Positions 1 to 64,000 of a stretch of 64,000 nt of DNA are shown one piece after another. Positions within the stretch are counted from its first letter, which is position 1; each line of letters starts with the position of its first letter. Made by a program: the position numbers and the translations under genes. The stretch covers positions 6,316,318 to 6,380,317 of the forward strand of contig JABAKD010000006.1 in the NCBI GenBank assembly GCA_012845835.1. The letters are read 5' to 3'. Source of the DNA: Undaria pinnatifida (taxonomy: Eukaryota; Sar; Phaeophyceae; Laminariales; Alariaceae). Below the pieces are notes generated by a model. The model worked only from the letters and a program-made list of their open reading frames with translations. It searched no databases and was not told the origin of the DNA.

Positions 1-2048
1 GGGCTGCTAGGCCGCTCGCACGTCGATGAGGCGGCGCCTACCGATAGCATACGATCCAACACGTCACGACGGATGAAGGTTTGGGGGGAGCCAGTGTCAA
101 GCAGCGCTGTACATATGTAGGGCGCAATAGCGCCCCCTCCGCTATGTATTGCAATATCGGTAGTGAAAGAATCGTCGTCCAGCGTCACGGTACCCCCAAC
201 GAGGCAGGGGCCATGTTCTGGCAGTGCGCGGTCTGAGGCGCCGCGAGAAGCTACCGCCAAAACCTCCGGGCTTTGATCGGCGGGTGTACCCGAAAAATAG
301 GCCGAAGGAGGGCCTTGGGCAGCGCCGACCGCGGTCCCCAAACGCGACTGCTGAGCGGACGAAATTTCATGGATTCCAGCATTCCCGGTGGGCCTGCGGA
401 ATCGACGAGGGGAGGCCGGGTGTGGCGATCCGTCCTCGCAGTCGCGAATTGCTTCGCGAACGGCAGAGAGTGCCTCACCGAGAAAATTTTTTCCTCTCCA
501 CTTGTGTGGATCCTTGGCGTGGGGGTCGTCCGCCCGGAGACCTATACCCCACACAGTGTCTAGAGGACTGGCCTCTGCCAGAAATTTGTTGCCAGTGCTC
601 AAAAGGTGATTTTTCATGGCTGGGTTCTGCGTAAATTTGGCATAGTTGCCAGATAACACGGCATTTTGCTTCTCCCTGTCCCAAACGGCGGCGTCAAAAT
701 TGCGCACGCCTCGACCGACGCGTTTGTGTGTGCTGGGGTCAGACGATGACATGATGAGCTCCACTGCGCGATGGTCTTTAAAAAGCCGAGCCTTTTCAGC
801 CATCATAAACTGCTCCGCGCAAGAATATGAGACGTCGTCGACGACAAACGACGAAGGAGACCACTGCGAGAAAAAGGACGGCGGCTGCCAGAACAACACT
901 ACTTTGTCTGTAGAGTATTCGAGGGAAGGGTCAAAAGTCGACGGTGCCAACCCGTCGGAGGCCGTGTTAGGCATATGAGCTTGTAATGTCCCCGTCTGGG
1001 GACACCAGTCTCTGGCACTTTGGGCCTGCAGCGTCCCCGTCTGAGGACGCCCGGCCTCGGGAGCACGGCGCGAGCCCGAACCCACGGGTGGTCGCGTCGT
1101 GGCCTTGTCGCTCTTTGGCGTAAAATCGCAAGGAACTGCTCTCACTGCACCCGAAGGGACAGGGGGCTCGGAGCTGTTACTGCTTGACGAGAGGCGCGAT
1201 TCTTCCGTATCTTCACGGGAATAGCGTCCAGCTGATCGGGCTGGAGGCCGTGGCGTCACCACGGGCCCGTTGCGCAGTGTCGGATCTATATCCTGTGCCA
1301 CTGGGGCAGACGTAGCCTGATGCACGTGGGTTAGCGTGCTTAACGACGGAGCAGGGCCCGTAGACCCTGTGGGCGTCTTCGAGAGCGGGGCTCGGGCAAG
1401 TGGAAATAAATTCTTCGCCCGAGAGGGCTCCTTCCCGTTAGCCCTCTTGGAGGAGAGAGACGAGGTAGCTAAGCTTGTCGGCTCCTCCTTGATGGGAAAA
1501 AGGATAGAACGCCCGCTACTATCGCGAGGAGACACCGACTCAAATCTTGGAAAAGATCTCGGTGCATATGGGTTGGCTTTCCCACACCTCAAGCCAACCG
1601 CCGCTTTACGGTCAGAAAGAGGCGGAGACGAACCCGTTCGCGTATGGAGGCGACGCGTCGTCGCCGCAGTTGTCTTGCTGCGCGACGCGTGCCTGAGGGG
1701 AGCGTGCAAGGTGCAGGCTCCTGAGTCATGGTTAAGGGGGGCAGCGTTAGGGGCGCGTGCCTCCGTTGTCGAGCTTGAGCCACGGCAGGGGTTAACGGCG
1801 TTGGAAGCACTGGTCCCCATTGCCGAACTCGGACCATGATCGAGGGGGGCGTCACTGTGGGCGCGCACCCCCTTCGTAGAAAATGTAGCCTGGCTGGGGG
1901 GGGGGCATACTGGGAGCCCTGGTCCCCACCGCCGGCACTGCGCCGTGAAAGTCATCAGGCGACGTAGGAGCCCTTGGGCTCTTGACAGAAGTAATTTGTG
2001 CCGCGCCACGTGTAAGGCGAACGACAGGCACACGAGCATCTTGTGAAA
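1..2048 (-). CDS. pol: Pol-like polyprotein, N-terminal part: disordered region, NADAR domain, aspartic protease (partial)
   Basis: This frame is open from just after a TGA at 2,049-2,051 to the window edge, giving at least 682 codons without a stop. It has no obvious own start and is probably made as a Gag fusion. Roughly residues 1-380 are rich in Ser, Pro, Thr and Arg and look disordered; a PQTGTLQA octapeptide occurs twice near residues 335-355. Residues about 386-535 form a full NADAR-type domain (separate entry). Residues about 625-660 form a retropepsin-like protease core, with the strand VTLDDD followed by the catalytic motif ALLDTGSPQTFI; the Asp codon is at 96-98. Retropepsins cut the retroelement polyprotein and work as dimers. 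The open frame with preserved catalytic motifs argues that this part is not badly decayed. The rest of pol lies outside the window. Confidence 0.85.
444..893 (-). other. NADAR (YbiA/COG3236-type) domain inside the retrotransposon polyprotein
   Basis: The translation shows the family's conserved blocks in the right order and spacing over 150 residues. They are an N-terminal FWQPPSFFSQW, then YSCAEQFMMAEKARLF (780-827), GRGVRNFD, GNYAKFTQNP (621-650), LLSTG, EASPLDTVWGIGL (537-575) and WRGKNFLGEAL followed by VREAIR. These blocks are the diagnostic signature of NADAR proteins such as E. coli YbiA. Family members are reported to act on N-glycosidic bonds (riboflavin pathway intermediates), and bacterial NADARs paired with DarT1 toxins remove ADP-ribose from guanine in nucleic acid. 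Nothing here shows which substrate this copy uses. All conserved blocks are intact, so activity is plausible. A role in removing host ADP-ribosylation from the element's RNA or cDNA is my inference. Confidence 0.93.
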
Positions 2049-2115
2049 TCAAAGGAAGTGTCCCCGACAGTGCCGTCGGCGTACGGGTCGGGTGTGCCGT
2101 ACCGCCGTCGCCCTG
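1852..2115 (-). other. In-frame extension of gag after its UGA (possible readthrough segment)
   Basis: After the gag stop (TGA at 2,116-2,118) the same frame stays open for 87 codons to a second TGA at 1,852-1,854. The sequence after the first stop reads UGA CAG GGC. The extension looks like coding sequence (for example PTSPDDFHGAVPAVGT) and ends at a proline stretch encoded by a run of ten C (plus-strand G10 at 1,896-1,905). The pol frame is open on both sides of this run, and removing one C would join the two frames. Either programmed recoding (readthrough plus +1 shift) or two disabling mutations could explain this. Confidence 0.5.
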
Positions 2116-5067
2116 TCAGTTGCCAGTGCGAAAGGTACCTGGTTGGCGCGCGTTGGGGTTTCCGCTCGGATTGTGGGTTGCCCTGAAACGTTTCCCCGGA
2201 GCAGACACGGAAGTCGAGGAGGCTGATGAGGGCGGGACAGAACCTTGTTGGCCAGGCGTGTATGTGCTGTTGTTGTTACCGCTGTGGCTGTTTGTCTGTC
2301 CCTGGTCCCGTGGGTACCCTCGTGATTGGTTTGAACGATTTCGGCGATTTTTGTTGTACGTTTGCGAGCGACAAGAGCGTCCGTCGCGGCGGTAGCTAAC
2401 CATACGTGCTTGCCACCGTCGGAAAACGTCATCATCGCCAAGTTGGCCAAGTTCAGGGTTTAGACAGCCGCTGGCGTTGATAAAGGGATGCCTACAGTTG
2501 CGTAAGGAATGAGTGTCTTCGTGACAGTTGAGGCAATGACCCCTGTTTTCTCGGAGAGCCGCGGCGCGGGCAGAGGGCGTGAGGAGGCCGCTCCAGAGGG
2601 GAGGGTCGTCGGTCTTAAACGAGGCACTAACAGCGAAAACTTCTGCATAGTGTTGTTCTTCTAGGGGCCAGCAGTTGGACATTTTGTCGAGCCAGGGGTC
2701 GGTGGAAGCAACAATCGGCATGACAATCGGATTATGGCTCGAACCCGTCTGCCAAGAAGGCGACTGAGACAGCACTCGGCCCTGGCCGCGCCCATGAACG
2801 GCGGGCCGGGGCCCCGACGGGGCGGATGACCGCGATCCCGTCGAAGAAACAGGTAGAGTAAAATGTTTTTCGCCGTTGACGGCAGGTGTCTTATTATGCG
2901 CCAAGTCACTGAACGCTTTCCACATGGCATCTAACGAGGCGTATGGCCGTGGGTCCGTAGCCTTCGAGCCAGGGTATAACGTAGGCATGAGCGTCGGAAA
3001 CTGCTCGTTGACCGCCATCCTAACCACCTCCAGCACGACATCCGTCCCCGGGGACAAAACACGCTCACTCCCCGTGACTGCCGATACTAGCACACGGAAC
3101 TCCCGACTGAAATCAGAAAAAGGCGTGCCGTTACACACTCCAAAAGTATGCAACTTAGTGTAGCCTTCGCCCGTGTCGACCCGGTCAAAGTGTGTCACGA
3201 GCAGGCGTAGCAGGAGGGTGAGAGCCTCGGGCCCAGATGCTCCTCCGTCCAACGCTCTTGACACCTGTCCAAACAAATCGTCGATCAAGGTGGTCATGCG
3301 AGCGGTCGTGGGCCTGTCAGGTGTTATGGCACGGTTGAATGCCAGGCGGAGGGGGTGGATCCAACCGGGAACCCACGTGGGGGCACGTACACCCTCTTGG
3401 CAACGGTCGTCACAGCGCATGAGTATGTCAGTCATGGCAGACCGAACCGAACGTGTGAGTTGCTGGGTGCCGTCAGACTTGTTCAAAGAGGCGGGGAACG
3501 GTAGCACAGAAATGCGTGATACGTCCTTGTGGGAGAGCTTAACATAGGCGCGCCTAACCGAGTCATCGAGCGTGGATTTAGCTAGAGCCGCGGCGGTAGC
3601 AAGTTCGGCGGTACGCTCGCGAGCCAAATCCGAAGAAACAGGCTTGGTGTGGTCACCCGACACAGTAAGTTTGCTCAGCCGGTCGGCGGACGAGGCAATA
3701 TCCACCAGAGAAGGAGTTACTTGCCTCCTGCCAGCTACCACGGTCACCTCGCCGTGGTCCGTGTTGGAGCTCGAAGACGAGCGGGAGGACGTTGACGACC
3801 CGTCCCACGCTGAGGGCCCTCGTGTGCTGTTTCGCCGTCCTCCGGTGCCTCCTCCCGAGCTGCGACCGCCGCCCCGGTTGGTTCGGGCCTGGTTGCTTCC
3901 TTGGCGGCGCTGTGGGCCACCACCAGTACCCGACGCTCCTCCCGCGCTTCCACCACCGTTGCCACCACCGCGACGGTTGTGGTGGCCACCACTCCCACCG
4001 TTTTCCCCGTTTCCCCCACTCTGGCCGCCACCACCCCCGGAGTTGCCACCTCCACGGTTGCGGTCCCCCCGATCACGGCTGCCACCGCGCCGCTGTTTGG
4101 TGGAGCGCCTTCCTTCCAGCGCTTCCTTTGGAGTCGGCCACAGGACTGGGTCAGGGGCGTCGTCGTGGGCCAATCTTAAGGCTTTGACCAAAGCGAGGGT
4201 AGGTGCTCGCCTCATCTGCCCGAAGGCGGACGAGTTGTCCCGGCGAGCCCAGACTGCTCCGACCGAAAGGTCTTCCGCCTTGAACGACGACCGTCGCTCT
4301 GAAGTTAGAAGGGCCTTGGCCGCTGCTATCACCGCCTCCGCCAGATGCGCCGAGAACTCGACCCTCGGCGTGGTAGCCATGTATTGGACGCTGCCAGACA
4401 TGAAAACGTCGTCCCCGGGTCGTGTATCTTGGGAGGCAACACTCAGCGGGCGCGCCGAGGAAGGAGCAGCTCTCGCCGGAGTCGATGTAGCTGAGAGGGC
4501 AACGGCTTGGCGTGCCCTTTCGACCGCACGGGATGCCTCACGAGCAGCGGCTCTCGCCTGGTCGATGGCGTGATCCTCACGGCGTCGACGTTCGTCGTCT
4601 AACCGTTTGCGTTCCTCTCGTCGAAGCAGGGTCGCGTTGGCTTCGTCGAGAGCTCTTTGGGCCCGAGAAATTTCAGACTCTGAGTCTGAGGGGCCAGCAT
4701 GGGAGCGCTGGTCTCCGTAGCTCTGGGGAAGGCGCTCTGTCGAGCGCGGAGAGGTCTGATGTCGACGGTGGTGCTCTGAGGACAGCTGGAGATGCTCCCT
4801 CGAGGCTGGGGATATTTGTCGTCGTGATGTCTCCGCACCCGGTAGGAGTTTTTCCGCCTCGTCGACCGGCGAGTCGGGGTGGTCGGACCGTGTGCCGTGT
4901 TGTTGACTGGTGTTGGAGTCACTATCGTCGTCCAGGTTTTCGGCGCGTCCACCTCGTCTCGATTCGCGGGACCTCGAGCGTTCCCGTCCTTCTCCCTGGG
5001 CCTCCTGGATGAGGCGCGCGGAGGACCGCAGCCTGCCCGAGTAGCCCCCATCGTCGCTGGTGGACAT
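2116..5067 (-). CDS. gag: Gag-like capsid/nucleocapsid protein of an LTR retrotransposon
   Basis: The ORF encodes 983 residues from an ATG at 5,065-5,067. The N-terminus (1-130) is charged and Ser/Arg-rich. Residues about 133-189 are Ala/Arg/Glu-rich with heptad-like spacing and may form a coiled coil. Residues about 325-415 are a Gly/Arg/Asn-rich tract with many GGG and RGG steps, typical of RNA-binding disordered regions. Residues about 500-730 are mostly helical in character and contain the stretch GTPFSDFSREFRVLVS, resembling the capsid region of retrotransposon Gag. A classical zinc knuckle, CLNCHEDTHSLRNC (C-X2-C-X4-H-X4-C), lies at residues 845-858 (2,494-2,535) and would bind the element's RNA. 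A polar Asn/Gln/Ser tail follows. It is long for a Gag mainly because of the N-terminal disordered half. Long open frames on the opposite strand are shadows of the GC-rich codons. Confidence 0.88.
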   Translation of the reverse strand: MSTSDDGGYSGRLRSSARLIQEAQGEGRERSRSRESRRGGRAENLDDDSDSNTSQQHGTRSDHPDSPVDEAEKLLPGAETSRRQISPASREHLQLSSEHHRRHQTSPRSTERLPQSYGDQRSHAGPSDSESEISRAQRALDEANATLLRREERKRLDDERRRREDHAIDQARAAAREASRAVERARQAVALSATSTPARAAPSSARPLSVASQDTRPGDDVFMSGSVQYMATTPRVEFSAHLAEAVIAAAKALLTSERRSSFKAEDLSVGAVWARRDNSSAFGQMRRAPTLALVKALRLAHDDAPDPVLWPTPKEALEGRRSTKQRRGGSRDRGDRNRGGGNSGGGGGQSGGNGENGGSGGHHNRRGGGNGGGSAGGASGTGGGPQRRQGSNQARTNRGGGRSSGGGTGGRRNSTRGPSAWDGSSTSSRSSSSSNTDHGEVTVVAGRRQVTPSLVDIASSADRLSKLTVSGDHTKPVSSDLARERTAELATAAALAKSTLDDSVRRAYVKLSHKDVSRISVLPFPASLNKSDGTQQLTRSVRSAMTDILMRCDDRCQEGVRAPTWVPGWIHPLRLAFNRAITPDRPTTARMTTLIDDLFGQVSRALDGGASGPEALTLLLRLLVTHFDRVDTGEGYTKLHTFGVCNGTPFSDFSREFRVLVSAVTGSERVLSPGTDVVLEVVRMAVNEQFPTLMPTLYPGSKATDPRPYASLDAMWKAFSDLAHNKTPAVNGEKHFTLPVSSTGSRSSAPSGPRPAVHGRGQGRVLSQSPSWQTGSSHNPIVMPIVASTDPWLDKMSNCWPLEEQHYAEVFAVSASFKTDDPPLWSGLLTPSARAAALRENRGHCLNCHEDTHSLRNCRHPFINASGCLNPELGQLGDDDVFRRWQARMVSYRRDGRSCRSQTYNKNRRNRSNQSRGYPRDQGQTNSHSGNNNSTYTPGQQGSVPPSSASSTSVSAPGKRFRATHNPSGNPNARQPGTFRTGN

Positions 5068-5239
5068 GGTGCCTAGGAGCAGTGAAGGGGGGGGGGATAC
5101 GAACGGCGCGTGAAGAAGCTATGGAGACAGATAAATTGTTGTGGTGTTCCTGCTCCAAGGGGCGGTATATCTGTGTTTCAGCAAACAGCAACAATATGGG
5201 CCTTAAAGCCGTCCAGCCTTAGTGATGGTAGCAGCCACG
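5068..5239 (-). other. Presumed 5' leader of the retrotransposon
   Basis: This is the stretch between the tandem-repeat zone and the gag start. A run of nine G on the plus strand (C on the transcript strand) sits about 20 bases before the gag ATG. A TTGGAGCAGGAACACC segment (minus strand, near 5,140-5,160) is vaguely like a primer-binding site, but it does not follow a CA-ended LTR and I do not call it. Confidence 0.35.
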
Positions 5240-5463
5240 TCAACTAGCCGTATAAGAGGAGTACAGCAGTAACAAGGTACCAATCATCATAACCGCAACA
5301 TAAGAGCAGCGCCCAGTCTGACCGTAGGGTATATGGGTAACGCCCGCACGACCCGCAGCACAAGGAGCCAAAACTGGGCAGCACTGACCCCAACCGCAGT
5401 GCAGGGGGTGCAACACAGTAAGGGTACGTCTGCAGCCATCGCACTTAAACAGGCATCATTCGA
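5240..5463. repeat. Decayed copies of the 84-bp repeat (gag-proximal edge)
   Basis: Degenerate segments keep parts of the unit, such as GGGCAGCA followed by a pyrimidine-rich stretch and a GCACAGT- or ACACAGT-like word, but spacing and sequence drift. No gene is seen. Confidence 0.5.
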
Positions 5464-7411
5464 CCTAGGCTGGGGGAGGTAGCACAGGAGAGCGTCGCCC
5501 AAAACGCCCACGCTCATCGGACCAAAACAGGCAGCATTTACCCTAGGTGTAGTGTAGGGGTGGAAGCACAGTGTAAGATCGCCCAACACGCCGTCGCTCA
5601 TCGCACCAAAACAGGCAGCATTTACCCTAGGTGTAGTGTAGGGGTGGAGCACAGTGTAAGATCGCCCAACACGCTGACACTCAGCGCACCAAAACGGGCA
5701 GCATTTACCCTAGGTGTAGTGTAGGGGTGGAAGCACAGTGTAAGATCGCCCAACACGCTGACACTCATCGCACCAAAACGGGCAGCATTTACCCTAGGTG
5801 TAGTGTAGGGGGGGAGCACAGTGAAAGATCACCCAACACGCTGACACTGATCGCACCAAAACGGGCAGCTTTTAACCTAGGTGTAGTGTAGGGGTGGAAG
5901 CAGAGTGTAAGATCGCCCAACACGCTGACACTGATCGCACCAAAACGGGCATCATTTACCCTAGGTGTAGTGTAGGGGTGGAAGCACAGTGAAAGATCGC
6001 CCAACACGCTGACACTCGTCGCACCAAAACGGGCAGCATTTACCCTAGGTGTAGTGTAGGGGTGGAAGCAGAGTGTAAGATCGCCCAACACGCTGACACT
6101 CATCGCACCAAAACGGGCAGCATTTACCCTAGGTGTAGTGTAGGGGGGGGAACACAGTGTAAGATCGCCCAACACGCTGACACTCATCGCACCAAAACGG
6201 GCAGCATTTAACCTAGGTGTAGTGTAGTGGTGAAATCACAGTGTAATATCGCCCAACACGCTGACACTCATCGCACCAAAACGGGCAGCATTTACCCTAG
6301 GTGTAGTGTAGGGGGGGGAGTACAGTGAAAGATCGCCCAACACGCTGACACTCGTCGCACCAAAACGGGCAGCATTTACCCTAGGTGTAGTGTAGGGGTG
6401 GAAGCACAGTGTAAGATCGCCCAACACGCTGACACTCATCGCACCAAAACGGGCAGCATTTACCCTAGGTGTAGTGTAGGGGGGGGAGCACAGTGTAAGA
6501 TCGCCCAACACGCTGACACTCATCGCACCAAAACGGGCAGCATTTAACCTAGGTGTAGTGTAGGGGTGGAAGCACAGTGTAAGATCGCCCAACACGCTGA
6601 CACTCATCGCACCAAAACGGGCAGCATTTACCCTAGGTGTAGTGTAGGGGGGGGAGCACAGTGGAAGATCGCCCAACACGCTGACACTCGTCGCACCAAA
6701 ACGGGCAGCATTTACCCTAGGTGTAGTGTAGGGGTGGAAGCACAGTGTAAGATCGCCCAACACGCTGACACTCATCGCACCTAAACGGGCAGCATTTACC
6801 CTAGATGTAGTGTAGGGGGGGGAACACAGTGTAAGATCGCCCAACACGCTGACACTCATCGCACCAAAACGGGCAGCATTTAACCTAGGTGTAGTGTAGC
6901 GGTGGAAGCACAGTGTAAGTTCGCCCAACACGCTGACACTCGTCGCACCAAAACGGGCAGCATTTACCCTAGGTGTAGTGTAGGGGTGGAAGCACAGTGT
7001 AAGATCGCCCAACACGCTGACACTCATCGCACCAAAACGGGCAGCATTTACCCTAGGTGTAGTGTAGGGGGGGGAGCACAGTGTAAGATCGCCCAACACG
7101 CTGACACTCATCGCACCAAAACGGGCAGCATTTAACCTAGGTGTAGTGTAGGGGTGGAAGCACAGTGTAAGATCGCCCAACACGCTGACACTTATCGCAC
7201 CAAAACCGGCAGCATTTACCCTAGGTGTAGTGTAGGGGGGGGAGCACAGTGAAAGATCGCCCAACACGCTTACACTCGGTGCACCAAAACGGGCAGCATT
7301 TACCCTAGGTGTAGTGTAGGGGTGGAAGCACAGTGTAAGATCGCCCAACACGCTGACACTCATCGCACCAAAACGGGCAGCATTTACCCTAGGTGTAGTG
7401 TAGGGGGGGGG
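5464..7411. repeat. Tandem array of an 84-bp unit, about 23 copies
   Basis: The word CCTAGGTGTAGTGTAGGGG recurs every 83-84 bases from 5,464 to 7,388. Each unit then has an AGCACAGTGTAAGATCGCC block, a CAACACGCTGACACTCATCG block and an ACGGGCAGCATTTA block. Two unit types tend to alternate, one with GGGGTGGAAGC and one with a pure G run (GGGGGGGGAGC), giving a higher-order period near 168. Eighty-four is a multiple of three, so reading frames stay open through the array. The largest covers 6,236-7,915 on the minus strand (559 residues, a 28-residue peptide repeat) and is probably a by-product of the period rather than a gene. Confidence 0.95.
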
Positions 7412-8060
7412 ACACAGTGAAAGATCGCGCAGCCAACCGTATAAAAATGGGCAGCATCTGCCCCCACAGTAGTGTAGTGGGGGGTAGGACAGTATGCGTT
7501 CGCGCACCAACCGTATATTAAAAAAAACGGGCAGTATAACCCCCCCAACGAAGTAGTTTCCCCCGACCGCACTAAAGGGGGACGGTCGCGCCTGCAGTAG
7601 TGCTGATTGCTGCAGTATCACTGCTGTGTTCACAGGTAACGGTAATTTCAACCGCACCAAGATGGGTAGTGTAGTACCAACACCAGCTGTAGAAAAATGT
7701 GCACGCCCACAGTCAAATAGAAAGGCTGTTTGCCCCCAAAAGTACCGCATTAAACGGGCTGTTCTCCACTGCACTAGTAAAAACTGTGAAGCGCAGTATC
7801 TCCGCGAACTGTGTAGTAAGCGCTCTGTAACGGGCAGTAGCTGTCCGAACATGTGCAGAGAAGAAGAAAAAAAAATTTCCAGCGTAGACCCTAGCAATAT
7901 CGTGAAGGGCAGCACATGTACGGGCAGGAAGACGGCCTAACGCCCGTACAGCTGATAAAAAAAATCCGTACCCGCTCCCACCGATAAAGGGACAGTTACG
8001 TTGACAGCAGTGCGGAGTGCCGCACGGTCACAGCTGTGCATACACAGAAAGTGGTATTAT
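7412..8060. repeat. Decayed repeat-like zone beyond the 84-bp array
   Basis: Pieces of the array unit recur in altered form (ATGGGCAGCATCTGCCCCC, AACGGGCAGTATAACCCCCC, ATGGGTAGTG), fading towards 8,060. It probably represents old copies at the distal edge of the array. No convincing gene is present. Confidence 0.4.
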
Positions 8061-9087
8061 AGTCCCCGCGTACCCATGAATGGGAGAATATAGGGCATCG
8101 CACATACCAACAGCCTTGCCCAAACAGCCAGCACAGAGTTTCAGCGTTCACTAGGTTCAAGTTCTAGTCACGGAGGGGCCAGGACGAAAAAAAAACTCTC
8201 GAATCGAACTTGCAAGGAGCACTCGCACAGCAGTGGGGGGTGTCAGAGCTGCGGTGCTGTAACTGTGGACGCTGGGGCAGTGAAGGGTCGAGCTATGTGG
8301 TGTATGAGCAGGAGCAAAGTAGGCGGCTTGGCTGCTGTACAGTGACTTCTACAGCAGAGAATCCGGCGGTATATGGCAGGCATTGACAGCGAGCCCATTG
8401 TGCTGCACTGTAGTTGGCACCTCTGCAAAAATGATGGTGGTTGAAGCTACGCGACGGACAGCAGTAGTGGAACGCTGTTGATCGAGAAAGATCGGAGAGG
8501 GGTCCGAGGTGCCAAATTCGTAGCTGGTACTAATTTCGGCAGAAAGGGGGCACAAGGGCTGCTGCTTGTTCGACGCACAAGAATGATCGACGTACGTACT
8601 GAAACCCATACGATAACGCGTGTACTGGAAAATTTGCCAAACGAAAAAGCATAAACATTCCACGAGCACCGCCTGTTTCTTCCCAGGTAGATCACAAAGG
8701 AGGAGCCCCGACATGAGCTCCTAGAGCACGGTGCCCGTAGTCCAAGGGGTCCCGCGAAGGACGGTCTGGCACCGACAGCAAGGATGTGCTGGGCGAGGGG
8801 CTCTCTCAGCGAGCGAAGTCCCCTTCGAATGTCATTCGAAGGGTTGATTCCAGTATGCTTGTCCGTGGCATGTCGTGCATATGCCTCCGAGCCCCAAAGC
8901 GCGAAAAAAAAAGTACGAGTCGATGGCCGATCTTGGGGCTTGTGCTGGCAACTCGCGGATATGTGCTGTGCAACATGCTGGCAGAGCGCGGAGCAAACAA
9001 GTCTGATGGGTGGGGCTCGGGCAGTTCCTCTGCGGAGTGGTCTATGACCAGCTGGCGGTGAACTGATGCGGCCAAAGGCCGGGACGA
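8061..9087. other. No recognisable gene
   Basis: Overlapping open frames exist on both strands (the longest, 237 codons, at 8,447-9,160 on the minus strand), but none shows a domain, a consistent codon preference or a family signature. The only structure noted is the hairpin at 8,821-8,843. Confidence 0.5.
8821..8843. other. Near-perfect 23-base inverted repeat
   Basis: CCCTTCGAATG and CATTCGAAGGG are exact complements separated by a single base. Its role is unknown. Confidence 0.6.
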
Positions 9088-9281
9088 AGGGTGTGCTCCG
9101 AAGAGCAGTGTCGTCCGCCCGTACTCGGAAAGTGTCCTCTGTGTGGTGCGTGCCCAGCAACCAACAGGAGGGACCAAAATTCGAGACGAGGAATGTGCTC
9201 CGCAGAGCAGTGTCGTCCGCACGTACTTGGAAGTTGTCGTCCGTGTGGTACGTGCGCGGCGACCAACAGGAGGGGCCCCTG
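9088..9281 (+). repeat. 105-bp direct duplication with conserved cysteine codons
   Basis: The block starting GTGTGCTCCGAAGAGCAGTG recurs 105 bases later with about 85-90 percent identity by eye. On the plus strand both copies read C-X4-C-X7-C-X2-C-X2-C (for example CSEEQC, then KCPLCGAC). Every cysteine is kept while several neighbouring codons differ. The open frame 9,091-9,441 lacks a clear start context, so I annotate a repeat rather than a gene. Confidence 0.5.
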
Positions 9282-9602
9282 CCATCTCACTGCTGTTGTG
9301 GTCGCCGTTTTAGGAGGAAGGGCGCTCCCTCCATTGAGAAGCCACCCGAGAAGGAACAGGGGTTGTGGGCTCGATGGAAAGCAAAAGCAAAATCGCTACG
9401 AAAAAAAAATCGGAGAAACCGGAAGAACGCTGCCACAATAGCACATCAAGCTCGACGACGCCACTTGTGAAATTAATAGGTGGGGACACAGAGTGCCCCC
9501 TGCAGGTCTGCCAATTGAGCAGGTCTTCGGAGAGTACTCACTTTCGTTCCTTCGTAGAGATGTAGCTTTATTCGTTTCCACCAGAGCCCGGGATAGCTTC
9601 TG

Positions 9603-9628
9603 AGATCGGAGGCGCGTGCCTCCGATCT
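9603..9628. other. Perfect hairpin, 11-bp stem and 4-base loop
   Basis: AGATCGGAGGC and GCCTCCGATCT flank the loop GCGT. It lies about 100 bases outside the outer end of the left arm of the large inverted repeat. No poly-T tract follows, so I do not call a terminator. Confidence 0.6.
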
Positions 9629-11995
9629 AATTCCTAATTTCCCCGAATATAAACCGCCAACCTTATCATACGAAACCCATCCAAATGATCTCAAATTCGG
9701 ATACCTACAGGCCTTTCGAGGCCGTATCTTAACACATACAGACAGGAGACGTGTCGGACATAATTTTTGTTGCTGTTGACGCACGGTTGCGGTGTAAATG
9801 GTCTCGCGAATGCGTTCAGACGAGGTCAAGCGAGTACTATTGCTCGTCTGTAGAAGCGGTGTTCGTAGCACGTTTCATTCCTAATGAGCATGATATGGTG
9901 GTGTTGAACGATTTGGTCACGAGGCATCTTTGATCCTCTAGTGCCCATGCTATACAGCCACAGATCCAGCTGAAACCAGTTTCAGTTATCTTTTCGTGTC
10001 CATTCATGTTTCGATTCGGTCGCTTCGGGTGCATGTCCGTTCCTCGCGCATGTGGCCAATGACATCAGTCCAAAATAGTGGCTGTAGTCCAATGTAAAGT
10101 ACGCAGGACGGTTTGTGAATGTAGCAACTAGCCTTGTAGAGGTAGTGCACGGCTTGGTTTCATAGTACTTCGAGGCTACACGCTGACGGAACATGGCATG
10201 TGATCGGGTCGAATTTGGTATTTGCGAGGCCTTCGATGCCATGCTTTACGTGTATTTGTTTAACAGGGTGTTATGTTGGCATAGACGAAGTGCCGCTGGT
10301 CAAGCAAATGCTGGCTAGTTTAACCACAAATGAGTTGGAGGTAAGTTTATCAAAACACAAGAGGCGGCAGCGTGAGTTGTGGTGTGTTTTCTGACACGTG
10401 TGTCGTAGCGGTATGGTATGGAGTGTACGATGGCCTCAGCATGATACGAACGGAGGTGTGAGGCATCGCGATTGCTACGAGATTGTTCCACGTAGATCAC
10501 TTCAGTATTCCCGATTTCGTCTGATGATGGCGTTTCCAACAATGAGTTAATCAATTTCACCTCGCGTATACATTGAATCGATCGTGCTTTCTCTCGATGT
10601 GTCCTGCAGATTGAATTAACATAACGCCCTGTGATATTGTAGCTCGTAGAAGTACGCGAAGTTGCTCGCGGAAACAAAAAAACACGCAATTCATATCACA
10701 TGATCATGTCATCGTGCGTAACCATGTGTCATATAGACGCGATGTATTACATTCCAAGGCGTTATTAAACAAAATACATTTTCACGCCAGTCAACATGTA
10801 TATGCTATATGTAGCTTGGGCAGCCGGATCGAGTCGTACATCGTACACATTGCACGGCGGTGTACAGTTGTAGTACAAGAAAATATGGAACCTATGTCCA
10901 ACGATGACAGCATAGTCTGTATAGATACAAATATGCATGATGTTTGACAGGCCATTAGATAGTCTAGTGTAGAGCTAAACTGCATGGTTTTGATTCCACC
11001 TCTTGTTGTTGTTCTCACATTAACTCGCATGATCACGTCTATGGTCACAGGACAGGCTCCAATCAAGCTCTGGAGATGAGGAATACCCTCAAGAAAAACC
11101 CAAGCAAACCAAAGGTGGTACACGCATAAAAAAAGTGTTTGCAATGGCTCCGCATGATGCCGGCACCCATATGCTTCGCGTAGGGCAGGCAGCACTTCAA
11201 CTTGTCCGATTCAATACCTGGTAGATAAAAACGTCACCGCACACATTATAGTCTGCGCGTACAGTATGTAAGGTAATGCCAAGAGTTCGATATAGACTAA
11301 CGATGATACCAATGTACTACAAATAATAGCTACCGTTTGTTTTGTATGTAAATCCGATTCCGATCTTCATTTATCAGATATCGATCGGATAAATCCGAGC
11401 ACACGCCGATTAACCCTTTAATCTAGCGACAAAATGTGTCGAATGCGTTTCTTGTGATAGTTTTACTCGATCAAGCATTCGGGTTCAGTAAGGTGACTAA
11501 CCATGTCCGATGCGTGCGATTAGAGAAGTTGTTCATGGGCCTTTTGGCATTAAACAACAGCAGTCAGTCCAGATCGAGTCGATCGGTGCAACTTGCTCGG
11601 CTATCGTATTATTACAGCAGCAGTGATACACTTCACTTCTTTTCTTTTTCCCATCCCATTTGTTGTGATGCTCGCATTACTCTCGCCCTCCCAACGCAGT
11701 ACTATATCTTAGATCCGGGGTCATATAGCGGGCTCCCCTCCCCCCTCCCCCCTCCCCACCACCGCCCCTGTCCTAATGTTTATCGCGAGAGAAATTCAGT
11801 ATTCTCTTCCCTCGTCGGTTCCCGTCGATTTGTACCTACCCACCGCTGCTAGGCGATTTCAGCAGTTAGTTTATCCTTTTACTCCCATTTATTTCTGCAA
11901 ATAAATATAGCCAACAAAGATCGCAACGGTGGATATTTAACTCAAGGACCAACGCTAGTATTAATAGTAGTAGAATTCGAGTGCAACCCCATTTG

Positions 11996-12320
11996 ACCAC
12001 CAGGGCGACCTTTCTATGTCACTCACTGCCCCGGTGGCGTATCAGGTGATATTCTGGAGCCCGGTATAGGCCAGTATCGTGAGTTTGAACACGCCCGGGT
12101 GCGTACTCGTACAAGTTTTCGTCTTGTGCTCTAAATGACTTGCGGAAAGCGCGAGAGCGTGAGTTGCCAACACTCGTTGAACAATCGACGATCAGTGGGT
12201 GCTGACCCCTATGCGCCGACAACAATGAAGACAGTAACCGGGGGGGGAAGGGAAGAACGACACCTGTGACCACGGCTTGTATGTCCAGAAGCTGGAAAGT
12301 AGACGTGTGCCGAATTGTTT
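11996..12320 (-). mobile_element. SINE-like repeat with terminal hairpin (left-arm copy)
   Basis: About 320 bases recur in the spacer (33,518-33,793) and in the right arm (51,627-51,944). All copies share ACTCACGCTCTCGCGCTTT, a GGCGCATAGGGGTCAGCA-like block and a tRNA-like end: GGCCTATACCAGG on one strand and, on the other, a B-box-like GAGTTTGAAC. The left copy also ends in a stem, CCACCAGGGC with GCCCCGGTGG (one mismatch). The tRNA-like end and short length suggest a SINE, but this is inference. Confidence 0.5.
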
Positions 12321-12939
12321 TTTTACAAAGCACTAGAAGAGATTATCAATCAGCAGTCAGCAGCAATAAGGCGCACGTCAAGTACGAGGCAACACAAAGT
12401 TATCGGTCAGTTACGTACCAACACACGACCGCTTGCACTTGACCGGCAAACGATCACAGCAACGGAGTCAGAGACTACAGCAACAACACAGCACGCCATC
12501 CTACGGTCTACCTACCACCACCTTTGTGTGGCGCAGCTTAACAACAGGAGGAGGAACTTGTACAATACAACCCTCGAGGCCCCGTGGACGCAGCCACTCG
12601 GAAAGCTGCTGTGTGTATTTTCCTGGCGCAGTAATCGTAATCACTACAACCTCCTCATCGTTTAGTCACGCGTGCGCTTGCTACGTCTATGTCTATCTAT
12701 GCACGGGTAACTACCGAAATCCAATAAACAAATGCACCAATATGATCCCTACCGCAGTACCATGGGGATTTTTGCGCAGTAATTTTGTTATATGTTATGG
12801 CACAAGATATGATACCCATTTGGAAGGAATGTCTTGCCAAGTATATTTCATCAACGTCTCCATACATCAACATCCGAAGAATAACTGGAGAGTACCGTTC
12901 AAAATACAAAATTTGGCCCTCTTCTCGCTTTGACGGCGG

Positions 12940-13470
12940 CCTTCGAACAAGGTGATTTGACCGACAAATGCTACAGCACTGCCCACTGAGCGATAGTTAA
13001 TTACTTGACTCAGTAGCTCAGTGGGTAGTTCTTTTATTAACACATATATATATGCTAAACTCTCAAAATAACCGTTCATAATGTCGTCAGCGCGCACGCA
13101 TAAAAGAATAGAAACATGAAGCTGGTAAGAATCGAACGCACGGCACATAGCACTACCCACCGCGGTCACTTGACTCAGTAAAATCACATGAGTGGCTTAT
13201 GCAAAAACACAACCAAATGTGTTTTCCACTTCATTAGACATATTTTTTATCAACGATTTCGTAAGAGCCATTTCCGGAGCTATCCTCTCTCCACATACTA
13301 CAGTTAGTCGTACTCAGACGAACACTAACAACTATCAAAACCATTCAAAACGTCTCCCGCGCAAACGTTCCTGAACACCTGGTAACAAATATGATCTGGG
13401 TGAGAATCGTACTCACGACACATCCTTCGTCGGTTATATACCATTATACCCACTGAGCCGAAAGGAAACG
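12940..13470. repeat. Cluster of tRNA-box-like sequences (left arm)
   Basis: Four segments carry A-box-like words (GCTCAGTGGGTA or GCTCAGTGGGCAG) and three carry B-box-like words (TTGTTCGAAGGCC, GTGCGTTCGATTC, GAGTACGATTCTC). The best is on the minus strand at 13,396-13,470, where GTGAG and CTCAC pair around a 7-base loop as in a T arm. The flanks do not form an acceptor stem and anticodon-arm bases overlap the T arm. These are therefore tRNA-derived repeats or remnants, not tRNA genes. The same cluster occurs in the right arm at about 50,470-51,020. Confidence 0.45.
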
Positions 13471-13654
13471 ACACACAGCAGTAGTAGCTACGATAGGACA
13501 TGCGCTTGGAGGCGGCCATGAAAAATGCATCGTCGGGGAGTAAGGTAAATTTGGAAACGTTGCCCCTTAAAATTCGTTCAAGCTCTACATAGGCCTAGAT
13601 CCAAGAACAGCTCGGGCGTATACCGCCCAAATTCAAATATAAAGCGCACTTCTC

Positions 13655-15190
13655 GCTTGTCTTGCTCAGCGTCTATCCACGTTCACGTCGAGGTGTGGAA
13701 CGAATACGTCAGGGCGAGGGACGTTGGAGCCGCCCCCCGAAGACGGCGCTCGAACAAAGCTATTTGACCAAGAATTACAGTTCAACGAATCGCATACTGA
13801 GGCGGAGATTTGTTCGTCTTGCAGCCTTTCTAATCTTCTTGCATCACATTCTTCACAGCTGTTTGCATTTCCCGTGTTTCATTCGTTCAAGCCCTGCAGA
13901 CGTCAAGCAAATCAACCGCAACTTGGATAGTTACTTTCATAATAGATCGCGCAAAAAACCTTGGACTATTGGGTCAAAGCCTCCTAACTAAGCTCCCAAT
14001 TATTTACGCGGTCGCAATGCGGCGGGTCATTTGCATCATGTACGATATTTAAGGAATATTTTGTTTGTTCGTGAAGGGTGTCCGTCTAATTTTACTTTCT
14101 AAAACAGTTGTATCCCCGCCTTCGTTGCCGGCCGTAGAGAACTTTTCGCAGATGTCGAAGTTTGTACATTCGTCTACGAAAAGCACGTCATCCCTCACGC
14201 ATTGTTAGTCTGCTTCTTTTTGTAGGTAGTCCATCGTTGTTTTACGTTGTTGTTGGCGCGTACCCAAGTAAGATTGAAGAGACATTTTTTTTTCTTGTGC
14301 GTGATCACCCGACGAAGTTGTACACATTCTTTATTTGTACAACTCCTGCTGACGATTTTGAGCCTATATCAGGTGGACGTACAGACCAAGCACGCTCGAA
14401 ATGAAAAACACTTCAACAGCACCAAACGCAATGAAATACAAAGGCGAATTGAAGCGAGCTACTCCTACTGGTATTACAACATGCGCTCAAGCCCTGCAGA
14501 CATCGAGCAAACAAACGCTCGAGAGTATACCACCCCAAAATTAAAAAAAATTAGCGACTACCCACCGGTTGGAAATGATGCCAACTTCAGAAACTATCCA
14601 GACGCTGCAGACGTTATTATAAGATACAACCGAAGTAACAAAATTACCTCGGCAAACCACAATATATTTGCAACTTATCCCTCGTCTCGCTCAGCATCCA
14701 TCCGCGTTCACGTCGAGCTGCCCAACGGATAAGGAAGGGCGAGGGCCGTTGGAGCAGGCCCCCGAAGACGTTTACGCGTTGGAGCCGCTCCCCGAAGATT
14801 TTTACGTGTTTCATTCGTTCAAATGCTGCAGACGTCAAGCCAAACAATCAAACCCTCCAGCCCTGCAGACGCCAAGCAAAACAAACGCTCAAAAGTATGC
14901 CACCGTAAAGTTCCAAATATTAGCAACTACAGTTTTGAAATGATGCCAATTTTGTTTGTCATCCATGCGCTAAAGACTATAAGATACAACCAAAATCTCC
15001 GGAATTCCTCCTCGACAAGTGCTTTTTTAGCAATTTCTCGCTAGTCTTGCTCGGGATCCGGCCGCGATCACGTCGATGTGCGGAATGGACACGGCAGGGC
15101 GAGGGGTGTTGGAGCCTCCCCCCGATACCGGCGCTCGAACGAAGCTATTTGACAGAAAAGTCCAGCTCCGCGAATCGTATACTTAGGCCG
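13655..15190. repeat. Degenerate tandem subrepeats inside the left arm
   Basis: Two motifs recur. One is a block with TCCACGTTCACGTCGAGGTG, AGGGCGAGGGACGTTGGAGC and CGGCGCTCGAACAAAGCTA, seen near 13,660, 14,690 (partial) and 15,050. The other is a short block CCCTGCAGACGTCAAGCAAA seen near 13,890, 14,490, 14,825 and 14,860. The region looks like a decayed array; no gene is supported. Confidence 0.6.
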
Positions 15191-16474
15191 AGACGAAAAC
15201 AAACTCCTCACTGAATCCCTGAAGTCAAAAATAATTGTATCCATTATAAAAAATGAAAATATACTCCAGCTGTGAGATCGAAGATATATGTATGATGAGC
15301 TTAACTGCAACATTTGAAGTAAACACGTATCAATACGTGGTACCTTATATCCACCGTTACGTAGTAACCATGACCACACGGACATGAGACGGATCAAAAT
15401 GGTTGTAGCACACTTGCTCGGGAAAAAACCGCATGGGTAAAGGCTAGCTACGCCTTACTGCTTGGTCAGTGACTACAAACACGATGAACATGATCCGGTA
15501 CCAGGCACATACCTCTGCCGCACTGCTAGGGACGAACCTGAAACGCAAGCAGGCGTTATTATAAACAACGTACTGCTCGCAAAAACATTCTCGTTCGCGA
15601 CCATATTCCTGTTTCCAAGTTCCAGGTCGCGCAACCGGACACCAGTTGTCAAGAACCCTCTTTTCGCGTAAGGAATTTGACACGTACGTTACACATGGTT
15701 AATAATGGCTTAGATAATCAGGGCAAGTTCCCTCCACCTACGAACGGGCTTCTTGCTTTTAGCGGTCGATCGACGCATTAACCAACTTGACGGTGGCAAA
15801 GCGTATGCTGCTATGAGTGATTCGTTTGACGAAATTTCAACTACCCTCCACCTGCCCACTTCTCTGTAAACACGTATCATCTGCATTGCATTATCCGTTT
15901 TACTCAGGATCTAATTACACCGATACCGATCAAGTTGAATATGCGATCGATTAACGAGCGTTCCATCGCTTGAACAACCGCTCTCCTTGTGTGGTGCGAA
16001 CCTCACTAAGTGTGCCACGTGTGTGCACTTGAAACATTGCTACACAAATCGCAACGGCAGTAGAGCATGGACACGAGAGTAGATCACCAATGAGAAGGAC
16101 GTCATCCCGCTTCCAACACGGCAAACGTCAGGCGACGAATGGTGTGTTCACCTACTTGAGGGAGAAGACGAAGCCATCGTGGCGAGGACAAGGACAAGCT
16201 CTGGTGCCACAAGGGTTACGGCAGGCGTAAGGCGCCAACTCTTCTAAACAGTGACCGATATCTTGTTACTCAACCGAAATCGAAACGCCTGCTCTTGTAA
16301 ATCCTCGGGGCATTATGAATGCAATTGGTGCTTACCCCACGCTATTAACACGCTTTGAAGGTGAATTGGAGGGATGGACTCAAAGCTGGCGAGCGATGTC
16401 AATTTTAAACCGGTTGGAATTCTCCGCTTGTCTCCTCGTAGTCGAGCAACAAAGCATCATATATTGGCCACACT

Positions 16475-18379
16475 ACAAATACCGAGATTGCTTAGGCTAT
16501 GGCACGGAACATTGTACGATGTGCACCTTTGTGCGTCCTGCATGATTGTGGACAACGATATCAGCACTTTATCACGTATAATTCTTGACGCAAGCTTCGT
16601 TTCCTCGGTTGTCTCGGATTATAGTTGCCCTTTTACAATGGTTTGTATTGAAGTTCTGACTTGGTTGACAAGGGCTGCATACGTGCCACCGACGTGTCTG
16701 TGACGGCCACTTGTGACGGAGAAGACAAAGAGAACCTGGTTGGCAAAATGGCACACGTCCGGCCAAAGGATGAAAACCAAAGCAGTAGTAATAGAAGGAG
16801 GAGAAGGGGAAACGGAACCGTCAGGAGGTGTAAGGAGAGAGACAAACATAATGAGTGTGACCAAGGTTGAGCTGACCAGGACCTCATCGATACGGCACAA
16901 TGTCTATGATATGGGCAGATATACTCTACGAGATCTTGTACGTACCAACCGACCGACCTTCCTATAGGTAAGCTCCTTCCAAGATGCCTTGCAACGTTTT
17001 CCGATACTTACGATGTAAAGGTAGCATGTACCAGGTACAATACACCAACGTGAAGTAGCAAACCGATATCCCCCGCATATTGAATTTCTCTGCATCTAGA
17101 TTCAGACACACAAATACCGAGATTGCTTAGGCTATGGCACGGAACATTGTACGATGTGCACCTTTGTGCGTCCTGCATGATTGTGGACAACGATATCAGC
17201 ACTTTATCACGTATAATTCTTGACGCAAGCTTCGTTTCCTCGGTTGTCTCGGATTATAGTTGCCCTTTTACAATGGTTTGTATTGAAGTTCTGACTTGGT
17301 TGACAAGGGCTGCATACGTGCCACCGACGTGTCTGTGACGGCCACTTGTGACGGAGAAGACAAAGAGAACCTGGTTGGCAAAATGGCACACGTCCGGCCA
17401 AAGGATGAAAACCAAAGCAGTAGTAATAGAAGGAGGAGAAGGGGAAACGGAACCGTCAGGAGGTGTAAGGAGAGAGACAAACATAATGAGTGTGACCAAG
17501 GTTGAGCTGACCAGGACCTCATCGATACGGCACAATGTCTATGATATGGGCAGATATACTCTACGAGATCTTGTACGTACCAACCGACCGACCTTCCTAT
17601 AGGTAAGCTCCTTCCAAGATGCCTTGCAACGTTTTCCGATACTTACGATGTAAAGGTAGCATGTACCAGGTACAATACACCAACGTGAAGTAGCAAACCG
17701 ATATCCCCCGCATATTGAATTTCTCTGCATCTAGATTCAGACACACAAATACCGAGATTGCTTAGGCTATGGCACGGAACATTGTACGATGTGCACCTTT
17801 GTGCGTCCTGCATGATTGTGGACAACGATATCAGCACTTTATCACGTATAATTCTTGACGCAAGCTTCGTTTCCTCGGTTGTCTCGGATTATAGTTGCCC
17901 TTTTACAATGGTTTGTATTGAAGTTCTGACTTGGTTGACAAGGGCTGCATACGTGCCACCGACGTGTCTGTGACGGCCACTTGTGACGGAGAAGACAAAG
18001 AGAACCTGGTTGGCAAAATGGCACACGTCCGGCCAAAGGATGAAAACCAAAGCAGTAGTAATAGAAGGAGGAGAAGGGGAAACGGAACCGTCAGGAGGTG
18101 TAAGGAGAGAGACAAACATAATGAGTGTGACCAAGGTTGAGCTGACCAGGACCTCATCGATACGGCACAATGTCTATGATATGGGCAGATATACTCTACG
18201 AGATCTTGTACGTACCAACCGACCGACCTTCCTATAGGTAAGCTCCTTCCAAGATGCCTTGCAACGTTTTCCGATACTTACGATGTAAAGGTAGCATGTA
18301 CCAGGTACAATACACCAACGTGAAGTAGCAAACCGATATCCCCCGCATATTGAATTTCTCTGCATCTAGATTCAGACAC
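16475..18379 (+). repeat. Three tandem identical copies of a 635-bp unit
   Basis: Units start with CAAATACCGAGATTGCTTAGG at 16,476, 17,111 and 17,746, exactly 635 bases apart. All translations of the three copies are identical, so the copies look identical at base level. The right arm has one diverged copy (46,866-47,499). The triplication is therefore younger than the arm duplication, or an assembly error. No gene is supported inside the unit. Confidence 0.95.
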
Positions 18380-21300
18380 TCAGTGACCTCAGGGTAGTGA
18401 CTGCGATTGGAAAAGATAGCAATGTACTAAGTCCATGAAACATCAATGCGCCCCATTTGATGAGAAGTCAGTAGCTACTGTAGAGAAACTTGATACTCGA
18501 AAGAAATTCGACGTCATGTTCAGACCTTTGCGTCTAAATGGCAACGGCAATGTTTATGTAACCATGCCACTCAAATATTCAAAATACGAACGGAACAACG
18601 CAATATGCAGTTCTGCTATATTATCATCTGTAATATGGATTAAACTATGTCTATAAAAGCTACGCGTGGTGTAATTTCAAGCGAGGAAAACACTGGGTAA
18701 GAGGCGCAAACCTGTACAACACGCCCCCTGAACGTATACCTGGAGCTACGTGAAACTGATTAAAACCTAAACTCTGGACGCTGGCCCAGTACATGCCGCA
18801 AAGATTCGTACTATTATTGCGTGTTTATGCATGTACGTGAGTACTCGGAAGAACGTCTACCGATACAGATGGTACGGAAAAGACACTGTGGGTGTAGTTT
18901 TGACGCGAAAACTCTGCTCGTGATGCAACTTTGTTCATCGGCGAGGTACATCGAACGAAGCGAAAGCGTCAGAAAACGCGCGCATTAGAGTCAATGCACC
19001 CCCTCAAGTGAATCGTAAAGGAAATAGTACATCGAAAAAAGTCAAAACTGTGGATAATATGTGTATCCACCGCTATACCCCACTGTGCATTTACCACGTG
19101 CAGCCTGTGTGCTCGTAATACTACGGAACATTTTTTGTAAGTTCATCAGTACAACACAGCTGCTACTGATGCTATCAACCGAAACGATGTTGCACTACGC
19201 TCATACGTGCTTATAATATCGAGCAGTCGTTTAAATCAACCGTATGATTTAGTTGAAGAATTGCTGTTAATGCTCCGAAACGAAAGGTACTTAGGAGGCA
19301 AGGAACGAATTCCAAACTCGGACGAGTCGACTCTATTACGAAACTGCCATGGTTTACGTGCGCTTGCATGATGCGAGATTTGCGTCATGATAATGGTGAG
19401 ACTGCAAAGCCAAAAAATGAAAAACAAAAATACACTTGCCGACGCAAGTCGAGAACCGGAAGGATAATACGTATCGTTTAGCAGCAGTAGAGCAGTACAA
19501 GTAGTTCTCGTACGAATGCCAAACTAGGTACGTACTACGAAGCAACAAACAAAGTGCAAGGAGAAAACAACACACGCTTTCCCGACCCAAAACTCAATCA
19601 TAAAAAGCAGGAAACCTAGCTCGTGTTCGAGATGCTTTTGATGTTTCTGCGGCTGCTGGTGCTGAAATTATCATCCGTTTTCTTGGTAGCTGTCGAAGCG
19701 TAGAAGACTTCTGGTAGACGGCGACGTTGCTGCCGCAGATGATGTGAGTGAAAGTCTTTCACGATGGCGGTGATCATGGCGATGATCGACCGCCCTCTCG
19801 TGGCCGTCGCGCCTTGGTTCTGTTTGTTGAGTGCAGCCTCAGAGGCTGGTGATGTGGTTGCTGATGTTGTGTTGCGGACCCTGGGTTCCAGCAGCTGCAG
19901 CACGTGCGGTGCATTTTGTGAGTCCCCAGCACCACAATATGAAATATATAAACCCAATAGCATCTCCCTCGTTTGTGAGTATTCAACGAGCTTTCGGTAA
20001 AGTCGAAAACGGCGGTTGTAGGCATTAGTCTAGACTGCAGCTAACGAACCATTCAACTATTCTCAATTCTACTGGACATTCCCGTGGCCATCTGCACATT
20101 GAACCGTTCGGCACTGGTCCTGTTGGAGCTGGCAGTGTGTGCGATGGTAGTCGATGGTCCTGTCCGTTCCCATAAAGAGAATGGGGAAGATTTTGATAAA
20201 AAACATTCTTGCGGAAGAGCTCGGTGAGATATCTTCCAGCTCAACGCTTAGTTCGCCCGCTAGAGGTAAGCCCCGTGTTGCTCGGCCGGGGAGATGTTTC
20301 TGTTGTGGCCGTTGGAGTGGTAGTCGCCTCTGTCGTGGCAGGTAGGTTTGTTTGAAGTGTAATCGCCAATGATACGGGGTAGCTGGTTAAGCTGATATTG
20401 TCGCGCTAGCTGTTGCAGTTGGACGGCCTGCAATGACGTTGATGCCCTGAGGATGTACTAGTAGACGTACGACGAGTTGATATTGATAAAGTTCCGTCGA
20501 TGGTCGTCCTGATTTGAGCGCGGTATTTGATGTCGAACTAGGTCTAGACAAGGGTGACGGCAATTGCTCTGTTCCTGCCCCCTCAAACTGTCAACGTGCT
20601 GTGGTCGTGTTGATTTGTTCTGTGCGTGCCGAGAAGCGGGTCACAGCAACTGATGTACACACGCTGGGACTCCTCTTTGTTGTTAGCAGAGACTCATCAC
20701 GCATGATCGAATTTCGAGTAATTTGTCTGTGATGCTGGCCGTATACATTGTTCCTTGTTTGGTATTATGAAAGCACACTAGACCTCGCTGTACGCGTAGT
20801 AGAGTGATAGCAGTGGAACATGCTTCGACGTGTGGAAACGTGAAATACGTTAACGTCGAGATGCAGTAAGGCGTTTGTCCGAGTCTGATACGTACTTCTA
20901 GAAAGGAAGTAGAAGATGGAGAATCTTTGGGTCTAAGACGTACTTCTAGCCGTCAACGCAGATGTTGGGTAATGAAAAATACCCCGTCTCGGCTGGGGTC
21001 AATGCTCCCATCGTTTGGCTGCGTAGCCGAGTTGCCGGCGACCTTTGACGCAGGTTACAGCTGTTGGTGTTGTCTCCCTTTCATGAAAATTTGACGATGA
21101 TGAGTTCTTGTACGTAGTTCGCACTACTTGGTAGCCGAAGAATCGGTTTTGAAGATGACTCCGCGCGTATGACAGCGCGAACCAGGACTGCATACCTGCT
21201 GCACGACGCATGAAAGCACCAGCATCCTTTACACCTTGTTCTCGCGTAGAACGTGAAAGAAGTCCCCTCTCTCGAACAGTACGGATGTACTTGGTGTTCT

Positions 21301-21689
21301 CGTTGTTTTGATGCCTCTGGGTCGAGGATGATCTTGCTTCTTGAAAAAAACGTCCGAACATTTTGCGCACTAGAGGAAATGCAGTCCATTCGTCGACTTT
21401 CTCGGAAACACTGGGTGAACTCAGCGGGGCGCCGTTGCGTGGTGCCAGCAAGTAAAGGGCGTGGATCGTACTTTTTAAAAATGTTGTGCGTCGAGGCCCT
21501 GACTCAATGAAATGAGCTGCAGAGGTGGCCTCGAAGTGTGCTTGTGGTGATGACAAAATGAGAACGTAGCTTGGAAAGTGGCGCTTATGTAAGGGGAAAA
21601 AATATTGAAACAAAAGAAGTAGAAAACAGAACGAGGGAGAAAGAGGAATTACAACGTCAAGAGATGTAAGGAGGGAAGCAAACGGAAGC
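18380..21689. other. Left-arm interior with decayed ORFs
   Basis: Nothing recognisable. The minus-strand frames at 19,616-20,027 correspond to the single frame 45,210-45,620 of the right arm but are broken by a frameshift here (the LGLYISY block and the upstream PTTAVFD block fall in different frames). The minus-strand frame 20,999-21,739 is open for 246 codons here but stopped in the right arm. Such one-sided openness argues for decay. Confidence 0.4.
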
Positions 21690-21990
21690 AGTGACCTAGG
21701 TGGGGCTGACCACGACCAGATCGATACGGCACAATGCACATGCCACAGACGGATGTACGATACGAGTTGTTGTACGTAGCAGCCGACCTACCGTCCTTGC
21801 AATAATCCCCGCAATATTCCCCGATACTCACGATGGGGTGTTAGGTGCAACAAGAATGTACAATACACCGACGGGAAGTAACAAACCGACATTCCCAGCA
21901 TTCTGTATTTCTCTGCCTCTAGAATAAGGCACTTAGCGTACCAAGGGTAGTGACTATGATTGGAATTGATACTATTAATAGTGGACTGCA
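21690..21990 (+). repeat. Diverged paralogue of the 635-bp unit's 3' part
   Basis: The segment contains GCTGACC, GATCGATACGGCACAATG, a GTACAATACACCGACGGGAAGTA-like stretch and a TTTCTCTGC-TCTAGA end. These are in the same order and orientation as in 16,860-17,105, at perhaps 65-75 percent identity. The pair flanks about 3.3 kb and could be diverged terminal repeats of an old element; this is inference. Confidence 0.5.
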
Positions 21991-23095
21991 TCGTCAATGT
22001 TCCAATATGCCAGGCTTTCTCATTTGACAACGTCGAGAATGTCTTGATCAAGCCCCTCTTATGCTATCAGTGATGCCTCTTAATTTGTGATACAGCAACC
22101 GCGCTTTTTGATGGCAGAAATGTGCTGCGCTGCGTAGTAAGTCGGCTGGATTGTTGTGTGAAACTCGTCGAGGAATGTCCCCGGTTCAGCGGCGGTTTTA
22201 GTGGTGTTCGTGCAGTCTCGCGCGCTCAATTGGCCCATTGATGACAAGAGCTGACGACTGATTGAGCGTCCGACGAGACCGTTTCATGCTCCGTTCGACC
22301 GTTGGTCAGTTGCCGCATCGCCTCCGCCCTGTGCGTGCCTTGGGTAAGCCTGCCACGTTGCCGGGATAAAGGAGGATGATCAATCCATAACTTCTCTGTT
22401 CCGATTGCAGGCCCGAGTATTGTAAAAGCACCCCCGGAAAGGGTGCAATCCGACGTTTCAACGAGGAGTGTTGACCGACGTCGAAGCGAAAGAGGGACCA
22501 AGACTACGGTGCGGTGCTCACGTTTAGGTTGTTTTGTGTAAGGGGCTCGGGGTCACTTGCGCGAGAGACAACCCTGTTCCATGCTGTTGAAGGCGCACAG
22601 TGCCCCATCCGCGCGTCAGAACCCGAACCAGCAATCTAATCTAACCCGATATCTCCACCCCCCCTCTACTCCCACTACTCCGCCACCGTCCCAGAAGCAC
22701 CCGGCTACGGAACGCAAGTCGGCAAAAGAGGGGTTTGCTCGCTGCACAGCAAACTGCAGTCGAGGCGAAGGGGCGAACGCTTGCTTCGTCATTGACTTTT
22801 TCCTTCTAAGCTGATCCGCCCGGCATCCGGTCCCGCCTTCTTCGGCGTTCCGTATTCCTCACGCTCGTCCCTGCTCGGAGGCATCCTCTCGCGCGACGAG
22901 GGGGTAAACAAACCTGGGTAAAGCGGTCGCCCCTCCTGCTTGCCGACCCCATGACGCTTGCGAGACCAAGTGATATAGCCGCCGTACCAACCTTCTGCCC
23001 CCGCGTAAAAAACCCGAGCGTAGAAACAGCACACGGCATGCAGCCGAGAGCTCGGGCGGTGTATCCACAACCAAGGACGGGGTACCGTTGAAGAC

Positions 23096-26000
23096 CGGGC
23101 TTCTCCGTGTTTTCCGAATGCTTCTGTATGCTAAGCTTGTGCTCCTGGCTTGCGACTCGACGTGGAAAGTTGTGCTCCGCTCAGTCTGCCCAAGCTGCTA
23201 TCGTTGCTCCCGTGTCGGCTAAGTGCTGTGCTGTTGAATTCTTCCGGTTCCATGCAGGTTTTCTGCCGAAGCAACAGTGACTATCAGTGGTATATTCGGA
23301 TGCGGTCAAAATCATGCTGACCACGTCCATCGAGACGTTGTTGTTAATCGTAATAAAGAAAGGCCACAAAAAGAAACAAACGACGGAGACCGAAACACTT
23401 AACACCCACCTGCATGTGATTGTTTTCTATTGGTTTGATCTACAATCTTGGTCTGTTATTTTGCAGTGAAGGGTCTCTATGGTTTAGGTTTTTCAACGTC
23501 TTCTAGCCTTGCTCGACGCGAACACATGGCTCACTCAGGCCCTACGTACAACAGCAGCGCCCCTGGCATCTCTTGCCGTTGTGATCGCCACGAACGGTGC
23601 TCCTGTGATTGTGCGGTTTTAATAGCGCATCCGTATGGGTGTGGCCGTGAGTAGTGTCCTATGATGGGCAAACAGAAACAGAAAAACGATGAAAAAAAGA
23701 GCCGATTAGCCCCCGCCGCAAAATATTCATGTCCATATGCAGCAGCACAGCAGAGGGCGGTACAACGGCGGCCGTGCTTCGAGCCCGTGCTATATGCGCC
23801 AATCGGCAGGTCGTACGTCTGTATGGTTGATCCATAGCAGGAAAAGAGCCACGAAAAGGCTTTCACGTTTAACGCAACCGTCCATCACACATCGTCGGAG
23901 CTCATTGGAGATTGTTGTTGTTGTGGTCGTTGCCGTTGTTGGGGCTTTTGTTTTTGCCGTTGTTTTTTTCATACTCTCGCTGGCAGGATCAAATGCCTGG
24001 TCTAGGAACAGGCTCCAGTGACTGTGGAGTGGAAAGACTCTCAGGGAGTACATAAAAACAACTGAAGAGTGGTACGGGCTGGTTCACGTAGAAACCCCAA
24101 GTGTATTCCCCGGTGAGTTTCCACGCGTATTTTCGATTCATACCGTATATTTTCGGACACGTCTTTTATGTGGCCTTGCAAAGACCTCACCCGATGTTTC
24201 ATTTGTTTGCTTGTTTTTCCCCATGATTTTTCGTCAGTTAAGATATTCCTGACAATGTGGACCACCTTAGCCCAAACATTCGCGGCGAAAAAAAAAACGA
24301 AGCACCCTCGAAGGTCAGACCCCGGAATGGGCATGTAGAACACGTGTGCAAGAGTTAAGGGTCTATCTCACAAAACCGGCGTGGACATCTTGCCTTTTTG
24401 GCGTGAAAATGACCAATACACGTTATTTCCTTCAAATGACTTTGTTTTCGTGTAGGATCCAGTTTTTCGCCAGATTCTGTTTAATGTTCAACACAGGCAG
24501 ATCAGATGTTCGATTTGATCTTCGCGAACATTTCTGCAAGCGTGCCTGGGAATACGCCCAACCGGATCGTGCAAAGTGTGGCGCATTTTGTGTTCCAGCC
24601 TACGCTTAGATTGGTACAGGCAAATGCCTATTATGGTGATAGGTTGCTTGTGGCGACCATGTCGTCTTCCGTCACATCCTCTCCTAGAGAGGTTCTCGTC
24701 CGCTGGCTGACAATGTAGCTTTCGTCCCAGTTTTCCACACAATGTGTTCGTAACAAAAACCCGACCGCTGCCCGTCACAAAACACCGGTGATAGACTGAG
24801 TGCTGTACACCGTTAAGAGGTCGTACCCCCCTAACTGGCTTGCCACACTGTGGGCAGTTAAAGATGCAGTCGTCGTTGATTTCTTTTAACGAAGTAAGTG
24901 TATTGTGGAGAAAACAAATTTACGCCGCGTTCAATCCAAGATCTGATTCTCAAGCAGATGTTGGCCAAGATTGTCGCAAATATTCTTCATTTTCTGGAAA
25001 ATCGGAAGGTCAAAAAAGAAAATGTACAAAACAGGCCCCACCTAAGACCGCCCAGGAAAAGTTTGGCTGTGATCTCCGGGAATTTTGAACTTTTGGTCTT
25101 CCAATTGTCGCCGGTCTTGCGCCTGTGTTTGAAATATATAGACCAATGCATACCTGGGTTGCAAGCACATATTTCGCTTTCGTACATACGAGCCGAGAAC
25201 GAAAGGCTCCCGATACGGACTATCAGCGAATTGGCATATTGTAACTCGTGGGAAGCACATATATATTTAAACAAGCGCATAAAAAACGCGCGCTTCGCGG
25301 GCCTTAGTATTCTCTTTTGGACTGTTAAACATGAACGTCATACCAAGTTACCGAAAGCGCTACGAAAGTATTTGCGTTTGTGCCAATATCGAAAGGGGAA
25401 ATGCCCGGCGACTTTGCAGAGACCGCGAAGTGATAGAGGGAGGGAAATGCGAAGTACGTACGCGCAAGGTGGTAGAGGATGTGCACCTAAATAAAGCTCA
25501 CCAGTTATTCCCCCACGGTGGTACCGCTGTGGCCAACAATAAAAAAAAACACCCGGAACCTGGTACATTTGTATCAACAGGAATAATATAAACCCCAGTG
25601 GAGGCCCACAATCTTGAACTCCTACACGTGCTTCGACCAGAGCAGAGTTATCGTAGTGTCCATTGCCTCCAGATCGACCTCGATTCCAAACGTTAATATA
25701 AATATCCAGACCTATCCAAAAGTTGCTTCCAGCCACTCTCTGTGCTAATTTGTTTGGTGCGGGCTGGCTATTACGCGGCAGTGGGAAGCAGATGCCTCGG
25801 ATTCACACACTCAGCAGCAGCAAGGAAGCGCGGATGTGCTTACCGACCACCACTCACACACCCAGTCACTGAGAGTTGGATAAACACCAGAACGCAGGGG
25901 CCGCTGCAACAGCCGTAGTTTAGTAGGTAGCGCAGCAAACCATATACTGAGAGTTGGATGAACACCCGAACGCAGGAGCCGCTGCAACAGCTGTATTGCA

Positions 26001-27958
26001 GTAGGTAGCGCAGCAAACCATCGTGGTTTTTTGCCGGCGAACCGGAAGTTGATGTCTTGTATGACGGCTGTGTCACGTTGTGTTGCTTCCTCGCTTCCTG
26101 CTCGTATAATGCGTCTGTTTAGCTGTGCATTCGTTCGAAAAGCAGGTGGCGCCGAATTATGTATATCAAATCTAGAACTAATAATTTCCCTAAGTACGAT
26201 GATATGATTTCCACTACCAGGTAGACGGTATCATACCGGTAGCTGATAGTCGCCTAAGTGCTAAACCGACTTGCCGGGACTCGGAGGTTCGCCCGAGGGG
26301 CAACCTCCCCCCGCGCGGGCTGGCCCCCGATTGACCGGGGTAGGGCGGCGGGGGATCCAATGATGGACGTTCTCTGAGCTTTTGCTGCCGTCGTGGTTTT
26401 CTGACGGCCACCGGGAAGCGGATGTCGTGTTCGAATGGTTGGAATCGTGAGCGTTGTTTACTTGCTCCCTGATAGTGAACGCTGATGTTGTGCAGTGGGT
26501 TTACTGCTGTTTCGATATTCAAGTAAGTGGCGGTGGATTCTGCAAGTGGAAATGGTAGGCACAGTACCGTCGTATTATTGAGTACGATCCTAGATGATAC
26601 GGAACTTGTCGAACAGATTCGGCGGGAGTGAAAACCGGCAGTACCTGGAACCTAGAATACGGATACCAGTTTCCCATACAGCCAGCTGTAATAACAACCC
26701 AAGGTGAAAACCCACAGGCGGACACATGGTACGATAGAGGTATCAGCTTCGGTCTGTAATGGTTCTGATTGACGGCCCTCCATCCGCCAAAACCGCCTGT
26801 TTAAAGTTACATTTTTGCATAGCTTTCGTTGTAAACTATACCTGGGCATTGGTTTTTTTCCATCCGGTACCAGTCTTGTCTCTCTCATTATCAGTTGCTG
26901 GGAGAGGTCTTCAGCTGCGTAAAGGAGGAAACTCAGAAACAATGTGGTGCACCTCCGTTGCACGCGTCGGCGGTAACTCCGATGCGTTCCTCGTACAGAG
27001 GAGGCTTATTCGTAGTGCCCCGTTCTTCGAGGTCGTACTCGATCCCCAACCCTGATACACACCCTATGCTATCCACGTTCAAAAATGTGCATCCAACCCG
27101 CTGGTGTCTTCCGCTTCCGATTGATGCCGGCAACATATCACCTAAGAGCTAGAACGACTGTTAACAGCGTGACCATGAGGTGCATGTGTTTTCACTAATC
27201 CTCGGTGTGCGTAGATCAGCAAACAGTTGCGCCTTTTGCTCACGAAGGCGATGTAGGATGCTGTGTTCACCCGGTTGTCTTGCTGTTCGTTTTGAATGAT
27301 GCTCTTTGCTGGTAAACACTGCTGCTATGCGATGTGTTTGCGTTTCTTCGATAATCAACTTTCGCTCGATTCTGCATGTTCAATATACAACCACTCTATA
27401 TATTTGTTTGCGAGTGTGACGTGATGATGGTCGCCGAACCTGCTGGACCGGCGAAGCGGGATTTTGGAGTTCGCCCGAAACTTCCGCTCGCGCGCACCTC
27501 GCCCCCTGATTGGCCAAGGACGAGCCGGGCGGGGACCCTCGGCCAATAATAGGGGTGCGCGGCGAACGCAGAGATGAAATGCATATGCCTTATTTTTTTA
27601 TAGCTTGCTCTGTACATGTTCTTAGGCGTTTCAATGTTTCTCTAAACCCTATACCCTCCGTTTACGTCTCGTTCTTGCGCGGTATGGATGCTCCTACCCG
27701 CCTATCAGCGAATCGAATCCATGGCGGCCATCCACCCGCTAAGTTGAACCGCATAATTACTGCTCACGTCAGTAGTAAAACTTGCTTTACATTTATCCCA
27801 CGGGGCGCTTGGTCGGATCTCGATTACACCATTACGATATAGTTGTACCAGTGACGTCACAACATTTCTGTCGTTTCTTTGCCAGTGCTCAAGTGAACGA
27901 ACCTACACCGGACGATCTTGATCACCACTGATCGAGATGTGCGAGAATAATCCAATAG
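23096..27958. other. Left part of the central spacer, no gene recognised
   Basis: Open frames are short, apart from 24,898-25,494 on the plus strand (198 codons from a GTG), which shows no family signature and could be chance. Two GC-rich blocks (26,270-26,350 and 27,430-27,560) contain CCAAT-like words (GATTGG, GGCCAATAAT) and share TTCGCCCGA and CCCCCGATTG/CCCCCTGATTGG. They may be related promoter or LTR remnants. Confidence 0.35.
25868..26022. repeat. Two tandem copies of a 79-bp unit
   Basis: ACTGAGAGTTGGATAAACAC through GTAGGTAGCGCAGCAAACCAT occurs twice in a row with few differences. On the minus strand each copy can be read as a GLLRYLL ... FIQLSV peptide, but flanking frames close quickly. 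Confidence 0.75.
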
Positions 27959-30075
27959 ACCTGGACACCGTCAAGATACAGACTGTCTGTCCTTCCGACT
28001 GCCCTGTGCAACGCCACTCTCGGCAAGGTCAGCGAGAGGGCATATCTGCTACCTGACGCATACGAAAGGTGTCGAGATTTCCTGGACAGCCGTCCCGCTC
28101 CCCTCAGCAAACCCAGGCAAGCAAAGCAATCATTCGCTTCTCACTGTGTGACAGCCGTAGAAAGCCGCTCGGAGGATGAGCCGACATCGAAACGGCCGCG
28201 CGCAAATGGTTACCCGGTAACCGTCAGAGCGCCTGTTAACGACCATGGACCATCGTTGGGCAAGGAATCGAGGATAGGGTGGAGCGACACTCCCGTACCA
28301 CCCCGCCTTTGGCTTAGAGTGGGAAAATTACTGACGATACTCAACCTTTGGGTGGAGAAACGCTGCAGTCGATAGGTCGCCCTCTGCCCCGGGATGCTCA
28401 TTTCATGGCGTTGCTCCATGACCTGGCACCGTACACGGTGATAGAGACATTCAAAACGAAAGATTCATGACGGCAGTGACGCCCTAAGTGTCTTCGTGTG
28501 GGACGTACGTATCGGACAAGCAGCCAGACACGAGAACATCCTTTCTGACGTGATACTAGGTCTACAGAAGTTTTCAGCGTTAGGCAGCCGGAGTCGCGTC
28601 GTGGTTGTTGATGACCAAGGAACCTCCCCTGGGCCGGAAGACTGCTCCTCTCGCACCACCAACCGTGCCCGGTATGAAGCCACTCAACTGTCACTCCCGC
28701 ACGTCAAGAACGCCCTAAAGGTGAGCCATGTTGGTACGCTGGCATATGTTTGTTTAAACCTGTCAGGAACAATATATTATTGGATACAAGTCTAAAAAGT
28801 TGGGGGAAGGGGGGAGTTCATAGTAACAAATTTTGTTTGCACCATCCGGCGCCTGCGGCAAGGGCGATGGCTTAAGTTTACTTCCTACAACCGACAGCAG
28901 GTTCTGTTTAGGTTCCGTTCAAATTTGCTCTTAGCTAGTGTCCATTGTAGTTTGAAGCACAACATTATGCTGTATCGTGCAAGGCGTTGCCCAATTTGAA
29001 CGAATTTAATAGCTTCCCGAGCAACAAGGAAATTGGCACGCATTGGCGTCCACGCCAGCGATGACGCACGAACAAAGAATCAGTATGCACTAGTTCATTT
29101 ACCTCGGCCTTTAACTGATTCAGAAGACGCCGGAGTTCCCGGTTGTCTCCGTGGCAACGTTGAGCGTGAACATGGCAGCACCTCGTCTGGTCGAGTCGGT
29201 CACCAACACTACCCCGCGGTTCTAGGAGGTCGCCTTCGACAAGTCTGCAAGCAGTGTCCACGACAGCTTCTGGGCGTACATGCTGTGCGACGGACGGCCA
29301 GTGGTGCGTTGCAACGGACGATATGTTCCCACAGGCTGTTGTGACTTGTAGCATTGGCAGCTGTACAGACACGTTTGTGTTATTAAAGACACCGCATGGT
29401 AAGAATGCCGAAGCTAACGTTACACTAACGTCAAGAAAATCAACTTGTGCCGCGTCTCAGGTTGTTCGGGACAATAAGGCAGACCCGTCGCTCCGTCATG
29501 GTCACGAGAGCAACGATCCGCGCACGCTAACCGAACCCAGCCTTTGCCGGGTGAAGAGGGCCAGGACGACGCAGGTTGCGTGTGATCCCGACGACGAATG
29601 GCACGCCTACCTCCAAGATAGGACGAGTGCTCTGATCTAAATATGCACAGCCCAACATCAATTTATTATCCAAGTACCCAATTGTAGACCGTTGCCACTT
29701 GAACGCCGGTACCTCAACAAAAAAAGTCAAAGCTCTAGCTGAGCAAGTTTTGCTGGTAAGATTTTCATGTCGTCGCTATAGGGGCAAGGACGCTTAGATG
29801 CCTTTTTCAACCTTGTTCTGCGAATAGGTCGAACTCCTCAGTTCACATCAATCGTCGGTGAACTCCGCCTACCATGCTTGACCTTCCATGGCGGGAGACA
29901 CCCAACGCTCACTCCTATTGCGTGTGTACAAGGTCACATGCATGCACGAGACAACGCTGTAGAGGTCATTTTGATCGATGTCTTAGGCGTGGGAAGTCGA
30001 CATTGCCGTCCTGTGGTCTCCCACGAACCCACCCTCAAAACCTCATGTGTATATATCCCGTTGCGGGTTGGTTGA
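27959..30075 (+). other. Candidate exon chain of an unrecognised gene
   Basis: Several plus-strand segments read like protein and connect in phase if short GT-AG introns are removed. These are 27,959-28,294 (112 codons, with LCNATLGKVSERAYLLPDAY), 28,318-28,430 (GGETLQSIGRPLPRDAHF), 28,477-28,720 (FVWDVRIGQAARHENI; ends before a GTGAGC donor), 29,651-29,755 (35 codons, SKYPIVDRCHLNAG) and 29,782-30,075 (97 codons to a TGA). The implied introns are 23, 46 and 26 bases. Segments between 28,720 and 29,651 are not resolved. No domain was recognised. A frameshifted pseudogene, or chance open frames, would look similar. Confidence 0.28.
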
Positions 30076-31399
30076 GAGCTTTTTAAATCATAACCACACA
30101 CCAGACGCCAAACGCAGTTTTACCATTGTACCAATTGGCGCCCGTCGTAGAAATCTCCGGCGAAAGAATTAAGCACAGTACACTCACTCGGTGAATCGGA
30201 GCACCTTGTGCAACACATTTAGATGCCGGGATTGTGTCGCCTAACCCTGAGAACAAAGTACGTGGAGCACACGAGGAGACGTCGCGTCTAATCCAACTAC
30301 TAGTACTGCTGAAGTTGTCCAGTACAAAGTTTCCAACATCGCCGTCTGACAGCGGTTGTATCCGGAAGGTGGTAAGCCGTCAAGATCAGCCAATATATAT
30401 ATATAATTAGGCCAATGGACATCCGTACAGAAAAACTTTGGGTTGGATGTTAGAAAGTTACGTATCCCCCCAAACGTTCACTTTCCGTTGGAATTACGGA
30501 GGGTGTAGCCCTGAAACATACCTCGAAAAATCTCGAACGGACTGATCGCGTAAATCGTTGCACACGACACCACACATGTTGCATGACCACCGCCAGCCTG
30601 TTTAATACCCATCAACACTTGCCGCTAGATGCGCCATTGCTCTTATTTTGTTAGCAGGTTGCCTCTTGTCTGGAGTGGAAACGCCCAGCAGACATCCTTA
30701 CCCGAGCCACGAGGCTTTGGAAGCCGTTTTTTGCCGATCGGGTGCAACGCAGTCGAAAGGCCGTTTTGTTGATCGATTTTGACCCATTCGGCTCCTGAAC
30801 CGAGGCGTGTGCACGACTCCGGCTGTCACGAACGGTATGCGTAGGGTGTGCGCCGATTCCGCTTGTTGAAAAAGGCTGTAAACGCGACCTGGGAACAAGC
30901 GAAACGCGCGAGGATCATTTGGCCGTGTCCGGGAGTGAATGACTAATTCACTCTGATCTGCCTATCTGACGACATGTCCTTAACCGCCAACCGAGGCTTG
31001 GGATGAGTATTGACGCACGGTCCGTAGCCTGGTGCGTGGTGTGCCGACTTGTTTGGGCTATCAATGGTTGCCGGGCAAATGTCAAGCCACATTTTGATGG
31101 AACGTAATTGTTGCTACTCGATGCGGCGTGGATAAGACAGGACGACGAAAAAGATTCATTTGCGACAGTGTTCCAGCGTATGTACGTTTTTGGGGGGAAC
31201 GGATTGGGCTCTTTCTCGACCTCAACCTATGACGGCTGCTGTCCTGGCGTATTCCAAGGACGACAGACGCACTATGACCAGAGTCGACGTCACGGTTTCG
31301 CTGACGTCAATTTGCTAGCCCTGATGTAGTTCCTCTATGAGCCTTGGCACGGTACGTCCATCAGATATAACATCGCAAACTATTTTTTTTACAAAACAA
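30076..31399. other. No gene recognised
   Basis: Short frames only. A run of TATATATATA lies near 30,393-30,404. The composition becomes G-rich towards the next array. Confidence 0.4.
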
Positions 31400-34300
31400 T
31401 TTGGTGCCGAGCGTTTCAGGGGGGCTATAGTAACGTTAATGTAGATATGGCAAATCAGGGGGAGGGTATCGTCTAGCGTTTCAACGAGTGGTTTGAGTAG
31501 TCAAGCGTTCGACGGGGCGGGGAGGGGTTGTAATATTTTAGGAGGATGCGTGCTGTATCGCGCTTCATGGAGGCCCTACAGCTGGAAGAGTTGCAATGTC
31601 ACCCTTGATACGAACGATACTATATCACCCTTGATATGGACCTTTGTCTCCCTTGATGGAGCACGAATATCATAAGTAGTGTGGTACCTGCATCGTGAAT
31701 TGTCGCTCAAAATATTTCCCATGATAGTTTCAGGGGGGCTATATCACCGTTGATATACATGTAGTATATTAGATGGCCGTCGTCAAGCGTTGTAGTGGAT
31801 GATTTGAATTGACAAGCGATTCACAGGGGGGGGGGGTTGATAGTATTTCTGGCGGGTGGGGGCCTATGTCAACCTTGATACAGTGTGTCGGGGGGGGGCT
31901 GTATCAGCTATCAGCTATCAGCTATCAGCTACCAGCCTTGCTATGCTGTATTGGGGGCTGGGGGGTGGGCGAGGGTGCTGTAATACAACTCATACAGTGC
32001 ATTGGAGCGTTTGGCTTTATCACCCTTCATACAGTATCAAGGAAGGGGGCTATTTCACACCTTGTGCAGAGTATCGGAGGGGGGGGGGGGGGGCTCTAGC
32101 ACCGTTGATAATATACAGGGGGCTAAATTTCACCATTGATATAGGTAACCATCCGGCTGATTGAGGGAGAGATTGGGGGGGCTATTGTTTGGCAGGGGAC
32201 GATGTCTTCCCGGGGGGACTGATATTTTTCCGAGGGGGGGCGGATATTCCTGGTGGATGGTATTTTGAAGGCGGGGGCGATACACTTCAGGGGGGGATGA
32301 TATGCTTCAGGGGGGGGGCAAATGAAGCAAAGGAGGGTGATATATTACGGGCGGGGGTGATGTATTTCATGGGGGGGTGATGTTTCAAAATGGGGTATCA
32401 CCCGTGTATCGGGGGGAGGGGGCTGTGTTGCGGTTGATACGGTGTATCGGGGGGGAGGGGGCTGTATCACCCCCCCTGATACAGTGTTTCGGGGGTGGGG
32501 GAAGGGGAGGTCTGTATCAACCCTTATACAGCGTATTGGTGGCGAGGGATCACCGTTGATCATTGACGAGGGTGGTATACTTCCCCCTTGGATGTAGGTA
32601 ATATTATGGCTGTTTGAGTGGGAGGGGGGAAGGCTAAATTTTTCAGGGGACGATATTATCCACGGGAGGTTGATATTGTTTAAGGGGGGTGACCGGTTAC
32701 TCCAGAGGGGCTAATATTTTGAAGGTCCGAGTGATATAATTCAAGGGGGGGGAGGCATGCTTCAGGGGGGGATAATATATTTCAGGATTAGGTTAATAGA
32801 CTATATATCAGCAGGATATATTTCGGGGGGGGGGGGGGGGGGGGGGGATATTTTCAAGTGGGGTATCACCCGTGATAAAATCGTGATGCAGTGTATCGAG
32901 GGGAGGCGGCTGTATCACCCTTGATACAGAGTGTATGGGGGGGGGCTTTATCACCCCTGATACGGGGCGTTGATATTATACTACCACCCGCCGATAAAAA
33001 CCAACCCCCCCTGAAATCTCCGTTTATATCACTCTTGATAGTGGAGGCTATAACACCCTTGATACAGTATATCGGGGGGCGGGGCGTATATAGCCGTTGA
33101 TACTATACTACCACCCGCCGATAAATACCACCCCTCTCTGAAATCTCCGTTTATATCACCCTTGATAGTGGAGACTATATCACCTCCGATACAGTACATC
33201 GGGGGGCGGGGGTATATAGCCGTTGATAATATACTACCACCCGCCGATAAATACCATGCCCCCCATGCAATATTATATCCCCCCCCTGAAATGTCCGGCT
33301 ATATCGCCGTTGAAACAGTGTATTGGGGGAGGGCTATATCACCCGCGATACAGTATATCGGGCGGCGGGGGGTATGTCACCGACTGAAATACATGATCCC
33401 TCCCCCTCATATATAGTTACCCCTCCTGAAATATCAGCCTATATTACGGTTGATACAGTGTGTCGGGGGGGGCCTGATACAGTTTCTTTTTTCATATTTT
33501 GTTTCCCACATTTTTACTTTCCGGCTTTCGGACAAGCCGTTGTCACAGGTGTCGTCCCTTCTCCCTCCCGGTTCGTGCCTTCAATTTTTATCGCGCATAG
33601 GGTTCAGCAATCCCACTGCTCGTCGATTTTTCATCGAGTGTTGCTAACTCACGCTCTCGCGCTTTTTGCAAGTAAATTTATGCACAAGAAAAAGTCCCAA
33701 CTAATTTATACCAGCATGCACTCGGCGGGGCTCGAACGCACGAAACTAGCCTATACCAGGCTCGAAAAAAACCTGATACGTCGCCGGGAGGGACATCACC
33801 GCCTGAAATATGTGACCCCCCCCCTCAAATATATCACCCCAATCCCTGAAATATAGTAACCCCCCCTGAAATATGTCATCCCCCCCCGAAATACCGGCTG
33901 TATCACCGTTGGTACAGTGTATCGGAGGGGGGACTGTATCACCCCTGATACAATGTATCGGCGGGCGGGGGGTAGATCACCGACGGAGAATATATTAGCC
34001 CCCCCTACTACAGGGTATCAGGGGGGGCTAATACACAGTGTATCACGGGGGAATTACATCACCCATGATTCAGTAGATAGGGGGGCAGGAGGTATATCAT
34101 CATCTGTAACATATGACCCCCGTGTGAAATACATCACCCCCCCCTGATACATTGGGGGCTATACCACCCCTGATACAGTGGGGGCTATATCACCCCTGAT
34201 ACAGTATATCACCGACTGAAATATATTATTCCCCCCTGAAATATACCACCCCCCCCCTGATACACAGGGGGCTATATCACCCCTGATACAGTATATCACC

Positions 34301-34960
34301 GGCTGAAATATGTGATCCCCCCCTGAAATATATCACCCCCCCCTGACACAGTGGGGTCTGTATCACCCCTGATACGGTATATCGGAATACAAGGGGGCTA
34401 TATTACCGTCTGAGATATATCACCCCCCCCCCGAAATATATCACCCCTCCTGAAATATTCCAACCTCCCCCTGAAATATCCTGCTATGTCACCCTTGATA
34501 CAGAATATCGGGCGGCGGGGGATATATCTCCGACTGAAATATGCCACCCCACCGTGAAATATCGGGCTTTATCATCCTTGATACAGTACATCGGGGGGCA
34601 GGGGGTATATCACCGTCTGAAACATACTATCCCCCCGTGAAATATCGGGCGCTTACCACCGTTGATACAGTGTATCGGGAGTGGTGGAGGGGGCTGAATC
34701 CCCCCTGATAGACTTTTTGTTTGGACTTATCGCCCCCCCCCCCCGGTTCATGGGATCCCCTCCGCACTATCCGAGCCACACTTCAACGTATCACCCCGCT
34801 CGTTGATAGAATACAAAGGGGCTATATTTCACCCTTGTTTGTAGGTAATCATCCGGCTGTTTGAGGGGGAGGGGGGGTGATATATTTCAGGGGGGGGATG
34901 ACATATTTCAGGGGGGGGATATATATCAGAGGGGGATGATATATTGAAGCGCGGTTCGGA
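31400..34960. repeat. Degenerate G-rich/C-rich array built from GATACAGTGTATC and TATCACC modules
   Basis: Short modules such as CTGTATCACCCTTGATACAG, GTGTATCGGGGGG and GAAATATATCACCCCCCC recur dozens of times with irregular spacing. Runs of five or more G dominate the plus strand to about 33,480; runs of C become common after about 33,800. A single-base run of 23 G lies at 32,825-32,847. GATACAGTGTATC is itself nearly palindromic. A SINE-like repeat interrupts the array at 33,518-33,793. No gene is present. Confidence 0.85.
33518..33793 (+). mobile_element. SINE-like repeat inserted in the G-rich array (spacer copy)
   Basis: It has the same core as the copies in the two arms (TCATCGAGTGTTGCTAACTC, ACGCTCTCGCGCTTT, GCCTATACCAGGC). 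On the minus strand the end reads GCGTTCGAGCCCCGCCGAGTGC, a good B-box-like sequence. Its position as a clean interruption of a low-complexity array supports insertion of a mobile element. Confidence 0.55.
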
Positions 34961-35029
34961 TATTGCCGAAGCGATCCCATAAATCGGGGGCCCCGATAAA
35001 TCGCAACGCCCACAATTGCTAAACGATTA

Positions 35030-35560
35030 ATTATACCGTGATTCCGTTCCTAACTGCCCGCGCTCCCGGGAAAATCCCCACTAATCGATCACTACCTTAC
35101 GCGTGCTTTCGGGTGGTTTTTCCGTTTCTAACGACCCTCTCCTGTCGGGGATTCACCCCGGTTGCCAAACTATCATGGATGTGGCGATTTTCGTTTCTAA
35201 CGACCCGCTCACATCGGGGTTATGCCAGCACTGACCGACCACTATGTGCCTGTGCTTTCGGATAGTCCTGTTTCTAACAGCCCGTTCACATCGGGAACCC
35301 ACCACGGTTGCTAAACGAATATTGAGTGTGATGAGTTCCGTTTCTGACGGTCCTTGCGGTCGGGATTATGCCATCACCATCGCTAATCGACCAACACCTA
35401 CAAGTTCCTTCGGGTGGTTCCGTTTCAGACGGCCCGTGCGATTGAGAACCCACCACGGAGGCCAAACGAGTAGTATGTATTGATTCCGCTCCAAACGGCC
35501 CGTGCGATCGGGATTATGCCATCACCAGTTGACCACTACGCCCTCTTCCCCTCCGCTTGC
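35030..35560. repeat. Degenerate dimeric tandem array, period about 150 bp
   Basis: Two related half-units alternate. One contains TTCCGTTTCTAACGGCCCG followed by a CCCACCACGGTTGCTAAACGA-like stretch. The other contains the same head followed by GGGATTATGCCATCACC and an ATCGACCACTACCT-like stretch with TTCGGGTGG. About seven to eight half-units are visible. Confidence 0.75.
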
Positions 35561-35604
35561 CCACCCGCCGTGGAAATTTGCGGAGGGTGGGTGGGAAAAC
35601 AAAA

Positions 35605-35752
35605 CTGTAGACGACCCCTGACGTCCCTTTCCCGGTGCCACGGTCCTAGTTAGGTCGTACAGACCCTCCCTCGTTAGCTACCTCTTCTTGGTTACTCTGC
35701 TGCACCGACGATTCCACGCTTCACACAGCTCTACAGGTTTTTGCTGACATCT
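35605..35752 (+). repeat. 145-bp direct repeat, copy 1
   Basis: GACGACCCCTGACGTCCCTT through AGCTCTACAGGTTTTTGC matches 42,062-42,205 with about 90 percent identity. Copy 2 abuts the inner end of the right arm. Confidence 0.85.
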
Positions 35753-35959
35753 GACACATCGTTGTCCTCTCGGCCTCTTATTCATGTGGAACGTTCATTT
35801 TCTCACTTGTTACCCCGTACCAAACATCCCGCTACCCTACACAGAAAAAAACCGCGAAATATCGTTCGTCTATCTTTGTACCCGTTACCCCCAAACACCA
35901 AGTTGCCCAACGGCAACCTCCCTCCTTGGGTTTTCACTTCCACAAAACATGCTCTATAT

Positions 35960-36359
35960 TAATTGACGAAGCCTAAATGATGGGGGGGGGAGGAAAGGGT
36001 TGCACTGCTCCCGCCCTCCCCCCTGATGCGTACGTTCCCTTACCTCTATAAAGAATAGCAGGAGGGAGGAGGGGAAGGAGGGTCGCTCCTTCGCTTTCCC
36101 CTCTTGCTTACCCCTCCCCCACCCACACAAACGAAACGCGGTCGACCTACCTACGGCGGTCGACCTACCTACCGGTCGCGCTCCGCTCGTGAGACGCCTA
36201 CCCACACAAGACCGTGATTTCCCCACCTCTTCGTCCGGATATCTGTTCTGGCCGCTTTAGTTCCTACAGCAACAGTTCCCGAAGCGGTCCTTACATTACC
36301 GTACTTATTCCATTCCACGCCATCTTGTCTACATCTTCCCGGCTGTCCCTGCCACAAAA
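35960..36359. other. No gene; GC-skewed transition zone
   Basis: Purine-rich and pyrimidine-rich runs alternate. A short direct repeat, CGGTCGACCTACCTAC, occurs twice at 36,140-36,175. No coding evidence. Confidence 0.4.
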
Positions 36360-39270
36360 CATTATATATGAATCTAGTTGCCCCAGGCCTCCTCAAAATA
36401 TATGTATCAACTCCTCTACCCCCCCCCCCCCTTTTCTTCTTCTTCCCCCTGCCAAGAAATATATATATATAAAAACTCCTCTCCCTTCTCCCTCGCGCCC
36501 CCCCCTCCTCCCCTAACCCCCCCCTCCCCGGCACCTCCCTACCCAGGTCACCGCTGCTTCATTATCCGCCCTCACCGTGATCTCGTTCCCCTCTTCTACG
36601 CGGTCGCTCTCCCCTCCCGTGTATCACAACAAACGCCGTCATCACCATAGTTATTACCTCGAGCACGCTAATCTGCGACGGCCCGCCGCTCTTTCAGCAT
36701 TCGTTCGTGCACCTCTTCTCGCCGGTCGAATCTCTAGAACGCACCAGCCTCCATGCACAACCCCCCTATTGCTGTCAAGGATGCGTCCTCAAGCCGTGTC
36801 CTGCTCGGCCGCTGCTTAACGAAGCTAAAGGACAGTGATATTGTCCTCTCCCCTCCGTATCCTCCCCCCTTTCCCCAAATCCTCTCCACCCCCACCCACG
36901 TCCGCCATGAATTCATGCCACCGTCGTAAACCCCGCCTCGCTTCCGTCCGCTGCCTGCACCTGCCCCAGGCCCCTGCACCCCCCCGGCCCGCGCTGCCCC
37001 GTTATAATGAAGGTTAAAAAGCTGCAGAAGCCCACGGATGAAGTACCGTCCGGGCAAGAACACAAAGGACGCGTGGTGCAACTTCCCTTCCAACAGTAAC
37101 ACTTCACGCACCGATACCGACTGCCCCTCCGCCGGTCACCCTGCAAATCGCCGCCCCCCTGCCAGTAACGCCCCCTCTTCCCCCCTTGCCACAAACACAC
37201 CAGAAAACAAAGTATAACTCATTGGCGCATAAGCAAGAAAGTAGGCACAAGGTGCCTACGTCCGTCTTACGAGCGGTTCTTGGAATGACGCAGTGCACCC
37301 TTCATGCGACTCGCTGAATCCCCCCCCTCACTCCCCACGTCGTTACCAACTGCCGCTTCACCAGCCACTATGCAACCCTCCCCCCAGGACTCGCCCCCCC
37401 CACCCCTCACGCCCCCCCCTAACCATCTTCCCCCCCTCCCCCCTCCTCTTCCCCCCCCTGCTAAAAAACTATACATACTAGTTTGACCAGCCCCTCCCCC
37501 CGAACTGTATATTTTACCAAGTATATATGAAGTTCCTTCCTCCTTTCCTTCCCTCTCTTCTTCTCTTCTCCCCCTCCCTCCCATGCCAAAACCAATATGA
37601 ATATATATTATATATATATATCAGTTTGACCAAGCCCCCCGGAGAACAATATAATCTACGAAGTATATATGAACTCCTCTCTCCCCTTTTCCCCCCCCAC
37701 CCCCCTCTCCCTCCTGCCCCCGGTCGCCCCCACCCCCGTCCACTGCCCAACACTATATGTATGTATCCGTCTAACCAAGCCGCCGCAATATAACAATATA
37801 TTATATATATGAACTCCTCTTCTCCCCCGCCCCGGCCCATTAAAAAAATATATACGAACTCACTCTCCCCCCCCCCCACCCCCCCCCTCCCCCCGGTCGT
37901 CGTCTCCTCCCCGCCCCGCCCCCTCCTCCCTCCTCTCCCCTCCCTCCCCTGACAAAAAACTATATGTAAATATATATATATATATATCGGTTTGCCCAAG
38001 CCCCTCCCAAGAGCAATGTATTATTTATATATATATATTTACTCCTCTCCTCCCTCCCTCCCTCCCCCCTCCTCTCCCCCCCCCTCCTCTGCCTAATACC
38101 TATATATACCAGTTTGATCAATCCCCCCCCAAAACAAAATATTATACCAGGTGTATATATTAACTCCTCTCCTCCCCCCCCCCCCGCCTCCCTCCCCATC
38201 CCCCCTCCTCCCCCCCACCTCCTCTGCCAAAACCTATATGTATATATCAGTCTGGACCAAGGCCCCCCCAAAAACTACCAGGTATATATTATATATATGA
38301 ACCCCTCTCCTCCCCACCCCCATTTCCTCCCTCACCACGCCCCGCCGAAATTATACATATGAACCCCTTTCTCCCACTCTCCCCCCGCATCTCCCTCCCC
38401 CTCCACCCCCCGGTACGCCCCCCCCCGCGTCCTCCCCCCTCCCCTGCCAAAAATTATTTGTATGTATCCGCTTGACCGATCCCCCCGACTAAAACAATAA
38501 AGTATCATATAAAAATAAAAGTACACTCCAGCTGTGAAATCAAAGATTTTGTCGAAACTCGTCTTTGCAAGCGGTGTGTGATACTCCGACGGCAATATAT
38601 ATGAAGTCCTCTCCTCTCCACCCCCCCACCCCGCCCCGCCAAAACAAAAAATATATGAACTCCTCTTCAATTCTCTCTCCCCCTCCATTTCCCCCCGGTC
38701 GTAACCCCCCCCCTCCCCGCCCCTCCGCCCCCTCCCCCCTTCTCTTCCCCCCCTTCCCCTGCTAAGAACTCTATGTATATCTCAGTTTGACCAAGCCCCC
38801 ACACCAAAAGGTATAAATAAATGAATTAATGAATAAATTATCCAACTCCTCTACACACACTCTGTCCTACCCCCCCCGCCAAATAGAATATATGAACTCA
38901 TCTACCGCCCTCCCCCGCTAACCCCCGTCCGTCCGCTCCACCCGCCCGTCCGCTCCCTCCCCGCCAAACTATATAGAGATACATATGTCAACATCTCTAA
39001 TAATTGCGTCCATTACTTTACCCCCCCCCCCTCCCGGTCCCCTGACAAAGATCTATATATGTATCTGGTTGACCACGTTCAGCTTGAAATTTACACCTGG
39101 TTTATATCAACTGCTATACCCCATCGCCAAATTATACATACCAAGTTCTCTTACTTTTACGCCCGGTACTTTATCTCCCCCCCCCCTCCTCGCCCCCGCC
39201 CCATGCCCCCCCCCCCCCCCATCCCCTCCTGTCCCTCTCCCCTCCCCCGCCCAAAAACCTCCACCATGTA
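36360..39270. repeat. Pyrimidine-rich degenerate tandem array with TATATA blocks
   Basis: A composite unit of roughly 100-250 bases recurs. It has a TATATATGAACTCCTCTCC-like start, a long C/T-only tract, then CCTGCCAAAAACTATATGTA and a CAGTTTGACCAAGCCCC block. The last block is seen near 37,480, 37,620, 37,765, 37,990, 38,110, 38,250 and 38,790, and near 38,470 in altered form. Nearly all C and T of the tracts are on the plus strand, an extreme strand asymmetry over about 3 kb. The apparent Pro- and Gly-rich frames are products of composition, not genes. Confidence 0.85.
38524..38595 (+). repeat. Dispersed repeat family, head fragment
   Basis: CACTCCAGCTGTGAAATCAA through GTGTGTGATACTCCGA matches the heads at 39,289, 40,511 and 61,028. 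Only about 70 bases are present here. Confidence 0.7.
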
Positions 39271-39288
39271 TATTATCGAAATACATTT

Positions 39289-39385
39289 ACACTCCAGCTG
39301 TGAGATTGAAGATCTTTGTCGAAACTCATTTTTGTAAGCTTTGTATGATACTCCGATCGCGCGTATTACTGGGCATGTCGTTTCA
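39289..39385 (+). repeat. Dispersed repeat family, head fragment
   Basis: CACTCCAGCTGTGAGATTGA, TTTGTCGAAACTCATTTTTG and TATGATACTCCGATCGCGCG are in family order, then homology stops near GGGCATGTCG. Confidence 0.7.
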
Positions 39386-39719
39386 TAAATCTATCAAAGA
39401 CGTAACGGGGTACGACAAACTCAAACAAGGGTTCAGCCAACTCTTCGTATCTCTGATGTACGTAGGGAGACCACTATCTTCTACATACAAGGAGGCGGGG
39501 GAGGGGTAAAGGGGGAAATGGGGGGCGTCCTGCCCAAGAGGCTTAAGTCTGGGTCTGGCCATCATTTTCTTGAAATCTGCAGGCCTTCCAATGGCCGTCA
39601 CAAGATAGCATTAGACCGCCCTGACTTCTTCGCCATGTTGCGTTGTCTCCCCAGTGCCATTGATGATGCACTTGATACCCTCTACGAGCCCAATGCCGTC
39701 TTGAGCCGGTTCCTAGGGT

Positions 39720-39960
39720 CTGCTAGTATGCCATTTTCCCTCTTTTCCTTTCCTTGCTTCCTCTTCTTGTCCGGTCTTTTATCGCGTCCTCTTCTTGTCT
39801 CGTCCTTTATCGCTTCCTCTTCTTGTCTTGTCTTTCATCGCTTTTTTTGTCTTTTCTGTTCTGTTCTTTCCTTTCGTTTTTCGTTTTTTCGCTTTCTTGT
39901 CTTTTCTTTCCTTTCCTTTATCATCTTTCCTTTTCTTTGTGTATTTTTCCAATTCACTTG
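39720..39960. repeat. Pyrimidine (TTTTCC/CTTCTTGTC) tract
   Basis: About 240 bases are almost entirely T and C on the plus strand, with an imperfect TCTTCTTGTC repeat. The open frames here are hydrophobic by composition (Phe/Leu/Ser) and are not taken as genes. Confidence 0.65.
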
Positions 39961-40164
39961 CGTCTGTCGTGCGTATGCGTAGTGATAGGTACTACGTGCA
40001 ATATATACGTGGTAGTCTTTCTTGGGTGGCAAGCGGTATAGTCGGTTTTTCAAGGCGCGAGTGGTGAGACTTATGCACCAGTATGGACCTGGCACATCGT
40101 AGACTGACTCCCGATTTCACTTTTATTTGTTTCTGGTGGAGGCATGAATTGCGTTCGCTGTGAT

Positions 40165-40320
40165 ACATGCGTGTACCACCTTTGGTTTGTTTCTGTTTTT
40201 CCCTGGGGTATTCCTCAGCTCCAGAGTGACTGGAGCCTGTCCAGTGACCACGGACTGGATTATGCGAGTTAATGTGAGAATAACCACAACATATAGCCAT
40301 TCGATGAAAAAAAACTCAAC
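40165..40320 (+). repeat. Third copy of an arm segment in the spacer
   Basis: TGCGTGTACCACCTTTGGTTTG, a TCCAGAGTGACTGGAGCCTG block and TATGCGAGTTAATGTGAGAA match the right arm at 52,808-52,930 and the complement in the left arm at about 11,000-11,130. It shows that this segment is itself a dispersed repeat. Confidence 0.75.
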
Positions 40321-40510
40321 GAGCATAATAATCCGAAACGTGGGAATGGTGAACCCGATGCGTGACAAGATGAACGCCCATTTAGTTGCTCTGACGTCTG
40401 CTGCATACCGGGGGGGGCAACAAAGCAAACAAAGTGGGTACGCGTGTAGTATGTACGATAGTTGCTGTAAAGCAAGTCAGACACCCTCCAGAATACTATA
40501 AAAATACAAA

Positions 40511-41340
40511 ATACACTCCAACTGTGAGATCGAAGATTTCGTCGAAACTGATCTTTGCAAGCTGTGTGTGATACCCCGATCGCGCGTATTACGGGGTGTG
40601 TGTCCTTATTAAGGATATAGGTTGGCGACTCCCCTTGCAACTACAGTGTAGCTATCAGGGTCAACAGGGTGAAGTTAGGCAGTGTGTGCGCGGAAACTAT
40701 AAAACCCGTTTCTGAGGGGGACAAAATCTGACAGCTGTGGAAATAAATGCATCAGTTTATCAAATGAATCCTGTAAGTCGAATAACCGGTAAGGGGAGGG
40801 CGCAGTTTTTAATGACGTGGGGGCCTGGGTTTGATCAAGACGGAGAGGAGGAGGGGGGAGGGGGGGTCAGCTCAATCTGTGCGTGGAAACTATAAATTCT
40901 TCAAGGGGATAAATGTGACGGTTTTGGAAAGAACGCACCTGTTTTTCATGTATATCCTGTAAGTCGTACAACCAGTGAGGAGAGGGCGGAGCGTTCGAAA
41001 GGGTGGGGGTGGGGGGGGGGGGGGGGGGCGAAACGGTTTTTTATACAACATCTTTAGGTCGCATAGATGTAGGGGTTTGGTATACGTACGCGTGGTGCTA
41101 GGTCTGGGCGATAGTGTGGGTGGTGGGGAAGGGGGGGACGTTGGCGGGGGTGAGGGAGGGGGGGTGAATTGCAGCAGCGACATGGATGGCTCTAGAAAGA
41201 CAATGAGGCGATATCAAGTGCATGGAAGTGTTTATTGTTCTGGCTGATTTCGATGTTAGTTGGGGCGTTTGAGCAAGAGGGGGCGAGGAAAAAAAAAGGC
41301 CGGGGGGGGGGGAGGGGGAGGCCTTTCAAGAGGTTAAGTT
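40511..41340 (+). repeat. Dispersed repeat family, long copy with G-rich tail
   Basis: In order it has the head (CACTCCAACTGTGAGATCG), CGCGCGTATTACGGGGTGTG, GCGCGGAAACTATAAAACCC, GACAAAATCTGACAGCTGTG, a TCCTGTAAGTCGTACAACCA block, a G-rich stretch (18 G in a row at 41,011-41,028), TAGATGTAGGGGTTTG, then AGAAAGACAATGAGGCGATA. The same order is found at 61,028-62,260. It has no coding capacity that I can support. The element type is unknown. Confidence 0.75.
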
Positions 41341-41539
41341 CACATATATATACCAGGTAGAATTAATCGGAAGCGATCGTACGGATACGTATACGTGCCG
41401 GGAAATAGTGACACATACGCTTCAAGACTCTCAAATCGACTATCCGCCTGCCACCCAGGAAAACAGACCAATGTCCAAACAAAATGAAATAAAAATAATA
41501 TCCGGGTTGACCTCCCTGAATTCCTCCTTGTCTATTGCT

Positions 41540-41850
41540 GCTACTACTGCTGTATGCTCGACTGCTGTCGATGCTGGTTTGCCAGCTTCCCCCCCCCCGC
41601 CCCGTTTGTGGACCCCACTCTTTCTGCGGCTGATGTGGTGCACCCCCCCTATGATATACGGCTACTTCGGTGCCCACTAGGGCCGTTGCTACTGCTGCTA
41701 CTGTTGTTGCTGTACCCCCCCCCCCCCCCCTCTTGACGCCCTTTGTTGCTGTGGTGCCTCCACTTGCTGCTGCTGCTGTTGTGCGTCCGCGCCATGCGGC
41801 CGATGCTGTGCCCATCCCTGCTGCTGATGTTGCGAGGTACGATTACCCTA
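41540..41850. repeat. Trinucleotide-rich (CTG/GTT) and poly-C stretch
   Basis: Interrupted CTG/TTG triplets (TGCTACTGCTGCTACTGTTG, TGCTGCTGCTGCTG) surround a run of 16 C near 41,716-41,731. Triplet periodicity opens frames on both strands (Ala/Thr-rich), which I do not read as a gene. Confidence 0.6.
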
Positions 41851-42061
41851 CTGTCTCTGGCTGGTAACATGCAACTATCCCTACTCGACCCGTGCCTCCC
41901 TCTACCCGACTGCGTGTGAGATTCGTCGTGCTCCCGTTGCCCAACACATTGCGAGAACTGCGTTTTTCTACTCGACCCGCTCTACCGTCGATTGGTATTG
42001 TCGACCTCCTCACCGATGCCTGCTGCCCCGCTTCCTGAAAAAAAACGAGAACAAAAAAAAT

Positions 42062-42205
42062 TGACGACCCCTGACGTCCCTTGCCCGGTGCCACGGTCCT
42101 CTTCAGATCGTGCAGACCCTCGCCTGTTAGCTACCTCTTCTTGGTTATTCCGCTGCACCCACGATCCCACGCTTCATACAGCTCTACAGGTTCTTGCCGA
42201 CATCT
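42062..42205 (+). repeat. 145-bp direct repeat, copy 2
   Basis: It matches 35,605-35,752. It ends where the large inverted repeat begins, so the right arm's inner boundary may be a breakpoint next to this repeat. Confidence 0.85.
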
Positions 42206-45200
42206 TCAACGGTACCTCGTCCTTGGTTGTGGATACACCGCCCTAGCTTTCGGCTTCATGCTGTGTGCTGTTTCTACGCTCGGGTGTTGTACGCGGGGGT
42301 AGACGGTTGGTACGGCGGCTATATCACTTGGTCTCGCAAGCGTCATGGGGTCGGTAAGCAGGAGGGGTGACCCCTATACCCAAGTTTGTTTACCCCCTCG
42401 TCGCGCGACAGGATGCCTCCAAGCAGGGACGAGCGGGAGGAATACGGAACGCCGAAGAAGGCGGGACCGGTTGTCGGGCGGATTAGCTTAGAAGGAAAAA
42501 GTCAATGACGAAGCAAGCGTTCGTCCCTTAGCCTCGACTGCACTTTGCTGTGCAGCGAGCAAGCCCCTCTATTGCCGACTTGGGTTCCGTAGCCGGGCGC
42601 GTCCGGGACGGTGGCGGAGGAGTGGGAGAAGAGGAGGGGTGGAGATGTCAAGTTGGATTAGATTGCTGGTTCGGGTTCTGACGCGCGGATGGGGCTCTGT
42701 GCGCCTTTATGAGCAAGGAACAGGATTGTCACTCGCGCAAGTGACCCCGAGCCCCTTACACAAAAAACCCAAATGTGGGCACCGTACCGTCAGTCTTGGT
42801 CCCTACTGGCTTCGGCGTCGGTCAACACTCATCGATGAAACGTCGGATTGCACCCTTTCCGGGGGTGCTTTTACAATACTCGGGCCTGCAATCGGAACGG
42901 AGAAGTTAGGGATTAGTCATCCTCCTTGATTCTGGCAACGTGGCAGGCTTACCCAAAGCACGCACAGGGCGGAGGCGATGCGGCAACTGACAACGGTCGA
43001 ACGGAGCATTGAACGATCTCGTCGGACGCTCAATCACTCATCAACTCTTGTCGTCAATCGGCCAATTGGGCGCGTCAAACTGCACGAACACCACTAAAAA
43101 CGCCCGCTGAACCGAGGACATTTCTCGACGAGTTTCACACAACAATCAAGCCGACTTACTTCGCAGCGCAGCACATATCTACCATCAAAAAGCGCGGTTG
43201 CTGTATCACAAATTAAGAGGCATCAATGATAGCACAAGAGGAGCTTGATCGAGGCATTCTCGACGTTGTCAAATGAGAAAGCCTGGCATATTGGAACATT
43301 GACGCTGCAGTCCACTGTTAATAGTATCAATTTGAATCATAGTCACTCCCCTGGGTACGCTAAGTGCCTTATTCTAGAGGCAGAGAAATACATATTGCTG
43401 GGAATGTCGGTTTGTTACTTCCCGTCGGTGTATCGTACATTCTTGTTGTACCTAACATCCCATCGTAAGTATCGGGGAATATTGCGGGGATTATTGCACG
43501 GACGGTAGATCGGCCGCTACGTACAACAACTCGTATTAGGTTTGCTTCCCTCCTTACATCTCTTGACGTTGCAATTTCTCTTTCTCCCTCGTTCTGTTTT
43601 CTACTTCTTTGGTTTTCAATATTTTTTCCCCTTACATAAGCGCCACTTTCCAAGCTACGTTCTCATTTTGTCATTACCACAAGCACACTTCGAGGCCACG
43701 TCTGCGGCTCATTTCATTGAGTCAGGGCCTCGACACACAACATTTGAAAAAGGTACGATCCACGCCCTTTACTTGCTGGCACCACGCAACGGCGCCTCGC
43801 TGAGTTCACCCAGCGTTTCCGAGAAAGTCGACGAATGAACTGCATTTCCTCTAGTGCGCATAATGTTCGGACGTTTCTTCAATAAGCAAGATTATCCTCG
43901 ACCCAGAAGCATCAAAACTACGAGAACACCAAGTACATCCGTATTGTTCGAGAGAGGGGACTTATTTCACGTTCTACGCGAGAACAAGGTGTGAAGGCTG
44001 CTGGTGCTTTCACGCGTTGTGCAGCAGGTATGGAGTCCTGGTTCGCGCTTTCATTCGCGCGAAGTCGTCTTCAAAACCGATTCTTCGACTACCAAGTAGT
44101 GCGGAGTACGTACAAGAACTCATCATCGTCAAATTTTCATGAAAGGGAGACAACACCAACTGCTGTAACCTGCGTCAAAGGTCGTCGGCAACTCGGCTAC
44201 GCAGGCAAACGATGGGGGCATTAACTCCAGCCCAGACGGGGTATTTTACATTACCCAACATCTGCGTTGACGGTTAGAAGTACGGTTCAGCCCCGAAGAT
44301 TCTCGATCTTCTACTTCCTTTCTGGAAGTACGTATCAGATTCGGACAAACGCCTTACTGCATCTTGACGTTAACGTATTTCACGTTTCCACACGACGAAG
44401 TATGTTCCACTGCTATCACACTACTACGCGTACAGCGAGGTCTAGTCTGCTGTCAAAATACCAACCAAGGAACAATGTATACGGCCAGCATCACAGACAA
44501 ATTACTCGAAATTCAATCATGCGTGATGAGTCTCTGCTAACAACAGAGAGGCGTCCCAGCGTGTGTACAACAGTTGCTGTGACCCGCTTTTCGGCACGCA
44601 CAGAATAAATCAACACGACCACAGCACGTTGACAGTTTGCGGGGGGAGGAACAGAGCAATTGCCGTCACCCCTGTCTAGACCTACTGCATGGCCAATTCG
44701 ACATCCCATGCCGCGCTCAAATCAGGACGGCCATCGACGGAACTTTATCAATCTCAACTCGTCGTACGACTACTAGTACATCCTCAGGGCATCAACGTTA
44801 TTGCAGGCCGTCCAACTGCAACAGCTAGCGCGACAATATCAGCTTAATCAGCTACCCTGTATCATTAGCGATTACACTTCAAACAAACCTACGTGCCACG
44901 ACAGGAGCAGCTACCACTCCAACGGCCACAACAGAAACATCTCCCCAGTCAAGCAACACGGGGCATACCTCTAGGGGGCGGACTAAGCGTTGAGCTGGAA
45001 GATATCTCACCGAGCTCTTCGGCAAGAATGTTATTTTGGCAAAATCCTCCCCATTCTCTTTCTGAGAACGGACAACACCACCGACTACCATCGCACATAC
45101 TGCCAGCTCCAACAGGACCAGTGCCGGACGGTTCAACGCGCAGATGACCAAGGGAATCTCCAGTAGAATCAAAAATAGTTGAATGGTTCGTTAGCTGCAG

Positions 45201-45209
45201 TCTAGACTA

Positions 45210-45620
45210 ATGCCTACAACCGCCGTTTTCGACTCTACCGAAAGCCCGTTGAATACTTCACAAACGAGGGAGATGCTATTGGGTTTATATATTTCATATT
45301 GGGGTGCTGGGGACTCACAAAATGCACCGCACGTGCTGCAGCTGCTGGAACCCAGGGTCCGCAACACAACATCAGCAACCACATCACCAGCCTCTGAGGC
45401 TGCACTCAACGAACAGAACCAAGGCGCGACGGCCACGAGAGGGCGGTCGATCATCGCCATGATAACCGCCAACACGAAAGCCTTTCACTCACATCATCGA
45501 CAGCAGCAACGTCGCCGTTTACCAGAGTTCTTCTACGCTTCAACAGCTACAAAGGGAACGGATGATAATTTCAGCACCAGCAGCCGCAGCAACATCAATA
45601 GCATCACGAACACGAGCTAG
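45210..45620 (+). pseudogene. 136-codon ORF with a frameshifted counterpart in the left arm
   Basis: It opens with ATG and MPTTAVFDSTESPLN and is rich in Asn, Ser, Thr and Gln (NTTSATTSPASEAALNEQNQ). The equivalent left-arm sequence (19,616-20,027, minus) has the same peptide split between two frames. No domain was recognised. Long frames preserved in only one arm argue against function, so I list it as a possible gene remnant. Confidence 0.2.
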
Positions 45621-46865
45621 GTTTTCTGCTTTTTTAAATTGGGTTTTTGGGTCGGGAAAGCGTGTGTTGTTTTCTCCTAGCATCTTGTTTGTTGCTTCGT
45701 AGTACGTACCTAGTTTGACATTCGTACGAGAACTACTTGTACTGCTCTACTACTGCTGAACGATACGTATTATTATTCCGGTTGTCGACTTGCGTCGGCA
45801 AGTGTATTTTTGTTTTTCATTTTTAGGCTTTGCAGTCTCACCATTATCATGACCCAAAGCTCGCATCATGGAAGCGCACGTAAACCATGGCAGTTTCGTA
45901 ATAGACTCGACTCGTCCGAGTTTGGAATTCGTTCCTTGCCTCCTAAGTAGCTTTCGTTTCGGAGCATCAACAGCATTCTTCAACTAAATCACACGGTTGA
46001 CTCACCCGACTGCTCGATGTTATGAGCACGTATGAACGTAGTGCAATATCGTTTCGGTGGATAGCATCAGTAGCAGCTGTGTTGTACTGATGAACTTACA
46101 AATAAGGTTCCGTAGTATTACGAGCACACGGACTGCACGTGGTAAATGCACAGTGAGGTATAGCGGTGGATACACATATTTATTCACAGTTTTGACTTTC
46201 TTCGATGTACTATTTGCTTTACGATTCACTTGAGGGGGTGCATTGACTCTGAAGCGCGCATTTTCTGACGCTTTCGCTTCCTTCGATGTACATCGCCGAT
46301 CAACAAAATTGCATCACGAGCAGAGTTTTAACGTCAAACCTACACCCACAGTGTATTTCCGTACCATCTGTATCGGTAGACGTTCTTCCGAGTACTCACG
46401 CACATGCATAAACGCGCAATAGTACGAATCTTCGCGGCATGTACTGCGCCAGCGTCCAGAGTTTAGGTTTCAATCAGTTTCATGTAGCTCCAGGTATACG
46501 TTCAGGGGGCGTGTTGTACGCCGAATGGACGGGTTTGCGCCTCTTACCAAGTTTTTTTCTCGCTTGTAATTACACCACGCGTAGCTTTTTGGGACATAGT
46601 TTGATCCATATTACAGATGATAATATAGCAGAACTGCATAATGCGTTGTTCCGTTCGTATTTTGATTTTCTGAGTGGCATGTTTACATAAACTTTGCCGT
46701 TGCCATTTAGACGCAAAGGTCTGAACATGACGTCGAATTTCTTTCGAGTATCAAGTTTCTCTACAGTAGCTACTGACTTCTCATCAAATGGGGGGTATTG
46801 ATGTTTCATAGACTTAGTACATTGCTATCTTTTCCAATCGCATTCACTACCCTGAGGTCACTGAG

Positions 46866-47499
46866 TGTCTGAATGTAGATGCAGAGAAATACAATGTGCG
46901 GGAAATATCGGTTTGCTACTTTACGTCGGTGTATTGTACCTGGTATATGCTACCTTTACATCGTAAGTATCGGCGAACGTTGCAAGGCATCTTGCAAGGA
47001 ACTTACCTGTAGGATTGTCGGTCGGTTGGTACGTACAAGATCTCGTAGAGTATATCTGCCCATGGCATAGGCATTGTGCTGTATCGATCAGGTCCTGGTC
47101 AGCCCAACCTCATTGTGTTTGTCTCTCTCTCCTTACACCTCCTGACGGTTCCGTTTCTCATTCCCCGACCTTCTATTATCTACTTCTTTGGTTTTCATCT
47201 TTTGGCCGGACGTGTGCCATTTTGCAAACCAGGTTCCCTTTGTCTTCTCCGTCACAAGTGGCCGTGACAGCCACTTCGGTGCCACGTATGCAGCCCTTGT
47301 CAACCAAGTCAGAACTTCGGTACACACCATTGTAAAATGGCAACTCTAATCCGAGACTAACGAGAAAACGACGCTTGCGTGAAGGATTATACGAGATAAA
47401 GTGCTGACATCGTTGTCCACAATCATGCAGGACGCACAAAGATGCACATCGTACAATGTTCCGTGCCATAGCCTAAACAAGCTCGGTATTTGTAGTGTG
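46866..47499 (-). repeat. Single right-arm copy of the 635-bp unit
   Basis: The reverse complement matches the left unit with clear divergence, for example in the TCGATACGGCACAATG region and the GAGGAGACAAGC flank. Being single, it is likely to represent the ancestral state. Confidence 0.8.
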
Positions 47500-50400
47500 G
47501 CCAATATAGGATCCTTTGTTGCTCGACTACGAGGAGACAGACAAGCGGGGAATTCAAACCGGTTTGAAATTGCCATCGCTCGCCAGCTTTGAGTCCATCC
47601 CTCCACTGCCCCTTTAACGCGTATTAATGGCGTGGGGTAAGCACCCATTGCATTCGGAATGCCCCGAGGATATACAAGAGCAGGCGGTTCGATTTCGGTT
47701 GAGTGACAAGATATCGGTCACTGTTTCGAAGAGTTGGCGTCTTACCTCTGCCGTAGCCCTTGTGGCACCAGAGCATGTCCTTGTCCTCGCCACGATGGCT
47801 TCGCTTTCTCCCTCAAGTAGGTGAACACACCATTCGTCGCCTGACGTTTGCCGCGTTGGAAGCGGGATGATGTCCTTCTCATTGGTGATCTACCCTCGTA
47901 TCCATGCTCTACTGCCGTTGCGATTCGTGTTGCAATGTTTCAAGCGCACGCACGTGTCACACTTGGTGTGGTTTGCACCACACAAGGAGAGCGGTTGTTC
48001 AAGCGATGGAACGCTCGTTAATCGATCGCATATTCAACTTGATCGGTATCGGTGTAATTGGATCCTGAGTAAAACGGATGATGCAATGCAGATGACACGT
48101 ATTTACAGAGAAGTGGGCAGGTGGAGGGTAGTTGAAGTTTCGTCAAACGAATCACTCATAGCAGCATATGCTTTGCCACCATCAAGTTGGTTAATGCGTC
48201 GATCGACCGCTAAAAGCAAGAAGCCCGTTCGTGGGTGGAGGGAACTTTCGCTGATTATCCAAGCCATTATCAACCCCGTGTAACGTGCGTGTCGAATTCT
48301 GTACGAGAAAAGAGGGTTCTTGACAACTGGTCACCGGTTGTGCGACCTGGAACTTGGAAACAGGGATATGGTCGCGAACGAGAATGTTTTTGCGAGTAGT
48401 ACGTTATTTATACCAACGCCTGCTTGCGTTTCAGGTTCGCCACTGGCAGTGCAGCACAGGTATGTGCCTGGTACCGGATCATGTGCATCGTGTTTGTAGT
48501 CACTGACGAAGTAGTGAGGCGTAGCTAGCCTTTACCCATGCGTTTGTTTCCGGAGCAGGTGTGCTACAACCATTTTGATCCGTGTCATGTCCGTGTGGCC
48601 ATGGTTACTACGTAACGGTGGATATGAGATGCTACGTATTAATGCGTGTTGAATTCAAGTGTTTCAGTTTAGCTCATTATACATATATGCAAAAAAAATC
48701 ATTTTTGACTTTAGGGATTCAGTGAGGAGTTTTTTTTCGTCTCGGCCTAAGTATACGATTCGCGGAACTGGATTGTTCGGTCAAATAGCTTCGTTCGAGC
48801 GCCAGCGCCGGCTTCGGGGGGAGGCTCCAACACCCCTCGCCCTGCCGTGTCCGTTCCGCACATCGACGTGATCGCGGCCGGATGCCGAGCGAGACAAGCG
48901 AAAATTTGCAAAAAAAGCTCTTGTCGAGGAGGACTTCCGGAGATTTTGGTTGTATCTTATTGTCTTCAGCGCATGGATGATTTACAAAATTGGCATCATT
49001 TCCAAACGGTAGTTGCTAATGTTTGGAATTTTACGGTGGCAAACTTTTGAGCGTTTGTTTTGCTTGGCGTCTGCAGGGCTGGAGAGTTTGATTGTTTGGC
49101 TTGACGTCTGCAGCGTTTGAACGAATGAAAAAGTAAACATCTTTGGGGAGCGGCTCCAACGCGTAAACGTCTTCGGGGGCCTGCTCCAACGCCCCTCGCC
49201 CTTCCTTATCCGTTGGGCAGCTCGACGTGCACGCGGATGGATGCTGAGCGAGACGAGGGATAAGTTGCAAATATATTGTAGTTTGACGAGGAAATTTTGT
49301 TACTTCGGTTGTATCTTATAACAACGTCTGCAGCGTCTGGATAATTTCTAAAGTTGGCATCATTTCCAAACGGTAGGTAGTTGCTAAAGCTTTGCATTTT
49401 GCGGTGGTATACTCTCGAGCGTTTGTTTTGCTCGATGTCTGCAGGGCTTGAGCGCATGTTGTAATACCAGTAGAAGTAGATCGCTTCAATTCGCCCTTGT
49501 ACATTATTGCGTTTGGTGCTGTTGAAATGCTTCTCATTTCGAGCGTGCTTGGTCTGTACGTCCACCTGATATAGGCTCAAAATCGTCAGCAGGAGTTGTA
49601 CAAATGAAGAATGTGTATAACTTCCTCGGGTGCTCACGCACATGTAAAAAAATGTCTGATAAATCCTAATTGGGTGCGCGCCAACAACAACGTACAACAA
49701 CGATGGACAACCTACAAAAAGAAGCAGACTAACAACGCATGAGCGATGACGTGCTTTTCGTAGACGAATGTACATACTTCGACATCTGCGAAACGTTCCA
49801 TACGGCCGGCAACGAAGGCGAGGATACAACTGTTTTAGAAAGTGAAATTAGACGGACACCCTTCACAAAACAAAATAATCCCTAAATATCGTACATGATG
49901 CAAATGACCAGTTGAATTGCGACCGCGTAAATAATTGGGAGCTTAGTTAGGGGGCTTTGACCCAATAGGCTAAGGCTTTTTGCGCGACCTATTATGCAAG
50001 TAACTATCCAAATTGCGGTGTTTTTGCTTGACGTCTGCAGGGCTTGAACGAATGAAACACGGAAAAGTGCGAACAGTTGTGAAGAACGCGATGCAAGAAG
50101 ATTAGAAAGGCTGCAAGACGAACAAATCTCGGCCTCAGTATGCGATTCGTGGAACTGTAATTTTCGATCAAATAGCTCCAGTTCGAGCGCCGTCTTCGGG
50201 AGGCGGCTCCAACGTCCCTCGCCCTGACGTATTCGTTCCACACATCGACGTGAACGCGGATAGACGCTGAGCGAGACAAGCGAGAAATGCGTTTTTTTTT
50301 AATTTGGGCGGTATACACCCGAGCTATTGTTGGATCTAGGACTATCTATGTAGAGCTTGAACGAATATTTAAGGGGCAACGTTTCTAAATTGGAATCTAA

Positions 50401-51626
50401 CTTACTCCCCGACGATGCATTTTTCATGGCCGCCTCCAAGCGCATGCCCTATCGTAGCTACTACTGCTGTGTGTCGTTTCCTTTCGGCTCAGTGGGTATA
50501 ATGATATATAACCAACAAAGGATGTGTCGTGAGTACGATTCTCACCCAGATCATATTTGTTACCAGGTATACAGGAGCGTGTGCGCGGGAGAAGTTTTGA
50601 ATGGTTTTGATGGTTGTTAGTGTTCTTCTGAGTACGACTAACTGCTAATATTAGTACGTGGAGAGAGGATAGCCCCGGAAATCGCTCTTACGAAATCGTT
50701 GATAAATATATAATGAATTGGAAAACATATTTGGTTGTTTTTTTGCATAACCCACTCATGTCAGTGTTACTGAGTCATGTGACCGCGGTGGGTAGTGCTA
50801 TGTGTCGTGCGTTCGATTTTTACCAACTTCATGTTTGTCTTCATTTATGCATGCGCGCTGACGACATTATGAACGGATATTTTGGGAGTTTAGCATATAT
50901 GTGTGTTAATATAAGAACTACCTACTGAGCTACTGAGTCAAGTGATTAAGTATAGCTCAGTGGGCAGTGCTGTAGCATTTCTCGGTCAAATCACCTTGTT
51001 CGAAGGCCGCCGTCAAAGCGAGATGAGCGCAAAATGTTGTATTTTGAACGGTGCTCCCCAGTTATTCTTCGAATCTTGATGTATGGATAGGTTGATGAAA
51101 TAAACTTGGCAAGACATTCCATCCAAATTGGCATCATATTTTGTGCCAAAACATGAAAAAAAATTCTGCGCAAAACTCCCCATGGTACTGCGGTAGGGAT
51201 CATATTGGTGCATTTGTTTATTGGATTTCTGTAGGTTCACGTACATACATAGATATAGACGTGGCAAGCGCACGCGTGACTAAACGATAAGGAGGTTGTA
51301 GTGATTACGATTACTGCGTCAGGAAAATACACACAGCAGCATTCCGAGTGGCTGCGTCCACCCGAGGGTTGTATTGTACAAGTTGCTCCTCTTGTTGTAA
51401 AGTTGCGCCACACGAAGGTGGCGGTAAGTAGGCAGTAGGATGGCGTGCTGTGTTGTTGCTGTAGTCTCTGACTCCGTTGCTGTGATCGTTTGCCGGTCAA
51501 GTGCAAGCGGTCGTATGTTGGTACGTCACTGACCGATAACTTTGTGTTGCTTCGTACTTGACGTGCGCCTTATTGCTGCTGATTGCTGATTAATCATTTC
51601 TTCTAGTGATTTGTTGGAAAAAAATT

Positions 51627-51944
51627 CGGCACACGTCTACCTTCCAGCTTCTGGACATACGAGCCGTGGTAACAGGTGTCGTTCTTCCCTTCCCCCCCCG
51701 GTTACTGGCTTCATTGTTTTTGGCGCATAGGGGTCAGCACCCACTAATCGTCGATTGTTCATCGAGTGTTGGTAACTCACGCTCTCGCGCTTTCCGCAAG
51801 TCATGTAGAGCACAAGACGAAAACTTGTACGAGTACGCACTCGGGGGAATCCAAACTCACGAAGCTGGCCTATACCAGGCGCGAGCATATCACCTGATAC
51901 GCCACCGGGGCAGTGAATGATATAGAAAGGTCGCCCCGGTGGTC
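51627..51944 (+). mobile_element. SINE-like repeat with terminal hairpin (right-arm copy)
   Basis: This is the mirror of 11,996-12,320. Its terminal stem GCCACCGGGGC with GCCCCGGTGGTC (51,901-51,944) is a perfect 11-bp stem with a 21-base loop, better preserved than in the left arm. Confidence 0.5.
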
Positions 51945-53997
51945 AAGTGAGGTTGCACTCGAATACTACTACCATTAATACTAGCGGTGGTCCTTGAGTT
52001 AAATAACCACCGTTGTGAGCTTTGTTGACGTAATTTTTTTGCAGAAATAAATGGGAGTAAAAGGAAAAACTAACTGCTGAAATCGCGTAGCAGCGGTGGG
52101 TAGGTGCAAATCGACGGGAACCGACGAGGGAAGCAAATTCTGAATTTCTCTCGCGATAAAAATTAGGGCAGGTGCTGTGGTGGGGAGGGGGGAGGGGAGC
52201 CCCTTATATGACCCCGGATCTAAGTTATAATACTGCATTGGGAGGGCGAGAGTAATGCTAGCATCACAACAAATGGGATGGGAAAAAGAAAAGAAGTGTA
52301 GTGTATCGCTGCTGCTGTAATAATGCGATACCCAAGCAAGTTGCACCGATCGACTCGATCTGGACAGACTGCTGTTGTATAATGCCAAAAGGTCCATGAA
52401 CAACTTCTCTAATCACACTCATCGGACATGGTCAGTCACCTTACTGGACCCGAATGCGTGATCGAGTAAACTATCACAAGAAACGCACTCGACATAGTTC
52501 GTCGCTAGATTGAAGGGTTAGTCGGCGTGTGCTCGGATTTATCTGATCGAAATCTGATTAATGAAGCTCGGAATCAGATTTATATACGAAACAAACGGTA
52601 GCTGTTATTAGTAGTACATTGTTATGATCGTTAGTCTATATCGAACTCTTGGCATTACCTTACATACTGTACGCGCAGACTATAACGTGTGCGGTGACTT
52701 CTCTTTTTTCTACTAAGTATTGAATCGGACAAGTTGAGGTGCTGCCTGCCCTACGCGAAGCACATGGGTGCCGGCATCATGCGGAGCCATTGTATATATA
52801 TTTTTTCATGCGTGTACCACCTTTGGTTTGCTTGGGTTTTTGTTGAGGGTATTCTCCATCTCCAGAGAGACTGGAGCCTGTCCTGTGACCACAGACTTGA
52901 TCATGCGAGTTAATGTGAGAACAACGACAACAGGTGAAATCAAAACAATGCAGTTTAGCTCTACACTAGACTTTCTAATGGCCTGTCAAACATCATGCAT
53001 ATTTGTATCTATACAGACTATGCTGTCATCGTTGGACATACGTTCCATAGTTCCTTGTACTGCAACTGCACACCGCCGTGCAATGTGTAGGACGTACGAC
53101 TCGACCCGGCTGCCCAAGCTACATATAGCATATGTATGCTGGCTGACGTGAAAATGTATTTTGTTTCATAACGCCTTGGAATGTAATACATCGCGTCTAT
53201 AGTTCACATGGTTACGCACGACGACATAGTCATGTGATATGAATTGCGTGTTTTTTGTTTCCGCGAGAAACGTCGCGTACTTCTCCGAGCTACAATATCA
53301 CAGGGCGTTATGTTGATTCAATCTGCAGGACACAGCGAGAGGGGGCACGATTGATATAATGTATACGCGAGGTGAAACTGATTAATCAATTGTTGGAAAC
53401 GCCATCATCACTCGAATGCGAGAATACTGAAGGGATCTACGTGAAACAATCTCGTAGCAATCGCGATGCCTCACACCTCCGTTCGCATCATGCTGAGGCC
53501 ATCGTACACTCTATACCATACCGCTATGGCACACATGTCAGAAAACACAATAAAACTCACGCCGCCGCCTCTTGTGTTTTGATAAACTTACCTCCAATTC
53601 ATTTGTGGTTAAACTAGCCAGCCATGCTTGACCAGCGACACTTCGTCTATGCCGACATACACCCGGTAAAACAAATACACGTAAAGCATGGTATCGAAGG
53701 CCTCGCAAATAACAAATTCCAACCGATCACATGCCATGTTCTGTCAGCGTGTAGCCTCGAAGTACTATGAAACCAAGCCGTACACTACCTCTACAAGGCT
53801 AGTTGCTACATTCACAAACCGTCCTGCGTACTTTACATTGGACTACAATAATTTATTTTTGACTGATGTCATTGGCCACATGCGCGAAGAACGGACATGC
53901 ACCCGAAGCGACCGAATCGAAACATGAATGGACTCGAAAAGATAACTGAAACTGGTTTCAGCTGGATCTGTGGCTGTCCAGCATGGGCACTAGAGGA

Positions 53998-54462
53998 TCA
54001 AAGATGCTTCGTGACCAAATCGTTCAAAACCACCATATCATGCTCATTAGGAATGAAACGTGCTACGAACACCGCTTCTACACACAAGCAATAGTACTCG
54101 CTTGACCTCGTCTGAACGCATTCGCGAGACCATTTACACCGCAACCGTGCGTCAACAGCAACAAAAATTATGTCCGACACGTCTCCTGTCTGTATGGTCG
54201 TTGGGGTGTCGTCCTGCGTTTCCCGTTCAGTTGGGAGATTGACGCGGTGACCGTACGACATGATGATGGTTGTGTACGCCACACCGTGAGCGTCGACGTA
54301 GCATGTGCTTTCGGGGGTATAGTGTTCTGATACGAAGAACGGGGCCTGGGGATGTCCATCGAACGTGTCGGTTTGAACATTGAAGTCGTCATCCGCTGTG
54401 GTAACTGTTCCCTCATCCGTGTTGTACTTCACCAGCATGTTTATCACTCCCTGCGAATTCAT
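53998..54462 (-). CDS. 154-codon hypothetical protein straddling the outer end of the right arm
   Basis: The ATG-started frame encodes an Asp/Thr/Val-rich protein with no family I recognise (landmarks ADDDFNVQTDTFDGHPQAP, AVDARLRCKWSRECV, RFIPNEHDMVVL). The last 60 codons lie inside the right arm and recur in the left arm (9,754-9,933, plus) with only a few changes, TRHL for TKHL at the end among them. The first 94 codons lie outside the arm and have no left counterpart. The ATG overlaps the stop of an upstream frame (AAATGA), described in the next entry, so the gene may begin further upstream. Its preference for C- or G-ending codons is mild support for coding. Confidence 0.42.
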   Translation of the reverse strand: MNSQGVINMLVKYNTDEGTVTTADDDFNVQTDTFDGHPQAPFFVSEHYTPESTCYVDAHGVAYTTIIMSYGHRVNLPTERETQDDTPTTIQTGDVSDIIFVAVDARLRCKWSRECVQTRSSEYYCLCVEAVFVARFIPNEHDMVVLNDLVTKHL

Positions 54463-54632
54463 TTCAGTTGCAGTAGCACAGCAGGCGTCAGACTGGGCAG
54501 TGAATACAAATAATATGCATCAGGTCGGAAATCGCTTCTGAATATATTGATTGGACTCTCCAGTGGTTCAACGATGGAAGCAACGGGTACATCTTTGTCG
54601 ATAATGATTTTGTCCGTGTCAAGTCTCGTTCT
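54459..54632 (-). CDS. Possible upstream exon of the same hypothetical gene
   Basis: A frame ending in LLQLK-stop, one base out of phase with the 154-codon ORF, reads ERTRLDTDKIIIDKDV and RPDAYYLYSLPSLTP. Immediately upstream (minus strand) is CCTTTCTTTGTCGTGCAATTTTCAG, a good polypyrimidine tract and 3' splice site, so the segment could be an internal exon starting near 54,632. Joining to the next frame would need a one-base shift. A sequencing indel, an unseen intron or decay are all possible. Confidence 0.3.
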   Translation of the reverse strand, partial: RTRLDTDKIIIDKDVPVASIVEPLESPINIFRSDFRPDAYYLYSLPSLTPAVLLQLK

Positions 54633-54649
54633 CTCTGAAAATTGCACGA

Positions 54650-55985
54650 CAAAGAAAGGCGAATGGTCAGGATATCGTCATGTATGCCGAATTTCCCGCC
54701 GCACGCTTGCCAGTGTTCCCGCTATCGCCGCAAGGTTTTTACATTAGAAGAAGGAAGCCAGATAAATGGCCTGGTCGACATGAAATGACACTTACTCCAC
54801 ACCAGACACGTCCGTGCTTCCTACATTGTCGGTCGAGGTACGGCCCTGTATGAGGACTACACGCTGTGAACAGGACAATGAGCAACGTAACGTTGGTGTG
54901 CCATACCGTAAGCTTCGGCTTCGGAATATAAGGACAACCCCCCTGGTTCCTGGGGTGTGTCTAGGGCACGAAAAACGTGGGAAGTCATTTGTTCATCGTC
55001 GAGTTTCGCTCACGTGTTATGGTTTTCGCGTAATTTATGTCGGGTTGGTGACTACTCCGTCAACAGTGGCACTAACGATTGTTTTCTAAGGCGTCGCCAA
55101 GCGTTATCCACCCCATGGAGGAAAAAAAAGATTTGCTTCAAATATACCACAACGTCTTTCGTTTCATATACTGCCGCAGCCGTGACCATGCTGGCTCTAT
55201 CACCTCCAAGAGGGAGTTTGTGTGTTCCTTTCTCGCCTCGGAACTTCTCGATGGGGACATGAGCCAACACGGGAGGCCTACGTTACGCAATTTCCACCAC
55301 ACGAGCAATTTGTTCACATGAGTCGTTTATGGTCTTTAATTACTACATGTATGTCTCGCTGTAAACGACTATCGTGACTTTAATTGTACGGAGCACCGGT
55401 TGACGGAGCGGGACAGCGAATATCATGCCCTAATGTTTGTTCGTATGCCAGGAAGGCAAACCAATCCGCCGGTGGAGTCGAATTTGTGTTTGTTACTCGC
55501 ACATTTGTTTGCTGCGCTAGTGTGTATTTCGCCCGAAATGGACGCTACGCGGATAATCACAGCAAAGCAATAGGCCTTATGTTCTCAATTATAACGCATA
55601 CACGTTGGGCGCAACGTCAAGGCAACAGCACGTATGCTCCAAAGAAACAACTAAGACCGTCGTCACAATAACCTGATAAAGGAGAGCGTTTGTGGGAACC
55701 GGAGAATGTGTAAAACGTTGCCGTCACAATACACGGGGGTTGGAAAACGCTATGCGCTTGACCTCTCGCGTGCACCACGAAAGCGTTCGTTTGTAGGTCA
55801 CAAGTGTTGGCGTTTTCGGTGTACAGCTGTAAAACGCGCGCCGGTAGAGTTTTTCGTCTGACTTATTTCCCATCGTCGAGTTAGTATTTGCTAGGCGGAG
55901 GACGGAGTTTACTTAAACCGCTTGACTTCGTCTGCATTCGCACACCCAACGCGCCGAGCCATGAACGCCCACGACAGATGCCACA
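54650..55985. other. No gene recognised
   Basis: Frames at 55,052-55,270 (minus) and 55,079-55,321 (plus) overlap on opposite strands, and neither has a signature. No repeats of note. Confidence 0.35.
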
Positions 55986-56324
55986 ATGGACAACTCCACG
56001 ACGCCGCAGGAGACAGCTGCCGCTCATACCTACCTGGTCGCCAACAACTCTCTAACATCGACTCAACACACATGCGTATGTGTGCGCTGGAAGGACACTA
56101 CATTATCAACTGCGCCGATGACACGATGCGCTTCGATATTGAAAGTCTGTAAACCTGAATTTTCCGGGCCGTATCGTACCCTACAAAATGACCAAGCTTC
56201 AGGAATGCAGTGTAGATTTATCTCTGCGTGTTTTGGCGAATGGCCACGGACCCTGTATCTCTTCAAATACACAATCGAGTCCGCGCGGACACTGGGTGTG
56301 GTGGACGTTGATCAGCAGAGGTAG
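55986..56324 (+). CDS. 112-codon hypothetical protein, uncertain
   Basis: The ATG-started frame reads MDNSTTPQETAAAHTYLV and later GMQCRFISACFGEWPRTLYL, with six Cys. No domain, signal peptide or membrane segment was recognised. An overlapping frame (55,922-56,152) is also open. Chance cannot be excluded at this length. Confidence 0.25.
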   Translation: MDNSTTPQETAAAHTYLVANNSLTSTQHTCVCVRWKDTTLSTAPMTRCASILKVCKPEFSGPYRTLQNDQASGMQCRFISACFGEWPRTLYLFKYTIESARTLGVVDVDQQR

Positions 56325-56824
56325 GAAATGGTACAGAAGATCTAGCACAAAGAGAACCCTCGCAAACACCTTTTGCGCACCTCAGTACTCCCCGATATGG
56401 TACCAGCAGCGACAATAGATTGGCTGTGATCTTGCGATGAAGGATTTGCGGGGAGAAAAGGCGAACAAAAGCTTTTCGGCACGAGCTTGACTGCAGGGTA
56501 GGCCAGCCAGCCCCTCTCCTTGTTCGAAGTGTTGGAGACGGGCGTGACGGTGTTGAACTGCCAGCAAACGCGATGAAGGGTGCAGCGTGAGGTAGAGGGG
56601 CAAAGACGGCGGAAGGCGGGGGGGAAATGACGGAGAGTGTTTTTGACGTTGATAACAGAGGGGGGTTGATGAAGTGGAGGGGGAAGGAAACCGTGTCTGT
56701 AGTCGACGAAGGAAGCTGAAATTGTGGACGGATAGAATCACCAATGTGCGCGATTTCGCATCACCCTTGTTCGATAGGGACTAAATTTAACGATGCCTCT
56801 GGACAACCTATTGAATACCACGCA
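56325..56824. other. No gene recognised
   Basis: A minus-strand frame (56,382-56,744) is Ser/Leu/Pro-rich and lies over a purine-rich tract (GGGGGGTTGATGAAGTGGAG). I take it as a product of composition. Confidence 0.35.
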
Positions 56825-58222
56825 TCACAATTCCAAACCCACTTGACTCACCGATAAATACCTGTTAGTAGTCGCAGTTGCAGGGGAGAATGTTGATGTG
56901 AAGAACCATTTCGAGCGAAGCGACACGTCATCGTCTCGGGTCTCTGGTTGGCACGGCCTCCAAGAAGACGTTGACTCCGTCGAAGATGGAGCAGACTCCA
57001 AACGCAACCGCTGGCGTGGCGAAACAGCCGGTGGTAGGGGAAACTCAACATCCCCTTCCGGTGGGGATGCGCCCGCGAGACGCGATAGATCCGACGGCAT
57101 GTCCCGCGCCGCCTGCAAGAGTGGCCCAAGTGCGTAAATAGATGAACCCTGCTCGGCGATGGGATTTTCTACCTGTATCCATTTCATTTCAAGAAGAGGT
57201 TGTTCTGTCCACGCTGGGGTTGGTGCGGACGAGGCAGAGATAAGTACGAGAGTCGAGTATCTAGCTGATGCCACAGCGGCGATGATCTCAGACGTGGATA
57301 CGTCGGTATATATGGATGGGATCTCGGGGCATTCAATCAGCTGTACGCTTGGGACCATCTGGTGCTCGGGTCCCGACACGTCGTTTTGGATCGGACACAG
57401 CGTGTCGTAAAGCTGCACGTAGGCGTCCCAGATCATCAGTCTCACGTCGTCGGCGAACATCCTAAACCGGCGATAGCGCCTCTGCCTTCTGCGGGTGCGT
57501 CGGTTCTTCCTGACACGTTGGTAGTAGCGTAGACGCCCTCTACCGAACACGAAACCAGCAACAACGTCGGCTGTGATGACCTCCGCCAGGTACATGAGGG
57601 CGTGGAAGAAGCGAGCCATGAACTGGTCTGGCAGGAGAAAGGGCTCACGCCGAAATCGCGCCCATCTGGATTCCTTGCTCTTGTCCTCGTGGCCTATCCC
57701 GCCGATTTTGTCCTGGAATGTGGTGGTGATTGACGCGCCTGCTTCAGTTATGTAACCGATGGTGGAGCCGGTGGTGGCGGTTGATGTTGTGGTGTCTTTG
57801 TTCTTGTTGCTCACGCTCCTTCCAGCGGGGGTGGTGGTGCTGCTGCATACATCTGGGTTCTTTGTGAGCTTGGTAAATACACATATCGGAAATTCTTGCA
57901 GTGGCGTAAAACCACCAAACGAGCCGACGGCGCGATCCCGAAAGTCGTCTGTCAAAACCCCGTTGAAGCAAGCGTTGGCCAGGAGGACAGGCGTCACGGT
58001 CGTCGCCATCCACACAGAGTTGGTCCCGATCGTGGTCGCGTTACGGCTCCCAGTACCGTGGGTCTCCTTGAACGAATCGCAGCTGTAACCAGTCGGTGTG
58101 AAACCAAGCGGGGTACGCAGCAAGCACGAAAAGGAAAAGCGCACCTCACGTGATAAAATAGGACGTAAATCTGCGAACCAAAGTACAAGCACCGATTCAT
58201 CTGTATTCTTTCGACTCGTCAT
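56825..58222 (-). CDS. 465-codon hypothetical protein, possible single-pass membrane protein
   Basis: The ATG directly follows an in-frame TGA, and the frame is the longest in the right flank. Residues about 30-130 hold six cysteines and a possible N-glycosylation site (NATT near 61). Residues 128-170 are Ser/Thr-rich. Residues about 201-226 (FMARFFHALMYLAEVITADV and on) are hydrophobic enough for one membrane span and are followed at once by a strongly basic stretch, RVRKNRRTRRRQRRYRRF (236-253). Residues 254-400 mix helices with Ser/Pro-rich linkers, and the tail is polar. If the span is real, the basic side would be cytoplasmic by the positive-inside rule. I recognise no family. No classical signal peptide is visible, so an upstream exon may be missing. 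Confidence 0.5.
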   Translation of the reverse strand: MTSRKNTDESVLVLWFADLRPILSREVRFSFSCLLRTPLGFTPTGYSCDSFKETHGTGSRNATTIGTNSVWMATTVTPVLLANACFNGVLTDDFRDRAVGSFGGFTPLQEFPICVFTKLTKNPDVCSSTTTPAGRSVSNKNKDTTTSTATTGSTIGYITEAGASITTTFQDKIGGIGHEDKSKESRWARFRREPFLLPDQFMARFFHALMYLAEVITADVVAGFVFGRGRLRYYQRVRKNRRTRRRQRRYRRFRMFADDVRLMIWDAYVQLYDTLCPIQNDVSGPEHQMVPSVQLIECPEIPSIYTDVSTSEIIAAVASARYSTLVLISASSAPTPAWTEQPLLEMKWIQVENPIAEQGSSIYALGPLLQAARDMPSDLSRLAGASPPEGDVEFPLPPAVSPRQRLRLESAPSSTESTSSWRPCQPETRDDDVSLRSKWFFTSTFSPATATTNRYLSVSQVGLEL

Positions 58223-59868
58223 TCAAAGGCTTGCACGGTACGTACAGGTACGGGCAGAGCGATGCGAACAGCGGTTAAGGCGGGCCATGGCGACTAAACG
58301 AATACATGACGACAGTGGTGTCCTAGACAACAATAGACATCGTGCGACTTCGTAGTGGGAAACCTATGACTTCATTGGGGATGAATGCCGTGTATGACGT
58401 CAGACTAGTTTGATGTTGTCTATGACGTGTTTTAACGGGGGGAAACGGATGACAAGTGGAGAGAGCATGTTAATAATACCGTGCAGAAATTCAGCCTCCC
58501 TTAAGAGAGGAGATGACAGGATATCGTGTTTCATGGGTGGTTAAGGGAATGGCCTGAGGTGCAGTTCCCAGAGCGGGTATGCGACTTCAAGCGGGCCATT
58601 ACCAATATAAATTCACGGCACGCGGGCTTGAAACTTGTCTCTGCGCTAATCGAACGAAAGGCGATACGCAAAAATTGCCGAAATACGTCAAACACAAGGT
58701 AATCCACAGATAGGCATTGGTTTAAATCGGTGCCAGACGAACTACTGTTAGCTGGCCTGCTGCGGTTTTGGGCCGTGATGACGGTTGTATCGTCCAAGAC
58801 TACTCTCGGAACAGACGAGTATTGACCAGACAATCAGCAGACGTTCAGGAGGACGGCTGCTCTGCTATCGTGACGCCTGGTAGACCTTGCGGCACACAAT
58901 GCTGCATCGTAGTTAAGATTAAATGATGAGTGGGGCGGGGGTGGGTCAATATTATCTAGGACCCGTTTTGGTCTGAAAACCTCGTCTGACACCGACGATC
59001 ACTGCGCCCCCCCAAGGCAGGGGGTGCCTTCTAATGGGATGAGCATTCTACGCCGTGTACACATTAATGTTTCATTTTAGCATACGGGATAAGTGTGGAG
59101 AAATAGCTCGCTAACGATGCAACGGGTAACACAGCCTTGACACAAGTAGATACCACAGCGACAGCCTTAACGACACGTATAATAAGGTCTGGAGCTCGTC
59201 TGTGTGAATTTCCGATGACAACCGACGAGAAGTGAGAAACACAGTTCATATGTGCAAAAGCGGCACGTGTCCCGGTGGACCAATTATGCCAACTTTGTCG
59301 CGTAACTTCGAGAATACGTGAACTAAACGCGCTTAAAACGCAAGCAAACGCACCAATGAGTGCGTTGTGAGCAGTGTAGAGAACGCGTATGCGGTGAGTG
59401 TACTTGTTTGACGAACCCGCCACTGTTTGAGCGGAGCGAAGTACCAAGATGTTTGCACATGATGATCCGTCCAAATAAAGCATTAGCTATCAAGCCCCAG
59501 CGACACATTTTGCAACGTACATCAAGCTAGAGCGAGCAAGGACCACAGAGAGCATGTACATTCACGGACACAAGACCCACCGAGGTGTAGAGTGTGCAAC
59601 TGAAGCAAGTTTAAGAATTTCAAAGCGAAACAAGTGGGGTGGAAGGAGGGCGAGAGCGTCCACAGGTTGGGATAGCATAGCAATGCGTTTTTCTATGCGT
59701 TTTTACTTGTCGTCCGGTTCAGTCATATGCAGGCTTACTGCACGGCACCGCACCGGATGACGGTCTCCTTAGCGCCCCGCAAAACACCGTTGGATTATAA
59801 ACAAATTAATACCCGTGCCCGCTGCAACAATCACAAAGTATACCTGAACCCACACCACACCGCACCAT
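58223..59868. other. Intergenic, no gene recognised with confidence
   Basis: A minus-strand frame at 58,531-58,833 (with DYLVFDVFRQFLRIAF) lies upstream of the 465-codon ORF and could be an exon, but its frame starts with TTG and no splice signals were confirmed. A minus-strand frame at 59,064-59,483 is Ala/Val-rich without a signature. Confidence 0.35.
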
Positions 59869-60186
59869 ATGACAATCCAAACAACCCCCCACGCCCCACC
59901 GCACCGCCCGAGCATGAACTATTCAAAAAGCGCTAAATCGTACGCAGCCGCGCTATTATGGTGTTTGTACATGTTCAACAGAATCCGCGCCCAGGAGCGA
60001 TATCCAACCGTCAAAAGCGTTAGGGCAGATGTCAAGAGGTTACGTCGAACGCACGTACGGATACATGAATTAGTACCATGTGCTTTTATTGGTGCATGTA
60101 ATCTAGCGAAGCGAATCCCTGGTATCGTGTACGCAAACCGAGGCGCAGTGAAGATGACGAACCTTATGTGCGATGCAAATAACTGA
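59869..60186 (+). CDS. 105-codon hypothetical protein, uncertain
   Basis: The ATG-started frame includes RADVKRLRRTHVRIHELV and ANRGAVKMTNLMCDANN. No family was recognised. The length is within chance expectation. Confidence 0.22.
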   Translation: MTIQTTPHAPPHRPSMNYSKSAKSYAAALLWCLYMFNRIRAQERYPTVKSVRADVKRLRRTHVRIHELVPCAFIGACNLAKRIPGIVYANRGAVKMTNLMCDANN

Positions 60187-60683
60187 CTTTACATTCGCCG
60201 CCGATGAAGTAAAACGTCCCTCTCAAAATGACGGAAGTCCAACCTACTCCGCGGAACAAATTTCGGCAGCTGAGGGATTACATTGATGCAGCAATCATTT
60301 TTCCCACGTGTGATCGAGAAGAAACTACTTCGAAATCGCCTCACTTTTGCACCGCTGTATATTTTCTCGTGAAAGGACTTGCATGAAGGTGTTTATTGTT
60401 CGGTGATGGGGTGCCAAAATTCATACCTCTAAAATTCAATTGTCCCACGAAGAGCTACGGGTACGTTCGTACTCTTTCAAAAGTTCTGTTACATTCCCTT
60501 TCAACAGTGCGGGGTTACCAACTGCGAGCACCTGATATCGGCGGAGATATCGACGTAATGTGCTCCCGGTGTTTACTCACATGAATACCTCGTATTAGGT
60601 ATAGAGCGTATTGTAGCGCTATATACCAAATCATTACCAAACCGTACTTAACGTTTGGCCCGTATTGACGTCAAGCTAGTAGA
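60187..60683. other. No gene recognised
   Basis: Short frames only; no repeat or RNA gene was seen. Confidence 0.35.
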
Positions 60684-61022
60684 ATGGCCGCATTTCTGGA
60701 CAACCGTATCACTCTTCAAGCCACGATTTACGTCGTTTTTCATCTCGTTTTTAGACGTTTTGAATGGCGAGGCCAATACCGTGGGAAAAAAGCAATACAC
60801 CGGCGCCTGGCTCACCTTAAGAGAAAATCGTTGGAAGCCGCCAAACTTGGCTTAGGTTCAGTAGCGCAAAACGGCAGCGCCAGTGGTGCAGCAGCCGCTG
60901 CCACCGCGACCAAGACGCGTGGTGTTGATCTCTTCATAGTTATCATGTTTTGTGTCCTCTCTGAAAACGCTACGGAGCACACATCGAGGAAGCACGTAAA
61001 GCGCACGAAGTATACATACTGA
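60684..61022 (+). CDS. 112-codon basic hypothetical protein, uncertain
   Basis: The frame starts at an ATG and ends in a TGA immediately before the dispersed repeat at 61,028. It shows a basic N-terminal half (RRFEWRGQYRGKKAIHRRL), an Ala-rich linker (GAAAAATATKT) and a hydrophobic stretch (LFIVIMFCVL). No family was recognised; coding status is unproven. Confidence 0.28.
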   Translation: MAAFLDNRITLQATIYVVFHLVFRRFEWRGQYRGKKAIHRRLAHLKRKSLEAAKLGLGSVAQNGSASGAAAAATATKTRGVDLFIVIMFCVLSENATEHTSRKHVKRTKYTY

Positions 61023-61027
61023 AAAAA

Positions 61028-62260
61028 AAACATTCATCTGTGAAATCGAATTTTTTGTCGAACTCATCCTTGAAAGCTGTGTGTGATACTCCGATCACGA
61101 GTATCACTGGGTGTGTGTCCTAATTAACGATATAGATCGGCGACTACCCTTGGAGCTACCGTGTAGCTTGTACCAGCGTCAGCAGGGTGGTGTTAGTCAG
61201 TCTGTGCGCGGAAACTATAAAACGCGTTTTTGAGGGGGACAACATCTGACAGCTGTGGAAGGAAATGCTTCAGTACAAAATCTGACAGCTGTGGAAGGAA
61301 ATGCGTCAGTACAAAATCTGACAGCTGTGGAAGGAAATGCGTCAGTTTATCGAGTGTATCCCATAAGTCGTACAACCAGTGAGAAGAGGGCGGAGTGTTC
61401 GGGGGGGTTGGGGAGTGAAAGGGTTATAACAGCTTTAGGTCGAATAGATGTAGGGGTTTGCTATACGCATGGTGCTAGGTCTAGGCGACTGTGCGGGTTG
61501 TGGGGAAGGATCGGGCGTTGGGGGTGGGGGGGGATGGATTGAAGCAGCGGCGTGGATGACTCTAGAAAGATAATGAGGTGATCTTGGGGTTAGTTGAAGC
61601 GTTCGAACAAGAGAGAGCGGGGGGGAAGGGGGGGGGGTAGGGGGTTTAGCGGGGGGGGTGGGGGGGGGGGGTGGAAGGGGTTCTAACAAGTTCCGGTCGC
61701 ATATATGTACGGGATTGCTGTACGCGTGGTGCCAGGTCTAGGCTGTCGTGCGGGTGGTGGAGAACAAGGGGGTGTTGGGGGGGGGGGGGTCTTTGTGGGG
61801 AGGTTGGGGGGGGGGGGGTGCGGGGGGGAATGGGGGGGGGGGGGTGAGGGGGGGTGGGGGGGGTGGTTAAATTAACGCAGCGTCATGGTGGCTAGAAAGA
61901 CAATGGCTTGATATCAATGAGGTAGAGGTGTTTATTACTCTGGCCGATTTCGATTTTAGGTTGGTCGTTTGATCAAGAAGAAACGGGGAAAACAAAAAGG
62001 GGGGGGGGGGTGAACTGGAGCTACGGCATGGATGGCTAGAAAGAAAATGAGGTGATATCAGCTGGCTGGTAGTGTTCACTACTTTGGCGTGTTTTGATTT
62101 TAGGTGGGGCGTTTGAACAAGAGGGTGGGGGTCGGGGGGCGGGGGGCGGGACTCTTCAATATGTGCGCGGAAATTGTAAATCTTTGAAGGGGACAAACAT
62201 GACGGTTGCGTCAAGAATATATATCTTTATATCACCTGCCTGGTATTGCTTATTGTTCTA
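61028..62260 (+). repeat. Dispersed repeat family, longest copy
   Basis: It begins with the family head (CATTCATCTGTGAAATCG) and keeps the block order of 40,511-41,340. It then continues through G-rich stretches, with four further degenerate copies of a GATGGCTAGAAAGAAAATGA-like block near 61,550, 61,890, 62,025 and 62,210. Coding potential is absent. Confidence 0.75.
61239..61346 (+). repeat. Three tandem copies of a 36-bp unit
   Basis: ACAAAATCTGACAGCTGTGG followed by AAGGAAATGCGTCAGT recurs at 61,239, 61,275 and 61,311. The other long family member (40,511) has one copy. Confidence 0.9.
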
Positions 62261-62704
62261 GCAGATTTGATGTTATAGCTTTACAATTATTGGACATGGG
62301 TTGCAAGATGGAACATTTCAATCGATAGGTCCAACCATGTAATTACCATTGTTTTACCGTTCCTGTGTGGGGCTCTCACGTCGCTATTTATAACAAAGAA
62401 AAACACATAGCATAATACAACAGGCGAGGTGATGAGGTCATGCAATTTCACCACCATTGATTGGGCACAAGGGAGAGAAGTGCAAATCGTCAGTGTTTTG
62501 AATGAGACGTTTGGTGTTCCCGCGCTCACTTACGTTACCTCGTTAGTCATACTTCGTTTGGCATAAGTTGGGAGGCCACCATTCAGACGGTAAGTACGAA
62601 ATACCCTACGTAATAGGTTGGTAGTGTGGTCTACCGCAATTTACGGTATGTGCCTGTACTTCCTTTTCACATTATTACTAGCTCATGTACGATTTTACGC
62701 CCAT
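62261..62704. other. No gene recognised
   Basis: Nothing beyond short open frames. Confidence 0.35.
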
Positions 62705-62777
62705 GATTTTTACTGCAGTATTCTTCTGCGGCTTCATTGATCATTTAAAGTAAGTATTGGATTAGATGAGGCCTCCT
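62705..62777 (+). repeat. 72-bp direct repeat, copy 1
   Basis: GATTTTTACTGCAGTATTCT through TTGGATTAGATGAGGCCTCCT matches 63,337-63,408 almost exactly, 632 bases away. Confidence 0.85.
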
Positions 62778-62835
62778 GCCCCGAAGCAGGAGGGCCTCGC
62801 CCGGGATGTACCTCCGCGCTGAGCGCTCAGCGCGG
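62768..62835. other. Two adjacent hairpins, one a perfect 22-base palindrome
   Basis: GAGGCCTCCTGC pairs with GCAGGAGGGCCTC across CCCGAA, with one bulged G (62,768-62,798). CCGCGCTGAGC/GCTCAGCGCGG at 62,814-62,835 is a perfect palindrome. An A/T-rich stretch follows, so an RNA 3'-end or element-terminus role is possible but unproven. Confidence 0.6.
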
Positions 62836-63336
62836 CTGTAATCCTGGAAAATAAAATAAATATTATAAACTAAACAAAACACGGCGCAGCAGCTATTCAG
62901 CACGCAGGATGTCTAGGGTGGTCCGAAATGGTTTCTGCTTCCTCTTGTTCTTGCCCGTTGGGCGGGGGTTGAAGACAATGGTTGTGGCTCCGGTACTAAC
63001 TGTGCCTCAGATAGGCTCAAGTAGGCCGGAACCAACAGCTTTGTTCCAAAATTGGATCCATTTGAAGACATCTCTGGTTGCTTCCGCACGGGGCTGAGTG
63101 TGGCAAGGCGCTCGCAGACTTCTCCGGTCCGCAAAGGTTGTAAAACAAGAAACTACTGCATGCATAAGCTGGGTGGGTGGGATGGTCAGTATTTCTCATT
63201 CAACGTATGTTCTCTGGCTTTGGGTTCGTGGGAAACATGCACAATGATCGATGTGGCCTAGATTCTCCAAGTAATTCACCGGTTCCAAATCATGGAGCCA
63301 CCTCCGTACCATCGATGTCTCATTTTCTGGAAACCC

Positions 63337-63408
63337 GATTTTACTGCAGTATTCGTCTGCGGCTTCATTGATCATTTAAAGTAAGTATTGGATTAGATGA
63401 GGCCTCCT
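63337..63408 (+). repeat. 72-bp direct repeat, copy 2
   Basis: Partner of 62,705-62,777. After GGCCTCCTCCC the two copies diverge (CCCAGCCGGTGGG here), but both continue into a GC-rich inverted sequence. Confidence 0.85.
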
Positions 63409-64000
63409 CCCCCAGCCGGTGGGCCTACCCATACTTCCATTGCTTCTTATACTCTGCATTGGCTACCGGACTGGGGTCGTCGCCTCACCCAAACTTCTTA
63501 AAAATTGTTTTCATACAGTGGCGTGCACGAGGCGAAGGACCGGCGGGTGTGGTAAATCAATTAGGATTAGCCTACTTTTGCGTTCGCTTAGAAGCACCGT
63601 CACTGGTTTGATAGGTGCTCCCCGTAAGAGCAGCAGTAGTCACCGTAAAACATACATGGTACCTCGGTACTGCTTGTTCCATGTTCCAAGCATCAGCATG
63701 ATGTAAGCTCGTCACGGAGTGGGTGTTCCTGCAGGACGAGTTCGTCCCAAACCGCTTCGTGTTTGCGCACGAAACCCGGCACAAACGCGCACCCCCCCGC
63801 GCCGGCGTCCTACGCCGGGGCATGCCACGACCACCGTCGGAGCGGCCATTGCATCGGGTCCCTAAATACGTCTGCCGAAACAGGCAATGTGGGCGAGGGG
63901 TTGAGAATCGCCCATGTGTCCCCCCACCGATGTTCGGCGGAAAGCTGTGGAATTGAGGGTAGAATAGGCCGCACGCCAGTCTGGCGATGATTTAGGTGCC
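63409..64000. other. Window end, no gene recognised
   Basis: Several plus-strand frames overlap (63,419-63,706; 63,723-63,956; 63,763-63,990) with Arg/Pro-rich products. One contains LQDEFVPNRFVFAHETRH and may continue a gene lying to the right of the window, but there is no start or domain to support a call. Confidence 0.3.

Follow-up and report, generated by a model that had tools for sequence, protein, structure and literature searches.

Why should a NADAR domain lie between the Gag and the protease of a retrotransposon? An earlier note on a 64,000-nucleotide stretch of Undaria pinnatifida DNA (the window; contig JABAKD010000006.1, positions 6,316,318 to 6,380,317) had claimed a complete YbiA-type NADAR domain at this place, directly downstream of a zinc-knuckle Gag. 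We asked what the domain and its element are, how widely the arrangement is repeated, where the domain may have come from and what it might do.

A full-length NADAR domain in a Ty3/Gypsy retrotransposon

The 150 residues translated from window positions 893..444 on the minus strand contain no stop and gave a significant match to the Pfam NADAR profile PF08719, covering positions 2-163 of 163 (E = 3.9e-50; 170.7 bits against a cut-off of 35.1). The same residues matched NCBIfam TIGR02464 with E = 2.7e-43. The domain has the YbiA fold of the NADAR superfamily, and it is almost certainly a NADAR of the YbiA type at full length. The coordinates proposed in the earlier note were exact and the family blocks it quoted are present. 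Its placing of the domain between Gag and protease also held, with the protease motif ALLDTGS in the frame of NADAR and the Gag frame upstream, the latter carrying a single zinc knuckle. A Pfam search of the 983-aa Gag frame gave no match.

Table 1. Parts of the NADAR-bearing element, given in window positions.
Feature	Position	Strand	Basis
NADAR domain (YbiA type), N-terminal part of Pol	444..893	-	PF08719
Open frame, 679 aa, continuing past the window edge; holds NADAR and the start of the protease	3..2039	-	ORF list
Aspartic protease motif ALLDTGS, in the frame of NADAR	87..107	-	read from translation
Pro/Ser-rich spacer from Gag stop to NADAR; frame disturbed in the window copy	894..2115	-	
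Gag UGA stop, candidate readthrough stop; out of frame with Pol in the window copy	2116..2118	-	
Gag, 983 aa, one CX2CX4HX4C zinc knuckle (CLNCHEDTHSLRNC)	2116..5067	-	read from translation
Long leader (4.4 kb) between Gag and 5' LTR	5068..9465	-	
84-bp tandem repeat, 23 units, inside the leader	5495..7428	-	
5' LTR, 269 bp, TG...CA ends	9466..9734	-	
Target-site duplication TATG; second copy outside the window beside the 3' LTR	9735..9738	-	

The element is a recently mobile Ty3/Gypsy LTR retrotransposon of the brown-algal NADAR-Pol kind. By its LTR coordinates it spans about 16.2 kb, and its domain order is Gag, a UGA stop, then NADAR-PR-RT-RNaseH-integrase. The partner (3') LTR lies outside the window at G000:C55:6309885-6310153; the pair gave a 270-bp match with two mismatches (99.26% identity) and, because the LTRs are so alike and a target-site duplication is present, we regard the insertion as recent. 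Past the window edge on the same strand come RT, RNaseH, an H2C2 integrase zinc finger and the integrase core (rve), which gives the PR-RT-RNaseH-IN order of Ty3/Gypsy elements (Metaviridae), the protease being recognized by its motif only. The TG..CA ends and the duplication are likewise those of a Ty3/Gypsy element. Among solved RTs the nearest was that of Ty3 (4ol8, 232.1 bits; 7q5b, 231.4 bits), with the next at 143.6 bits. At the C-terminus of Pol we observed a weak match to the chromodomain PF00385 (E = 0.051; 13.9 bits, below the cut-off of 25.1). In two other copies, too, repeats matching the 84-bp array of the leader precede Gag.

Many copies in two diverged subfamilies

The earlier note had left room for a capture confined to this one copy. 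We searched all 511 Mb of the genome (68 contigs) with the NADAR family and all 150 scored candidates exceeded the cut-off, a count that is a lower bound since only 150 of 1,454 first-look candidates were scored; the retroelement context was repeated as well. The open frame around the domain was 2,473 aa long in nine of the 150 and 2,371 aa long in five. The domain is thus no chance capture, and it belongs to a multi-copy family with a fixed architecture.

We examined 67 copies, comprising 60 fetched with flanks, six loci from the genome search and the window copy; C18:11938674 was left out of this count, both of its loci being on the duplicates list. The sample was not random, as it combined the best-scoring matches with more diverged ones. 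It divided into 42 copies of subfamily A, to which the window copy belongs, and 25 of subfamily B. Identity between A and B was 78% in RT, 49% in the protease region, 43% in NADAR and 16-28% in the spacer.

The catalytic and ADP-ribose-binding positions were kept in nearly all 67 copies. Residue roles were taken from the accessible part of PMC11543638 and mapped onto the element through an alignment with the Phytophthora nicotianae structure 8BAU. Residues equivalent to 8BAU E43/K50/R79/W89/E125/D130/W133 were retained in 40/41/42/41/40/42/41 of the 42 A copies and in 24/23/25/25/25/24/24 of the 25 B copies. The position equivalent to R93 was Lys in 41/42 A copies and Arg in 25/25 B copies. 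The subfamily of a NADAR is told by the catalytic residue of its last strand, according to the accessible text of PMC11125620 and PMC11543638. This residue was Glu, not Asp or His, in 40/42 A and 25/25 B copies, as in the YbiA subfamily, and we rejected the BC4488/DarT1-linked subfamily, which requires Asp at that position.

A UGA codon between Gag and NADAR

Many copies carry NADAR-Pol in the frame of Gag behind a single UGA. Among the 60 copies fetched with flanks (35 A, 25 B), the UGA was in frame in 19 of A and 16 of B. The remaining A copies had the UGA out of frame (4), a TAA (1), a TGG (1), an AAA (1) or a junction that was not recognized (9), and the remaining B copies had it out of frame (6) or not recognized (3). 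No extra stop preceded NADAR in 16/19 and 13/16 of the in-frame copies of A and B, respectively. The junction, which reads FRTGN*QGDGG in A and FRTN*RAGGG in B, is therefore common to both subfamilies.

In the window copy 1,225 nt separate the UGA from NADAR; as this is not a multiple of three, the two are shifted by one base and the Pol frame of this copy is broken at its start. Copies without this defect exist. NADAR is thus the first domain of Pol, and we infer that it would be made only when the UGA is read through. RNA folding just after the UGA was not unusual, as the observed energy was reached in 10% of 300 shuffles for A and 40% for B. Readthrough therefore draws no structural support from this stretch, and a structural signal there was rejected.

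Selection on the NADAR domain

To compare constraint across the element we removed copies with stops or incomplete stretches, which kept 37/42 A and 21/25 B copies for NADAR, and calculated pN/pS in two ways. Pooled values were taken against one reference copy, using only copies with at least 4 synonymous differences. For A they were 0.27 in NADAR (9 copies), 0.27 in RT (9), 0.36 in the protease region (6) and 0.57 in the spacer (8), with the NADAR value biased downward because the copies were found through NADAR. For B, to which the same bias applies, they were 0.52 in NADAR (4 copies), 0.34 in RT (7), 0.33 in the protease region (9) and 0.88 in the spacer (4). Pairs of nearest neighbors, in which neutral decay after insertion weighs more heavily, gave 0.44, 0.47, 0.63 and 0.80 for NADAR, RT, protease region and spacer in A, and 0.78, 0.39, 0.37 and 1.03 in B. 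NADAR in subfamily A is constrained about as strongly as RT. The signal in subfamily B is weaker, and NADAR there is not clearly constrained in the manner of RT.

Probable kinship of the element domain with a cellular brown-algal gene

A search with the NADAR domain returned 1,037 proteins, and those named among the best 120 included cellular proteins of the brown algae Ectocarpus, Pylaiella and Scytosiphon and of the myxobacterium Nannocystis. The cellular algal NADARs (P0056, P0057, P0071, P0083 and P0062) share an FD-x-(S/T) lead-in with the element domain. They differ from it in being stand-alone proteins of 209-252 aa that lack a protease or RT, and four of the five have a Cys/His N-terminus. 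The Undaria genome itself carries such a cellular gene, the exons of which (L237) start from C20:5683403 and lie about 1.9 kb apart with an intron between them; one encodes the Cys/His N-terminus along with the first part of NADAR, the other the catalytic Glu/Lys region. Two weaker matches to the N-terminus of the cellular gene were seen on C61.

We built four trees. The third, which included 22 prokaryotic loci (21 bacterial, one archaeal), placed the algal cellular proteins together with the A-type element domains in one starred clade (95/97), adjoining myxobacterial and planctomycete proteins (92/90). When the exons from the same genome were added in the fourth tree (42% of columns filled; without the 8 viral rows of the third tree, P0130, P0132, P0134 and L227), the A plus algal clade was recovered at 99/96. 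The second tree, from which two viral rows with stops were dropped, also grouped A with the algal genes (90/78, not starred), while the first joined the algal genes to bacteria instead (83/43, not starred). By tree, then, the nearest kin of the NADAR of subfamily A is probably the cellular brown-algal gene.

It looks as if a host gene and a retroelement exchanged the domain, in a lineage for which bacterial transfer had been proposed. A clade of A-type elements alone, with the host genes outside it, was not rejected (AU p = 0.278), so the exchange may have run from host to element or from element to host. Direct acquisition from bacteria with no host intermediary is disfavored only: the starred clade of A and algal proteins is set against a plain identity of 55% between the A domain and Nannocystis P0086, compared with 49-52% to four algal cellular proteins. 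The bacterial source proposed in print from blastp matches may be an indirect one, because the algal cellular gene is nearest by tree.

Subfamily B fell outside the A clade in all four trees. A joint A plus B clade was nevertheless not rejected (AU p = 0.056 and 0.187; 0.245 and 0.149 with host genes), and NADAR is only slightly less alike between A and B (43% identity) than the adjoining protease region (49%). We do not claim that the NADAR of B was replaced by an unrelated one.

Other element proteins with NADAR before the protease

A search with a 1,057-aa piece returned 14 proteins. P0127 has the order NADAR, protease motif, RT, RNaseH, and its RT-RNaseH is 66% identical to that of A. Six others (P0122-P0126 and P0128) carry NADAR with a related protease region, the motif being altered in P0125 and P0126.

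P0129, one protein on one 6.8-kb contig, also reads NADAR-PR-RT-RNaseH-IN, with an RT-RNaseH only 34% identical to that of A. It scored 269 bits against A (BLASTP) and 271.5 bits against yeast Ty3 (phmmer), a rough comparison since the programs differ. At 34% identity, and about as far from A as from Ty3, P0129 seems to represent a different Gypsy clade with NADAR at the same place. A common origin of the NADARs of A and P0129 was rejected without host genes (AU p = 0.008) and not rejected with them (0.073), and the grouping of B with P0129 gave 0.030, the groups for these tests having been named after the trees were seen. The NADAR of P0129 is probably a separate capture. The P0129 domain as a query found three proteins, namely P0129 itself and two without RT.

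Relation to known systems

Elements of this kind are already known, because the window element fits the description in PMC12477816 (2025), the accessible part of which reports Gypsy families of Ectocarpus (sp. 7; Gypsy-12_Ec32 and related) with NADAR at the N-terminus of Pol. The same report describes divergent NADAR domains in ORF1 of Tx1 LINEs of Crassostrea gigas, which are thus also on a retrotransposon, yet one that is not an LTR element. We found no further report of retroelement NADARs among the open-licence PMC papers that our searches listed. By description, the window element is like Gypsy-12_Ec32 in the position of NADAR and differs from the Ectocarpus families in its two diverged subfamilies, in its 4.4-kb leader with an 84-bp array and in belonging to another genome. 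The UGA before NADAR is documented here, and the accessible text of PMC12477816 does not mention one for the Ectocarpus families. That text suggests possible horizontal transfer, as its blastp matches were almost all bacterial, whereas the nearest kin by tree in our analysis is the cellular brown-algal gene. What is new is an abundant NADAR-Gypsy case in a second genome with a Gag-UGA-NADAR arrangement common to A and B, the measurements of selection, the occurrence of NADAR at the same place in P0129 with its very different RT, and a cellular algal gene as the probable nearest kin.

The P. nicotianae NADAR (8BAU), a guanosine-ADPr hydrolase, is 30% identical to the element domain, and the accessible part of its description mentions no retroelement polyprotein. 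The DarT1-linked NADAR antitoxins (E. coli C7, Geobacter lovleyi) share the superfamily and the Glu/Lys core with the element domain. They stand in an operon with the DarT1 toxin, whereas the neighbors of the element NADAR are Gag and protease, and the E. coli C7 protein has Asp where the element domain has the YbiA Glu. According to the accessible text of PMC11125620 and PMC11833690, all NADARs assayed, including E. coli YbiA, were able in vitro to take ADP-ribose off guanosine in DNA or RNA and were inactive on thymidine- or phosphate-linked ADP-ribose. On guanosine-ADPr RNA a DarT1-linked NADAR outperformed both YbiA and the T4 NADAR (PMC11833690), and YbiA failed to rescue the toxicity of one partner toxin (PMC11125620).

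What the domain may do

We hypothesize that occasional readthrough of the UGA would yield a Gag-NADAR-PR-RT-RH-IN polyprotein, so that NADAR would be made at a low Gag-Pol ratio, enter the particle and be freed there by the protease. The particle NADAR might then hydrolyze ADP-ribose off guanosine bases of the element RNA, primer or cDNA, and marks placed by a host or symbiont ADP-ribosyltransferase would thereby be kept from blocking reverse transcription or integration. The A-type domain would, as the trees suggest, share its origin with the cellular NADAR gene of brown algae, itself close to myxobacterial and planctomycete proteins. We know of no nucleic-acid ADP-ribosyltransferase of brown algae. 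We put the probability that NADAR is a particle-borne hydrolase clearing guanosine-linked ADP-ribose from the nucleic acid of the element at roughly 40-45%. Such a hydrolase may serve as a counter-defense against ADP-ribosylation by the host, and the proposed removal of ADP-ribose fits the biochemistry in PMC11125620 and PMC11833690.

The main rival is that NADAR acts on small ADP-ribose derivatives or routinely processes the RNA intermediate or primer with no attack from the host. The conservation of residues and the selection we measured fit this equally well, and we still think it rather unlikely. To our knowledge most Gypsy elements lack NADAR, so the domain cannot be a general step of transposition. 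Processing of the RNA intermediate was suggested in PMC12477816, the paper that first described such elements, and soluble ADPr derivatives and RNA repair were proposed for viral NADARs in PMC9503650, which argues that phage NADARs prefer soluble ADP-ribose derivatives. Against such routine processing, the NADARs assayed in PMC11833690 were inactive on 5'- or 3'-phosphate ADP-ribosylation of RNA. NADAR could also be retained as a binding module (for RNA, ADP-ribose-marked chromatin or partners of the host NADAR) with catalysis dispensable, in the manner of the chromatin readers of Pol. Such readers are carried at the C-terminus by the published Ectocarpus relatives (PMC12477816), and our element has its weak PF00385 match, below the cut-off, at the same end of Pol. 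A role in binding only is nonetheless quite unlikely, as the catalytic Glu and Lys are kept about as well as the binding positions in both A and B, whose NADARs are only 43% identical.

Retroelements do carry captured host sequence, and NADAR could have hitch-hiked without function on a successful element. It diverges faster than RT (43% against 78% identity between A and B), and its nearest-neighbor pN/pS in B is 0.78. Yet NADAR is of full length in A, in B and in related proteins, its pooled pN/pS in A is 0.27 against 0.57 in the adjoining spacer, and the distant Gypsy protein P0129 has it at the same position, which makes idle carriage very improbable. The likelihood of an assembly join or a chance similarity is close to nil: these, like a single-copy capture, were refuted by the 150 scored places, the LTRs with their target-site duplication, the other element proteins of the same order and the Ectocarpus families.

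Should a particle-borne hydrolase prove to be the answer, a wider scheme can be drawn, which taken whole we consider unlikely. At least two unrelated Gypsy lineages, the brown-algal one and that of P0129, would each have captured NADAR ahead of the protease, with a possible exchange inside the brown-algal lineage (subfamily B), and LINEs would have taken it up as well; NADAR would erase guanosine ADP-ribosylation laid down by an undiscovered eukaryotic defense, and the algal cellular NADAR would be the self-protection arm of that defense and either the source of the element domain or its domesticated offspring. If the domain does erase ADP-ribosylation of bases, the contest over this mark extends from bacteria, phages and RNA viruses to retroelements, and a eukaryotic defense by nucleic-acid ADP-ribosylation becomes something that can be searched for. 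The case is a tractable one: the domain is compact (150 residues) and present in many copies, the same genome holds a cellular relative, and an in vitro assay already exists.

NADAR domains in viral sequences

Some positive-strand RNA viruses embed NADAR in their polyproteins, and the survey of viral NADARs that reports this (PMC9503650) names none in retroelements in its accessible part. Neither P0129 nor the B domain picked up a relative when viral contigs were scanned with them. Viral contigs yielded 149 NADAR relatives among 329 pattern matches, with identity of at most 53% among the 80 listed. Phage records contained NADAR in 671 of 50,697 cases, all less than 60% identical.

Other NADAR proteins

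NADAR also lies at the N-terminus of P0129, a Gypsy Pol protein of 1,415 amino acids whose reverse transcriptase is distant from that of the brown-algal lineage. In four other proteins recovered by protein searches (P0130, P0131, P0132 and P0133), NADAR and an ADP-ribosylglycohydrolase occurred in one protein, and two of the four additionally harbored a microbial-type PARG domain; judging from domain content, a single chain of this type comprises several ADP-ribose erasers. The searched Undaria genome contains a cellular NADAR gene that is split by an intron and has a Cys/His N-terminus common to brown-algal proteins, and two further, weaker matches to this N-terminus were found on contig C61.

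Additional features of the element and window

The element's leader contains a tandem array in which an 84-bp unit occurs 23 times, and repeats matching this unit were also present upstream of Gag in two other element copies. The chromodomain match (PF00385) at the Pol C-terminus was weak, with an E-value of 0.051 that fell short of the cut-off. Elsewhere in the window, two open frames on opposite strands have in common a near-identical stretch, which is a dispersed repeat, and C-rich, strand-skewed low-complexity arrays reached a GC skew as low as -0.48.

Coordinates of the additional features
Feature	Location	Strand
Leader tandem repeat	window 5495-7428	
Open frame with dispersed repeat	window 14226-14732	+
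Open frame with dispersed repeat	window 49206-49847	-
Low-complexity arrays	window 34000-40000	
Weak chromodomain match	L009:114-1049	-
Cellular NADAR gene (L237)	G000:C20:5683403-5685800
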